A stretch of DNA of 64,000 bases. Source: Trissonchulus latispiculum (taxonomy: Eukaryota; Nematoda; Enoplea; Enoplida; Ironidae). The position numbers were made by a program, and so were the translations under genes. Of this stretch, positions 1-64,000 are shown piece by piece (position 1 is the stretch's first letter; every line of letters starts with the position of its first letter). The notes beneath the pieces are model-generated. The model saw only the letters and a program-made list of their open reading frames with translations, ran no database searches and was not told where the DNA came from. The DNA lies in assembly GCA_030248195.1 (NCBI GenBank), contig JASAND010020912.1, positions 58,774-122,773 of the forward strand, written 5' to 3'.

Positions 1-848
1 ATAAATCTCGAAATGGATTTGGCGAAGTTTCGATACATTTTCGAAGAGTTTCAAAATATTTTTGAAAAGTCTCTGAATTGTTTTCGAAAAGTCGCTAGGG
101 ACCTGTTCTGCACTTCTCGCGGAGTTAAACGTGACAGGCCCATTAAGATTTTTCTATTTCAGAACATTCGTCGAAAAATTTCACGTTTCAAGATTTCAGA
201 ACTTCAAACATTCCCAATCAAATAATTTTGTGTTTTAGTTTTCGACCTTCAATCCCTGGAAATTTTTTTGAGGAAGTATTTTTGAAACTTCCTTCCTCTT
301 ACGTTCAATATTTTCAAAATCTGAGTAATCGCACTAAGACTTGGCATGGATATATCTTTTACTAACTCAAAGAATTATTGCCTCTTCTTTGTTACTGTAA
401 GGTGTTTCCCACCAAGCCTTAAACCTGATCCATTAACGTTGACGTTTAGCGGCTTTTATTGAAATAGCCCATGTCAACGTTCCGTCTACATATTACGTAT
501 TATTTTCATTATTAATATTTCGAATAACTGGTATTATCCTAAAAGCTTCAAAACTAATTTTTCTCTATTGATTATTAGCAAGGTATTCCAATTGCCAGGT
601 GGCATGCTACATTGCGAAATCTTTTAGAAGGATGAGTCAAACACAGAGCATGTATAAAGAAAAGCCTCTCTAACATTAGGAACAATAAAGCGATTGACGT
701 TATCCATCTTAAGTCAGATGTGGATGTTGATATTGTTAATTGGTGATAAGTCTTTCTGGATTTAATTAGCAATAGCTTTCCCATAGAATTGAAACGCAGT
801 CAAGTTTATTTCCTTTTCTGACATAAAATTAGCAGCTGCAGTCAAGCA
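1..848. other. Non-coding, AT-rich sequence upstream of GPCR
   Basis: No credible gene is visible. The short open frames are AT-rich, without splice signals or recognisable motifs. The segment holds the upstream region of the receptor that starts at 849; no clear TATA box or other promoter element stands out. Confidence 0.5.
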
Positions 849-1772
849 ATGCCTAACTCAAGCGATAGCAGACTGTGGACTGCCAATTTTGTTTCGTGGA
901 GACATGTAGTATATTTCTGTTTTGTCGATTCAATCGTTTTGATCGGTTTGCCATTTTATGTTACTGTATGGTATACTGTGGTGCGATACCGGAAAACAGC
1001 ATTTAAAAATGCCTTTTATATCCTGGCTCTAAGCTTGGGAATTTGCGACATGCTTCTGCTTGTTATTCACAGTGCTTATAAAACGACAGTTGCATTCGTG
1101 GGCGAGAACAATATTAATCAATTTTGGAGGATGCTCTCTGGAATAGTGTATATATCGTTGAGTTGGTGTGAAAATTTGCATGTTCTATCAATCTGCATAA
1201 ATCGGCTTATTGCCATCGTGATGCTATCAGCATCTACCAAATATTTCACTAATTTTAGAATGTGCGTTTTAATTGCTGCAATTTCAGCCATATCCATCGG
1301 ACAGGCAGTATTGCTTACTTCGGCAGGATGTTCGTTAGGTATGCCGTACGGTATGATGTTTCGCTTACAGTGCCCTACAACTTTGCTGGCCGACCAGGTC
1401 CTCCAGTTTTACCGAATTAGTGCGACTGTAACTTGGATCAGTGTACCTGGAGTATACATAATAATTTTTCTTCACATTAAAAAAGCTACAAATACTAATC
1501 AGCATGAAAACTCATTGGCTATTCAATTCGGTATAATTGCTTTCATTAATTTCACCTTATTCCTTTCCTACTGGATTTCGGAAGAATTGCTACGGATAAA
1601 GTTAATCTCTCCCTCTTGGAGTGACATTGCCGTGGAGACTTCAGCTGTTCTAAATTTTAGCATAAATCCTTTCATTTATGCTGTGTTCAGCAGCGACGTT
1701 CGCGGAAAACTTAAGTTCGTCGCTCACAAATTGTTTATTAAGTCAAATCGGGTAAGCGCCCTTCCGCACTAA
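849..1772 (+). CDS. Chemoreceptor-like seven-transmembrane GPCR (Srx/Srsx-like)
   Basis: This is a 307-residue intronless reading frame with seven hydrophobic segments, probably a plasma-membrane receptor signalling through G proteins. TM1 is near residues 20-47. TM2 follows KNAFYILALSLGICD, and TM3 ends in CINRLIAIV, where NRL replaces the usual DRY. TM4 starts at MCVLIAAIS, extracellular loop 2 has LQC, TM5 is near ISATVTWISVP, TM6 near GIIAFINFTLFLSYW, and TM7 carries the NPFIY form of NPxxY followed by a short basic tail. The length and the N-x-F-Y start of TM2 fit the nematode serpentine-receptor Srx/Srsx group; that assignment is by eye. The ATG at 849 gives an N-terminus with an NSS glycosylation sequon before TM1, so the gene looks complete. 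Ligand unknown. No sign of decay. It could also be a divergent rhodopsin-family peptide receptor. Confidence 0.85.
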   Translation: MPNSSDSRLWTANFVSWRHVVYFCFVDSIVLIGLPFYVTVWYTVVRYRKTAFKNAFYILALSLGICDMLLLVIHSAYKTTVAFVGENNINQFWRMLSGIVYISLSWCENLHVLSICINRLIAIVMLSASTKYFTNFRMCVLIAAISAISIGQAVLLTSAGCSLGMPYGMMFRLQCPTTLLADQVLQFYRISATVTWISVPGVYIIIFLHIKKATNTNQHENSLAIQFGIIAFINFTLFLSYWISEELLRIKLISPSWSDIAVETSAVLNFSINPFIYAVFSSDVRGKLKFVAHKLFIKSNRVSALPH

Positions 1773-3935
1773 ATCACGAGGCTGTATTGTTTGTTGCTCC
1801 AAGGACATCTGTTTCATTCAGCTATCCATGTGGAGGCGTACACCTACTGAGGTGAGGCGGCTGAAGAGACTTTTCTTGTTTCAATTGTGACGTAATAAGC
1901 ATATGGTGACATCGTGAAGATTGTGATATGAAAATAACTTGGTTCTTTCGTTGAACTGAAACGGCTGAGAATGTTAATTTTTTGTTGTTGCCTTGCCTGC
2001 CTTAGACTTTAGCTCTCTCCTCGCCTCTGCCAACGACTTCAACAATTTTTATCCACTGATCGGTAAGTCACACAGGCGACCTAAAACCGCAACAAAAACC
2101 TGAAAAACTGAATAAGAGCAGGGCCAGTAATGCAAAGAAAGGAAATGTTCACAAAAGTTTGAGCCAGAACCCACAATTAAGCCGTAGATAATAGGCAACC
2201 CTTCCCTCTCAAGACACTCCACAAAACAATAGATCATTGATTCCAGAGTATCAGACCAGAGGAGGCCTTCAAGACGAAGTGAAAATCCCCGTCATGCCCT
2301 TGCAAACATGTCATTAGAGACCACCTACACCTCAAAGGAGGTCCTACAATCCTAGACAACGAACAAGAAATACTAACTCAGACAAGCATCCCCACCTCTA
2401 AGTGACAGCATGCAACGGACACACAGCAATAGCAGTCTCTAACCAGTGCTTACATAGCTACAAGCCATCAGTCGTATTGCTGTGGTAAGCCTAATAAACC
2501 TGCAAGCAATGAGGCATTTGAGATAGATCACTACTACCAGCATAGCTACCTCATTTCCACACTCCACACACAAATTTAGGGGTTTTGGCAATTTATGGGG
2601 CAATTTATGGGGGCTTCGCCCGAATTTTTTAGTTAAAATGTTCAATTTTTCGGGAAAATCGGGCAAAATTCTGAATTTTTCTTCAACAATTAAGCATTTT
2701 TTGCAAATTTTTATAAAAAATTGCAAATTTTAACAAAATTAGCGTTAATTTTTCGAAAAATTTTACAAATTTATTGTTAAGGTACAAGCCCTCCTCAGAA
2801 AATTTTTGTTGAAGGTACAAGCCCCCCTCCCAAATTTTTTGGAGGCAAGCCCACCCCAGAACCCGACCCTATGTTAATGTATGTTTCTGACCATTAATTA
2901 TACACGCAATGAAACTGATTCTAAAACAAAAGTTGTGAAAATGGAAGCATACATTCTTTGCTGCCTCAGGTGGTTGTCTTATACTGGAAGGATAATGATG
3001 TGTCCTGTTCCTGCATATTTTTATTACGGAGCTACCTGGAACTTTGGGCTTCCACACACCATTTTATGTGAGTCTATCAAACACTTTTGAGCGCACAATT
3101 GTAGTTCCATTCCAGAGCACCTGAGCTGATACTAATCACAAAAGGTTCAACGAAAATGAGTTTACTTGGTTGTACCTGCTATCCAATTTTTTATATTTTC
3201 ACCAAAACTTTCTGATTGAACTAGAAACTAGATAATTGGAATATTTACGAGGTGATCATGCATAAAATTATGGAAAATGTTTCAATTATTTGGAGTTTGT
3301 TGACTAGTTCTAAGCCGATTATATTCCCACGGATGGTTAGCTGATCTGGTTAGGAAACACGCCATAGCTTATGATATAGAGCTTTCCGAAATTTATCTCA
3401 CCTGTTTTCAAAGTTCAAGCATCGTACGGTATAATGTCGCTATAATGGTGCACACTTTTGTTATGAGGGAAATTAAATCGTACCAGAAGTCAGAAGGAAA
3501 AATGTGGTGTGTGTAATTGATTAGCCTGAAAGCCGCCCTGTTAAAGTTTTGCTGTAGAAGAGAACACGCATCTTCAGTTGAAAAGATAACTCGCATCAAA
3601 TAGTAGCCCATATTTTATTATGAAACCAGTGGAAGAATGAAGAGACGCAACAGTTGCTTTAATATATATTTGTTTTTAAAGTCTATGATAACGATAATTG
3701 TAGCAAAGCTGCAAAGCATTATTGACAGTAGCAAATCCTGAAAAGTTTCGATCATCCACTTTAACTACACAATACCTCCCGTAGCGCAGTGGTTTCTTAC
3801 TGCAAATTTCAAATATCCCTCTTGGGCAATTTACCGAGATTGTCAAGGGGTGGCCGCCTGTCTGGTGGAGCTACCACAGCACCTCCATTACGGTGGCAAT
3901 TATTCAGTGTCAGCATCCGCTTCCCTCAAAAATGC
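1773..3935. other. Intergenic, no gene seen
   Basis: No convincing exon. At 2590-2870 there is an A/T-run low-complexity patch in which AAGGTACAAGCCC occurs twice (near 2779 and 2813). Around 3778-3840 there is a weak tRNA-like remnant, with an A-box-like TAGCGCAGTGGTT and an ACTGCAAAT anticodon-loop-like piece, but no foldable acceptor stem. Confidence 0.45.
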
Positions 3936-3939
3936 ATAC
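3936..3939. repeat. Target-site duplication, left copy (ATAC)
   Basis: The four bases directly before the left LTR are ATAC, and the same four bases directly follow the right LTR (17791-17794). A 4-bp duplication is usual for Ty3/gypsy-type integrases. Chance identity of 4 bp is about 1 in 256. Confidence 0.65.
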
Positions 3940-4828
3940 TGTCACAAAGGTAAAACAAACAAATGACATGCATACATTTACAAAGTCAAAATAAATCTAG
4001 CTAAGTAAAGCGTAAGTAAATTAAATTATTAGGTAAATAATGCCTACGTACTGCTGCGTACTACAGCTCTGTGTACTTAGTTTACTGTGTGCTGTGCTGT
4101 TGTTCCGGCTGTTGTTGTTTTGCACAGCCGTTTGCGTCGAAGGTTGCCTTGCTACTGAGGCTGCAGTCGCTACCGTAAGACTGCAAGGCTTAAAGGGGAT
4201 TGGCCAAGAGGGAAAGCACGAGAGTGCTACAATTCGATGGAAATTTGCAGTTTAGGCTGGGTTTCCCTGAGTTCTGAGAATTGCTACTTCGGTGACGTTT
4301 TGACGGATAGAAACCCAAAGTTTGCAGCATTTTGTACCAACTTTTATGTCAAGAAAGTAGCCTAAAAACATGAAAAATTGGGCAAAAGTTGGAAAGAAAG
4401 CCCAAAAGCTATTCTAAAGAACTTTGCTTTGGAGGAGAAAAGACGAAAGCGGAACAAAAACAAAAGCAACTGCGCTACCGTGTGTGCTACAGTAGACCTA
4501 GAAAGGCGGTACCAATGTATGTTACTTAAACTGTGGTTGTCTTTGAATTGTTGCCTTTGCCTTTGTCTTCTGACTTGCTATGCTGTGGCGTTGGACCGTC
4601 TCTAACTGTGTTTAAAATAAACTATAAGTTCGGCCTTACTTCTGACCAGGCTTGCCTACAGACGGACTTGCTAGAGCAAGGTGTCGGGTGCAGACCCAGC
4701 CTAAGAACAACAACAGCTAACTCTCAGGACGATCCACAACAGTAGCGGGTGTCAGGTGAAAACCTAGCCCACAGCTTCCACTGCCAACAGAACTCTCTCA
4801 ATTGTAACACACCTCCAGACCTGCTACA
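3940..4828 (+). repeat. 5' LTR
   Basis: 889 bp, TGTCAC...GCTACA. It is nearly identical to 16905-17790. A polyadenylation-type AATAAA lies at 4616-4621. Short open frames inside (for example at 4040 and 4378) recur in both LTRs and look non-coding. It probably supplies promoter and 3'-end signals for the element. Confidence 0.85.
4616..4621 (+). terminator. LTR polyadenylation signal AATAAA
   Basis: AATAAA in the 5' LTR, conserved at 17578-17583 in the 3' LTR, a typical place for the R-region 3'-end signal of an LTR element. Confidence 0.5.
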
Positions 4829-4830
4829 TT

Positions 4831-4842
4831 TGGTAGCAGAGC
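4831..4842 (+). other. Primer binding site (initiator tRNA-Met type)
   Basis: TGGTAGCAGAGC begins two bases after the LTR. It is complementary to the CCA-tailed 3' end of animal initiator tRNA-Met at 11 of 12 positions (known tRNA ends in ...CTCTGCTACCA). It would prime minus-strand cDNA synthesis, and it fixes the + orientation of the element. Confidence 0.75.
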
Positions 4843-5103
4843 AGAGCGGGGAGGCTAACTAAAGCTTAAAAAATGAGAAGAAATAAAACATATTAGCCGT
4901 TAGAGTACTTAGTTTATAGAATCCTCCCATCTCCCTTCTAATCAGAGTGTTCCCTACCCTCTCACCCTCCTTTCACCCCCATTTCCCTTCCCTTCCAAGT
5001 TCCCCTGGTATATATATAGTAAATAAAAATTTATAGGAAAAATATTAGCCTGGCATATTTATGTTTTAGTATAATTTATTTATATATACCTTTCTGAGAA
5101 ATT
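4843..5103 (+). other. Element leader, untranslated
   Basis: Between the primer binding site and the first ATG. It holds a pyrimidine-rich tract (about 4920-5010) and AT-rich sequence. No open frame. Confidence 0.5.
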
Positions 5104-7170
5104 ATGGAATCTGACATGCTAAGACTGGTCCCAGGACAACCATACCCGACTAGATTCAAATATGAACTGTTTGGCTTCAAAAATAGAACTTCCAAAACAG
5201 CAAAAGTGGTACCGCCGCTAGGACATCCAGCCTGGGCCTCAGCAATATCTAGACTGTCGCGGCGATCAGCAAAAGCGCCAATTCTGATCTGGACGCTGTC
5301 ACAGCATCAGCGCCATTTCCGCCATGTCCTGGATAAGGCGATCAATAAAGGCTGGTGCGCCATCGACACCGAAGGCCTAGATGCAGCTGTGACTCTTCAT
5401 GGTTCTAACCATCTGAACCTGCTCCAGCTCGCCTTCTCGACCAAGGACGAGGATACCTAAGTTTACTGCATTGGGTACCTCACCGGCTTCATTCCAGCTA
5501 AGTTCCCTGAGGACTTGAAGGTGTTGCTTCAGAAGCCTCCCTGTGCTTTCATAGCAAACGGAACGCCTTGCGATGCCCAAAGGTTTCAGGATACCTTCCA
5601 GTTCACTTTCACATTCAGAGTGGACCTGACGACTCTCTTCAAGAAGGCCGGGTTTGCAGCAAAACACTCCATCGACCGAAAGCCAAATGAGGGAATCAAA
5701 CTGACCCTCATGAGCGAGGCGTTGCTCGGAGTACCGGATCCAAAAGACCAGGACATTCAAAAGTGTGGCATTGATCTGCTGCCTACAGACGAGCAACTGG
5801 CATATGCCATCGAAGATGTTCATCATCACCTGCGGATTGCTGAAATCTGCCTGGAGCGTCTAAGTAAGGACAAGTCACCAGCAGAACTAGATATGATACT
5901 AACTAGACATGAAGAGAGGAAATCGCAAACGACCCTGCCTATTGGGTCTCAGGCCAGAAAGGATCGTAGACGCCGAAAACGTCGAACATGGGAAGACAGC
6001 TACGAGGAAGATGACCGTGACTATCAGCAGGATGAGCTGATTTCTGTCAAACGGATGCCGTCAGATTTCACTCCTTTCCATCAATCAAAGAAGTCCAAGC
6101 GTGAAATTTTGAATCAGCCTTCTACCTCGCGAGTTCAACCGTTGCTAAAGCCTGTAGGACCCGTTAGGGAACGCCGAGTTCCTGTCGTCCCAGCACGAAC
6201 GTATTTGGCGAAAAACCAGCTATTGCCGTTGGTTATCAAGTCCTATGCTGCCCTGGCTTTGCAACAAACGACGCTGTTTCGAGACTTTCACGAATATCTC
6301 ATAGCACGGAGACCCAAGCGCGGTAAAGAATCGCTTGAACAGGTGATCGAATTTTTCATCGGCCGCCACGGATCTTCCGTCATTGCCCATCTGGAAACGC
6401 AGAAACTCGAAGAAAACTCCTGTCGGTGGGAAGCTACCTTGTCGCTTGGCCAAATACCTGTCTCGGCTTTGGAACGAACTGAGGAGGCCGCTATCCGAGC
6501 AGTGGTGCAAAAATACCAGCGAATAGCCAACCCGAACTTGGGTCCTCGGATTCCTTTGCAGCCACCTCGGCGGCGAGGACGGAATGCTAGACAACAGTGG
6601 CTAAATTTGATCCACGCTGGAGATCGACGGTACACACCTATCCTGGGGTGTCCAGAGAAGTCCTCGACAGCCCCTCGACTGGAAATTCCTGCTCAGCATG
6701 AGAGTCGAGAACCTGGCCTAGTGCGGTTTGGAGGTTACCAGAGTCCTCTGAGTAACTTCCACAAAGCAAGATTTGTGATTAACTGGAAAAGTTACACTCA
6801 TGTAGAGCAATACTATCAGAACAGAAAGGCCAGCTACCTTGGAAATGATAGTTTGGCTAACCAGATTCTCAAGGCGGATGGTCCAGCCCGTCAGAAGGGA
6901 TTAGGAAGTATGGTCCAGTATGACGAGGTCGTCTGGCATCGCGTTGCCAAATACTTCATGTATGAAGCGCTCTACGCGAAATTTACTCAGAATCCAGCAC
7001 TGGGGCGCTATCTGCTCGAGACAGGAGATGCCTACCTAGCCGAAACCAGGAAAGATGATCCTTTTTGGGGAACCGGCTCGGACATCACTGATGAAGTCGT
7101 CGGCACCGGAAAGAACTGGTTGGGCAAACTGCTGATGGCCCTGCGCTCGCATCTGCGAGGTGACCTCTAA
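5104..7170 (+). CDS. DEDDy 3'-5' exonuclease-NADAR fusion, one in-frame stop
   Basis: One frame of 688 codons runs from ATG 5104 to TAA 7168-7170, with a single internal TAA at 5458-5460 (codon 119). Codons 84-250 read as an RNase D/WRN-type exonuclease: CAIDTEG supplies motif I (Asp88, Glu90), CDAQRF motif II (Asp157) and LAYAIED motif III (Tyr234, Asp238), preceded by LTLMSEALLGV as in that family. A basic, NLS-like RKDRRRRKRR lies near 286-295. Codons about 375-475 (around CRWEATLSLGQIPVSA) resemble a degenerate double-stranded RNA-binding fold, which is weak. Codons 540-685 are a full NADAR domain (FGGYQSPLSNF, HVEQYYQ, YAKFTQN, DDPFWGTG, KNWLGKLLMALR). NADAR proteins hydrolyse ADP-ribosyl-guanine or riboflavin intermediates. 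The exonuclease fold continues uninterrupted across the internal stop, so it is either a recent nonsense mutation or readthrough. The gene is intronless and on the LTR strand. Nuclear nucleic-acid processing is an inference. Confidence 0.8.
5458..5460 (+). other. In-frame TAA inside exonuclease domain
   Basis: TAA in context ACC-TAA-GTT-TAC sits between two halves of the same exonuclease domain in an otherwise open frame. Without readthrough the product is 118 residues, with only catalytic motif I. An independent start downstream would drop motif I and leave the NADAR domain intact. Confidence 0.85.
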
Positions 7171-7176
7171 GGTACG
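7171..7176 (+). promoter_or_regulatory. Candidate 5' splice site after exonuclease-NADAR stop
   Basis: AAG|GTACGT directly follows the TAA stop codon and is a good donor consensus. A pyrimidine-poor acceptor (CTGCTTTAG) ends at 7263, just before the next reading frame. A spliced RNA leading into the second ORF is possible; not proven. Confidence 0.3.
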
Positions 7177-7201
7177 TAGGCAAGGTAGTGAAGTTTAAGT
7201 A

Positions 7202-7207
7202 AATAAA
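7202..7207 (+). terminator. Possible polyadenylation signal after exonuclease-NADAR
   Basis: AATAAA about 32 bases after the stop codon. If used, it would end the first transcript inside the element. Confidence 0.35.
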
Positions 7208-7263
7208 ATTGAAGAGGTATATACATCAAAATTTTTAATAACAAAAGATTACATCTGCTTTAG

Positions 7264-8023
7264 GTATTTGTTACCAGCGACCCCGTTCTACTCGTCGGAA
7301 CTACGTAGTCGTCGTCACTACAACCCTTATGGTCAGTGGCAAGTGATGCGACGACCCAGGAGAAGTTTGCCAGTGCAAGGTTACCCGGAAGAATTTCCTG
7401 AACTGATTGCTCCTAGACGTCGAGCTCATAGTGGAAGCCGTCGACATAGTGTCGACAGCCGGGATTCTCTAGAAACAGCTCCACCTGAAGCCCCACCACC
7501 TCTGTATTGTGACTATTATAGTTCAATTGATATTCGGGATAAAATTCTTTATATTCCCTGGGTTTACGGTCTTGACCCAACTCAAGAACCAAAAAAGAGT
7601 CCGAAATTTCTTTCTACTCCAAATTTGCATGCTACCCTGCAAAGCTGTCATGCAGGCACAATAACTGTACTTTTTGAAAACCCTGAAGTTTTCACACGAG
7701 ATGAGTCTAATTCATGTTACTCTTCAGATTTTCCTAGTCTCGACTCACTACCTTCGTTATCCCCGGTCCCCGAATATTTGCAAAACGGTCATATAGAATG
7801 GGATGATACGGAAGCATTCTATGCGTTGCTAGATGCTGAACTAGCTCTATCTTCGGAAACATCCAGTAATAGTTTACCTGAACTGGCAGATGATAACACC
7901 AGTTCCACTAGTAGCAGTACCGAACCTACTCGTAATCCTATGATAGTTAGATATACCGCTGCATCACAGTGGTCTTTACCAGGTTTTTTCTTAAAGAAAC
8001 AGTATAGTAAATTCAAACCATGA
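7264..8023 (+). CDS. Ser/Pro-rich ORF upstream of the pseudokinase
   Basis: The frame is open from the candidate acceptor at 7263 to TGA at 8021-8023, about 252 codons. The first ATG is internal (7346, MRRPRRSLPVQGYPEEF), so an upstream exon is likely if a longer product is made. Visible features are an Arg/Ser-rich segment (RRRAHSGSRRHSVDSRDS), a central block (YIPWVYGLDPTQEPKKSP...KFLSTPNL), and an acidic Ser-rich C-terminal part (SLPELADDNTSSTSSSTEP). No catalytic domain is recognised. It lies about 150 bases before the pseudokinase frame on the same strand. It may encode the unstructured N-terminal region that Tribbles proteins carry, joined by an intron I cannot place, or be a separate protein. 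Composition and length suggest real coding sequence. Confidence 0.5.
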
Positions 8024-8171
8024 GTGATGTATAACCGTCATGCTTGCAGTATGACCTGTATAAAATCATTGTTTTAGAATTGAAATGGAAGAGTAGTTTT
8101 TAAAAGATAGTTTTGAAATTTGTAGCCGAATAGAACTTTAGAGCAATATTTATATACTTTATAAATTTTAG

Positions 8172-9196
8172 GAATCCTTTGCTTGGACTAAGTTTTGGGT
8201 CCTCGTCTGAAATGAATTATGGCACGTGTTTTTACGCTCAGATTGAACTCATACATGACAGCTCACTACTAAGCGGTATACCACAGACTCATTTCTGTAC
8301 AATCGAATGCTGGTCATCTTGATTCATCTGACACTAATTTGAAATTATTAGCACACCCCACTTTTTGGTATAACAACGATGGAGAATTTTGTTCGACTTT
8401 TGAAAGCTTACGATCAGCAAAGACAATGAAAATTGTTCGGACCCCCACTTTGTACGATGAAAGTTTAATTCATGGTAAAATGTCTGAGAAAAGTGCCAGA
8501 GAGCGTTTCCGACAAATTGTTGAAATGGTGGCGGTTGCTCATGTGCATGGTGTGGCTTTCGTAGACATCTGCTTATCAAAATTTTTAGTGTACGCGGGAA
8601 CAACCTCAGAAGTTGTTAAGGTCAGAAATTTTCTGTATTACTATCTGTTTTCGCCCTCAGACTATGATTGGGTTAGCAGTGATAGAGTACTACCGATCAA
8701 TTCATTTTATAAAGCTCCTGAAACGTTCAAACAGAATTTTTATCAGCTGACGAAAAGCGACATTTGGAGTTTAGGAATTTTATTGTTTGCCATGCTCACT
8801 GGCAGATACCCTTTTCAAGGTTCAGAAATAGAAGAACTGACACATCACGTTTGTAGAGGATTTTATACATATACTCAAACTGATTCAGTTTCTCCAATGG
8901 CTCGAGAATTGATCGGACGAATGCTATCACTGCGTCCAGAAAATCGCCCTCTGACTAGCGAACTTTTAAAACATCCGTGGGTTGATACAAGAAGATACCC
9001 TCAGTTAAATTTTTCTGCAGCAAACATGACTCCCCCAAATGTTTCTCAAACTTGGTGTGACAATTTGATCTGGGCATACATCGGCCCATCGCAAGCTAGT
9101 AAAATGTTTTCTGAAGCCGCTGCTCAAACGGAAATGCAGTTAGAAATCAGTGCTCACATACGAAAGCGTTTGAAAATTGCCTCTCAAGTTCCATAG
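8172..9196 (+). CDS. Tribbles-like pseudokinase
   Basis: The main frame runs to TAG 9194-9196 and is open back to 8273. A partly overlapping frame (8172-8319, after acceptor TTTTAG) reads like a kinase N-lobe (LLGLSFGSSSEMNYGTCFYA). A one-base frameshift or tiny intron between about 8273 and 8350 would join them. The C-lobe is clear: ARERFRQIVEMVAVAHVHG, then FVDICLSKFLV where active kinases have HRDLKxxN (the Asp stays, Lys and Asn are lost). No DFG is present (VRNFLYY instead). Then come KAPE, SDIWSLGILLFAMLTGRYPFQ and LLKHPWV. This matches Tribbles, whose catalytic loop is LRDLKLRKF and whose C-lobe ends in a LLHPWF-like motif. The product ends IASQVP, loosely like the C-terminal COP1-binding QxVP of Tribbles. 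Tribbles are scaffolds recruiting COP1 ligase and MEK. Here it is probably catalytically dead. It sits inside the LTR element on its coding strand. Confidence 0.7.
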
Positions 9197-10246
9197 AATT
9201 TTACAGTATATCTGATGGTTTGGAAAGAAAGTTTTTGTCAATTTTGAAAATGCATACCTGGTGAAAACCTCTGGATGCAGGGATATTTGCCGATACCAAA
9301 TAAGCTATGCCAGGTTAGCACCTAGGGTAGCGTGTTGGGTAAAGAATATCCTTACTAGGGCAACTATGCCAGCAACCATCTCGGCAAGTTGACTCTATGA
9401 AAAATTCAAAACATCAGAATCAGATATACTGTCTGCCGTATTTGTTGTATGGTTTTATGCTTTGTAAATAGCAATCATTTATATATTTGGAACATTCAGT
9501 CAGTCATATATTTGTCAGTAATACGTAGAAGCACTGTCAATGCATGCATACATTGTATTTGTCAATAATTTTGTCATTGAACTCACGCATCATGTCAGTC
9601 TGTGTATACATACGAACAGTTGTTATAACGTTAACCTCTAGTTTCTTCATGCACTCAACTTAACTGCTCGCAGTCAGACTGTAGTTATAGATGTATACAT
9701 GCTTATTTATATATATAGATTTTCAGCCGGAAACGTAGGAAAAGTTGTCAAAATATAGAATTCCAGAAAAAGTGGAATGTTTGTTTTGTAAGTAGAAAAC
9801 GTAGATGAGACCAATCAAGTAGATTTTCGAACTTCAAATTATGATTTCTGAACTTTAAATCATTGAAAATTAACTTTTAGAAAGGGAAGAAATTTGGAAA
9901 AGTGGAAGCAGTAGGTTCGGCAATCGGTGTGAGCTTTCACAGTTTTTCCACAACTTGATAGGCTGTCACATTCAGAATATCGTGTAATCCAGGGAATAAC
10001 CGACCTCGACGGCGCTCCGAGGAGCCTTGGCGACGCAGAATCTGACCGACTGACTTGGCAAGCCGCAGACCGGTTTCTCAGTACGTCTTACATACAGCAC
10101 ATAGGATTGTTTGAGTGATTCGAGTGACTGCCACAAATAAATTGCAGGTTACTGATCAGCTCACCCCGAGCGTAGCTACTAGCCTCCGCTCACTTTGTTT
10201 TTAAAATTTCTCGCGATAGGTGATGAATCAAATGAGTATAATCCAC
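9197..10246. other. Non-coding interior of LTR element
   Basis: No reverse-transcriptase-like or other reading frame on either strand. AT-rich, with scattered short direct repeats such as GCATACAT near 9540-9610. Confidence 0.5.
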
Positions 10247-10369
10247 CTAAGAGTAGATGATTGGCCTTTTCTTGCCACGGCTGTTAAATTTTGGGTCGCG
10301 ACGTTTCGCCCATCTTTACCTATGGGCGTCTTCAGGCTGGTAGCCCTTAAGAGGGCTGTTGGGATCAGA

Positions 10370-10441
10370 GGTGGTCCGGGATTTGATCCGTGACCGTACG
10401 CGCCACTCCTGTGTAACATTACCACTATACTACCCAGGGGA
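10370..10441 (-). ncRNA. tRNA-like SINE head, left arm
   Basis: Same sequence as 10786-10857 in reverse orientation. It contains internal pol III promoter-like boxes. The acceptor stem does not close cleanly, so it is tRNA-derived rather than a functional tRNA. Confidence 0.45.
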
Positions 10442-10785
10442 CAATTTTACTTACTTGGAACTTATACTTATTGTATTCAAATGACCACGGACCAAACTGG
10501 GCAGAAGTTAAGGTGCTGGCTAAGGAAAGAAACCTAAGAAAGAGAGAAATTAAGGAGACGATAGAAATGAAAAAGGGGGAACACGAGCTTATAGTCAACC
10601 AAGCATTGATATAAGTGACATCTGGCTATCAGAACTTGGACTCTAACGTAGGCGGCAACATCAAAGGAAAGTCTAATACACAGCCTTAGTGTACACACAA
10701 TACAAGTACATTGTAACAGTGTACACACTAGTGCAATTGAAACTGGGGGAATACAATAAGTATAAGTTCCAAGTAAGTAAAATTG

Positions 10786-10857
10786 TCCCCTGGGTAGTAT
10801 AGTGGTAATGTTACACAGGAGTGGCGCGTACGGTCACGGATCAAATCCCGGACCACC
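10786..10857 (+). ncRNA. tRNA-like SINE head, right arm
   Basis: Starts TCCCCTGGGTAGTATAGTGG, with a D-arm/A-box typical of tRNA-Asp/Gly/Glu. A T-arm/B-box GGATCAAATCCC follows about 40 bases on. The intervening anticodon arm is not canonical. Likely the pol III promoter of a SINE. Confidence 0.45.
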
Positions 10858-10891
10858 TCTGATCCCAACAGCCCTCTTAAGGGCTACCAGC

Positions 10892-10927
10892 CTGAAGACG
10901 CCCATAGGTAAAGATGGGCGAAACGTC
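10892..10927 (+). other. CTGAAGA-stem-GAAAC hairpin in SINE body
   Basis: CTGAAGA is followed by the 7-bp stem CGCCCAT/ATGGGCG with an 8-base loop, then AAACGTC. The arrangement recalls a hammerhead ribozyme core (CUGANGA - stem II - GAAA - GUC), but it is one base off register, and helix III is absent or minimal. A mirror copy lies at 10300-10335 on the other strand. Confidence 0.3.
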
Positions 10928-10980
10928 GCGACCCAAAACTTAACAGCCGTGGCAAGAAAAGGCCAATCATCTACTCTTAG

Positions 10981-11847
10981 TCTAGTAATGTGTTTCTTTG
11001 TTTCAATCCACTTCCGTCTAGTCACACATTTAATGGGCTTAGTCTTTAAAACTGCTCTCCTATCCTTGCTTGAGCGAACATAATCGCGTCCGATTCTTCT
11101 TCCGTATCTACAGATATGCATATTTACTACAAAGGTTCTCCTTGTGCAAAATCTTCGCAAATATATTTTCCAAAATTCTAGCATTTTCCACAACCTTTCA
11201 CTTTATTGCATTGAAAAAGTAGGGCAAAGGTCAAACTGGTTTCAAGTAACAGTTAACAATTTGCACATTTGTAAGAATTTCAGTTTTCGCAAATGTCGAG
11301 AGCAGTGTCTACGTTTAGACTACTTAAAGTCCGTATAGTCTCATTAATTTTCACCATGTTCACACCTGTGGCCATACTTTCACAAAACGTTACCAATTGG
11401 CTTCAAATTTTGATTGGTCACTTTTCCCCAAAAATTTTCAATTTTGGATTTGGGAACGTTTTGGGAGTAGCCACAGCTGCGCGGTGCTTCAATATTTTTT
11501 ATTTATTTTAGGTGGTTATCCTATATTAATTTTTATGTATTAATGTATTTTGATGGATCTCAATTTGGCTGATTTCCTGGCGGAGCTGGGCCTCCCAACG
11601 GATCTGCTTAAAGAAACAGGTAACCAAATATTAATAGTAATTTATTGTTACTCAGGAATTGGCTGAAGTGTATTAATAGGGCTGGCTGCAGTAGAGAAAT
11701 TTGTAGACGAGCTGTAGCAAGAATTCATACAGCTTAAGCTCCGTATTTAATATCCTGTTATCAGTTAGCAGGCATGTGAGTTGAAAATAAGCAAATTAAA
11801 TTAATTGGGTCACAAAGGTTTAAAACATGGGATTCCCTATAGGGCCT
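10981..11847. other. Non-coding interior of LTR element
   Basis: Nothing recognised. Short frames near 11144-11511 show no domain. Confidence 0.45.
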
Positions 11848-12960
11848 ATAGAAAAATAGGGCCTGGATTTTTCGGAGATTTTTCATTTTGCAGTAGGTTT
11901 GTCTAAATTTTCTGCTAATATGCGGCCTGTACTCAACGCTGAATCGCAGTTTTACAATTCAAATTCAATTTTTTACTTTTAAAATTGCCATTTTCGCCGT
12001 TCATTGTTTGAACTTAGAGGAAATCTAAGAAATTGGCCTTTGATTTTTCGAAGAGTTTTAATCTTGCACTAGGTTTGCCTAAATTTTCTACTACTGTGTG
12101 GCCAATACTCAACGCTGCACCGCATTTTCCAATTTAAATTCAATTTTTTACTTTTAAAATTGCCATTTTCGCAGTTCGCTGTTCGAAAGTGGAGGAAAGT
12201 TGAAAAATAGGGCCTGGATTTTTCGGAGATTTTTCATTTTGCAGTAGGTTTGTCTAAATTTTCTGCTATTATGCGGCCTATACTCAACGCTAAATCGCAG
12301 TTTTCCGATTTAAATTCAATTTTTTACTTTTAAAATTGCCATTTCGCCTTCCTTTGATGGAACGTGGAGGAAACTTGAAAAGTTGGAATTTGATTTTTCG
12401 GAGCGCTTTCATTTTGCATTTAAGGTTTGCATAAATTTTCTGAAAATATGCGGCCTATACTCAACGCTAAACTGCAGTTTTCCAATTTAAATTCAATTTT
12501 TTACTTTTAAAATTGCCATTTTCGCAGTTCACTGTTCGAACGTGGAGGAAAGTTGAAAAATGGGCAGGAATTTTCGGAGAGTTGTCATCTTGCAGTAGGT
12601 TTGTCTAACCTTTCTGCTAATATGCGGCCTATACTCAACGCTGAATCGCAATTTTACAATTTAAATTCAAATCTTTACTTTAAAATTTCTATTTTCGCCG
12701 TTCGTTATTTGAACTCAGAGGAAATCTTAAGAAACTGGCCTTTGATTTTTCGAAGAGTTTGAATCCTGCACTAGGTTTGCTTAAATTTTCTGCTAATGTG
12801 CGGCCAATACTCAATGCTAAATCGTAGTTTTCCAATTTAAATTCAATTTTTTACCTTAAAATTGCCATTTTCGCCGTTCGTTGTTAGAACTTGAGGAAAC
12901 TTGAAAAATTGTCCTTTGATTTTTCGGAGAGTTTTCATTTTGCATTAGGTTTGCCTAATG
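11848..12960. repeat. ~175-bp tandem satellite, about six copies
   Basis: The phrase AGGTTTGTCTAAATTTTCTG (or close variants) recurs at about 11896, 12071, 12246, 12424, 12597 and 12773, with a truncated AGGTTTGCCTAATG at 12947, spacings 173-178 bp. Each unit also contains ACTCAACGCT, TTTAAATTCAATTTTTTAC and ATTGCCATTTTCGC. Variants such as TAGGGCCTGGATTTTTCGG recur about every 350 bp, hinting at a dimeric higher-order unit. No coding potential. It lies inside the LTR element. Confidence 0.85.
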
Positions 12961-15900
12961 TCTATGTCTATTTATTCGTTTTGCTTTAGCAACTATTTCT
13001 AGCTGGGTACTTTACACTGTTTTAGCGTCCTTACAAGATGCGCTCACGTCTTGTGGCTCAGTATTCACCGGCCAAATTGAAGAATTTCGAAAGCAGATTG
13101 GGCCCTCTTGACTTTGGCCAGCGCAGGAAGCCTTCAATGGAGTCGTTGTGATTTGCCAAATTCGCCATTTGATTTGCCAAGTTTTGCTATGTATATATAT
13201 GCCTTATATTGTTTGTTATATGCGGTGGCTTGTATTTAGTACTGTTTTATACTGATTTTTGTTTACTTTTACTAGGTTTGATGTCGTTATAAAATCACTC
13301 TTGAAAATTTTAGAAGCAAATGTCTGGTTTTATTTCTCATCGGTAGAATAGATTGTTCGTCTTTCTTTGAGATGCATTAATATGTCTATTTTACTTTGAA
13401 GCATAATACTTCTTTACTATACTTGTGCAGGTGTTTGTTACATCATGTTCGTTTGTGCTTGTACAAATGTTTGTTGCACTACAACGCGTTGCGTCGTAAC
13501 ATGATGATTGTATTGATCAAATGTATAGAGTTTAGTCGTTGTGCGTAGTGTTTATATCTAATGATTTTATTCAATGTTTTATCTGCGGTCTAAATTGGCA
13601 TTTTTAGGCTAATGCACTGCTTTTTCTTCTGTTTGCTTTTTTATGTAAATGTTTTCGCTCAAAAAATTTCCCGTCAAAATTTAACTTTTACCGTTGCTGA
13701 AAAAAATAGGATTTTTTCCATGCTATTTCCATTTGATCCCTATAGATTCTTGCTATTTTATTTCGCACGTAGTCTTAAGCTAATACTTAATCTATTTGTA
13801 TTAGCTATGTATTTTAAAAATCTGTTAGCGGTTAGCTTTGAATACTGATGTACATATGTAATTATATTAAAAGGCAATGTTCTATTTCCCAGAAGCTCAG
13901 CCCACACCAGTAATTTATATTAAAGGAAGCTGGTGTGGGAGAGCTTCAACTCAACAGCAGGGTTGCGCGAGGCCGAGATTTCACCCAGACCAAGAACGAG
14001 ACTGAGCCCAGGGTATCGAAACAGAGACCGAGCCCACCGAAACCGAGACTGGACAATTCTCGGCTTTTGGGCGAGATCGAGACCGAGACTCTCCAGCTTG
14101 CGTCAACAGTACTTCATACTTTTTTGGAAGTCCTAATTTTTGAGGAAAGAATTATGGCGAGCGTCCGCCTCCCTCTTCGGGTTCTAGGCAGTATTAACTT
14201 TTGTAACTGCAGGCCGCAGGCTCTTGGCTGGATTAATATTTATAATGTTAATAAATGGGAAAGACCCAAGAGAACCCAAGATATTAAGACATAAAAAACT
14301 TAGGTCATGGCTTCAATAGTTGATTCTAGATACTTGACCTTTGGCTTCAATAGTTGATCCTAGATACTTGACCTTTGCCGGTTTTGTATTGTGTTGCCTG
14401 GGCTGTCTTGCGTATTCCAGCTAGGAAAATTGTTAAGGAAAGGAAAAGTTAAAATAATTCTTAAGGAAGCTAGTTTCATCCTCATGTGGACTTAAGTATT
14501 GTAGGTAGGTATTGTGTGTTCTTCCGCGTGTTCCAGGAAGGAAACTTAAGTATATCCAGCGAATACTGCAAACTTGCCTTGCAAGTAGTTTGAACCGAAT
14601 TAATCTACCTAATAGAATTTGGAATTGCAAAGTATTGTACATTGCGAGGGATGTACCAAAACGGTACAAAGACGGTACGTTTTGTGAACAGAGTACACAT
14701 TGTAAAGAGTTCAAACTTGAATACAAAGTTTGAATGGACGTCTTTTATATGCACACATGTAGTAGGCGTAAATGGTGTTTATTTGTTTTGACAGCAGTCT
14801 TCAACAGAAATGGTTTCACACATTTAATAAACAAACGACAAGGGTTTCATATTAATTGTTGTATTCAAACTGGAAATCTTCGCATTTTCACTAGATACCA
14901 CAAACAACGCTTTCCACAGTTTAAGCAGAAAGGTCGCCTAAACAAACGAAGGTCAAGTTAAGATTGGAAATTTAACTATGAAATTCCTTTGGAAATTTAA
15001 CTATGAAATTTCTTCGCAAATATTCCTTAAAATTTGCGCATTTGGCACTGCAAAATGCGCAAAGAAAGGAGGAACTTTGCGAAGATAACACACGTAAACT
15101 GCGAAGATGGCAGTGTACATTGCGCAAAAATTTATGCGCAAACAGAAAAATCTTCGCATTTGTTGTACACTTCGTGCCACTTTTAATTTGACTAAGCCAT
15201 TACTTAGTCACAACATCAACTAATTTTCTTGCAATTTATAAACATTCTAAACATATAGTTGTTCATTCATTCATACGCCTTCAAGATCAAAGTACACCCA
15301 ATGGATAAAATATCGTCAAACGTACCTGTTCTTCTGCCCTCACAAGAATATCAATAAGTGAAAAATAAAATTAACGGGTGCACGAAATTCGCGTCAGTAT
15401 TTCTCCAAAAATTTGAATGGTCACGGCGGTGACTATATATAGGTATATATGTCAAATATGTAACGGCAGATTCAATATAATCGAAACTTCTAAAATCATT
15501 AACCTTTATTCGTAATTTATCTTATATATGCAAACGAGAGAATATGTTCCACTCGCTTCACAATTGCTAAATTATTAGTAAAACTATCATCACACACATC
15601 AGTAAAACATGGGTGTACTCGCTTACAAGGGAGTTTCGAAAAAATTCTTTGGTATCTGATGTGCAAAAACACTAGTCGTCACATATATATAAATAGCGAG
15701 GCCACTCACAACATCTATCTAGTTAACACCAACATACACTTTTGTCGTTGGGCTTGTTGGCCACGGAAACTGGCCAGTCAGGCTCTCTTCCTTTCTTCCT
15801 TGGGCCCGACTTGTTTCTACTTACTATTTTTGACCCACAACTGGTTGCACTTTTCGCACAGGAGGGCTTCCGTAGAAAAAGGGGAACAGAGTAGTTATGA

Positions 15901-16540
15901 TCTGGTAGACCTTTACTAGTAAAAGGCACATTGTCATGAAATTTGTAATAATTTTCATAAATCCTATTGCAGATATCAGTAATTTTTTCTTTCAGTTCTC
16001 CCCCCCCCCCTTCTTGCTTGACTTGTTTGACTAGAATTTGCGAAATTAGGCTGCAATTTGTCGTAATATTAATTGCGCTTGCGCCTGCTCGAATCGCAGA
16101 AAGATCATTTATATTGTTTGCCGAAGTAGAAGCAAATGGAAAGGGGCGATTTCTCTTTTTCTCTTCTTGGTCTCAGAAGTCTCTGGAGTACTGCAGTTTA
16201 AATTCTCCATTCACCCCTTAGGAATATACTACACTTACATTTAGTACACATGTATAGAATCATCGCAATAGGATTGCATATGCATATAGTTATCTCAAAC
16301 GTATGTCTGCAAATGTATGCCAAACGCCTATATATATATGCCTATACACATACGCACGTGAACACTCGCACTAACACGCAGCTTCTACCATAAGACTATC
16401 CAGTGTAGTAGATATACATATATGCATAAGTTGTAGGTATAGAAAGATATATGTAATAATAACGCACGTAGTAATGAAAGGCATGTAATAATAATGTAAT
16501 GATAAAATAATATAAGCAGGATTCGCAGTAAAGAATTAAA
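12961..16540. other. Non-coding interior of LTR element with small repeats
   Basis: No gene recognised. Visible structures are an inverted repeat at 13892-13910 / 13930-13947 (CCCACACCAG / CTGGTGTGGG) and a direct tandem pair, period about 35 bp, at 14309-14377 (CTTCAATAGTTGAT..CTAGATACTTGACC). There is also a 24-bp direct repeat (TGGAAATTTAACTATGAAAT) near 14964-15010. Confidence 0.5.
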
Positions 16541-16546
16541 GATTCC

Positions 16547-16617
16547 GTGGTATAGTGGTAATTCTTTTGAACTCTTACCCGTTCAACCACGGTACGATTC
16601 CCGGTAGCCCTGTAATT
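16547..16617 (+). ncRNA. Degenerate tRNA-Glu/Gln-like sequence
   Basis: TTCCGTGGTATAGTGGTAAT matches a tRNA 5' half with A-box, and TACGATTCCCGGTA matches a T-arm/B-box. The 5' and 3' acceptor strands do not pair and the anticodon stem is poor, so it is a tRNA pseudogene or SINE head. Confidence 0.4.
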
Positions 16618-16870
16618 TTCGTACAAAATTTCTGCATAAGTTAACCAAGAACTTTACCAGAAACTAAAAGGTAACTCGGAAAAACGCCGTTTTTAACAGC
16701 GACTGTTCGTATCTTGTACTGTTCGTAGTTAGAAAATGCATAGCTGCTGTGATTTGTTTTGTGAATTTTATGCGTAACCGTAATGCAGTATATAATTGTA
16801 GAAATTTTGCTGGTTTAGAAATAATTTGTGGGGGCCAAAGTGTACAGCTTTTCTAATTTTGCAAATTTCG

Positions 16871-16904
16871 AAAGGGGGCTTTCGACTTTTCGGGTGGTGA
16901 GTGA
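16871..16904 (+). other. Candidate polypurine tract region
   Basis: AAAGGGGG at 16871-16878 and GGGTGGTGAGTGA directly before the 3' LTR are the only purine-rich runs where the plus-strand primer should be. Neither is ideal. Confidence 0.3.
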
Positions 16905-17790
16905 TGTCACAAAGGTAAAACAAACAAATGACATGCATACATTTACAAAGTCAAAATAAATCTAGCTAAGTAAAGCGTAAGTAAATTAAATTATTAGGTA
17001 AATAATGCCTACGTACTGCTGCGTACTGCAGCTCTGTGTACTTTACTGTGTGCTGTGCTGTTGTTCCGGCTGTTGTTGTTTTGCACAGCCGTTTGCGTCG
17101 ACGGTTGCCTTGCTACTGAGGCTGCAGTCGCTACCGTAAGACTGAAAGGCTTAAAGGGGATTGGCCAAGCGGGAAAGCACGAGAGTGCTACAATTCGATG
17201 GAAATTTGCAGTTTAGGCTGGGTTTCCCTGAGTTCTGAGAATTGCTACTTCGGTGACGTTTTGACGGATAGAAACCCAAAAGTTTGCAGCTTTTTGTACC
17301 AACTTTTATGTCAAGAAAGTAGCCTAAAAACATGAAAAATTGGGCAAAAGTTGGAAAGAAAGCCCAAAAGCTATGCTAAAGAACTTTGCTTTGGAGGAGA
17401 AAAGACGAAAGCGGAACAAAAACAAAAGCAACTGCGCTTCCGTGTGTGCTACAGTAGACCTAGAAAGGCGGTACCAGTGTATGTTACTTAAACTGTGGTT
17501 GTCTTTGAATTGTTGCCTTTGCCTTTGTCTTCTGACTTGCTATGCTGTGGCGTTGGACCGTCTCTAACTGTGTTTAAAATAAACTATAAGTTCGGCCTTA
17601 CTTCTGACCAGGCTTGCCTACAGACGGACTTGCTAGAGCCAGGTGTCGGGTGCAAACCCAGCCTAAGAACAACAACAGCTAACTCTCAGGACGATCCACA
17701 ACAGTAGCGGGTGTCAGGTGAAAACCTAGCCCACAGCTTCCACTGCCAACAGAACTCTCTCAGTTGTAACACGCCTCCAGACCTGCTACA
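16905..17790 (+). repeat. 3' LTR
   Basis: 886 bp copy of 3940-4828 in the same orientation, TG...CA ended, with the conserved AATAAA at 17578-17583. It differs from the 5' LTR by about a dozen substitutions and a few short indels, including one of 4 bases near 17040. Confidence 0.85.
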
Positions 17791-17794
17791 ATAC
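17791..17794. repeat. Target-site duplication, right copy (ATAC)
   Basis: Matches 3936-3939 directly before the left LTR. Confidence 0.65.
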
Positions 17795-20700
17795 GTTCTA
17801 GCTGGCACTACCCCTAACCGAAGCACCGACTGGGGTGAGGTGGCTGTTAAAAAACTACACAATGAAATTCTATCTTGAAGCAAAATTACGAGGATTGTTG
17901 CTATGTGATTGTTCTGTAATAGAGTTTGTGAATAACAGCATTTCTTCATATAGTTCTGCAAGCTCACGGTTGGCTGAAGTTGAACTATTATACTACTATT
18001 ATTGTTAATTTTGTCTTTGTCACACATATCACAGTAGCAGCTAATTTGGCTGTGTTCTCAGTAATTGAGATCCTTGGTTTCAGAAAAAGCACAGTAAGCT
18101 TAAGGTATTTTCATGGGAAGCTCAAACGAAGTAATGATAACCAGAATCTGATTTTTCTACAACTAATCTATGCAAATGTATTCAACGTTCGTTGACTGCA
18201 ATTTCGATACAAACAAATTATGTAAAGGTTTAGGTTCGCTTAATGTAATACAGTGTATTTCTTTGAGCACGTTCAGTTTCTGTATAAAAACAACACAATT
18301 TATACCTGCATCTGCGTTTACATATGGTATCCCCCATTACCCGACATTTATTTTCTGTGTTGCACGAATATTTTCAATAAGTTGACGATCCCAGTCTTAG
18401 AATTCACTGAATGAGCATTTTGTTCAGTGGTAGGAGTTTCCAGCAAGTGTGGTTCATATGTAAAATATTTTGATTCTTATCCGGCCGGACAATTTGTTCT
18501 AGTATATTTCTAGGCAACTATAGTACAACCAAAAATGTGTGTACAAACTTCGACCGTTTATAGCAGAATTGTTAAAATTCTTCAAGCATAATGAGTTTCT
18601 TTTATAGAAAAGTATGCACTCAGCGGGATTGCAACTATTTAAGAAATATCAATTTCACCCGTAAACTTGATCATCTAATTGTTTACGTAACGTGTGTGCG
18701 CCATACGAATGTGTGCGATATAGTAATTGTTATTTTATTGATATGTACGTACGTTAAGTGTAAAGTGTATCTAGCTGTTTAAAGAGTACTTACTTATTTA
18801 TGTAGGTAAGTACAATCTCAGTCAAAAGAGTTGTTTATTGGTCTTTGAATCTGGTTTCAATTCCTTGATAGGTTGCATTATGCACTAAAGTGATTTTCCA
18901 ACGATGGTCTTTCTATAGTAGTGACGTGGATCGGATCGTCACATTCGATTTGATCGATAGGCGCGCTGAATCGGTTCGGATTGGATCGCTTGACTCAGAT
19001 CGGTGATCCGACTTAATTTCAAATACATACCAAATAAGCCAAGCTTGCTGATCTGTTTTGTGTTAATATCAGATTTAGCATTTAATCAACAACTTTCGAA
19101 TACTTGCATATTAGGTTTCTCTTTCTCATAACAAACATTTCTAAACTTTTAACTACATTCAAACATTTCTAACTTAATTCTATATAACATAAGTTTTATA
19201 CAGTACATCTGGTATCGAATTGAGAAAGCAGGGCCTGTTTTGTATTATGCTTCTGAGCATTAACGAAAAATGAATTAATATGTGAATTAACTGACAAGCC
19301 TATTTCTGAATAAATGTTACTGCTGTTGCCAGAATTTCAGAGATCAGCTCACTCGCTATACTAAGTATTCTACGTCTTCTTTTGCTTAACTCAAATAATA
19401 GCTTGATAATATTTTGTTTAATATGTTTAATTTAATATGTTTAATTTGTGTTTCGTAATAATAAATTGAGGAATTTCTAATAAATGAGCGTTTCATAACA
19501 AATTCCCACACTTGGTATTTTATCTGATACGTTTTTGTGACAATGGTGTCAAATGTTTGTTCTAAGCAAGCTTTGTTCCTGCTGCGCCGAGGCGCACCAG
19601 GTCCACTATAATCGGTTTCGCAATAACGTTTACACACAAGTACTGCGTTTTATGGGGTTTTCATAAAACGCACATGTTCTGTAGTTCACGCAATCTGTAG
19701 AGACAAAATTTATGCAAATTAGCTCTTCCAAATAAAGCGAGCAAAGAAACAACATTTCTTTGGATTTCTGTTGTCATAAATTGAAGTATATAGTCAAAAG
19801 ACTTAAGTTCACAACATCAACTTTACTTTCACTTTACCTTTACAAGTATATATTGCTGGCGAATTAATGTTGTTATTGCTATTCAGTATTGTTGCAGTCT
19901 CTTAAAACCGAATGGCACTTAAAGCTTAAGGCATGAATTGAGTCTAGTAAGCAATTCTCTAGCATGAAAATGTTTTCTAAACTGGCGGCATACATGTACA
20001 GTTGACTGTTCACATTTGCATTTCGATTTCGGCAATAGTTTTTCCAATTTTGCTGAACGTCCGTATTCAGTAGTGCTTGACTCGTTTTTAGTTGTTTACT
20101 GCCTTATTAGTTCGTGACCTGAGTCCAGACACGCACTCGACCTAGAAAAAGTTTGCAGGTTAGGATCTAAGAGATTGTGGTAGAATTCGAATGTTCAATG
20201 CCTCATAAAAATTACAATATAAAATGGACAAAGTCTGCATCTCGCAGCAAGTCTATTAGTTTAACACGGTTAGTGTCAACAACAGTCTACATTTTGCTCT
20301 TTCTTGACTTTGCAAAAAAACATCTGCAGTTTCCTTTGTACAACCTCTTTTATACGTACTATACTATATGTACATGTACAAAAGTTAAGACATGTTGCTG
20401 ACGAGCATAAACGTATTGTCTGCATATGGTGTTCTTGGATTCTACTCGAAAACAGCGAGGCTTCTATAGATAGCAATGATGAAAGCATCCACTACAGATT
20501 ACATCCATTTACAGGGTTGTCAGATACAGTCATACAAGTTAGGTGCGTTCACCCGCTAACCACTCTGAAAGGACTGCTACTACAGTAGGACCAAAATGTG
20601 GGTACAAACTTTGACCGCTTATAGCAGGTTGGAATTTGGAGCGATCCCCAGCAATGTATACATTTTTAGAATCGCTTGGAACTCGAGAAAATACGGAATT

Positions 20701-22779
20701 TCTAATTTCATTTACAGAAAATCAAAATTTTTCTCGCCGAACACATTTCTACCGCAAACAAAATTTCGTTTCAACGATCGAATAGAGCTAGTCCAACTGC
20801 ATATGTTTGCTTTTACAAGCTTTTCACGAAACTGCACCCAGTTTCCAGATTTGCGGGTCTGGATTTAAAGTAAATTTTAAAAGTACTGGATTTTAAACGT
20901 TTTTTCTAATACCGACATGATTTTTTTGAAATCATTTTCTTTCGAAACTTTCATTCGAAAGCTCTCAACGAGCAAAAAACTTTTGCCATGGAGTGAACTC
21001 TGGAAAATGTGCTCTATTCCCGGTATTAGCGAAAAACGGAATTTCCGGCTTTTAAAAATTTCCTCCTGACCCCACATTGTGGGTATCACTTGTAAGCTCT
21101 TTATGAGCTGAAAAACTTGTGTAATAGAGCCAGCTCACGGAAATGCACCCATGTTGTCTATCAGGGTAAAAGGCTCTCCAAAAACGATTAAAGAGTGTTT
21201 GGAGCCTTGTCTACGGTAGTTGATGTGCCATTTTCACATCAGCCGTCATGCAGCCACAGGTGGACAAAGGGAAAGGCAGGGGAAGTTCCCCGCCCGGGCG
21301 AAGTCTCCCACAAGGGGTCTCGAAATTGCTCTCGCAAGGGATACAAATAGGCCAGAAGGGGTAAAAAAATTGCCAAAAAAATAGGTTTTATGACTAAAAT
21401 TTCCCCCGGCTACGCCGGAATTATTCATTAAAAACCACCATTTTTTGCTAAAAAACGTCCAAAAACGCTGTTTTAGCTAAAAAATCGCTGTTTTTCGTTA
21501 AAAAACGGCAAACGCTTAAAAATCGCTTTCAAAAGTACGCTTCAGCAAAATCGCTCTCACAAGGGGTACGCAAATTTCCTTCCAGAAGGATCAGTGACAG
21601 AGTCTGAGTCAGTCAAAGAGAACTTATCGTTGATTACTTTTAAAAGGAGATCATATCAGTAAACTCAGGCAAAGAAAAATCACATTCTTCAACAGCTTTT
21701 TCTGGAAATGTGAAATGAAATGGAAATGAAATGGAAGCAACGTCATGAATTTTAAACTGAACATCGTCATAACGCCAATTCATACTTGTGGTACAGGTGA
21801 TGTAAACCATTTCTCTATAAAACAGCTCTTGTTATTAGGAAGTTTAGCTTAGTAAAAGGTGTTTAGACGAGTAAAGTGAAACCAGTAAGACCAGTAATTG
21901 TTTTACGCTTATTTTGTAATTATTAATATAACAAGGAGTACTTGTACGAAAGCAGTATAATTGAAAACCTAGTTTACTTTTTCTGACAACACCTAGAGGT
22001 TGAAAGGTTTGACTTGGGCCAATAATTATGATTGGCTGTTTTACACAATATCACTTGACTAATGAAATACAAAAGAACGTAGACATGCATACGTATGTTA
22101 ATTGCAATTTATATACTTAAATTTTGGGGAAATTGTAAGAAATCAAGGCACGCATAGATTTTAAAAACTGTACGTTACAAAATCTTATAAAAATTAGAAA
22201 ATAGTTTTAATACTATTAGTCTCTCTTGAGGAATTGACAAGAATATCCGTAACAGCTGCGCATTTTATTTAAAAACTAAATTTCGCAAAGCGCAGTGTAT
22301 TTAGAATGCGTAGTGCTGAAAATTAACGCATAGCTCTATCTCATTAGAAAACGCAAGCATAAATGCGCATTCTAAATAGATGCGTCCATGCTGCTGCCAG
22401 TTTAAGATTGACGGACCCATAAAGTTGGCGATGTAAATTGATTTAAAAATTTTAAAAGCTTGAATTTATTTTTGAGCTAATTTTATTTTTCTAGTGAACA
22501 CATAGGCGTATATAGATGATCGGTTAAATTAAATTAATTTTAAATTAAAAATTCTTTGTTTTCCACAGAAAAGTAGTGATTTTTGTAGGCAGTTCCCCCC
22601 CTCTCAAGGTATTTACACGCAATAAACTCTAAGACTTATATATCTCCTTAGTAAAGTGGGGCGGGGCTTAATAGTTTAAGTGACAGTTGGGCCAAATCAA
22701 AGTTGAGCCAAACAAGAATACACCGGATGAAAACATTAAAACTTCAGTCAGACATTCAACTCTTTAACATAAACGTTTT
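17795..22779. other. Intergenic, no gene seen
   Basis: No convincing exon. Visible repeats: 18520-18575 and 20582-20640 share a diverged ~55-bp sequence (ACAAACTT.GACCG.TTATAGCAG). 18786-18813 is an imperfect palindrome (AGTACTTACTTA / TAGGTAAGTAC). 18925-19015 is dense in GATCGG-like words. At 21240-21610 a repeat fragment has CCCCGCCCGGGCGAAGTCTC and GGCTACGCCGG, akin to the GGCTACGC-ended elements near 35.8 and 62.9 kb. Confidence 0.45.
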
Positions 22780-23720
22780 ATACACAGTTGTGTTTTCTTT
22801 CCTACAGTAATCCTTTCTCAATCATTGCCTTCGTTCTTATCCTCTTCTCTCCTTGCATTAATGCGTCTGCTTTACTGCTTACTTTTTCTTTTATAATTTT
22901 CTCGAAACATCACCAGTGTATATTTTCGAAGGGGTCGCCTGTATTTTAATTTTGTTATAAAATTTTCAAGTTTTACTACTTGCATTTTCGGACCTTCCAT
23001 TTTTATTGCAATCAGAAGTTTCCCGTTTCAATCAAGTTTCGCTTGTATTTTAATTTGGTTATCAGCTTTTCAAGTTTTACCACTGTTTGCATTTTTCGGA
23101 CCTTCCGTTCTTTATTGCAGTCAGATGTTTCCCGCATCTATAAAATAGAAGGAATTAACTACTTATATTGAGCTCAATGAGCTTAAGGAATTAAGATTCT
23201 TCATCAAAAATTAACAGCAGTTTATAAGTATCTCGTTTTCATCAAAAGTTCTTCTTAAATTTGATTGGCTGAAGGCATTTCACGTGAATTCGTAATCACT
23301 ATGGCTGCATCCAGCCTTCTTTCAATCAGTTTATGCTCTTTTCTCGCCGTTACCGCGTTTTATCTATAAAATAAAATGAATTAACTACTTGTATTGAGAT
23401 ACACAATACATGTCTGTTCGTTTCAATATTGGATATGTAGACTTTTGTTTTTCCACCATTTGCGCCTTATTTTGCTAAAAGGTTTTACTTTCTTTTTCTT
23501 CCCAATTGCATGTCGTAAACATCATTGCCTTGATTTTAATCCTCTTATCTCTGCTTAAATACGTCTAAGTTTAGTGCAAGTTTGTGTGTAGACTTATGTA
23601 GACTTATGTTTTCCACCACTTATTCCTTGTTTTGCTAAAAGGTTTTACTGTCTTTGTCTTCCCAAGTGCTTTCTCAATCATTGCCTTCATTTTTATCGAA
23701 TCGTAAATTTTTGTAACAGA
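22780..23720. repeat. Diverged tandem repeat region
   Basis: A ~110-bp unit (TTTTCGGACCTTCC..TTATTGCA.TCAGA.GTTTCCCG) occurs in tandem at about 22925-23145. A second motif (CTTTCTCAATCATTGCCTTC, with TAAAAGGTTTTACT) recurs near 22810, 23480-23540 and 23635-23695. No coding sequence recognised. Confidence 0.55.
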
Positions 23721-23843
23721 TCGATCAGGAATGTTTTTAATGCAGCCATACCAAATTTTAGCTCAATCAGTTAAGTTTCTCTATTTTTCATTCTGTCTCA
23801 TCTTCGTCTCATTTCATCTTTTCTTCTATAGAATTTTATTCTT

Positions 23844-25752
23844 GTGTTTAGATTATGCGTGTTTAAATTATGCCTAGATCGCGTTGTACGCACGTGGACT
23901 CTGCCAAGTGCAAGTCCCAATTTTACCCATTCTGATTGCGCTGGTGAGCGAAGTCCTTTGGTTGCCATTGATGATTCTCTGGAACCGACTGACGCGGTCG
24001 GACCCACCTATCTATTGCATATATGTAGAGGTAATCTGCCTCACGTCAGAGTCCGCATTGATGCTTTGTTCGATTACAACCGTGAGTGGCAACCATACGG
24101 TGTGCCCGACTGCAGACGGATTCCGCGGTTGAACGAGTCGGTTGTTAGTCCTGATGGCTGCGCTGCCTGTATCAGTCTCGATGGTCGTGCCTCATCAGCT
24201 ACAGGCACGAAAGGATGCTCGGTCACATTGCTACAGATTCGGCTCCTCAGCTTTCGAAGTCTGTTGGTCAATCTGGACTGACTGCTAATTGCGCTGCTGG
24301 TGGCCACATGCTGGTGGCCCTGCAGCTCTTCCCGAGTCATTTCCTAAGTCTTCTTCTTGCGCCCGCCTTCTTTACCTCCCTCCATCTGGGATAACCATGT
24401 GCCGACCCCTTTAGATCTGGTCTTCAGTAAATTCTGCAGTGGTCCGCCTCTTAATTCTCACAGCCCTTCCAGGCATCTCAGTTCGTCTGTTGCTGGTCCT
24501 CGAGGATCCAAGCCTGGTCCGATGCCTGTTCCACCTCTGTCCAATGTTCCCTCTCCTTGTCCGTTTGCCCACGGTGAATCAGTTTCCTTCATGCCCGTGC
24601 CATTCCGCACATGTAGATCCACACTACAGGCTGCGGCTCCAATTCCGGAGAAGGCGTCTTCTCCAGTTTCGCCAACGGCTTCAATTCTGGTTAAGGCCAC
24701 GGATCCACTTCCTCAGCTCAGCGACAGCTCTGCCAAGCAGCACCGTCTGTCTATGAATGTTCCTCGAGGTCGAGGACACTGGTGGGCTGAAGTTGGTGCT
24801 CGAGTTAGACGATACCGTCTGCTGAGCGTGGTCCTGGAGGTTTAGGTTACCGCACGCATGTGGCTTGTCCTCGTGGACCCATACTTGGTTCAGCCGCTAG
24901 TTTACCAGCTCCAGCTTTGGGTTCAGCTCTACTTCCGTCTGACCTCGGCACCAGTTCTGCAAGCAGCGCTGGCCCAGGCTCCAAATCCGGCTCAAGCCGC
25001 GGGATAGGATACCGGTGAAGGACTTATCTTCACTTCCTTATCCCGTTGGCGGCCGGCTCATGCAGCACCCGTCTGTTGATGTTCCTCGCGCTCAAGGATA
25101 CGGCCCGCCTGTGATGTTCGGTGAGATAGAGGATACCGTCCGGCCGCCAATGTACGAGCTCCAGCTGTGGAATCATTTCCAAATCCGGCTCAGGCCGCGG
25201 CTTCACTTCCGGCAGTGATTCGGGTTCTGGCTACATTTGTGGTGCGGCTCTGGTTCCAGATCCTCCGTGGGTAGGCGACGGAATAATCATCATCCGGAAT
25301 TTGCGAAGACAGGGTAACCTTATCATGCTTAAATTCCTTGGTTCAGCAGTACATCTCAAGTTTCTTTTCCCTCCAACACTTCCTCCAACCATGGTTAGAT
25401 GTGGAGTGTTGCCTGGAAACCATCGACGTCCACGGCCTATATCTGTTTTATGCCAACTTCTCAGAGTGTTCGTGCGATCACCGATCATTTTAATTCACAT
25501 CCCACCACACTACCACGACAACTGCACCGTAGTTATCCGATGTCTGTGAATTACTCTTCACGTCGAAAGAAGCCTTCCAGCGTTCCATTCTCATTGGAAT
25601 TTCCAATGTTTATACTTTTTCAAATGCCGGAAGTGTTGCGTTTTGGGATTCGGGAACGGATATACAGGTATCCAGATCTTTTTTATCAAATAAAATCAAA
25701 TCCGTCTAATGTGAACGGTTACTTTTTATTTCTGGATCATATCCGACCATAG
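23844..25752 (+). pseudogene. GC-rich Pro/Ser-rich coding-like remnant
   Basis: This stretch is markedly richer in GC than its neighbours and holds open frames that continue one another after frameshifts: 23844-24281 (SPLVAIDDSLEPTDAVGPTY), 24357-24845 (Pro/Ser-rich, ending in VPRGRGHWWAEVGARVRRYR), and a third frame after a one-base shift near 24825 (RGPGGLGYRTHVACPRGP). A roughly 300-bp part is repeated in diverged form (GTCTATGAATGTTCCTCG / GTCTGTTGATGTTCCTCGC; GGCTCCAAATCCGGCTCAAG / ATTTCCAAATCCGGCTCAGG). This suggests a decayed gene or mobile-element protein with RGG-like repeats. No known domain is identified and splice sites are not clear. Either strand effects or chance could explain part of the pattern. 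Confidence 0.3.
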
Positions 25753-26460
25753 ATATTTATCCGACTATTCGTGTAAGATTTGCATTTTTTGGAAAATCTC
25801 AAAATTGTTGTCCAAAGGTTTAGTGGGTGTTTCTGAAACCAAAATTTCAGTTTGGAAATTCACCTCGAGAATTGACAAATTTATTTTTATTCATGAAAAC
25901 ACAGGTTTTTATTTTAAAATTAGGTTATGAAAAGGCTGATAACCGAATAACCGGTTAGCGCCCAGACCTCCCGCCGTGTACACTTCCCGCATCTATATTC
26001 TATAGGTACCCTTGTAATCGTGCATTTTAAACAGCGTGAACTTTCTAAATTGTGTAAACAGTATTACACCAAAGGAATCATCAAAATTTTATGCATAGAA
26101 CAATTCTTTGCACTGAAAACACGATAAAACAAAAATTCTACCTGGACGCAAAATTTCCTAACCGCACGCAACTTAAATTAGCGGGACGCAAGGTTGACTC
26201 AAATCCGAAAACCAAAAAACCCTGGTTGAAACTGGTCGGTGCATATGCTAGTACCTAATTTCTCAAATAAACAAAAATACATTATCCATTTTTGCAACCT
26301 AAAACTTTATTTATCATTGGGTCTAAAATTACAGCATGTGCATCGCGTCCTGGTATTTCGTCAATTTGAATGGATACAAAGATATATCGGAGTTTAACAC
26401 TGAGATGCGCAAAAATGCTAAGCCTGATTTTGGGATAAATTTCTTTAAGTTGTTAGATAA
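25753..26460. other. Intergenic, no gene seen
   Basis: AT-rich, no motif or repeat recognised. Confidence 0.45.
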
Positions 26461-26908
26461 TACCAAGAGTACATAATACATAAGAGTGTGACAAGCGTCA
26501 CACTCTATGTAATCAGCTCTACAGCCATGCTCTGCGCGCTAACGGCCCACCCCCCCCCCGCAATTGCGTACCTAGTGGACCCCCCCCGCAAATCAGTACC
26601 TAGTACGCAATTGCGTATGTTCACTCGCTGCTGCAATATTCCATTTATCGGGACCCCCCCCCCCAAATCTGACCTATCACTTTTCAATGTTGAATGATAG
26701 GTCAGATTTGCGGGGGGGTTCCGATAAATGGAATATTGCAGCAGCGAGTGAACATACGCAATTGCGTACTAGGTACTGATTTGCGGGGGGGGTCCACTAG
26801 GTACGCAATTGCGGGGGGGTGGGCCGTTAGCGCGCAGAGCATGGCTCTAGAGCTGATTACATAGAGTGTGACGCTTGTCACACTCTTATGTATTATGTAC
26901 TCTTGATA
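26461..26908. mobile_element. CAAGAGT-ended foldback element, ~450 bp hairpin
   Basis: Left end TACCAAGAGTACATAATA, right end TATTATGTACTCTTGATA. The two ~220-bp arms are near-perfect reverse complements meeting around 26686. Each arm contains GTGTGACAAGCGTCACACTC near its tip and runs of seven or more C or G. No coding capacity; the open frames inside are mirror artefacts. Confidence 0.85.
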
Positions 26909-27139
26909 ATACGTATTTAGAAAAACTATGGAGAATGCACGTAGACATATGACAATTGAATTTGTTCATGATTAGGCTCGATTCCGCAAATTGGTAATTA
27001 AATGCTGTTGTTATCTAATATTATTTATTTTGTCTTATTTATTTTGCACTCAGCGTTCGGAGAGCGTTATTACCTTAGTTTCTCAAGAAATTTCCTTAAT
27101 TTGACAATTTTTAATGCCTGTTGTTGCAATTGTGATGAC

Positions 27140-27396
27140 TTTCACAACCAATGCTGTCTAATTTCACAACTAAATTTCGATTTTCACAACTAAAGTCTAC
27201 CTTCACAACTAAGGTGTCTTTTATCACAACTAAAAGTCTACTATCACAACTAAGGTGTCAACGTTCACAACTAAAATTCAACCTTCACAACTAAAAGTCT
27301 ACTTTCACAACTAAGGTATCTACTTTCACAACTAAGGTATCTACTTTCACAACTAAAAGTGTACCTTCACAACTAAAAGTCTACCCTCACAACTAG
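27140..27396. repeat. 20-bp minisatellite array, forward (13 units)
   Basis: Thirteen ~20-bp units of the type TTCACAACTAAAAGTCTACC, with variants AAGGTGTC and AAGGTATC. It is mirrored by the array at 27971-28158. Confidence 0.9.
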
Positions 27397-27970
27397 CTCC
27401 TTGCGATTACGTCGGTTGCATCGTGTTTTATTCAAAAACTTGACTAATTCAAGAACCCTAACAAGCAGGACACAAACAATGCTATTAAAACTGTTAGGTC
27501 TACAAAACAGACCTGTATATGACTTCAAAGTTTGGGCCCCGTAGAATTTAAAATTTGAATTGCAAATACACACCAATTGTCTACAATGCACTTTTCTCAA
27601 GCAAATGCCAATAACGTTGCTTCAATCTTTAAAATTAAGCAGTTGAAGTTGGAGATTGATTTCTGTTTATTAAGCACATGCTCTTTGTGAAATTAATTAT
27701 TGCTTAATTTATAAAAGCTATATATTTTACCAGGTGTCATCCTTTATCTTTTTTACATTTGTTTATTAAAGGCTGTCGACAAACGCAATTTCTATGAAAT
27801 TTTGAAGGTAGGCGTTACATGTCCAAAATCAGCAAGTTCAAGTTCAGAATTTCACTAAACTCCTGGCTGTTTCCAACAGATTCGGCATCGGCAAAATCTT
27901 CCATTTTTCCTATTTCCAAATATGAAATCAACACGCCTTCTTACAAAAGACGTAGATAATTGCAACACTC
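27397..27970. other. Spacer between inverted minisatellite arrays
   Basis: About 570 bp, with no coding sequence or repeat recognised. Confidence 0.5.
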
Positions 27971-28158
27971 TAGTTGTGAAGTGTGACATCCAGCTGTGAA
28001 GTGAGACTTTTAGTTGTGAAATGCGACCTCTAGCTGTGAAGTGTGACTTTTCGGTGTGAAATGCGACTTCTAGTTGTGAAGTGAGACATTTAGTTGTGAA
28101 ATGAGGCTTTTAGTTGTGAAGTGAGTCTTTTAGTTGCGAAATGAGACTGTTTGTGAAA
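27971..28158. repeat. 20-bp minisatellite array, reverse (9 units)
   Basis: Nine units of exactly 20 bp, TAGTTGTGAAGTGAGACTTT type, alternating GAAGTG and GAAATG. The unit is the reverse complement of the unit at 27140-27396, so the two arrays face each other. Confidence 0.9.
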
Positions 28159-30317
28159 ATAGACACAACCGTGTTGCATTAGTCGAAGAACAGAGAAGCC
28201 ACAAAGATATATTTTTGTTTTGGGTCACAATATTTTACTGAGTTGTTCAAGGCAGGCCCAGAAAATACTTATGTCTGCCTACAAGACTACCTGCGCGGGT
28301 CTGCGGAAAGGTCAAATTTTCAATTTCCGAGGGTAGTTACTTACAACTTCGTGAATACACAAAAAGAATCACTATCAAGTCTATGTAATCGATTCATAAC
28401 TTAACATTTTTATTAAATATGTTCTCACATTCTAAAAACTGTTGGTTACTCTAACTACACAAAAGCACTGTTTTTGCTATTAAGAGATAACAGTCCCGGC
28501 TCCCGGAAATACCACAAATAAACGAAAGCATGACAGTTCGCTGCAACAAAACAAGCTTCGTGTAGTTATAGGAAGGGTGCTAATTAGCTCATTACTGAAA
28601 CTTGACTGAAACTGAAACTTTCGTAACATTGACACGTTCGTGATGATAAGATCCTTGCTTCGTGAAAACGAGGTCTATTTGTGTGTGTGTGAAGTCTATC
28701 TTATTTGTGAATAAATCCGAGGCTAAGTTTTATTTTCGCTCACAAAGTAAATAATATAAACTTAATAATTTATAAGCTTTGATGTATCAAATAAAATAGC
28801 TGTGCTTTGGATTTAAAAGTTTTCAAGCAGGGACGTCGAGCAAGTTAGATTAGATTTTATGGGCAACTATAATCGAAATTTAGAGTACACATACTATCCG
28901 AAACGATTGGACGTCAACAGTTCACCCAGTTTTTAAAAGACGCCTCACTCCAGTGTGATTATCCGCTCATGCAGCTATTATTATTATTATTATTAACCGC
29001 TCATGCAGCTTACCCGAGGCAAGTGCTAAGGCTACGGCAGCACGTACCTCCGAAAGGACGACCTCCCCTTAGGTTATCTTGGATAAACGTGGAGCTGAAG
29101 AGTAAGTGCCTCAGGCACTCTCCGAGAATTGCATGACTACTGGGTAGAAGTCAGAAACGTGCTAGAGTTATAAATTCTAGACTTGACATAGTCCTCCACT
29201 TGTAGCGTAGTAATAAACTCCTGTTCTAACCAATGTTCAGTTTACCCAGTTATGCTTGAATAACAGAAACTGGTACATTCACGTGTCGCTACATTCAGCA
29301 GTATAAACTGAGTGAAAATACGTAAAAGTAGCTGCAGCTGATTTGAAACTAAAGGATCACTTCCTCAAACAGCTCTTCGATTTCTAACATTACACGAACT
29401 CCAACTGGGAACAGAAAACGGAAACTGGCTATCTTATCTATGAGTAAGTTATTTTTGCTGGACTGTCCTTATACTAATTTGTAGTTAAGACACAAAACAG
29501 CAAAAAATCAAATCAGACATGACTCGACACCATAACTAAACAATGATCCGAACAACGTGATGACTGCAATATATAATTAGATTCGAAGTTCAATAGGCAT
29601 GCTCTCATAAGATACGTTTTGGGTCCCTACACACCGGACAATCAGAAACAGTTTCGGAATTAACTTGTTTTAGTGTTCCATAGTAGCATAAACATCAAGT
29701 AAATGCTGCATAGTGTCAGATTACAGACCAGCTATACATGTTAAAAACAGCCACCGAGAAACTATGTCCAAAAGCGACAGCCAGCAACTAACCCGAAATT
29801 TTTCTATGTCCAAATTGTCAACTATTATGCTACTTTTCTTTTTCGCAATGACATTACTTTGCATTACTTTTGCAATTACTATTACAATTACTATTTGCAA
29901 TTACTCTTCTTGCAGCTAAGGGAAAAGTGAGAAGTTTGAATGACAGGGTGACAATTCTTTCTTTCTTACAAAGTGAAGGCAAACGTCAAAAGTTTAATAT
30001 CAGGTGATACATTGAAGTGTTGACATTGTGCGCAATAAGCGCACTCAGGGTTAGCTAGGATGGGGTTAAACTACACTTGACCTTTCCATTATCTTTCTTT
30101 CGTTCTTATTAATTTTGAAAGATTGACGTTTCGGTAGTGGGACACCTCGCCACACTTTAATTGCTCTCTTTGTAAATACAAAAGGAATGTTACACTCAAT
30201 TGGAAACTAGAAGAAGAAAGAGGGGGCGGGATAAGCTATGTATTAAATTTGAGACGGTTTTTGTATACTACTGCAATAAAGTAACCAATAAAGTTTTCTA
30301 TTGTTTTTCAAGTTTTC
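28159..30317. other. Intergenic, no gene seen
   Basis: No convincing exon. An (ATT)n microsatellite at about 28976-28996 is flanked by two copies of CCGCTCATGCAGCT. Confidence 0.45.
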
Positions 30318-30545
30318 TATGCGTCTTTCAAAGACGATTTTGATTGTTAACAACAGTCCCGACAAATCCGGAATTGAAAGACGTGAGTCCGGACAACCAG
30401 TGACTAGGGTAACGGAAAGTCACAAAAATGAACGGACTATTCGTTGCCACAACGAAAAGTCCAGACAATGCCGTTACTTAGGAAGCAAAAGTCCAGGGAT
30501 GTCCGGTTCGGTGCTCATTTTAGGGACAAATCGTTACCAGTAAAA
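30318..30545 (+). repeat. Dispersed repeat, copy A (inverted relative to 37.9 kb)
   Basis: GCGTCTTTCAAAGA.GATTTTGATTGTTAACAAC...GACAAATCCGGAATTGAAAG...GTCCGGACAACCAGTGAC matches the reverse complement of about 37930-38068. It contains several TCCGGA words. Confidence 0.7.
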
Positions 30546-31391
30546 GGTACTGAAACTTAGCTAAGTATTAGCTAGCAGCACTACCTATGTAATGTCGCTC
30601 AATTCAGTCAGTTCAATAGACATTACTAATCTGTGGACGACACAAATCTAGGGGGGGCTTCCGACGAAGGGTGGGGGGTGTTCGCCGACAATTGCACAAA
30701 CCACTAAATTTTCAATTTTTTGACACTTTTGGCACAACATGTCGGCTAAACAACTGGGGGGGGGGGAGGTTTGGAACAAATCAACCTACACCCGAAAGCA
30801 TAGGTGTGGCTGGGCAAAAAACTGGGGGGGGAGGTGTTCCGACGGAGGGTTGGGGGACCCCCCTAAATTTTCGATTTTATTCCATTTTTCGCCACATTTT
30901 TGGCTGTTTTAGCTTAAATCCTGGGGAGCCCCCCATAGGTGTGTTGGGGGGGGGGGGTCGCCAACCTAAAACTTTTTTCCAACCCCTCCCCCAAATCGAT
31001 TTTTTCAGACCCTCCCCCCTAAAAAAAATTTTGAAACCCCTACCTAAATTATTGAAAATTTTTAGCTAAAAATTCGAAATTTTTCCAAAAACAATTCCAG
31101 AAATTAGCGAAAAATTGCTAGAATTATTTAAGCTAAAAATCGTTAAAAATATATAGCTGTCAATTGAGAAAGTTTTTCAATTTTTAAACGAAAAACTGAC
31201 TTTTTTCGAAATTTTTCGCCGACCCCGCTCGAAAATTTTCTTTCCTCTCCCCCCAAATCGACGTTTCGCGACCCCCCTTTTTCGCCAAACCCCCCTCCCT
31301 ACTTTTTTCTGAACCCCCCCCCAATTTTTGGCCAGCCACACCTATGCTCCCCCCCAAAAAACCCTAAAAACATAGGTGTACAAAGAGGAAA

Positions 31392-31430
31392 AGTTGGGTT
31401 AGGGTTAGGGTTAGGTTAGGTTAGGTTAGG
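31392..31430. repeat. Interstitial TTAGGG/TTAGG tract
   Basis: GGGTTAGGGTTAGGGTTAGG followed by further TTAGG units. It is telomere-like but short and lies within the G-run repeat cluster. Confidence 0.7.
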
Positions 31431-32176
31431 GCCAGCCCGTTTTGGGTAGGGTGGGGTCTCCGGAAAAATAGAATTTGGGGGAATTTCTCTTCAAATTTTT
31501 AAGAAAAATTTGATATTTTTTAAAAACACAAGATTTACAATAAAAAAATTAGCAATATTAGCACCAATTCGGCCCCTTTTTCGATTAAATTTTGCGACAA
31601 ATTTTGAGGGTGTGGTCAGGCAAATTTGGGAGGGTGGGCGACTCCTCCCGGACTTTTTTGATGGTTAAAGCTTCTGCCAAAACGGGCACATTTTCAACAA
31701 TTTTCAGGCTTCGCCGGAGAGTTTTTCGAAATAATGGCTGTTTTAGTTTAAATCCTGGGGAGCCCCCCTCCCAAAAAACCCTAAAAACATAGGTATATAT
31801 ACGTTGAGAAAAAGTTGGTTTGGGGGTAGCCGAAATTTAGGGTGGGTGGGGTCAGCCCGTTTTGGGTGGGGTGCGGTGTCCGGAAAAATAGAATTTGGGG
31901 AAATTTCTCTTCAAATTTTTAAGAAAAATTGAGATTTTGCTAAAAAAATAAATTCACCTAAAAATTCAATTCCTAAAAAGACGCAATTTACAACAAAAAT
32001 TAGCAATATTAGAACCAATTTGGCCATTTATTTCGAAAACATGGAAGTTTTGCGAAAAATTTTGAAATTTCCCTTTTTGAGCCTAAATTTCGAAAATTTT
32101 GAAGGTATATATGGGCAGGCAAATATGGGTGGGTTGGCGACTCCTCCCGATCTTTTTTGATTGTCCAAACTTTTGC

Positions 32177-32178
<2 letters not shown>

Positions 32179-32246
<68 letters not shown>
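32179..32246. repeat. (TA)n microsatellite, ~68 bp
   Basis: Uninterrupted alternating TA. Confidence 0.95.
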
Positions 32247-32247
<1 letters not shown>

Positions 32248-32650
32248 GCAAATTTTCAACAATTTTAAGGCTTCGCCGGAGATTTTTTCGTAATAATGGC
32301 TGTTTTAGCTTAAATCCTAGGGAGCCCCCCCCCCAAAACCCAAAAAAGATGGGTGTCCCATGAGACAATGTTGGGGTGGGGGTAGCCGAAATCAGGGTGA
32401 GTCGGTTCTGGGAGCGGTGGGGTCCGGAAAATCGAATCTGGCAGTATTTGTCTTCAAATTTTTGACAAAAAATTTGCGATTTTGCGAACAATACACTATT
32501 TACAACCAAAACTTCGCAACATTAGAGCCAACTTGGCCATTTTTTAAAAAAATGGAATTCTTGCGAAAAATGTTGAAATTTCCCCCCCCCGCCCTATTAT
32601 GAGCCTTTCGCAAATTTTGAGGACGTGGTCAGGCAAATTTGTGTGGGTGT

Positions 32651-34631
<1,981 letters not shown>

Positions 34632-34645
34632 TTTCTATATATATG

Positions 34646-35327
34646 GTTGTCAAATAGCGTAACTTGACAGATTGTCAGCTGACCAAACCTTTTTGGCAGA
34701 TTGCAATCTGGCATGTCAGATAGCAGAACTGTGTTAAATCTGCAGATTTGTGCCTACGTGACATGTCAGATCGTAAACTGACCAACCCAAACGTGTCCAA
34801 TTGCAATCTGCCAAATCTTAGTTTCGTTTGTTCTTTCATTCTTTCATTTGACTTTGACAGATTGTAAAATGTAGTTCTACTTTCAGCTAAATTTGTTTTC
34901 CAAACTATCATTTTTACGTATTCACTATTAAAAGTAAATTCATCACCATTTTCTGCTTGTAGACACCCCGTTCTATCTGAAATTTATGAATGAAATTTAT
35001 CTAACACATAAACAAAGGAAGAAACGACAGTTATAAATGGGCATCTGCAAGTCGCATAGTGATAAATTTACTTTTGTAGTGAATATTTAAGAAAAGAGAG
35101 TTTGGAAAACAGATTCTAGAAAGTAAACCTAGATTTTACAGTCTGACAAAGTCAAATTTGGCAGATTGCGATCAGACACGTTTGGGTAATGGTCAGTTCA
35201 CGATCTGACATGTCACGTACGCGTAACTCTGCAGGTTTAACACAGTTCTGCTATCTGACATGTCGATTGCAATCTGCCAAAAATGTATGGTCAGTTCACG
35301 ATCTGACATGTTTCGCTATTTGACAAC
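34646..35327. mobile_element. Long-TIR MITE, ~680 bp
   Basis: The ends are GTTGTCAAATAGCG and its reverse complement. About 175 bp at each end are reverse complements with modest divergence (34646-34825 versus 35150-35327). They are packed with TGTCAGAT, GCAGATTG and CTGACCA words. The centre is AT-rich without a transposase frame. Confidence 0.8.
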
Positions 35328-36311
35328 GATTTTTGGAAAATGGCGTTCACACATGGCAGGCAAATGAATTCCTGGGGGTCTGCAATTTAGGGGGGAATTC
35401 CCCAATCCCCCCTGGCTCAGGGTATTTTTTAGGGATTTTTCCGGGGGGGGGGCAACCCGGGGGGGAGAAATTTTCGGGGGGGAGGAAAGATTTTTTGCAC
35501 AAATGAGCCAAAAAATAGTATTTTTGGCGTATTTTGCATGGTGAAACGCAAAAAGTTCTCAAAAAAGCCAGGATTCAAGCTAAAAATAGCTATTTTTACG
35601 AACAAATCTCCGGCGAAGCCAAAAAAATTTTTGAAAATTGGCCTATTTTGGCAAGAATTTGGGCCTCCAAAAAATCGCAAACCGGGGGGGGGAAGCAAAA
35701 ATCCCGGGAGGGGGCGATTTCGGGGGGAGATGTCCATTTCGGGGGGGCCGCCCCCCCCCCTGTAAAAAATACCCTGCCCTGGCTACGCGCTTGCTTATAT
35801 ATTTGACACAACGACATTTTATTTGATGATGACACGTTTGTGTGGGACAGCTTGAAAGGTGCGGGTCCGAAGGTCTGGGTCCGAAACCCCTACCGGTGGG
35901 TAAATTTCCTTTTGTTTTTCTTCGAATCCGCGAAAATTTCTACCTCCCCCCCTCGGGCCCGAGGGGGCCCCCGTGAAAACTCCCTAAAAATATTCTGCAC
36001 CATGTGCAGGTTCAGTATTTCACTGAACGGCGTATCACTCTGTGCTTGGACATAGATTTGTATAACATTATCAAAGTGTACAGCTACCAGACAAACAATT
36101 GCTCATTTTTAAATAACACAATTTGAGTTTTGAATATTCGGAAAAGAAAACTTATATTGATTTGAGGCTTCAATACATGTTGAAACACAGCAATATTAGG
36201 CAGTTCAATTAATTGACTTCACATTAGCGTCACTATTATAGACCTATATACTGTTGAGTAATAAGCTCCACCAATAGGGTTGTTTTTTCTCCGGAAAAAT
36301 CTTTGTCCTAA
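35328..36311. repeat. GGCTACGC-family element fragments
   Basis: 35332-35425 resembles 62776-62860 (ATGGCAGG...AATTCCTGGG...GGGGGGAATTCCCC). 35405-35430 (GGCTCAGGGTATTTTTT) is mirrored at about 35763-35785 (GTAAAAAATACCCTGCCC), followed by TGGCTACGCG. It contains G/C runs up to nine or more. Non-coding. The rest up to 36311 shows no gene. Confidence 0.5.
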
Positions 36312-36755
36312 AAAATCTCTGCCGTAAGAAGTTCTAAATCTTGGGCTATTCCTTCTCCTGAAGGTGACAGCATTCCGGAAGTAATCCATGCTGAAAACGC
36401 TGAAATTTCAAATGATTCTGTCTCGCTGTCCGCCGATCGAATTGTTATTATTCGGAATCTGCGCAGGGAGCCTTCATGTAGTTTGAAATCTCTGATAGCT
36501 GACTATATAAATTCCTTATTGAGCTGCGTCCACGATAACCCGATTATAACATTTGCAGTATTGCCCATTGCCCATAAGAAACCGAAACCGATAGCCGTCT
36601 ACCTATCTTCTGCAGCGATTGCCGATGAATTGGTTGAGCAGTTCCCTGTATCTCGCTTATTGGGCGGTGGAGTTTCAGTGGAGAGATACCGATGCTTTTC
36701 TGTGTTGGTTTATGGCAATCTCCTCAGAAGTCTTGAAGCTATCAAGAAATCTTAA
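36312..36755 (+). pseudogene. Orphan ORF, possible LINE ORF1-like fragment
   Basis: 147 codons are open from 36312 to the stop at 36753-36755, with no ATG start. The text SWAIPSPEGDSIPEV...LSADRIVIIRNLRREPSCSL, then FAVLPIAHKKPKPIAVYL and IADELVEQF, has the order of a beta-alpha-beta RRM-like domain after an acidic linker. That layout is seen in ORF1 proteins of some non-LTR retrotransposons. No ORF2 or target-primed tail is visible nearby. The assignment is tentative; it could equally be a cellular exon fragment. Confidence 0.3.
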
Positions 36756-37865
36756 AAGATGAATTTTGAGTTGCTGTACTCCTTTGCTGTGTTCGATTGC
36801 TTTTCCCCCACTCTCCACCACTCTTACTTTTCGGGCTCCTTCCAATCACTTTTGAGGTTCTCGTTATGAAACTTCTTAGGTTTTCGTCAATGAATATATT
36901 TGGTCTAATCGTATTTTTTATGGTAAAGCGCACAAGAAATTTTCACTATTCTTCGGGTGTCTAATAGATTTATTACAGTGTCGCACCTGGGGGTGCCTCA
37001 CTCGGGTAAACCTAAGCCATGCCGATACTAACACAAATTTGACTTCTGCGTTGCTTAAGGTGTCTGATACATTTCCACTTTTCTTCGGATGCCTTCGACT
37101 GATTTCAGTGTGCGTACCTAATTGCTGGTGCCTCATAATGTATAGCTGAGTCATTCCAATAGATGATCACCAATTGCATATAAGCTCCATAAACGAATCA
37201 ATTTGCTTCTACACTACTAGCGTATAGGTGGAGACTTGAATAAAATAAATAGTGCCTAATTTACGCAGACTCGTCATACGCTATGTATATATTATTTACT
37301 CTTTGTGTGCCTTTTCTAAGTTTGCTTCCTTGCTTTGTTATTGAACATTAAACGAATGTGGAGGTATACGGTTGGATATTAAGTGCTTGCTAAGTGAACC
37401 TGCGAACAAAACCAGGCAGCTGAATTTAATCATAAGCTTATATATTACATTTCGTTTGAGTCATACTAGATACATACTCAAGAGATATGCAGTACTTCGA
37501 TTCATTAACCCAGTACCTTATATTCATGAGACTTGTGGAATTAAGTAGGCACTGAGGATCACTTTAGTTTGGTTTAGTCGCTTCCATCTTAGTTCAACTA
37601 GCAGTCTGTTCCCAGCATTTGTGTCTAATTTCAAGTTCAATTTAGCACATCCATTTGAATAAACATGAAGGTTATATATTAAACAACTATATATACATAC
37701 ATATATATATATATATGTGTGTGTATATGTATTTAATATTTTTGTCGATGACTGATATCTCAATCCCAATTTAGCAAGAATTAAAAATTATTATGGCAGA
37801 ATTCACCGTATTCACCATTCTACTGCAGCTTAAGTTGTGGAAAATTAGGACTTTGACAAGTAACG
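36756..37865. other. Intergenic, no gene seen
   Basis: A short TA/TG microsatellite at 37690-37730. Near 36940-36975 and 37070-37110 a diverged direct repeat (TTTCAC.ATTCTTCGG.TG / TTCCACTTTTCTTCGGATGC) is visible. Confidence 0.45.
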
Positions 37866-38068
37866 AAAGTGTCCCAGAGTGTCCAAGCACTCACTCCATA
37901 TACAACTGAATGTCCGGACATATGCTCGTTAGCGAAAACATGACAACGTAAGTCCGCGGACTTTCCGTTACCCGGGTCACTGGTTATCCGGACTCCCGTC
38001 TTTCAATTCCGGATTTGTCGGGGCAGTTGTTAACAATCAAAATCGAGATCTTTGAAAGACGCATGAAG
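37866..38068 (-). repeat. Dispersed repeat, copy B
   Basis: Reverse complement of 30318-30545 over roughly 140 bp (GGTCACTGGTTATCCGGACT..., AATTCCGGATTTGTCGG, GTTGTTAACAATCAAAATCG). Confidence 0.7.
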
Positions 38069-38556
38069 CAATGTTGACTCTGAAACGTACCATTTTTTAC
38101 TAGTTTCAGCTTGAAGTCATAAGTTTTGTCTGGAAACATTTTCTAATTTTTAAACCAAAGCATATTTTTCCTATAAGGAAATAAAGACAACTTTATAATT
38201 TAAATTAGCAATTTTATATATTTTAATTATATATGTATTAATATTTGTACATTATTGATATTTTATAAATTTTATGAAAATAAAAAATATAATATATAGT
38301 AAACGCAATAAAAGTACTTCAATTTTTGTAACTGTTGCCCCCTCTTTCAGCATTACAGTTAAACCCTTCCCTAATATTTATTTTTAAGGTCAAGTACCCG
38401 AAAAGAACAATAGTGTGGGAAGTGTCTCACAATCGACTTTTCTTTCAACTCATTTAGCTGGTCATCAAACACAATGTCTACACTTCTACCTCTCTACAAC
38501 TATCCAGCTTTCCTTGCCACCAGCTGTCAAACCACTGTTAAATCTTCGTTTATAAA
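38069..38556. other. Intergenic, no gene seen
   Basis: AT-rich. Nothing recognised. Confidence 0.4.
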
Positions 38557-39915
38557 ATAACGACCTGCAGTCTTTGAGCAACTGTTCTGTCTCCGAGCTC
38601 CAATGTAAATCTACGCAAAATTTATGTAAACAAAACAAGCGGTGTCTGGAAAGGTCATGTCAATCATATTTGAATTGACGTAAATTCGTCAGCCTCCCAG
38701 CAGCTGGAGACTGAACTCAGACTAACTACATAGTCCTACCTGGAAGGATAGTTACGTAACAAGGTCTGAGTTAGTTTTTGAAATGAAAGGGAACTTTATG
38801 CGTAAAATAGCTGCCATCTAAATGTCAGGCGAAGCGAAGTTCCCCCTAGGACTAGAAGCTGAAGTCATACAAACATGTCTGGGAGGCTCAAACGATAGCG
38901 ACAGACTTAAGCTGAAAAACATCCAGACTCTTGCGCTATTCCAAGCGAGGAGGGGACTTTTTGCATGATTACGTATCTCAAAAACACCACGCGAAACATT
39001 TCAGTTTGTAATAAGAGACCTTTTGTGCACCCATTCGTAAAAACTAACAACTGTTTTACACTTAATCTTTTATGCATAGTGCATCAATCATTAAATAACT
39101 ATAGCTAGCAAAACCTGAAGCACTAGCCGCATTCAAGTAGGTGAACATGAACAAATTTACAACCATTTTTAAATTTTGAAGTACCAAAGTTTTTGTCAAA
39201 AATGTAAAGTTAGAAATACTTGCTAAATTCTTGTCTCAGTGAGTTCCACGGTCGGGACCCGGGATATACATACATGTATCTGCCGTTTTTATTCATTCTA
39301 GATGATGTTCTGCTCCTTTAACCAATCATTATTGGATTTGCTCAGGGGCGCTTGCAGATTTGCTGTCCAGTTGTTTGCTCTGTTTTCCAATTGATCCCAA
39401 CACTAACTTACTAGCAGTGGGTGGCCAAAGTTGCCAGTCAGTTTCCCACTCCTGGAACCGCTATGCCAAATTTTAGCTGGACTCTTTTCTTTTACATTGC
39501 AGCAGAAACTCCTGCCCGATACCGTAATTACTAAAGTCAAAACTAAAAATTGTTTTTTAATGTCAAACTAACTTGATCTTAAAATTAGAGAGCGACGTCT
39601 CAGTCTTAGGATGTTGTTCTTTTGCTGAACCAAATTGTTTTGTTCAAATTTCTGCATATCTTCAAGAAATGTGTTCATGTAAACAGCTGTTGTCTTTTGG
39701 GGCACTAGCTATCCAAAAACGCTTAAATTTTTTTGCGGCTTTGTCTATGGAAATTAAGGTGTCCTATCAATGGGAAATAACGACCTGCAGTCTTTGAGCA
39801 ACTGTTATCTCCGAGCGCCAATGTAAATATACACAAAAATTTATGTAATCAAAACAAGCGGTCAATGTCAATCATTTGGCACACATTTCTGGGAGGTTCG
39901 AACAAGAGCGCCAGA
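38557..39915. repeat. Direct repeat pair ~1.2 kb apart
   Basis: 38557-38670 and 39775-39880 share AACGACCTGCAGTCTTTGAG...AATTTATGTAA.CAAAACAAGC. 38870-38905 and 39885-39915 share CT.GGAGG.TC.AAC.A.AGCG. The second copy looks like a deletion derivative lacking about 200 bp. Unknown family. Confidence 0.6.
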
Positions 39916-41154
39916 ATATTTTCATTATCATTATTTATTATTATTATTACTATCATTATTGTTGTTGTTTATTTATTATTCAAGGACGATAGCAGAGCAT
40001 CCAGTCCCTTTTATAACTGACTCGATTATTGAGCATTATTTGACAGTCAACAACTTCAAAGCCAAAAATTTGAAATTTCTGAAATCTGAAAGATCTTTAA
40101 GTATGATATCTTCGATGGAATTTACTAAACCGAACACTTTTTAATTATATCACTTGAAGATGCTGCTGATTTCCGGATTCTGCCAATGCCAACTAAAAAG
40201 TATGCAGAAGTGCATGCAGCGATTGTGTGGCATAAACTGCTTCTGCATGTATTGCAGCGCTGTTTAAACTACTGCAAAAATAATTACGATTGTTTATGTA
40301 GTCGTATGTTCCGCTGAACTTACAATCAAATCCAAAATTGTAAACAAAAAACGCTTGGCTGATCAATGACCGGGAGGCGGCAATTAGTAAAAACCAAGAG
40401 CACATAATACATAGGATATGACAGCAGTCATATCTATCATATCATATCTATATTTAATAATTTTTCATTTAATTGTTTGATATAGGATTCAATTAGCCGA
40501 AAATTTATTGCAGTCTTGACTCTTGATCTCACTAGTGCTCTATAAAATAAGGGAACAAGAATCCATCAAGGTTTGGTTCTTCTACAATTCGGTCCAAAAA
40601 TTTACACAAAGGATTACAAAAAGCTGCTCCTGTCTCACTTTACAACTGAAAGGTAAGTTAAGATTTCAACACCACTTTTCAGCTAAAAATTCTCAACTTA
40701 ATTTCTCTTTCCAGTTTCATGGAACAGCTAGTCTTCTTTGCGCAAGAAGCTAGGAACTAAAAGGAGCTCATATTTGTATCCACTTGAATAAGAATGGATG
40801 ACAGCCAAAGATGCTTTAACGTCTATTAATGATAAGCTAACCGAACCAAAGTGGTAGCCAGATTACCGCATATTGCAGCTAAAAATCTCGCGATACCATG
40901 AACAGTTGATGCGGCCAGAGTTGACTACAGCTGTGCAGCAGTCATGACACAGCCGGCCGGGATTTGGTCTTGCAAGCCTCGCGCAAAAATCATAGTTGCA
41001 ATGGACGGATCCAATGCTTACATTAACCCCTGAAGAGGTAGACTGGATTAATCTTTGCTGTTACCCTTGGTTTGAGTCCATTCTACGAAGAATGTGGAAT
41101 ATTCTTCAAGCAAAAAAAATTTATATAACTTTATACTTTACGTTTTAAATTTAG
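39916..41154. other. Intergenic with CAAGAGT-family remnant
   Basis: An ATT/ATC-rich microsatellite at about 39925-39975. At 40391-40440, ACCAAGAGCACATAATACAT followed by a TATGACAGCAGTCATA palindrome is a decayed CAAGAGT-type end. No gene recognised up to the candidate exon at 41155. Confidence 0.5.
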
Positions 41155-41359
41155 ACCCCATATTCTGTGAATTATCTGGATAAGTTCGTTGTTGATAAGA
41201 TCAACATCAATCTGCTCAGATATGCTGAAGCTGTTTCATCAACGTTTGAGGAGATCACTGAAGAACCAGTTCTTGTTTCCATTACTTCCCACAAGAAACT
41301 CTGGGTGGAATTCTTTGTCAAGGAACTTATGATTTCAATGGATGAATATTTAAAAGCTT
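41155..41359 (+). CDS. Candidate internal exon of an unrecognised gene
   Basis: The sequence between an acceptor (TTTAAATTTAG, ending 41154) and a strong donor (GCTT|GTAAGA, 41360) is fully open in one frame, starts in phase 0 and ends in phase 1 (68 codons plus one base). The peptide begins TPYSVNYLDKFVVDKIN and contains EEITEEPVLVSITSHKKLW, with balanced, protein-like composition. No neighbouring exon could be matched in phase. No family recognised. It may be a real exon of a gene with large introns or a relic. Confidence 0.35.
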
Positions 41360-41953
41360 GTAAGATAATGATTAACATGTGTTTTGGGTACGGGTTGTGG
41401 AATTTAGGACCACAGTCTGCTATTTAATTGGAGAATGGAAGTTAACCGCGCCCCCCCCCCGTTTGTCAAGTGTGAGTTTAATAGAAACTCAATTAGAGTG
41501 ATAGGTTGACTATTTCAGGTTTATGAAATATCATTTTCTTGTTTTTAGGTATGCATGAGGAATCCTCAATAACCCTGATCTGTCAAGAATACTGACAAAT
41601 GAAGACAACCAATCAGAAGGACAATTGATTAGAAATTGAACAATTTTGCAGTGAATTTTGTCAATTATGCTTGCAGACAAAATAAATGAAAAGCAAACCT
41701 TTAATTATAAACAGCTATTGCATGCATGAACACTGGTCAGGTTCTTAGATCAACAGTTAGAAAACCTTATGCAACAATTGAAATAATTTAGTTCGAATAT
41801 TTGCTTGACGTAAATTATTGCTGAGACCAATGCTTCTTGGGTAGTTCCATAGAATCCAAATCCAAACCCGAACATGCTGGTCACTTCCTCTTCACAATTC
41901 TTTTTGATTCAGATTTTCTCCACTTTCCAATGGTAAAGCCACCACCGCCACCA
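41360..41953. other. Non-coding, nothing recognised
   Basis: AT-rich sequence with no repeat or exon I can support. Confidence 0.35.
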
Positions 41954-42232
41954 TCACCTCCTCCCAACTTCACTGCCTCCTTTGCTGATACGACCACTGC
42001 CGTTATCACTGCTACCACCACCACCAAAATTACCACCATGCTCACCATCTCTACCATGACCGTCCGCTGAACCCTGATTAGCGTCAAGAGCATTTTGTAA
42101 CTCTCTGAAACATCCAACCAGAGCAACCCATTCAATTGATGCGAAAAATATTGCAAAACATATTCCCAGAAGCTCCCTATCGTATCTCGGAAGCAACCAA
42201 TTCGCTTTCCTACTAATTAGGCTCAGCGCCAT
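41954..42232 (-). CDS. Candidate first exon, membrane/Gly-rich protein
   Basis: On the minus strand ATG at 42232 opens a 92-codon run. It begins MALSLISRKANWLLPRYD, has one hydrophobic segment (LLGICFAIFFASIEWVALVG, residues about 21-40), then a Gly/Ser/Asp-rich tail (GEHGGNFGGGGSSDNGSG). A CCCCGACAG acceptor-like site lies about 20 bases 5' of the ATG. The tail's simple composition could be chance, since the other strand is an ACC-rich repeat. No family is recognised and no partner exon is found. Confidence 0.3.
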   Translation of the reverse strand: MALSLISRKANWLLPRYDRELLGICFAIFFASIEWVALVGCFRELQNALDANQGSADGHGRDGEHGGNFGGGGSSDNGSGRISKGGSEVGRR

Positions 42233-42584
42233 ATCAGCCCTAGCAGTTTACCTGTCGGGGATGGGAGGACCTGGTATGCGTTGCTTGAGATCTAGGTTTT
42301 TGTTCAGGATTAGTTTCGAGAAACAATCTTAACAGGCTACATGTAACTCCTAAAATGTTATATGACAAGTAAAATTCAGAGCGTAGAATTTATTTCAACT
42401 CTTAAATTTAGATTCTTAAAGCAGAATATCTGTTATTTTTAAGTTAATTCAATGTACACAGTAAACTGAGAGCTTATCATGTTATTAACCTTAATTTTAA
42501 TTGACTAAGGAAACAAACATTTTGCATGGAATGACTAACCATAACCATCCACCATAAACATATTACATGAGAAAATTTGAACCA

Positions 42585-43597
42585 TTAAGGTGCTGGTTTC
42601 CTTTCGGGTATTTTTTACTCCTACGGCTTTAATCCTTTACGCAAAGGGCTAAAACTTACGAAATAACCTATTTTCCGTGCTCTTTAACATTTTAGGACCA
42701 GTCCCGTATTCTTTGGCCAAAAGATAAGAAAGTTTTGGTTTTTGGCCTTAAGCTCCCAGTAGGTAGACAAGACACGGCATTGGTTGGTATGGCTGGAAAG
42801 AGGACCCGAAAATGAACATTTTTGCACTTACAACCTTTGAGCTATCTCCAGTGGTTAAGTCAGTATAATCAAAACATTGTTTTTAGGGTCAAAAAATGGA
42901 CATTTTCGAGGAAATCAGTTTTTTCAAAATTAATGCCACATGTTTAGGACAAGATTGGCTTAGTTATACTCAATCGATACATCGTCCAAATGCACATTTT
43001 ATGAATGCCTATTAGCCGGACTTTATTGCTTTCAGCTAGAGATTTGGCCGAAAAACCATTTTAGCAAAACTGCGATTATTTTGTTTCGAACATCGATTTC
43101 TCAAAAACTACTGGACGGATTCCGGAGATTTTCGGCAAAATCGAAATTCGCACTTCCGCGGAGGGACGTTTTTCTTGGCTTGGGCTAAAACATATTGAGT
43201 AGCAAGAAAACTCAATGCGAAGTTGCGAAATTTCGTGTTACTGGCATTTGGCCGATTTTCTCGACCGTTAAGACCTGCTGAGCCAAATCCAAAAAGACGT
43301 CCCTCGACCCTTATGTCCTTCATATCGTGGCACGAAAAGAACTTTTGGCTGATTCTTCAGTTTTGAGAAATCGATGTTCAAAAACTTTAGGTCTGTATTC
43401 ATCCTGTTAGATGTCAGCTTGTCAGAAAATTTCTGCTATCTTTTGCTAACTTTGCCTTTTCTGTAAGCTCATGTGAATGTACAGATAATAAGCTTTAAAA
43501 CGATGTATAAAGCTCTGCAACTCCCAACATTGCGAAAGTTATAGCGTTTCAAAAAATCACCACAAAAGCACTGCACAAAAGGATACCACCACCTTAA
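42585..43597. mobile_element. TTAA-flanked non-autonomous element, ~1.0 kb
   Basis: TTAAGGTGCTGGT at the left mirrors ACCACCACCTTAA at the right (8 of 9 TIR bases plus TTAA). An inner inverted repeat (GAACATCGATTTCTCAAAA near 43087 and its complement near 43360-43388) and mirrored AGGGACGTTTTTC/AAAAGACGTCCCTC are inside. TTAA duplications are typical of piggyBac-type transposition. No transposase frame. Confidence 0.65.
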
Positions 43598-46500
43598 GAC
43601 AAGTGGAAATAAATTCACCTGTTTACTTTCATCCAGCTGGTTCGTATCGTTAATATGATCCGAACTAAAATTTTCACCACATAGAGCCTCTTCCTTGCTA
43701 ATTGCCGCCTTGCTGCTAATAAGTAGTTATCCGAGGATTTTATCCGCGATCACTTTCACATTTGTGGAATTTATCCGTGTGCCGCTCACAACAGGTACAA
43801 TCAACGACATCGTTTCGACATGAAACGCGAGCATACTGTTTCATAATCTTCGCCGATGCGACGGGCATCTCATCATGCAGGAGATCGGGAAGCTATGTAA
43901 AGGATAACCATCTGCAGTTAGATTACTACAGGCATGGAAGATTATATAAGCTTCTCTATCAAGCAAAAGATTAGTGCGGAATAAGAAAATTTGGAAAATG
44001 AATCGGAGGAAGAGAAGGTTCTAGGAGGATACGGAAGGGAACATTGTCCCTGGCGAATAGATTCATTGATTGTTGTCAATTCCTGGCAGCATCATTAGAA
44101 AATTTGGTATCGAACTTCGATCAATCCCAACTAAACATCCTATCTACTAATGTAGTTGACGTTAATTGAAGGTTGCACTTAGTGGCATTTAAATTCCTGC
44201 TTCAGCTCATTCTATTGAACAGCTGCTATGCAATTAATTACAACGTGAGCGAGTGGACTAGGACAGGTAAAGTAGAAGAAAAGAGGTTTAAAATACGAGT
44301 CCTACTAAGGTGCCAGATTTTTCGGCGTCTTGGTAGTGTGCGAACTTCTTTCTTTCCTTAATGTTGTATTCATTGCGGGCGGGGTGTGGTTTTAGGTAAC
44401 AATAACGACCAAACCATTGTGATATAAGCCACCTCCCAGCAAAATTACTGCAATGCCAGCTTAAGCCAAAAAGCCTAAACATAACTTCAAAAACACTCAA
44501 CCATTATGACAAAACACAAACTACTAAAAATTAAATTTCTAAAATCCAATGACGAATTATTAAAAATGGCATATGTAAATCAGAAAGCTTTAAGATAATT
44601 AATACTAATCAAAATGATTAAGTATAGATAGTGGAACAATTCGTTTACACATTAGCGATAAGTAATATTATACGCCTACAAACAGTCGAAATACAATGTC
44701 GTTTGCTGTCGTGATATAATGTCGCCTCAACCATATTAAGCTTTAAAATTTGTTCATGAAATTAATTCGTATTACCAAGAGTACATAATAACTAAGTCTG
44801 TGACAAGCGTCACACTCTAGTTATTATGTACTCTTGGTATTACCAAGAATGAAGGAAAATGCACGGCCGTAATCTAAGCCATCGTCATTTTCTGCTACTT
44901 ACAACAGCTGTTGTCTAATTTGGTTAATTAGTCTTTCATTACCACAAAGGAGCATATCTTAACCCGGACATCTGAGTTTAAGACTATTTTGCGTATTTTC
45001 TTTCATTTTTCTCCGCAGATAAACTAAGCCGATTATGGTTTGAATGACGAAGGTCTTTTGCTTGCTGGAAAGCAGCTTTCAACTCTCATTTAGAAACCCC
45101 AGCTTTTCTGACATTTTATAGCCAGTCAAACATATGTTCAAACAAAGTTTTATTCATTTTTACGGATTCTTCCGTGTTGCACTGGCTTTGCAAAAAGCTT
45201 ACGCTTAATCTCTTTTATTACCACACGAAACGCTGATAAAGTTTGTTCAACTACTATTTGCAGCATTAAGTCTTTTTTGATTCTACAAATATCTGAACTT
45301 TAGCCTTAGAACCTACGTATGCTACTAGATTGGCAGTTATGGTTTTGCCGCCATGCAGCCTGAAAACTAATCCAAATCCTTACTCTTCGAAGACATTCCA
45401 GTGGCAAGACACTACAGAAGAAGTGACCATTGTCAAAAATCCACCAATTAAAATTATTATCTTCTAATTCTGGATTTTAATAGGGTCTAGTTTGGGTCAA
45501 ATTCGTTAACTCACGTTAATGTTTATTATTTCGCGATCCAAGGCTGAAACTGAAGCCCGCCTTTGAAGCGAGTTAAACCAGTTAAACGAGTAAAAATTAA
45601 CTGTTTCTAACCTTATCGCGCGCAGGGTTAAGAGAGTTAAACAGTTCTGTTTAACATGCCTGTTGAATTAAACGGGATCAAAACTTTTAACTGTACTCTT
45701 TTAACTCTAGCGCGACTAGGCCTTGAAAGTTTTGCATACTATTATGTGCTTCTCACAATTATCCACCCGTCTTGTCTTGCTTGAGTGTACAGTACAATTA
45801 GTGGTTACAGTTTTCTACACACATTTTCTGTCCTGTCTCCTGCCAAACTTTTCCTGGCAAGGGACAACAAATAATTATGATCAGGAATTCCTTCCAGTGT
45901 GTACGGGGGTTGTCAACAAGTCAGTTTGCCATTTTCATATCATTTGGTCCGTTAATTTTCTGGCTCGAGGCAGGACGACCAGTAATTCCAACTTAATTAA
46001 GGATAATAGATAAAGCCTAACCAGAGCACTTTTCTGCAGCACCAGAATTCATTCAAACTAATGGCCGGTTGGCTTGTCTTTGTCTGTTGGGACGGCATTA
46101 GTTTTGGACCCTTTAATTAGAATGCAGACTTGTGGAAACCAGTGTAACCCACCTAATACGTACACTATGACTCTAGTCACATTGGTTAGTTTTTGGGAAA
46201 TAACTTTAGTCCTTCTTGAAGGCTTTTAATTCCATCTTGTTTTTGCGAATTAGACTTCCATTCAACTCAGTTGTTTTGTCGGACCTTTTACGGAGTGCTT
46301 TTTGACATTTCGGAAAGGTTGACCAAATTACGTGTAATGTAGTCACCTGGGAGTGTATTTGGTATTAGTTTCCTGATTATCAGGAAGTCATAGAAAAAAT
46401 GACGTACTTTAAAATTGCCCTCCCCCGAAATTGCCATTTAAATCAACGATTAAGACAAAGTTGTTTACACTGTTTCACTGAGTAAAGAGTAGTTTTCGAA

Positions 46501-48785
46501 AATTACCCCACCTAAAAGGTTCAGAATCTATTGACACGTCGTGTGGGTGAATTGTTGATAGGCAAAAAGCTGCTGGTTTGTAAGCAGGAAAACACGTTTT
46601 CGGATTTTCAGTCCAAATTTTAACCACAAACCGATAGATTAGATTTTGTGGTTTGCAACATTGTTAATTAATTAATTAATTAATTAATTTAGTTGTTTAG
46701 TTGAACGTGCTAGAACAGGTCAGGTTGAACGTTTGCAGTCATCTCTCCCTGAAATACACGATGTTATCTTTTTCATAAAAGGACTTTCAAGACATTTAGA
46801 AAGCCTTAAAAGCAGTTTCATCAAATTGCTTTTTCGTCATCTGTTTTTAACTGTATTCGAGAACAAATTAGAAATTTGAGAAATTTTCATTTTTATGCTG
46901 CATTTTGCGGAGTAATCTGTAACCGAACAAAGCCATAACGACAGTAAACTGCCGACTTGAATCTCGCTTTACCGTTTTAATAATGAAACTTGAAATTTGT
47001 TTTCACAGTGTCAAATAAAATTTACTCCGTTTCACTTTTAGAGCAGATTTCAAGGATTTAGTCATAGATAATGTTTGTTTTTGAAACCAGTAAGGCCCTA
47101 GACTGTTAAGTTTAGTAGCCGCATTTCAAAAGTCCGGAAAATGAAATGATTCAACAATTTTGAATCTTTATTGCCATTTTAAACTGGTTGTAAGCTGCTA
47201 TTACCGTGTTGGATCAAATTTTGAGTAAATCTGATAAATTTGTTGTTCTGCAGAGATACATTGACAGTGGTATTGATGATTTTTAGTAGGTAACAGCAAC
47301 GTTTCTGATTTCTTTTGTTGATTTGCCCCGTCTTTTCCGCAAGTATTAATCAAGCTAATTAGGTTTGAGGTAATTTTAGCATGAGTAACAGCATTTGGAA
47401 ATTCCAAGAGTCCAATTCCAATTCCATTCTCACGATGTCTGAACTGGCAGAGACATAGGAAAATTTATTAAAATCGCGCAAAGAACCGCATGACTTTAAG
47501 AAGATTGTAAACTTGCAATTAACAAAATATAAAACAAAAACAGTAGCAGTCTACCCCCGACCCCACCCCTCTTAATAATAAATCCATAAAATTTGGCAGT
47601 TATGTGCAAAAATAACACACCTAGACGGAATAATTTCCATTTTGGGGTTACTTGTTACATTATCTATTATATATAGTTTCTTAGGAAAGTAGAATTTCCA
47701 AATCCATTTTCCTAAGGCTGCTATGTAGAAACCTATGTACAAAAGAGACCGAAATCTAAAAGATGTAACTAGATGTACCTAACCGGCACTGCAAACGAAT
47801 CTAATTAATATTATCATGACGACAATTGAGTTCATCTAAAAATCTAAAGTTGGCGAAAATATTCCACTAAATCATTATATTTTATCTTTAGTCCAGCCCA
47901 CTCGTTCCCGTTAAATTAGCAGAATTAACTTCGTTTTGGCTAAAATTTCTTGCCAGGATTTGGCAAAACGTCTGATTTTTGCATGAATTCTTTGCATGAA
48001 TTCTTGGGCACGTGCTCATCGTGCGCGTTTTTCAAACTTCTAATTTAACTATTTTGTGACTTTTCTTAATTCAAATTTAGCTGGATCTCTCATTAATCCT
48101 TGTCGAGGCCGAAAGTTTCGAGAAGATAGTCTGCAGTAATCAGTCTCCTGCTTTTCAACTTTCAGACTGTTAACTTCCAGTGTGAATAATTGATTAATAT
48201 TGTGGATTTAAAGTTGTAGTAGTTTTTAGTTAAAGGTGTGATAACGGCTATGCGCTATCCAGTAGCAAAAAGCAAACATAACCTGCTGCGCGGGAGCACC
48301 TTATTTCGCGGATAAATAAATGATTCCTCTATTTCCTTGTCCCATAATAGAGCCAACGGTTATGCTTCCATTGAAAAAGTCGTTAGGGTTTTTGGCCTTT
48401 TTCCAGGACAAAAGGGAAATAATTAGATATTTGAGGTAACTCTGATTCAAGTGCTTTTAGGGATTGAGATATTTTGGGCCATTGAGGACAAGAGTCAGCT
48501 TATGCGTAATCTATAAATAGTCAATCGATAATTTCAACTAAATAATCAATATCAGTTTGGGGTTTGCTGACAATGCATATTAACTGGAAACAATTTAACT
48601 TTCTACAGACTTACATCTGATATACATACATACTTACTTATATGCATACATTTTCTTTCTTTGTTTGTTAGACTTTCGTTCTGTTGTCTGAAGGATTGAT
48701 AAGATTACTGATATGTTAAAATTTATTTATGTATTTATTTATTTAAAAGAATTTATTTTCAAAAATATTGAACTAAAAAGAACTA
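43598..48785. other. Intergenic, no gene seen
   Basis: No convincing exon. A CAAGAGT mini-palindrome lies at 44773-44839 (listed separately). Mirrored GTTAA/TTAAC words (AGTTAAACAGTT, AACTGTTT) lie near 45495-45715. A (TTAA)n tract is at about 46663-46691. Confidence 0.45.
44773..44839. mobile_element. CAAGAGT mini-palindrome, 67 bp
   Basis: TACCAAGAGTACATAATAAC and its exact reverse complement surround a TGTGACAAGCGTCACA core. It is the smallest complete form of the family whose larger members lie at 26461 and 55163. Confidence 0.85.
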
Positions 48786-48846
48786 GTCTCGCTGAGTGCT
48801 ACGGTAGTCGACTGTAACGTCGAGTTAGATGGTTCAATCCCAACCC
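48786..48846 (+). ncRNA. tRNA-like sequence (Tyr-like GTA loop), degenerate
   Basis: A 5' half with GAGTGCTACGGTAG, a TCGAC-TGTAAC-GTCGA stem-loop containing GTA, and a GGTTCAATCC B-box. D-arm spacing and acceptor stem are abnormal. Probably a tRNA pseudogene. Confidence 0.35.
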
Positions 48847-49010
48847 TTTTCTTTTCCTTTTTTCTCTTTTTAATCCCCACTCGTTTTCTTCAATTCCTTC
48901 AATCCTGATTTTAATTGTTTACAAAAAAACCAGCAGTTATTCAACCTCAAAGATTATCAGTCATTGCTGTTGACAAGATTTAAGAATGAAGAAATTAGTA
49001 AAACATAGAC
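48847..49010. other. Pyrimidine-rich spacer
   Basis: A T/C-rich run (48848-48905) follows the tRNA-like unit. Otherwise nothing recognised. Confidence 0.35.
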
Positions 49011-49090
49011 CTGACTGGGGTTCGAACTGCCGATCTTTGCGCTGCAATCTGGATGCCTTAACCACTGTGCTAACAGATAACCGGGCTGAG
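49011..49090 (-). ncRNA. tRNA-like sequence, minus strand
   Basis: Minus strand reads TTAGCACAGTGGTTAAGG (A-box) and, 30 bases later, GTTCGAACC (B-box). The anticodon arm is mismatched. Degenerate tRNA or SINE head. Confidence 0.45.
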
Positions 49091-50480
49091 TTGGTCAGAT
49101 TAAATTCTATTTAGCTTCCAACCTTTGGTTTGCTGATGTCTAAAATTATTTAAATTAAATAAATATAAAATGATAATATTATTATTAATGCTAATTAACA
49201 TTAAATTAATATTAATATTTATTATTAAAACTTAATATTATTTTGACAATAATTTTTATTTATTAATTTTTATTTATTAATTTCATAGGTTCAATAGTAC
49301 TCAGTTGTCCAAAATCGTTACTAATCAACGTTGATTAATATAAATTTGATTAATAATTTTAATTTTATTATTGACTATGACATTAAAGGGACATTTGAAA
49401 ACCTGTTGGTAACCTGCGTATCTGATGTCGTCAACTGGTAATTAATATTTGATTTTCAGTTTCAATCCAGTATGGTCTTTCTCCTACTTTCTACCCAAAA
49501 TAGAATCTTTACGTCATCCTATGTAACTTCCTGCTAAGCGATCCATTAATATTTCCAGGGGAAAAACAACCAAAAAATCGTAATTTGAGTCAAACGACAG
49601 TTTATTTTTCACCCGAACAGCACGAAAACACTTTCATTTTAGGTACTGCTTTTTTGTTCCCTGTCCAAACAAGAGCTTGGCCTCAATTAGAAAGCCAGCC
49701 TTACAAGGGCAGTAAAGAAAAGATTTATTATGATTGAAATTTTGGGAATTCTGCAATTTCGAAATTCCCTTGAAAATCAAACCTTTTATTTTCTTAGTTT
49801 ATAAAGTTCTCGAAGCAGCTGAGGTCCAAAGTTTGTAATAAAAACTTTTTCCGGACTTCACCGCCAATAAAGTCTAACTTTATTTCCTTTATTCTGAGCC
49901 CGGTTCATTCAATTTTAGAGCTGGTCCTGAAAACGGAAATCTATATTGAAGTTTTCATTAGGAATTTCCTTGAAAAAGCCAAACTTTTTTACATTCCAAT
50001 TAGAATTTTTGACATAAACTCGGATGGGCTGTGCTCTGCTGTTAAAAGTTCGACACTCAATATTGGAAAGGAATAAAAAATTTCTTGTCCTATGCAAATT
50101 GGAAACAAATAAATTTTATGTTTCAACCACATTCCTGCTGCTTAGTTGGCGGAACGTTGGCGTTTTGGGCAGATAGTTGTGCGTTCACTCACCCATGTAG
50201 ATTAGAATTTTTAGTAGAAAATCTACGGTGATTGCCTCAGGTGACGCTTAGCAAAAATTTCAAAGTTTGAAAAGAATTGCAAGGAAGCAGCAGCGGTTAT
50301 TAAAATCCAATATTGCTCATACAAATCGTGGCAAAAGGTGGCAGCGTCACACAACATATACTACAGTTTGGAGTGAGTTGTCACAATTTTCTTTACTCGT
50401 AAGAGTAATTGTTCGGAGACAAATTGTACTTTATAAATTATAAAACATTGAAATTAGATTATAAAGCAGACTTAAAATCT
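49091..50480. other. Intergenic, very AT-rich
   Basis: 49150-49390 is dominated by ATTAAT words. No gene recognised. Confidence 0.45.
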
Positions 50481-50557
50481 CACCCAGGCCGGAGATCGAA
50501 CCACCGAGTTTCCGATTTGCACTCTAACTCTGAACCATTCAGCTATTGCATAGATCT
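50481..50557 (-). ncRNA. tRNA-like sequence (TGCAAAT loop), minus strand
   Basis: Minus strand reads ATAGCTGAATGGTTCAGAG, a GTGCAAATC anticodon-loop-like segment as in tRNA-Cys, and GGTTCGATCTCC as B-box. Stems are imperfect. Confidence 0.45.
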
Positions 50558-53500
50558 GGATTAATTGATAATTAATAATAAATTAATGATCACAATATTT
50601 TTACCTTGATGTGACTATTTAGGCTTTGTATTTGGGTATTGTCAAAAATTAGACTAATTGGAAAGGGACATTTTGTAGTTTTGGGAGAGCACAGAAGACT
50701 GCATTCCATTTTAATTCCATTGTTCGCAAAGAAATATTAGATAAAATACATAGTTCCATTGCTTAATGTTTGCTCTAAGCGGTGTGAAGTTAGCACCGGC
50801 AGGAAAGATATAAATTATGATCGAGATGCTAAGCCTAAGTAATTTTAGTGATACATTTTGTCAAACGCTCAGTGTTTTCTCCGTTTTCCTGTCTAAATTC
50901 GTAGGTCAGGTAGCTAAATAGTTATGATTTGTTAGGTTCGGGGAATTCGCGTAGTTGTTGGTTGGGTTGTTAAATCGGGTACGGTTGCCCGGTACGAGTT
51001 GGGGGAATCTTTAGCGAGTTGTGTTGAAACTTGGTGCTTGTTATTTAGGCTAAATATTTTGTGAGCATGTTTAACTTGAGTTTTGTACTTTTCTATTTTG
51101 CTGTCTCACTGGGTTTGCTTGAAATTATTTAATAAACCTTTGTAGCCCTTTCACTGAGTTGGAGTTGGTCAGGACCGTACATTTCTCCAATATCGCACAC
51201 CACCGGTATTCACCTGTAATTTAGGATCTTAACCTAACAGTCAAAGGCAGACAACTGTATTTACTAACTCTCGTAGACTCAAACTTCACAGCGGGATGGT
51301 TACATAACCGCAAATAGTGTCATTTTTCATTTTTATAGCATTTATCATTTTCTTCATAATTTTCTCCTAACGAAACGGATTGGCTTTACTTTAACTCGCA
51401 CTGATTAGCGTAGCTTGCTGCGTGAAAAAGGCCCAGGAACTGAGGTAAAGTCAGCACTTAACCGCGAGCACTATTTATCAACTCCACAAGTGTCTTAGAA
51501 GCTGGCAAGGCTTCTTGGTGGACTACCTCCAACTGATAATACTAATAATTTATAACCCTTTGCAATGAGAAACGGCTGGGTCCTAAATTGTTTCCCCCTT
51601 ACTCTATAGTCACTACAGTTTCATAATTGTTTCTTTGCCTTGAGAAGGTTTCATCTATGACGCAGTTCTGCAGGTATATAAAGTGACCATCTGAGCACAA
51701 ATGCTTGATTGCCTTTTGATGATTTTTTTCAGTTCTCGACTGTTGTACTTAATTTAGGAGCTCTCTTAATTTTTAAACTGTCGCTTTAATCATAATGAAA
51801 TAATGAAAAACGCCTGCCTGCAGTCACTAAGGCCGAAGCCTTAGTCCGAACAGGAGAGAGCCAATGGGTGCTGTGAGCGCTTTTACCCAGAGAGAACTAG
51901 TCTCTGGAGCTCTGTCACTTTAGTGAGATGCTATCATATATTTATAGTTATATTTTAATCAAAATACTGTCTCAGGTGACGTTGCCAACTTTTGCCACGC
52001 TTTCGAGATAAGCTACCTGTAATGAGCGATGTTGGATTTTAATAGTCTTCTTCCTTAAAGAGCGGACAAAACTTAGCTAAAATGTGTACACAAATACTCA
52101 CAAATTTTTCAGGGCTTCGAAGTTTTTGAAATTCGCCACTTGAGATAATTACTAACACTATTGTCTACATGACTCTTCTTAGCACTGCGTAACGGTGCTC
52201 CAATAAAAACTAGAATGTTCCTATGTTTTAGGCCCAGGGTTTATATCCCTCGAGTCGAGGTAACCAGCAGTATTGGTGAAAAGCAATTGGTAGGATTGCT
52301 GAAACACCCACGGTCAAAGGAAGTATGTGTGGTTTGTCGAGAAGCCCCACTTGAGGGTGGCTCAACTCCAATGAACCAATTTATTAGATTGCTCAATTTA
52401 GATTTAGACATTTTTCACAAGTATCAATTCTAAATCACTTGCTTTGAATATATTCCTCTACAAACCAATGCCTTAATGTTTGAGCGTGTTGAAAATACCG
52501 TAACATCCGAGAGCATATTTCGCTTAGACTCATTGAATGTATTAATTAAAAGTATCAGTCAATTCAAAAATTGGATTTTTCTGCCTTTTTGTGCTGTTTT
52601 TGACAATATTTCGGCAAAACACGAAACTGATTTCGATTTTTTTGGATATTCTCCTTCAGATAACTTTGCTGGCAACCCCCCCCCCACCAATTTGAAAGGA
52701 TGTAAATTGCCCCCTAGAATCGGCAGAACTATCGTGTAGGCTGAATGAAGCACCGTTACAGCACAATGCATAAAATGTCTTTGCTTAACCTTTGGCTTAG
52801 GTTTAGGCTTATCTTCTAAGCGTAACAACGTTGATCTTGATACGCCTCCGCGAAATTCCAGAAATAAACATGTTATCTTAATTATTGCACAAGCAATTAC
52901 TGTCTAATTTTTGTAGATAGGCTTCTAATGCAATTAATCTTATTCAACTATTCTGCATACGCCTGCCGGAGGTAATTTATTCGGGAATACATAGTTCAGA
53001 TGAATTCGGCTGGAGGCGAATTTTTTCGATAAAAATTCCGGATTTTTCCGATTTTTGCACACTAGTCCGAATTCGAAAACAGCACTGCAGTTTGCAAAGT
53101 TTTAAGCTTAGTCGCTATTCATGATAAAATATTAGAACCAATAATATGATCTAAATGTAAACGACTTCCTGCAAAATTAAAAAAATGTGGTAAGCTATTA
53201 CATGCATATCTTGCAGAATTTTATGCAACAATTTTCACATAATTATTTTTTCATGCTTTTTCCTTTTTTACTTGTCTGCCTTCCAAGCGCATGGCCAACG
53301 GTCCAATTCCCGGTTGGTTCGGAAAATTTTGAAAAAATTTTCTTCACGACGGAAACCTAAAGCCTAATTCCAATACCATGACAAGCCTGAAAGCTGACAT
53401 ATACATAGCTTTACCCATTTAGGATTGAAGGAAAATTATCATCCCAACAAAATACCTTGGGTTTTCAGCATTCATATTCATATATATTCATATTAATAGA

Positions 53501-53874
53501 CAATTTCCCCCTGGACACAGCATTATCTTTATGACATAGTATGTCTTTACTATTTATTAGATTTTAGTGTAATTAGTTATTCGGTGGGCTCGTTTTGCTC
53601 CCAATCATGTCAGAAGGTACCTACCTACCCCCGGTTTTCTCATTAATAAATCTACAAATTGAAGTCCCCCCTACTTTCCCTGTTCCCCCTGTGTGGAGTG
53701 TGTCTGTTAATTCTGGAATTTTTCGGATCACAGGTGCTGTAGTGACAATTCTAGCTTTAGTCTCTTCCACCGCTGTGTCAAATCTTTAGATTCACCTTTT
53801 GATTAAAAGGTTAGACGGGAAAGATTTCATCTTTCATCCGGCCGATAACACGATATTCGAACTAAATTTAAGCT
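50558..53874. other. Intergenic, foldback remnant
   Basis: 52170-52235 (CTCTTCTTAGCACTGCGTAACGG and GAATGTTCC) is a decayed piece of the G-run foldback family seen at 55163-55920. No gene recognised elsewhere. Confidence 0.45.
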
Positions 53875-54323
53875 ATATAATAGCAAGAGTGGGAAGCTTG
53901 GCCCTTCCTAATGGAAATGGCCTGCGAGATGCTCGGCACATTAAGGCAGAAATCTCGGAGGGGGGTCCCGCTTAGCGTTGTTAAGCGTGCGTTTTACATG
54001 CAGTCGAACTGAAATGCACTGATGAGGATTACGGTAGCTAAATAGCCAATTAAATACATTTCAGTTCAATCGCAAATAAACACACGCTTAACAACGCTAT
54101 GTGGGGACCCCCCCTGAGATCTCGGGGGGGCCACTTATACACATGATTTTGACATAAGGTAGGGAATTAGCCAATCAGATGCGTTTTATAGTTCAAACGC
54201 GTATGAACACATGCTGAACAATGGTAGTGGGACCCCCCCCCCGAGATTTCGGCCTTAATGTGCCGAGCATCTCGCAGGCCGTTTCCATTAGGAAGGACTA
54301 AGCTTCCCACTCTTGCTATTATA
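53875..54323. mobile_element. CAAGAGT-ended foldback element, ~450 bp
   Basis: TATAATAGCAAGAGTGGGAA at the left is mirrored exactly at the right end (54301-54323). About 95 bp of each arm pair, including AATGGAAA.GGCCTGCGAGAT and GCTCGGCACATTAAGGC. Internal sub-repeats contain AACAACGCTA and GGGACCCCCCC. Confidence 0.8.
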
Positions 54324-54768
54324 TACTCTTGATTTAACTTAGTCCGAAATCATGTTGCTAGCTCTGCAGCTGGGTGCAAGTGATCAGCTGCTTGCTATGA
54401 AATAGGTCGAAGTTGTAAGGTCAATTCATTGGAAACATTTGAGGAGGTTCCTCATAAAAGGATTGTCTGAATCTTTCAATTCCTTCTTAGCTCCGTTCAG
54501 TTTGTACTAATTGTAATGTATCAAAAAATTTCAATTATAACTGAAAACAACTCAACCAACGAATTTCAGTCGGTACTAAGGCTACCGGGATAGACCCGAA
54601 ATTTGCTAACTTTCTACCAACTTTCCCCTAAATTTAATTCTTTTACAACTTTCTAAATTTTCGCGTTAATTGATGTCTTATCCCTTTCAGTAGGGCTGAA
54701 GTTTGTTTGATAGACTTTTTATGTTGCAGGTTGACAGTATAAATCAGATCATTTGATACACTTCCCAG

Positions 54769-54951
54769 ATGGCCGACAAAAATTTAACGGTCCTGATTGA
54801 TTCAATTGACTTGGCCAATTGCCAGAACGATTCCAGGATGCATCATTTTCTTCAACCAACCCTTCGGAACGATCCACCCTATCTGATTTCTGTTTATGTA
54901 TTTCCCCTACAGTTTGTCATCGGAGTGGTGGGCAATTTACTGAGCGCAATG
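54769..54951 (+). CDS. GPCR exon 1
   Basis: Begins at ATG (CCCAGATGG context) and ends phase 0 at GCAATG|GTAATA. Encodes the N-terminal tail and most of TM1. Confidence 0.85.
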
Positions 54952-57900
54952 GTAATAAACTATTAATAAGTTTTAATGTCGTACAGTATATGAGCACTAC
55001 CAAATTACTGAAACTTGTACCAACCACTTGTCATACTCTTATGTATTATGTACTCTTGCTAATGGCAAACCGGCAACAGCAATCAGTTAGGCTATAATTA
55101 ACAACCATATTAAAACCATAGTTACGAGTACACAACTTTTTTATTTACATATTCTCTTAAGTTATATCAAGAGTCCATAATTTATTCCTTAATATTATAG
55201 AAGAAGAGTAAGCCACTAGAGGGCTTCTCTTCTTGGCATTGCGTAACGGTGCTCCGACCACAATACGCGAATGTTCCCCCGTTTGGTGGGGGGGGGGGTC
55301 GACAAGCATACCCCCTCCCCGTTTGGTGGGGGGGGGGGTAGGCAAAAGGGTCCCCGTTTGGTGGGGGGGTATGCAAACGGGGTCACCGTTTGGTGGGGGG
55401 GTAGGCAGAATGGGGTCTCCGTATGGAGGGGGGGTCGCCAAGTCAGGCTAAGAGTGAATGAATCTGATTGGCTGTTGGCGATCCCCCCCCCCAAACAGGG
55501 ACCCCATTCTCCCTACCCCCCCACAAACAGGGACCCCTTTTGCATACCCCGCCCCCCCCCCCCCCCCACACCAACCGGGGACCTCTCTTTGCTACCCCCC
55601 CCACCAAACGGGGACCTCTCTTTGCTACCCCCCCACCAAACGGGGACCCTTTTGCGAATATAACAAAAACTACCGTAGTCCTCTGCTCTACCCCCCCCCC
55701 CCACCAAACGGGGAGGGGGTCTCTGTAATCTGATTGGCTGTTGGCTACCCCCTCACCAAACGGAGGGGGGTATGCTTTGTCAAAGAGAGCTACCCCCCCA
55801 CCAAACGGGGGAACATTCGCGTATTGTGGTCGGAGCACCGTTACGCAATGCCAAGAAGAGGAGCCCTCTAGTGGCTTACTCTTCTTCTTATATATAGTGC
55901 AATTATGCACTCTTGGTTATATATTAACCAAATATGAGTGAAACTATAGTTTAGATTTTAGATAATCTTTATTAAATTATAACTAATTAGATAATATTTA
56001 AATTAATTTTAAGTTAAAACTAAGTTAAGCAAATTTATTCGAACAAACCATTAAATTGTGCAGGAAAAGTAAAGTTAACCCTGGAGTGAGCTCTAACAAA
56101 CGTATGCCGGTGCTTAATGATTCACAGCCTGAAGCCAGGAGTGACAAACTTGAATGTTGGTTACCATCTGTGGAATTAAATTAACTTGTGTGTCAAAATT
56201 TAACAATACATTCCATACGCTATAATAAATAGGCGGAATTCTGTGCCTTCCCAAAATGCCAAATTCATTCTTTTCAATTTTAAAAAATCCGTAGAAACTA
56301 TAATTAGGAAAGTTCGCAGTTTGGTAGGGGTGTGTGTGTGTAGCAATGAATATATGATAGTTCCAGCATATTTCCAGAAAAGGGTTCCCTCGTTTGGAGG
56401 GCTGCACAAAAAGAGGTCCCTGTTTGGTGAGGGGGTCAGTAAAAGGAGGTCTCAATTTGGGGGGGGGTTCGTCAAGAACCAATCAGATTCAGCTAAACTT
56501 AGCGTCTTTTGACGACCCCACCACCCTCCACCCAAAACAGGGACCACTTTGGCTACCCCCTCCTTCACCAAACTGCTACCTCTGTTTGCTACCTCCCCCA
56601 TCACATGTAGGAGGGGGTCTCTCTCCGCAACCTGACTGGCTGTTGGCTAACCACCAAACGGGGAGAGAATATGTCTTGTCGACCCCCCTCCCGCCAAACG
56701 GGGGAACATTCGCGTATTGTGGGCGGAGCACCGTTACGCAACGCAAAGAAGACCAGCCCTCTAGTAGCTTACTCTTCTTCTAATATATAACAGAATTATG
56801 GACCCTTGTTTGAGCTTTTTCATGCAATGTGGTCCTTTTCAGGTCTTTCTTCGACGGCGTATGAACTCCAGCTCCAATCTTGTTCTGGCCGCCATGTCAA
56901 CCGCTGACTTCTTATTTTTCTGTGTCCTATTTCCCCGAAACATCCGCGTCTTCGACTCCGTACGAACGCCGGAGTATTACCACTTCTACCTCTACTTCTA
57001 CATTGCGTCACAGTTTCTGTCCAACTGGATGTCTGCCATTTCCATATGGTCAGCTCAGTCTTGTCATACTCTTATGTATTATGTACTCTTGATTATAAAG
57101 TTGCTAACTATAGCATACTTTCACAGCACGGCTCTTACTGGATTCACGAGTATGTGCATACATTATTCGTGCATGGAGATCCAAGTGTGCGGCAGTGCGA
57201 CACAAGAATCTACCAGTGTTGAGGCTTCCCGCTCAAATATAAAGCACTTGCATAAGAAATAAGACCCAAGACTTTACGGATGAAAACCATTAAAACACCA
57301 TTAAATACCATGGCTGTATAATGCTTATTTGTTCAAATCAAATTGTTGGTGGATAGTATATACAATTCCTATGTAAGAAACGTGGAAAATTCTGATATCG
57401 AATCCACAGTTTTGCACTTTGTACACCAACGCGCTACCCATTAAGCCACCGAGATCCAGTCAAACTAAGCTTAAGTCTTTCTTAAAGCTGGGTTTCGTCA
57501 AGCAATCCATTCTCCAACCAGGTCCCATCCGGTTTGCTATGTGGTGCTACCGCAAATATTAGCATGCACTCGATTAAATGTTTTGGTACTGTTGTTTTAG
57601 GTTAACAGTGGAACTCACTATTGAGCGCCTGATTGCAGTCCTATTTCCACTTCGAGCAAAATTCTTGCTGACTCGTCGAAGAATTCGATATTCTATACTG
57701 GGTACCACTATTGCTACCGCATTGCTACCCCTTTACAACTTTTTCATTGTCAACGTTACAACTGTTCAAGTATGAAACTGTGCCAGTAATAAAGCCCGGT
57801 TCAACTTTTTGTACTTTTTGCCCCTCCCCGCAAATTAGACCCATCACTTAAAAGAAATTCGCGCGCTATTTGCTTTGCTTTGCTTTGCTCCGCTTTGCTC

Positions 57901-60900
57901 GCTAACAGTAGGCCTTAATAGTAAACAAACTAAATTCGTCCGGTATGCGTAAGCCTGAGAGGTAAAGCTCCGAGCAACCACAACACATGTTACGCCAGTC
58001 GCCAACCGCTTTTCCTTTATAATTTGCGGGGAGGTGGGCCGTTAGCGAGCAGAGCATAGTTTTTGCTCTGATGAAATAGAGTATGCACAGTGGCACACTC
58101 TTTATATTATGTACTCTTGGTACAATGTCAAAAATGTTGGAATTTGATTGGCTAAGCACAAAGCACATCTCAAAAGGTTGAGCTCGGCTCAACGTTTGAA
58201 AGCCTATCCGAAAGCACAAGACAGAACTCATAAATCACAAAGCACTGTGCTTTTCCAGAAAGTGTGAACCGGTCTTAAGGGGGGCCCATCATGAAAACTC
58301 TTTAGGCGACGGATTTCGCTCGTTTTCACACATAAGTTAGCCACATATGTCCTGCATATCAAGTTTAAATTTTGAGTTGTTTTGTTCAGTTCTCCGTAAG
58401 TTACGAGCCATCAACTGTGTGCAATTTGAATATGAGCGAGCACAAGGGTGCTGGCTGCAGCCAACTGAGACAAATTTTCGCAAATCAACTCTATGCTTTT
58501 AGATTATTTTGTTATACACCTTTAAAAACTATTAAGAAAAGCATTTTCGTGCAGTTTCCAGCCGGATGGGCTTGATCAGAAGCTTCTCTAGAAGAATTTC
58601 TCGGAGAAACAAGGCCCTTGTTCCTGCTGATGTAAAGAAACATTTAACAGCGGTTAACTTAAAATAAAAGCATTTCCAGCACATAGTTCTAAGAGAAGAA
58701 TTCATCCCTGTAATGAGACCTTTCGATTGATGTATAATATGCCATATTTTGAAAAATTTTAAAAATCGCTGTTTTGTGAAATTCGGGGCTCGAGGGTCCC
58801 GTTTGGCACGCTGAAAAGTACTGGACGCAGCTGTAAGCATAATTCATGCTGCAAATAGATCCGAAGACATGAATACACAAGTTGGAATAGAAAATAGGCA
58901 GTTTAGGACCATACTGTTGCCGGAATTTAGCCAAGTTTTCGAAAAAAACCGAAATTTTAAAAAATTTTGCTAAAAATGCCCATTTTTGCGCCAAAAAATC
59001 TGGAAACTGGAAAAACATACAATGGAACCATTGGGATCAATGGAACCGACAATTCAAGTACTACGGAACCCTGGAGTTAGAATTTTTATTTAGGCCTCTG
59101 AATTAGAGTAATTTGCAATTCTTTCCGAAGACCCCACTTTTCAGCTGCAAAAACGTTAAAGCTTAACAATTTTCTAATGTTTTCGATAAATAAAATTTTT
59201 TTAATTTTACGGGCCTAAATCAAAATTCCACTTCGAGCGTACCGCAGTTTACGATTCTAGCTACATTATAAATATAAAATTATGCAGGATTACAGTTGTT
59301 CGTCGAGAGATTTCTTTGGCGCAAGAATAAAACCACCACTTTTTCTGTTTCCTATGTTTAACACATGCGGACCTCCACTTTGAGGTGAAATAACTCAACA
59401 ACCGTAAGAAATACGAGTTTAATTTGAACACTCGTTAAAATATCCCACTCAAGGATCATTATATGTGAAAATGAGCGAAATCGGAGGTGGGCGAAAAATT
59501 GACCAAAAACGGACTCCCCCCCCCTTAAGCAAGGTTCAATTATTTGGTACACTATGGTAATTTTCCATTCAATCATCGATCTTTACTTCCGTACTAGTAC
59601 ATAACTTATATTTATTCATTTGGTTCAGGATCAGTTAAGTACAGCAGCTAACTAATCATTCTCTGTAGCTATTTGCTGGAGCTATCCTAAACTAAATTCT
59701 GACACAAAAAACTGTCTGTAGAAACCTTCACGTATAACTACATAATTGACTAATTGATTGACAACTAATCGATTAACTGACTCTCTGTCTGTGTTGCAGT
59801 TTTGCCGTCCAATTGCGCTTCCACAGTTCCCAGAACGAGGCGACTATCTCGGGGAGCAAAGGTGGCAACTGATTCAATCCCCTGCGGTCACCAGTTTTGT
59901 CCAAACCTCTCAGCTGGCATCCATCGTTTTTACGGTTCTAATTCCGCTCCTGATCCTGATTTTCACCAATTCCCTTCTGATTCGAACGCTCTCGGTCAGT
60001 CGAAAAATGGCGCGGTCGCTGGCAGAAGGCCGTGTCTCCTTGCATGGCCAAGACTATAAGGTTAAGCACCAAATCCTATAAAATTTAAAGTCAAATTAAA
60101 AATTAAATTTGTTGAGTTAAATTTAAGTTAAATTAACATTTTGTTGAGTTTTTGGTGGAACCTTTTGAGTATTTAGTCATGTTTTGAGTCATGTTTGGGG
60201 ACGAAAGGGTTAGTAGTATTAACACAAATTCACTAGTTGTAGGTGTAAACTGTTCGTTTATTTTAATGAAGTTAAGATAACTAAATAACTAAAACTTAAA
60301 CTTAAAGCCTGGTTCACACTGGTGTCTTATGTCTTATGTCTTATGTCTTTTGTCTTACGTCTTGTGTCTTAAGGCGTTCACACTGATGTTTTATGTCTTA
60401 TGTCTTATGTCTTTTTGTCTTAAGACAGACTTGGGCCAGGCTCAACTTTTGTCTTATGTCTTAAGAGATAAACCAATCACATTGCAGCTAGTGTAGTCAT
60501 TGTCAAGTTCATTGGCTGAAAGATTCAAATGTGCCGCCTAAGACAAGAGACATAAGACAGCAGTGCGAACGGTTCTGTCTTAAGACATAAAACATAAAAC
60601 ATACGACATAGCACAAAAGACAAAAGACATAAGACATAAGACAGCAGTGTGAACCAGGCTTAAAACTAACTGAAATAACTAGACTAGAAATATTTCCAAT
60701 TTCATAAGTATTAAACATTTTGTAGGTCACTCGGATGGTGGTCATCATCATAACGGCTTTCATTGTGTTCAACCTGCCGTCGGCTTGTCTGATAGCCTAC
60801 ATGCTTTCTATGAATCATTTTATGGCAAAGACAAAAATTGAACAACAGTTTTCCAGCTATTCCAATACGCTGGTAGAAACCGGAAAAATCGTCAATTTTG

Positions 60901-61238
60901 TCATTTATTGCAGCACAAATCGCACCTTTCGCCGCGAACTGCTCCGTATGTTCCTCCGCTGTTGTGGACCCTACTTTCGAGACTCTGCCAGATTTAAGGC
61001 CCTTTTTGAGACCTCCATTTCCTACACGCCCAACAAACATACCATGGTGTCCGGGTATACGTCAGGGGCCCGTTCAAATGGGGTACACCAGACGACCTTA
61101 GTTCGAAATGATACTAGAAACATTTTGATCAATTCCAAGGCCCCTGCCCGACACCAAACGGTGGTGCAGGGACTTCGTAAACACTCGCAGGAACCCCTGA
61201 AAATGAAATCGGCCGCACGTCGGGGAACTATAATGTAA
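54769..61238 (+). CDS. Neuropeptide (FMRFamide-type) GPCR, five exons
   Basis: Exons 54769-54951, 56843-57048, 57601-57769, 59800-60060 and 60726-61238 join in frame (1332 nt, 443 residues), every intron GT-AG. N-terminus has NLT and NDS sequons. TM1 is FPLQFVIGVVGNLLSAMVF (GN motif). TM2 carries LAAMSTADFLFF. TM3 spans the exon 2/3 junction (SAISIW|LTVELTIERLIAVLFPL, ERL in place of DRY). ECL2 has the expected FC at the start of exon 4. TM5 is near IVFTVLIPLLILIF. TM6 is near VVIIITAFIVFNLPSA (FNLP in place of CWxP). TM7 is VETGKIVNFVIYCSTNRTFR, the NFxIYCxxNRxFR form typical of ecdysozoan FMRFamide/myosuppressin-like receptors. A long basic tail follows. It likely binds a short amidated peptide at the neuronal or muscle surface. 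No coding defect is seen. Introns are loaded with MITEs. Confidence 0.9.
55163..55920. mobile_element. G-run foldback element in GPCR intron 1
   Basis: Ends TATCAAGAGTCCATAA / TTATGCACTCTTGG. Arms 55201-55290 and 55795-55890 are reverse complements (GAAGAGTAAGCCACTAGAGG, GTAACGGTGCTCCGACCAC, AATACGCGAATGTTCC). The interior holds five or six imperfect copies of CCGTTTGGTGGGGGGG on the left and the mirrored CCCCCCCACCAAACGG series on the right. Non-coding. Confidence 0.85.
56375..56815. mobile_element. Second, decayed G-run foldback copy in intron 1
   Basis: Right arm 56640-56815 closely matches 55735-55915 (GACTGGCTGTTGGCTA, GGGGGAACATTCGCGTATTG, GGAGCACCGTTACGCAA). The left half has TCCCTGTTTGGTGAGGGGGT-like units, but the left terminus is not clear. 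It ends 27 bp before exon 2. Confidence 0.7.
56843..57048 (+). CDS. GPCR exon 2
   Basis: Acceptor CCTTTTCAG, phase 0 start (GTC TTT CTT), donor ATATG|GTCAGC in phase 2. Encodes the end of TM1, TM2 and the start of TM3. Confidence 0.85.
57061..57094. repeat. CAAGAGT-family right-end fragment next to splice donor
   Basis: TTGTCATACTCTTATGTATT followed by ATGTACTCTTG starts 12 bp after the exon 2 donor. The same ~31 bp recurs at 55027-55059 in intron 1. Confidence 0.75.
57392..57457 (-). ncRNA. tRNA-like sequence in intron 2, minus strand
   Basis: Minus strand reads GGTGGCTTAATGGGTAGCGC (A-box) and GGATTCGAT (B-box), with GTGCAAAA between. Stems are degenerate. Confidence 0.4.
57601..57769 (+). 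CDS. GPCR exon 3
   Basis: Acceptor TTGTTTTAG, donor TTCAA|GTATGA. Completes Trp and encodes LTVELTIERLIAVLFPL through TM4 to VNVTTVQ. Confidence 0.85.
57791..58276. mobile_element. GCCCGGTTC-ended TIR element in intron 3
   Basis: AAAGCCCGGTTCAACTTT at the left mirrors AAAGTGTGAACCGGTCTT at the right. Inside lies a CAAGAGT-type foldback (GCTAACAGTAGGCC / GGCCGTTAGCGAGC, with TATTATGTACTCTTGG near 58096). No transposase frame. Confidence 0.6.
58275..59528. mobile_element. TTAA-flanked MITE in intron 3, ~1.25 kb
   Basis: TTAAGGGGGGCCCATCATG at the left mirrors ACTCCCCCCCCCCTTAA at the right. The first and last ~80 bp are imperfect inverted repeats (GGATTTCGCTCGTTTTCACA / CGATTTCGCTCATTTTCACA). 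A related copy begins at 63820. No transposase. Confidence 0.7.
59800..60060 (+). CDS. GPCR exon 4
   Basis: Acceptor GTGTTGCAG, phase 0, 87 codons, donor TATAAG|GTTAAG. Encodes ECL2, TM5 and intracellular loop 3. Confidence 0.85.
60307..60659. mobile_element. TGTCTTA-heptamer foldback in intron 4
   Basis: A perfect 15-bp TIR GCCTGGTTCACACTG, flanked on both sides by TTAAA (60302-60306 and 60660-60664), delimits a 353-bp element. It is built largely of TGTCTTA repeats on the left and mirrored TAAGACA repeats on the right. TIR similar to the intron 3 element. Confidence 0.85.
60726..61238 (+). CDS. GPCR exon 5
   Basis: Acceptor TTTTGTAG, phase 0 start GTC ACT CGG ATG, stop TAA at 61236-61238. 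Encodes TM6, TM7 and a ~105-residue cytoplasmic tail. Confidence 0.85.
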   Translation, partial: VTRMVVIIITAFIVFNLPSACLIAYMLSMNHFMAKTKIEQQFSSYSNTLVETGKIVNFVIYCSTNRTFRRELLRMFLRCCGPYFRDSARFKALFETSISYTPNKHTMVSGYTSGARSNGVHQTTLVRNDTRNILINSKAPARHQTVVQGLRKHSQEPLKMKSAARRGTIM

Positions 61239-61341
61239 AGGTTTGCGCCAACGCTTGTGTCTGTAGCTTTAACTGAATGAAAAGCCAAAGAAGCAGAATA
61301 TTGTTAACTGAACTTGACCAGTGAAGGATTGAAATTAGCGT

Positions 61342-61347
61342 AATAAA
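61342..61347 (+). terminator. Likely GPCR polyadenylation signal
   Basis: AATAAA about 105 bases after the stop codon. Confidence 0.45.
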
Positions 61348-61866
61348 TCAGTCTCAACATAGCTCGCCCCTCTCTGGACTGTTATCTTCACATCTTTCAA
61401 TCCTGATTTCAACCTTTCACCATCAAACTGAAGCGAACAGTTTATGGTTTTCTGGGAGGTCTGTCAGAGTCAGACACCAAGTCCTACTTTAATGAGCACA
61501 CTACCTTTATGTCAGTTGTACTGTCTGGGAGCCATGTTTTCTGTCCGTGACCTTCGTCTCTCCGCCTCTTATCCAGCATTTTAGGATGAATTTTGAACTT
61601 GTTTCCTGCATTTTCGATGCTAAGCATCAGGTCAAATGCATATTTTGGGATCTGTGTTATCCGAATTTGGAATTGGATGTACCAAGTTGACTGAGGACGA
61701 CCGGCTCGTAAAATACGTCGTCGAACTTTTGGTAATTTTATTGTGATAAACTAAGACTTTGAGAAGTACCTAAGTAGAGAATTGTGTGTGTGTGCTCTAA
61801 ACACGACTTTGTGGGGTGATGTGAATGTATTTGCTTTCACAATTTCAATTTCACGCTTTGCAGTAT

Positions 61867-61925
61867 TACCAAGAGTATATAATAGGATATACAGGATATA
61901 TAGATCCTATTATATACTCTTGGTA
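61867..61925. mobile_element. CAAGAGT mini-palindrome, 59 bp
   Basis: TACCAAGAGTATATAATAGG and its mirror (CCTATTATATACTCTTGGTA) around a short AT-rich core. Confidence 0.85.
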
Positions 61926-62467
61926 TTACTTAAATTGGACTTGTGACAAAAAATTATTATATTTATTAAAACTGTTTAGCTGATTTAATACCTGTTAAAT
62001 GTAAAATTTCACTTTGACAATAATTTCTTGTATTAGAATTGGAGTTAAATTTTTTCTGTTTCTGGTAAAATTGTATGTTTTCTAATGCGTGTCCTACATG
62101 TTAATGTGTGTATTTGTTAATATCTCATTCATGTGATCTCTTGTACATAATCACTTGTATACTGTAAATTTAATTGTGTTTGGATTGGATAAATAATAAA
62201 ATCAAAAATCAATAAAAGATCCAAATTTAGAGATAAAAATATCAGTAATTGCTCAAATATCAGTCGAATAAAAGCTTCGTTTCTGTAAGTTCTCTTGTGA
62301 AATGCAATATTCGCCTTTAGTCATTTTCCGAGACAACTTCTGGCTAAGGCAAGTTCCTTTAATAGTTTTATCTTGGCGCTGGTTAAACTATATAACCGTG
62401 GTGACTGATGGAAAATATACGGATCAGGGAGTGTTTCTATGATGCATCCTCTGTAAACAGTCAGCAG

Positions 62468-62875
62468 CACTAGCGTAGCCAGAAAAATTTCGGGGAGGGG
62501 GAATGCAAAATTCTTTCGGGGTTCGGGGGGGTCTGGGAGCGCGGAGCGCCCCAAACGCTGAGAAATTTTTCTATTTCGTGACCTTCGTGGAATTTTTACA
62601 GAGCATTCGTTGAAATTACAATAATATTTAAGGCGCAATGTGTATTCATGCACCCAAATGATGCAGAAGGTGGTCAAAGTACACTAAATAGAGTAATTGG
62701 TACTCATTTTATAGTGCGAAACACTTATTATAATGGTATATTACACTTATTTCGTGCCGAAGGCGCGAAAATGTTTTGAAAAATTGGCGTTTTACACGGC
62801 AGGAAAAAATTCCTGGGAGGCAACACAATTTCGGGGGGAATTCCCCCCATTCCCCTCCCCCGGGCTACGCGCCAG
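62468..62875. mobile_element. hAT-like MITE, ~408 bp, with 8-bp duplication
   Basis: GTCAGCAG flanks both sides (62460-62467 and 62876-62883). The ends CACTAGCGTAGCC and (complement) CTGGCGCGTAGCC form short imperfect TIRs followed by G-runs. An 8-bp duplication is the hAT signature. No transposase. Related fragments lie near 21.4 and 35.3-35.8 kb. Confidence 0.75.
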
Positions 62876-63819
62876 GTCAGCAGTATATTGTACTCTTGAT
62901 TAAATGTATGAAATTAATTTAAACACATTTTGTCATCTAACTGTGAGCAGAAATAGGCATGGCGGGTGGAAAAGGTCCTTCTGTGTCTATTTCTGTTGCT
63001 CAGTCACAGCTAAATCAATTTTAGTTCTAATACGCTTCTACACGGAAGGCAGTTTTCCCGTCTTTCCTATTTGAGAGCTCGCCCCTTTATTTTCGTTAAG
63101 GCTGTGCGAGCAAGCTAGACCAGTTTTCCGCCATCCTAGTCATTGTTGATAAGCGGGGGGGCAGCTGTCCGGTAACTACGACAGCAGCCTTGAGGGTGAC
63201 TACGGCTATCTCAGCAGTGCTAACCCTGGCCAATAACCGCATGTCAGTCTGGCTTGGGGGCCCTCGTTTTCCGTCCTTGGCCTTCGCTTCTCCGCTTCTT
63301 GACTGCCTTCCAGTTGTCCGCGGAGAGCAGCATCTATCGGGTTCCAACCCAACGATGCTGAGCCAAATACAAAAATAAAAAATATTCGCCTTCGACAATT
63401 TTTTGGATTGGCGTATCCTTACTAGGGCATGGGCACGGGTAGTCTGGTGGGTACCCGAAAATTTTTGGGTCTTTTCAGCTTACCCCCTCACAGCGCAAAA
63501 ATTTTGAAACCTGACCAAACGAGCTAAACTTTTGTATGGGTATGTTTTTGATCACCAGCTCATATAACTAATTTATTCCGATTTCAAGAACTTCAATTTT
63601 TCGATTCGCAAGGGAGTCTGGGAATTTATTGTCCTCGATTTTGCTGAACAGTTGCTTGGATTAACTGATGATGCTTGATAACTGGACTAATTGATCTGAA
63701 ATCTGTGTGCAATTGGGAATTGGAATTTGGGTACTTGCTGTTTGGAACTTGATACTTTTTATTGGAATCTTGCAACTTTGCTGTCTTAGGGCCTTTCGCA
63801 CAAGAGTTCAGTTTTAGAC
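62876..63819. other. Intergenic, no gene seen
   Basis: 63243-63310 is the second copy of the repeat noted near 61497. Nothing else recognised. Confidence 0.45.
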
Positions 63820-64000
63820 TTAAGGGGGGGGTCCACCATGAAAAATTTTATGGTCACGGATTTTGCTCATTTTCACACAAAATTTTGTCACATATGTCCT
63901 GGCATATCGAGTTTCAATTTCGAGTAGTTTCGTTCAGTACTTAACGAGTAACCTGCTATTAATTGCATGCAATTTGAAAACAAGTGAAAACGGCAGTGCC
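63820..64000. mobile_element. Left part of TTAA-flanked MITE (runs off window)
   Basis: TTAAGGGGGGGGTCCACCATG then CACGGATTTTGCTCATTTTC and CACATATGTCCTGGCATATC are homologous to the left end of 58275-59528. The right end is outside the window. Confidence 0.65.

What the first reader, a model, noticed from the sequence alone, without database searches (positions are those of the whole stretch)
3940..17790. A 13.85-kb LTR retrotransposon with host-like cargo genes and no gag-pol
Seen: exact TG...CA repeats, a tRNA-iMet primer binding site after the left one, ATAC on both outer flanks, and ~98-99% LTR identity by eye. The interior encodes an exonuclease-NADAR fusion, a Ser-rich ORF and a Tribbles-like pseudokinase, all on the LTR strand. 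Known: non-autonomous large LTR derivatives exist, but cargo of this kind is unusual. Inference: the element captured cellular (or viral) regulators that could influence host RNA surveillance or signalling, and is moved by proteins in trans.
Basis: partly seen in the sequence, partly recalled or inferred. Interest (0 to 1): 0.88.

Follow-up and report, generated by a model that had tools for sequence, protein, structure and literature searches.

The report
Deleted provirus carrying Tribbles–NADAR cassette
This stretch of an unnamed, probably animal, genome is a damaged copy of a large virus-like jumping element whose fuller relatives in the same genome carry, next to virus-type genes, a conserved set of extra genes (a predicted nuclease fused to an ADP-ribose-handling domain, and two kinase-like regulators) that likely act on host defence or signalling.

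Summary
In detail: LTRs at 3940-4828 and 16905-17790 (872 of 884 aligned bases identical), an ATAC duplication, the start of a tRNA-iMet primer site, three cargo ORFs. The reading changes. This is not an element that captured host genes in place of gag-pol. It is a one-off deletion copy (its junction occurs once in the 733.8-Mb assembly) of a large Ty3/gypsy lineage. Relatives in the same genome carry LTR, PBS, leader, gag–pol (env-like region scanned in C17531), Tribbles-type pseudokinase 1, DEDDy-exonuclease–NADAR, Ser-rich ORF, pseudokinase 2. Exo–NADAR follows 37 of 47 pol places at ≥65% identity, 0 of 15 below. It has 35 stop-free copies outside the window covering nearly the whole 551-aa query; ω is 0.06–0.20 in the 16 of 28 pairs computable. 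One copy preserves a leader spliced to the Ser-rich ORF. In the window the exonuclease frame and the start of pseudokinase 2 are broken. A second Gypsy lineage fuses PWWP and a Tribbles pseudokinase to pol. Closest described kind: Burro giant Gypsy elements; NADAR is on record in Ectocarpus Gypsy and oyster LINEs. Two exo–NADAR protein searches found nothing alike beyond the NADAR part. A role in counter-defence or signalling is inferred.

The parts
3936..3939 (.). target site duplication ATAC, left
3940..4828 (+). 5' LTR, 889 bp, TGTC...CTACA
   Evidence: 79 LTR matches in the genome including these two, a lower bound
4831..4842 (+). truncated primer binding site: first 12 of the 18 nt that relatives have (tRNA-iMet)
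4843..4850 (+). deletion junction: the PBS is joined to the last codons of pseudokinase 1; 10,084 bp present in C17531 are missing here
   Evidence: found once in the genome
5104..7170 (+). exonuclease-NADAR ORF, interrupted by TAA at 5458-5460; NADAR domain about 6742-7158
   Evidence: uninterrupted stop-to-stop frames of 686-744 aa in relatives
7262..8023 (+). splice acceptor AG (7262-7263) and Ser-rich ORF2 (from 7264)
   Evidence: a spliced retrocopy in C7726 joins the leader to this acceptor
8170..9196 (+). acceptor-like AG (8170-8171) and pseudokinase 2 (Tribbles-like); the first part is out of frame and holds a TAA
9197..16904 (+). long 3' region; stretches shared with other copies: 9400-10262, 15616-15954, 16505-16904
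10247..10980 (.). insert-like unit with perfectly complementary 232-nt arms
11841..12958 (.). tandem array, 7 units of about 175 bp
16892..16904 (+). purine-rich tract GGGTGGTGAGTGA directly before the 3' LTR, near-identical in C1162
16905..17790 (+). 3' LTR, 886 bp
17791..17794 (.). target site duplication ATAC, right

Best explanation
Window 3940-17790 is a single, internally deleted and partly broken copy of a large Ty3/gypsy-type element whose relatives in the same genome carry gag-pol (in the one copy scanned for it, with an env-like region between) plus a conserved cassette of accessory genes that likely modulate host defence and signalling. Shown: pseudokinase 1, DEDDy-exonuclease–NADAR, Ser-rich ORF2 and pseudokinase 2 follow pol in a fixed order in sublineages whose exo–NADAR proteins are as little as 38% identical (pseudokinase 1 not seen in the C18871 sublineage), and pairwise ω is well below 1 in all pairs computed but one. 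Shown for ORF2: one retrocopy joins a 5' leader carrying ATG directly to the ORF2 acceptor; an equivalent AG stands before pseudokinase 2. Inferred: the accessory proteins are made from spliced subgenomic RNAs that share this leader, as in complex retroviruses. Inferred: exo–NADAR trims or repairs nucleic acid and removes ADP-ribose from it, clearing marks set by host ADP-ribosyltransferases. Inferred: the pseudokinases act as Tribbles-like scaffolds or decoys in host signalling or protein turnover. Inferred: the window copy arose when plus-strand strong-stop DNA mis-transferred from the PBS to a short match near the end of pseudokinase 1, or by a later deletion.
For: C17531: LTR, PBS, leader, one frame at 59499-67298 (gag-type matches, each below cut-off; Monjiviricetes_fusion 29.4 bits in the separate piece, cut-off 27; protease, RT, RNase H, integrase above cut-off), then pseudokinase 1 and exo–NADAR. 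C1162: matching LTR pieces on both sides (94.5% over 749 aligned columns), full PBS, gag start, pol in a 2,598-aa frame and the four accessory ORFs within about 22.5 kb, including a nested LINE. Linkage: 37 of 47 pol places at ≥65% identity have exo–NADAR downstream on the same strand within 6 kb, 0 of 15 below 65%; 55 of 72 exo–NADAR places have pseudokinase 2 within 3 kb downstream. Copy quality: 35 of the 96 exo–NADAR matches lie outside the window, cover at least 540 of the 551 query residues and have no stop. Selection: exo–NADAR ω 0.06-0.20 in the 16 of 28 pairs with computable dS, eight of them at dS of about 1.6-2.0. Exonuclease D90, E92, D159, D240 and NADAR E571, K578 are invariant in 7 of 7 sequences aligned. 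Pseudokinase 1 hits Tribbles 1/2 at 1.3e-30 to 6.2e-29, next best 3.8e-19. Splicing: C7726. Junction and its uniqueness.
Against: No expression data and no assay. The env-like match is weak: 26.7 bits, just under the cut-off of 27, when the whole 1,766-aa piece was scanned, and its N-terminal half gave no hit; it was not scanned in other lineages, where only similar frame lengths (2,550-2,640 aa in many copies) suggest it. 10 of 47 close pol places lack a detected exo–NADAR downstream; these were not checked one by one. C18871 shows no separate pseudokinase 1 between pol and exo–NADAR, and the C1162 pseudokinase 1 match contains one TAA. Pseudokinase 2 scores best against SIK3 (1.6e-21), Tribbles 2 only 1.8e-18. 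No Tribbles-type COP1-binding motif is conserved (motif recalled). ORF2 of the window against C12823 gives ω 0.82. Only one spliced retrocopy was seen, for ORF2 alone, and a poly(A)-like run near its contig start is unexplained. The window's own exonuclease–NADAR and pseudokinase 2 frames are broken.
Confidence: 0.85

Rival explanations
1. A standing non-autonomous LTR family with captured host regulators, moved by proteins supplied in trans.
For: No gag-pol in this copy; LTRs, TSD and the start of a PBS are present. C1673 also looks like a deletion derivative with the leader joined to the 3' region.
Against: The junction occurs once in the assembly with up to 3 mismatches. The same cargo sits behind pol in relatives. 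Only 12 of 18 PBS nt remain.
Confidence: 0.08
2. Two independent LTR insertions or an assembly artefact around host genes.
For: The assembly is fragmented (21,732 contigs). Mixed subfamilies occur: window LTR 81% identical to C17531, interior 92%.
Against: Matching ATAC outside, but TTTG and GTGA inside, which two solo LTRs would not give. The same order recurs in many contigs. C1162 has LTR pieces around the whole unit.
Confidence: 0.03
3. Same element, but the exo–NADAR and pseudokinases serve the element's own replication (processing or packaging of a large genomic RNA, particle trafficking) rather than counter-defence.
For: The authors of the Ectocarpus study suggest NADAR may process retrotransposon RNA (PMC12477816, passages read). 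An xQT[ED] tail in 4 of 5 pseudokinase 2 sequences resembles a dynein light-chain motif (recalled).
Against: Pseudokinase 1 and the C263 fusion resemble Tribbles, a host regulatory family. NADARs tested in print remove ADP-ribose from guanine (PMC11125620, PMC11543638, passages read).
Confidence: 0.3
4. The window deletion happened after integration (ordinary DNA deletion) rather than during reverse transcription.
For: A unique junction with only a very short match fits both.
Against: One breakpoint lies inside the PBS, the point of strand transfer.
Confidence: 0.35

Closest known systems
Burro giant Gypsy elements of planarians (section 7 of PMC6431247 read)
   Same: Large Gypsy-type LTR elements with env, similar to mononegavirus fusion glycoproteins, in frame between gag and pol, and extra domains or ORFs that look like host regulators.
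   Different: Burro cargo is BIR, BCL2-like, MATH, ankyrin and others; here Tribbles pseudokinases and exonuclease–NADAR as separate ORFs 3' of pol. Burro exceeds 30 kb; C1162 is about 22.5 kb with a nested LINE. Pol kinship with Burro was not tested.
NADAR-bearing Gypsy elements of Ectocarpus and Tx1 LINEs of oyster (PMC12477816, passages read)
   Same: NADAR domain carried by retroelements.
   Different: [quoted passage not shown] here it is fused to a DEDDy exonuclease in a separate 3' ORF, with pseudokinases.
Complex retroviruses (general knowledge)
   Same: Accessory genes 3' of pol, apparently expressed through splicing from a 5' leader.
   Different: Ty3/gypsy-type pol; env-like region between gag and protease; unrelated accessory genes.
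Anakin and other elements with chuvirus-type env (mentioned in PMC12440569, part 1 of 5 read)
   Same: LTR element with a negative-strand-virus-type glycoprotein.
   Different: Accessory cassette; the position of env in Anakin was not compared.
Viral NADAR systems (PMC9503650, passages read)
   Same: A mobile genome carrying an ADP-ribose-processing domain, there proposed to counter host ADP-ribosylation.
   Different: Those passages name phages, NCLDVs and RNA viruses; here an LTR retroelement.

Membership tests
Ty3/gypsy LTR elements | TG...CA LTRs, 4-6 bp TSD, PBS | tested here: met
   Window: TG...CA, 4-bp TSD, partial PBS; full 18-nt PBS in C17531, C6625, C1162, C7726, C1673
Ty3/gypsy LTR elements | Pol order PR-RT-RNase H-IN | tested here: met
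   Met in relatives C17531 and C1162; absent from the window copy, which is deleted
Ty3/gypsy LTR elements | Ty3-type gag capsid | tested here: inconclusive
   PNMA E 0.00045, Retrotrans_gag E 0.0015, Ty3_capsid E 0.0034, each below its curated cut-off
Burro-like elements | Mononegavirus-type env in frame between gag and pol | tested here: met
   C17531 only: one frame 59499-67298; fusion glycoprotein 29.4 bits in the piece L029:2-1450 (cut-off 27), 26.7 in the longer piece
Burro-like elements | Over 30 kb with a giant ORF1 holding BIR/BCL2/MATH domains | tested here: not met
   C1162 about 22.5 kb; no such domain among the Pfam hits of the frames scanned
Burro-like elements | RT phylogeny with Burro | not tested
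Standing non-autonomous LTR family | Several copies sharing one internal structure | tested here: not met
   Junction found once
NADAR superfamily | Domain score and conserved Glu and Lys seven residues apart | tested here: met
   7 of 7 sequences match PF08719; E571 and K578 invariant, the spacing of E88 and K95 in PMC11543638; residue equivalence inferred from spacing
DEDDy 3'-5' exonucleases | Four acidic residues and a motif III Tyr | tested here: met
   D90, E92, D159 and D240 invariant in 7 of 7; Tyr in 6 of 7 (motifs recalled); PF01612 in 5 of 7 at E up to 0.1, best 1.1e-6, below cut-off in C12823
Tribbles pseudokinases (pseudokinase 1, and C263 fusion) | Best similarity to Tribbles, degenerate DFG | tested here: met
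   1.3e-30 against 3.8e-19 for the next protein; C263 1.7e-42 against 3.9e-20; DFG replaced
Tribbles pseudokinases (pseudokinase 1, and C263 fusion) | C-terminal COP1-binding motif | tested here: not met
   No conserved motif at the C-terminus (motif recalled)
Tribbles pseudokinases (pseudokinase 2, the window's) | Best similarity to Tribbles | tested here: inconclusive
   SIK3 1.6e-21, MARK about 1e-19, Tribbles 2 1.8e-18

The most novel reading that the evidence does not exclude
An env-bearing retrovirus-like lineage of an animal that encodes its own nuclease-coupled nucleic-acid de-ADP-ribosylase together with two captured Tribbles-type decoys, expressed from spliced RNAs: evidence that the animal host marks retroelement nucleic acid by ADP-ribosylation and fights it through Tribbles-linked signalling.
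Probability: 0.3. Interest if true: 0.92.

Novelty: new variant of a known kind. Interest (0 to 1): 0.77.

Why it matters
Accessory genes kept under selection across a diverse retroelement clade point to what that clade must overcome in its host. NADAR plus a nuclease points at nucleic-acid ADP-ribosylation; the role of NADARs in animals is called unclear in a paper whose passages were read (PMC11125620). Two pseudokinases point at Tribbles-type control. Because many stop-free copies exist in one genome, both ideas are directly testable with purified proteins.

Tried and rejected
Tried without result: a search of 5.8 billion proteins with the window exo–NADAR frame found 5 proteins, matched over 26-27% of the query (the NADAR part); pseudokinase 1 found one at E up to 1e-10, 28% identical; a seven-sequence exo–NADAR alignment found none. 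Only the candidates sharing most words were scored. IMG/VR scan: 35 pattern hits, none confirmed. Rfam: none in 3900-17800. ARAGORN: no tRNA in the window. Literature: 10 searches of the held library; no listed title or abstract opening describes a retroelement with Tribbles or with exonuclease–NADAR. The lists were cut where there were many hits, and subscription journals are mostly absent, so this is no proof of absence in print. A search for the bZIP-like ORF of C5360 did not complete, so its spread is unknown. A genome search with the env-like piece failed on wrong coordinates and was not run again. Host not identified: a COX1 contig reads with the invertebrate mitochondrial code, AAA as Lys, which argues against a flatworm; its first half is interrupted. 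No structure prediction was run: the tool's listed sources do not include genome-search loci, and single-sequence models would add little.

Considered and rejected: Troyka (CG...CG ends and 3-bp TSD; here TG...CA and 4 bp).

Counts were made from places typed by hand: 96 exo–NADAR matches merged to 72 places, 72 pol matches merged to 62, and a subset of the 138 pseudokinase 2 matches (small fragments and cross-hits to other kinases left out). All three lists are lower bounds by the tool's own statement.


Full report
Observation. Window 3940-17790 is a bona fide LTR element. The LTRs are 889 and 886 bp; an alignment that leaves out the last base of each has 872 matches in 884 aligned bases. 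ATAC stands immediately outside each. A purine-rich tract, GGGTGGTGAGTGA, stands directly before the 3' LTR and is nearly the same in a distant copy, C1162. Relatives have an 18-nt PBS, TGGTAGCAGAGCGTGGTT. It is the exact reverse complement of the 3' end (with CCA) of two tRNA-Met genes of this genome; the tRNA-iMet pattern has 44 matches with up to 3 mismatches, 21 of them exact. The window keeps the first 12 of these 18 nt.

Cargo. Frame 5104-7170 encodes a 3'-5' exonuclease region and a NADAR domain; a TAA at 5458-5460 interrupts it. ORF2 (7264-8023) has no Pfam match at E up to 1. The third ORF is a kinase fold (81.6 bits) without DFG. Its start is out of frame and holds a TAA.

Relatives in the same genome. 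The exo–NADAR query (the 551 residues after the window's TAA) has 96 matches; 35 of these, all outside the window, cover at least 540 query residues without a stop. The pseudokinase 2 search gives 138 matches and the pseudokinase 1 search 113, both including other kinases. In C17531 the LTR and PBS are followed by a leader and one long frame (59499-67298, 2,600 aa). It holds gag-type matches (each below cut-off), an env-like region (Monjiviricetes_fusion 29.4 bits in the separate piece, 26.7 in the longer piece, cut-off 27; the N-terminal half gave no hit), then protease, RT, RNase H and integrase. Pseudokinase 1 and exo–NADAR follow. In this copy exo–NADAR is broken and the contig ends inside it. 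The env-like region was not scanned in other lineages; frames of 2,550-2,640 aa in many copies suggest it is there.

Order across sublineages. Pseudokinase 1, exo–NADAR, ORF2 and pseudokinase 2 follow one another in C12823 (pseudokinase 2 cut by the contig end), C1162, C5542, C5525 and C5360. Pol lies upstream in C1162, in C5360 (with a bZIP-like ORF between), in C12823 and in C5542; C5525 is not in the pol list, and its pseudokinase 1 lies near the contig start. C18871 has pol, exo–NADAR, a third ORF and pseudokinase 2, but no separate pseudokinase 1 between pol and exo–NADAR. Among the lineages compared, and leaving out C263 (47-48%), RNase H–integrase is 75-85% identical and exo–NADAR 38-64%, so the accessory genes evolve faster than pol yet stay in place.

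Linkage count. Of 47 pol places at ≥65% identity, 37 have exo–NADAR downstream on the same strand within 6 kb. Of 15 at lower identity, none has. Of 72 exo–NADAR places, 55 have pseudokinase 2 within 3 kb downstream (places typed by hand, merges told in Tried and rejected). The 10 exceptions were not examined one by one.

One mobile unit. In C1162 a 5' LTR piece (C1162:92413-93156) matches the 3' LTR (94.5% over 749 aligned columns). The full 18-nt PBS and the gag start lie behind it, and the 3' LTR starts at 113837, after pseudokinase 2 and a 3' region that holds a nested LINE. The first part of its 5' LTR did not match, and its pseudokinase 1 match contains one TAA. So gag, pol and the cassette sit between LTRs, about 22.5 kb in all.

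Expression. C7726 carries LTR, PBS and a leader ending ATG TCC TTT CTC CG, joined exactly to the ORF2 exon at the window's acceptor TTTAG|GTATTTG. In C17531 the leader runs on into GTTGGTAAAT; C6625 is 99% identical to C17531 there. This is the footprint of a spliced RNA that was copied back. Among 8 copies examined, AG|G stands before ORF2 in 7, and an AG stands before pseudokinase 2 in 8 (positions picked by the shared protein start). That all accessory proteins use this leader is inferred.

Selection and chemistry. Exo–NADAR ω is 0.06-0.20 in the 16 of 28 pairs with computable dS, eight of them at dS of about 1.6-2.0; pseudokinase 1 0.11-0.16 (3 of 6 pairs); pseudokinase 2 0.06-0.20 (6 of 6); ORF2 0.18-0.27 in 9 of 10 pairs, and 0.82 for window against C12823. 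In seven exo–NADAR sequences the four acidic exonuclease residues and the NADAR Glu and Lys are invariant. NADARs tested in print hydrolyse guanine-linked ADP-ribose (PMC11125620 and PMC11543638, passages).

Tribbles. Pseudokinase 1 matches Tribbles 1/2 at 1.3e-30 to 6.2e-29, next best 3.8e-19. A second Gypsy lineage (C263) fuses protease–RT–RNase H–integrase, PWWP and a Tribbles pseudokinase in one frame (Tribbles 1 at 1.7e-42, next other protein 3.9e-20). Pseudokinase 2 is less certain (SIK3 1.6e-21, Tribbles 2 1.8e-18).

The window copy. Its left part joins the PBS to the last codons of pseudokinase 1, removing 10,084 bp as measured on C17531. The joint occurs once in the genome with up to 3 mismatches. 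A breakpoint inside the PBS suggests a misplaced second strand transfer during reverse transcription; a later deletion is not excluded. C1673 is another apparent deletion derivative.

Comparison. Burro elements of planarians share the large Gypsy body, a mononegavirus-type env in frame between gag and pol, and regulator-like cargo, but not this cargo (PMC6431247 section 7). NADAR in Ectocarpus Gypsy Pol and oyster Tx1 ORF1 is on record (PMC12477816 passages). Hence a new variant of a known kind. The combination exonuclease–NADAR plus Tribbles pseudokinases was not found in the protein searches or among the listed papers of the ten literature searches.

Noticed in passing
L038 (C263:6700-12000), minus strand 3-5300: A second Gypsy lineage with pol fused in frame to a PWWP domain and a strongly Tribbles-like pseudokinase. 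One search lists kinase matches in several other long frames (1,815-2,934 aa); only C263 was examined.
   Followed up: partly
L037 (C5360), minus strand 492-1067: Extra ORF between pol and pseudokinase 1 with a bZIP basic region (PF07716, E 2.2e-5), resembling C/EBP (recalled), the class of factor that cellular Tribbles proteins target (recalled).
   Followed up: partly
L021 (C7726:1-10000): Leader-to-ORF2 spliced retrocopy with LTR and PBS on one side and a poly(A)-like run near the contig start on the other; how it was made is unclear.
   Followed up: partly
window 10247-10980: Unit with 232-nt perfectly complementary arms, each holding what looks like a tRNA-derived SINE-type sequence (by eye).
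   Followed up: no
window 11553-13100: Two exon-like pieces with GT and AG borders that flank the 175-bp tandem array and could join into a short reading frame of about 50 codons (by eye).
   Followed up: no
L025 (C18007) 356-4143: Neighbouring ORFs with C2H2 finger (weak), Ulp1-type peptidase C48 and reverse transcriptase, resembling NeSL-type LINEs (recalled).
   Followed up: no
P0004-P0006: Database proteins with NADAR behind a region that looks like LINE ORF1 (by eye, recalled).
   Followed up: no
A2, pseudokinase 2 C-terminus: Conserved WCxNxxW in 5 of 5 sequences (preceded by Qx in 4 of 5) and xQT[ED] in 4 of 5.
   Followed up: no
window 849-1772: 307-aa ORF matching a 7TM chemoreceptor family (Srx, 32.5 bits, cut-off 23.8).
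   Followed up: no
LTR and interior belong to different similarity groups (LTR 81% to C17531, interior 92%; C12823 interior 95%), which suggests recombination between subfamilies.
   Followed up: no
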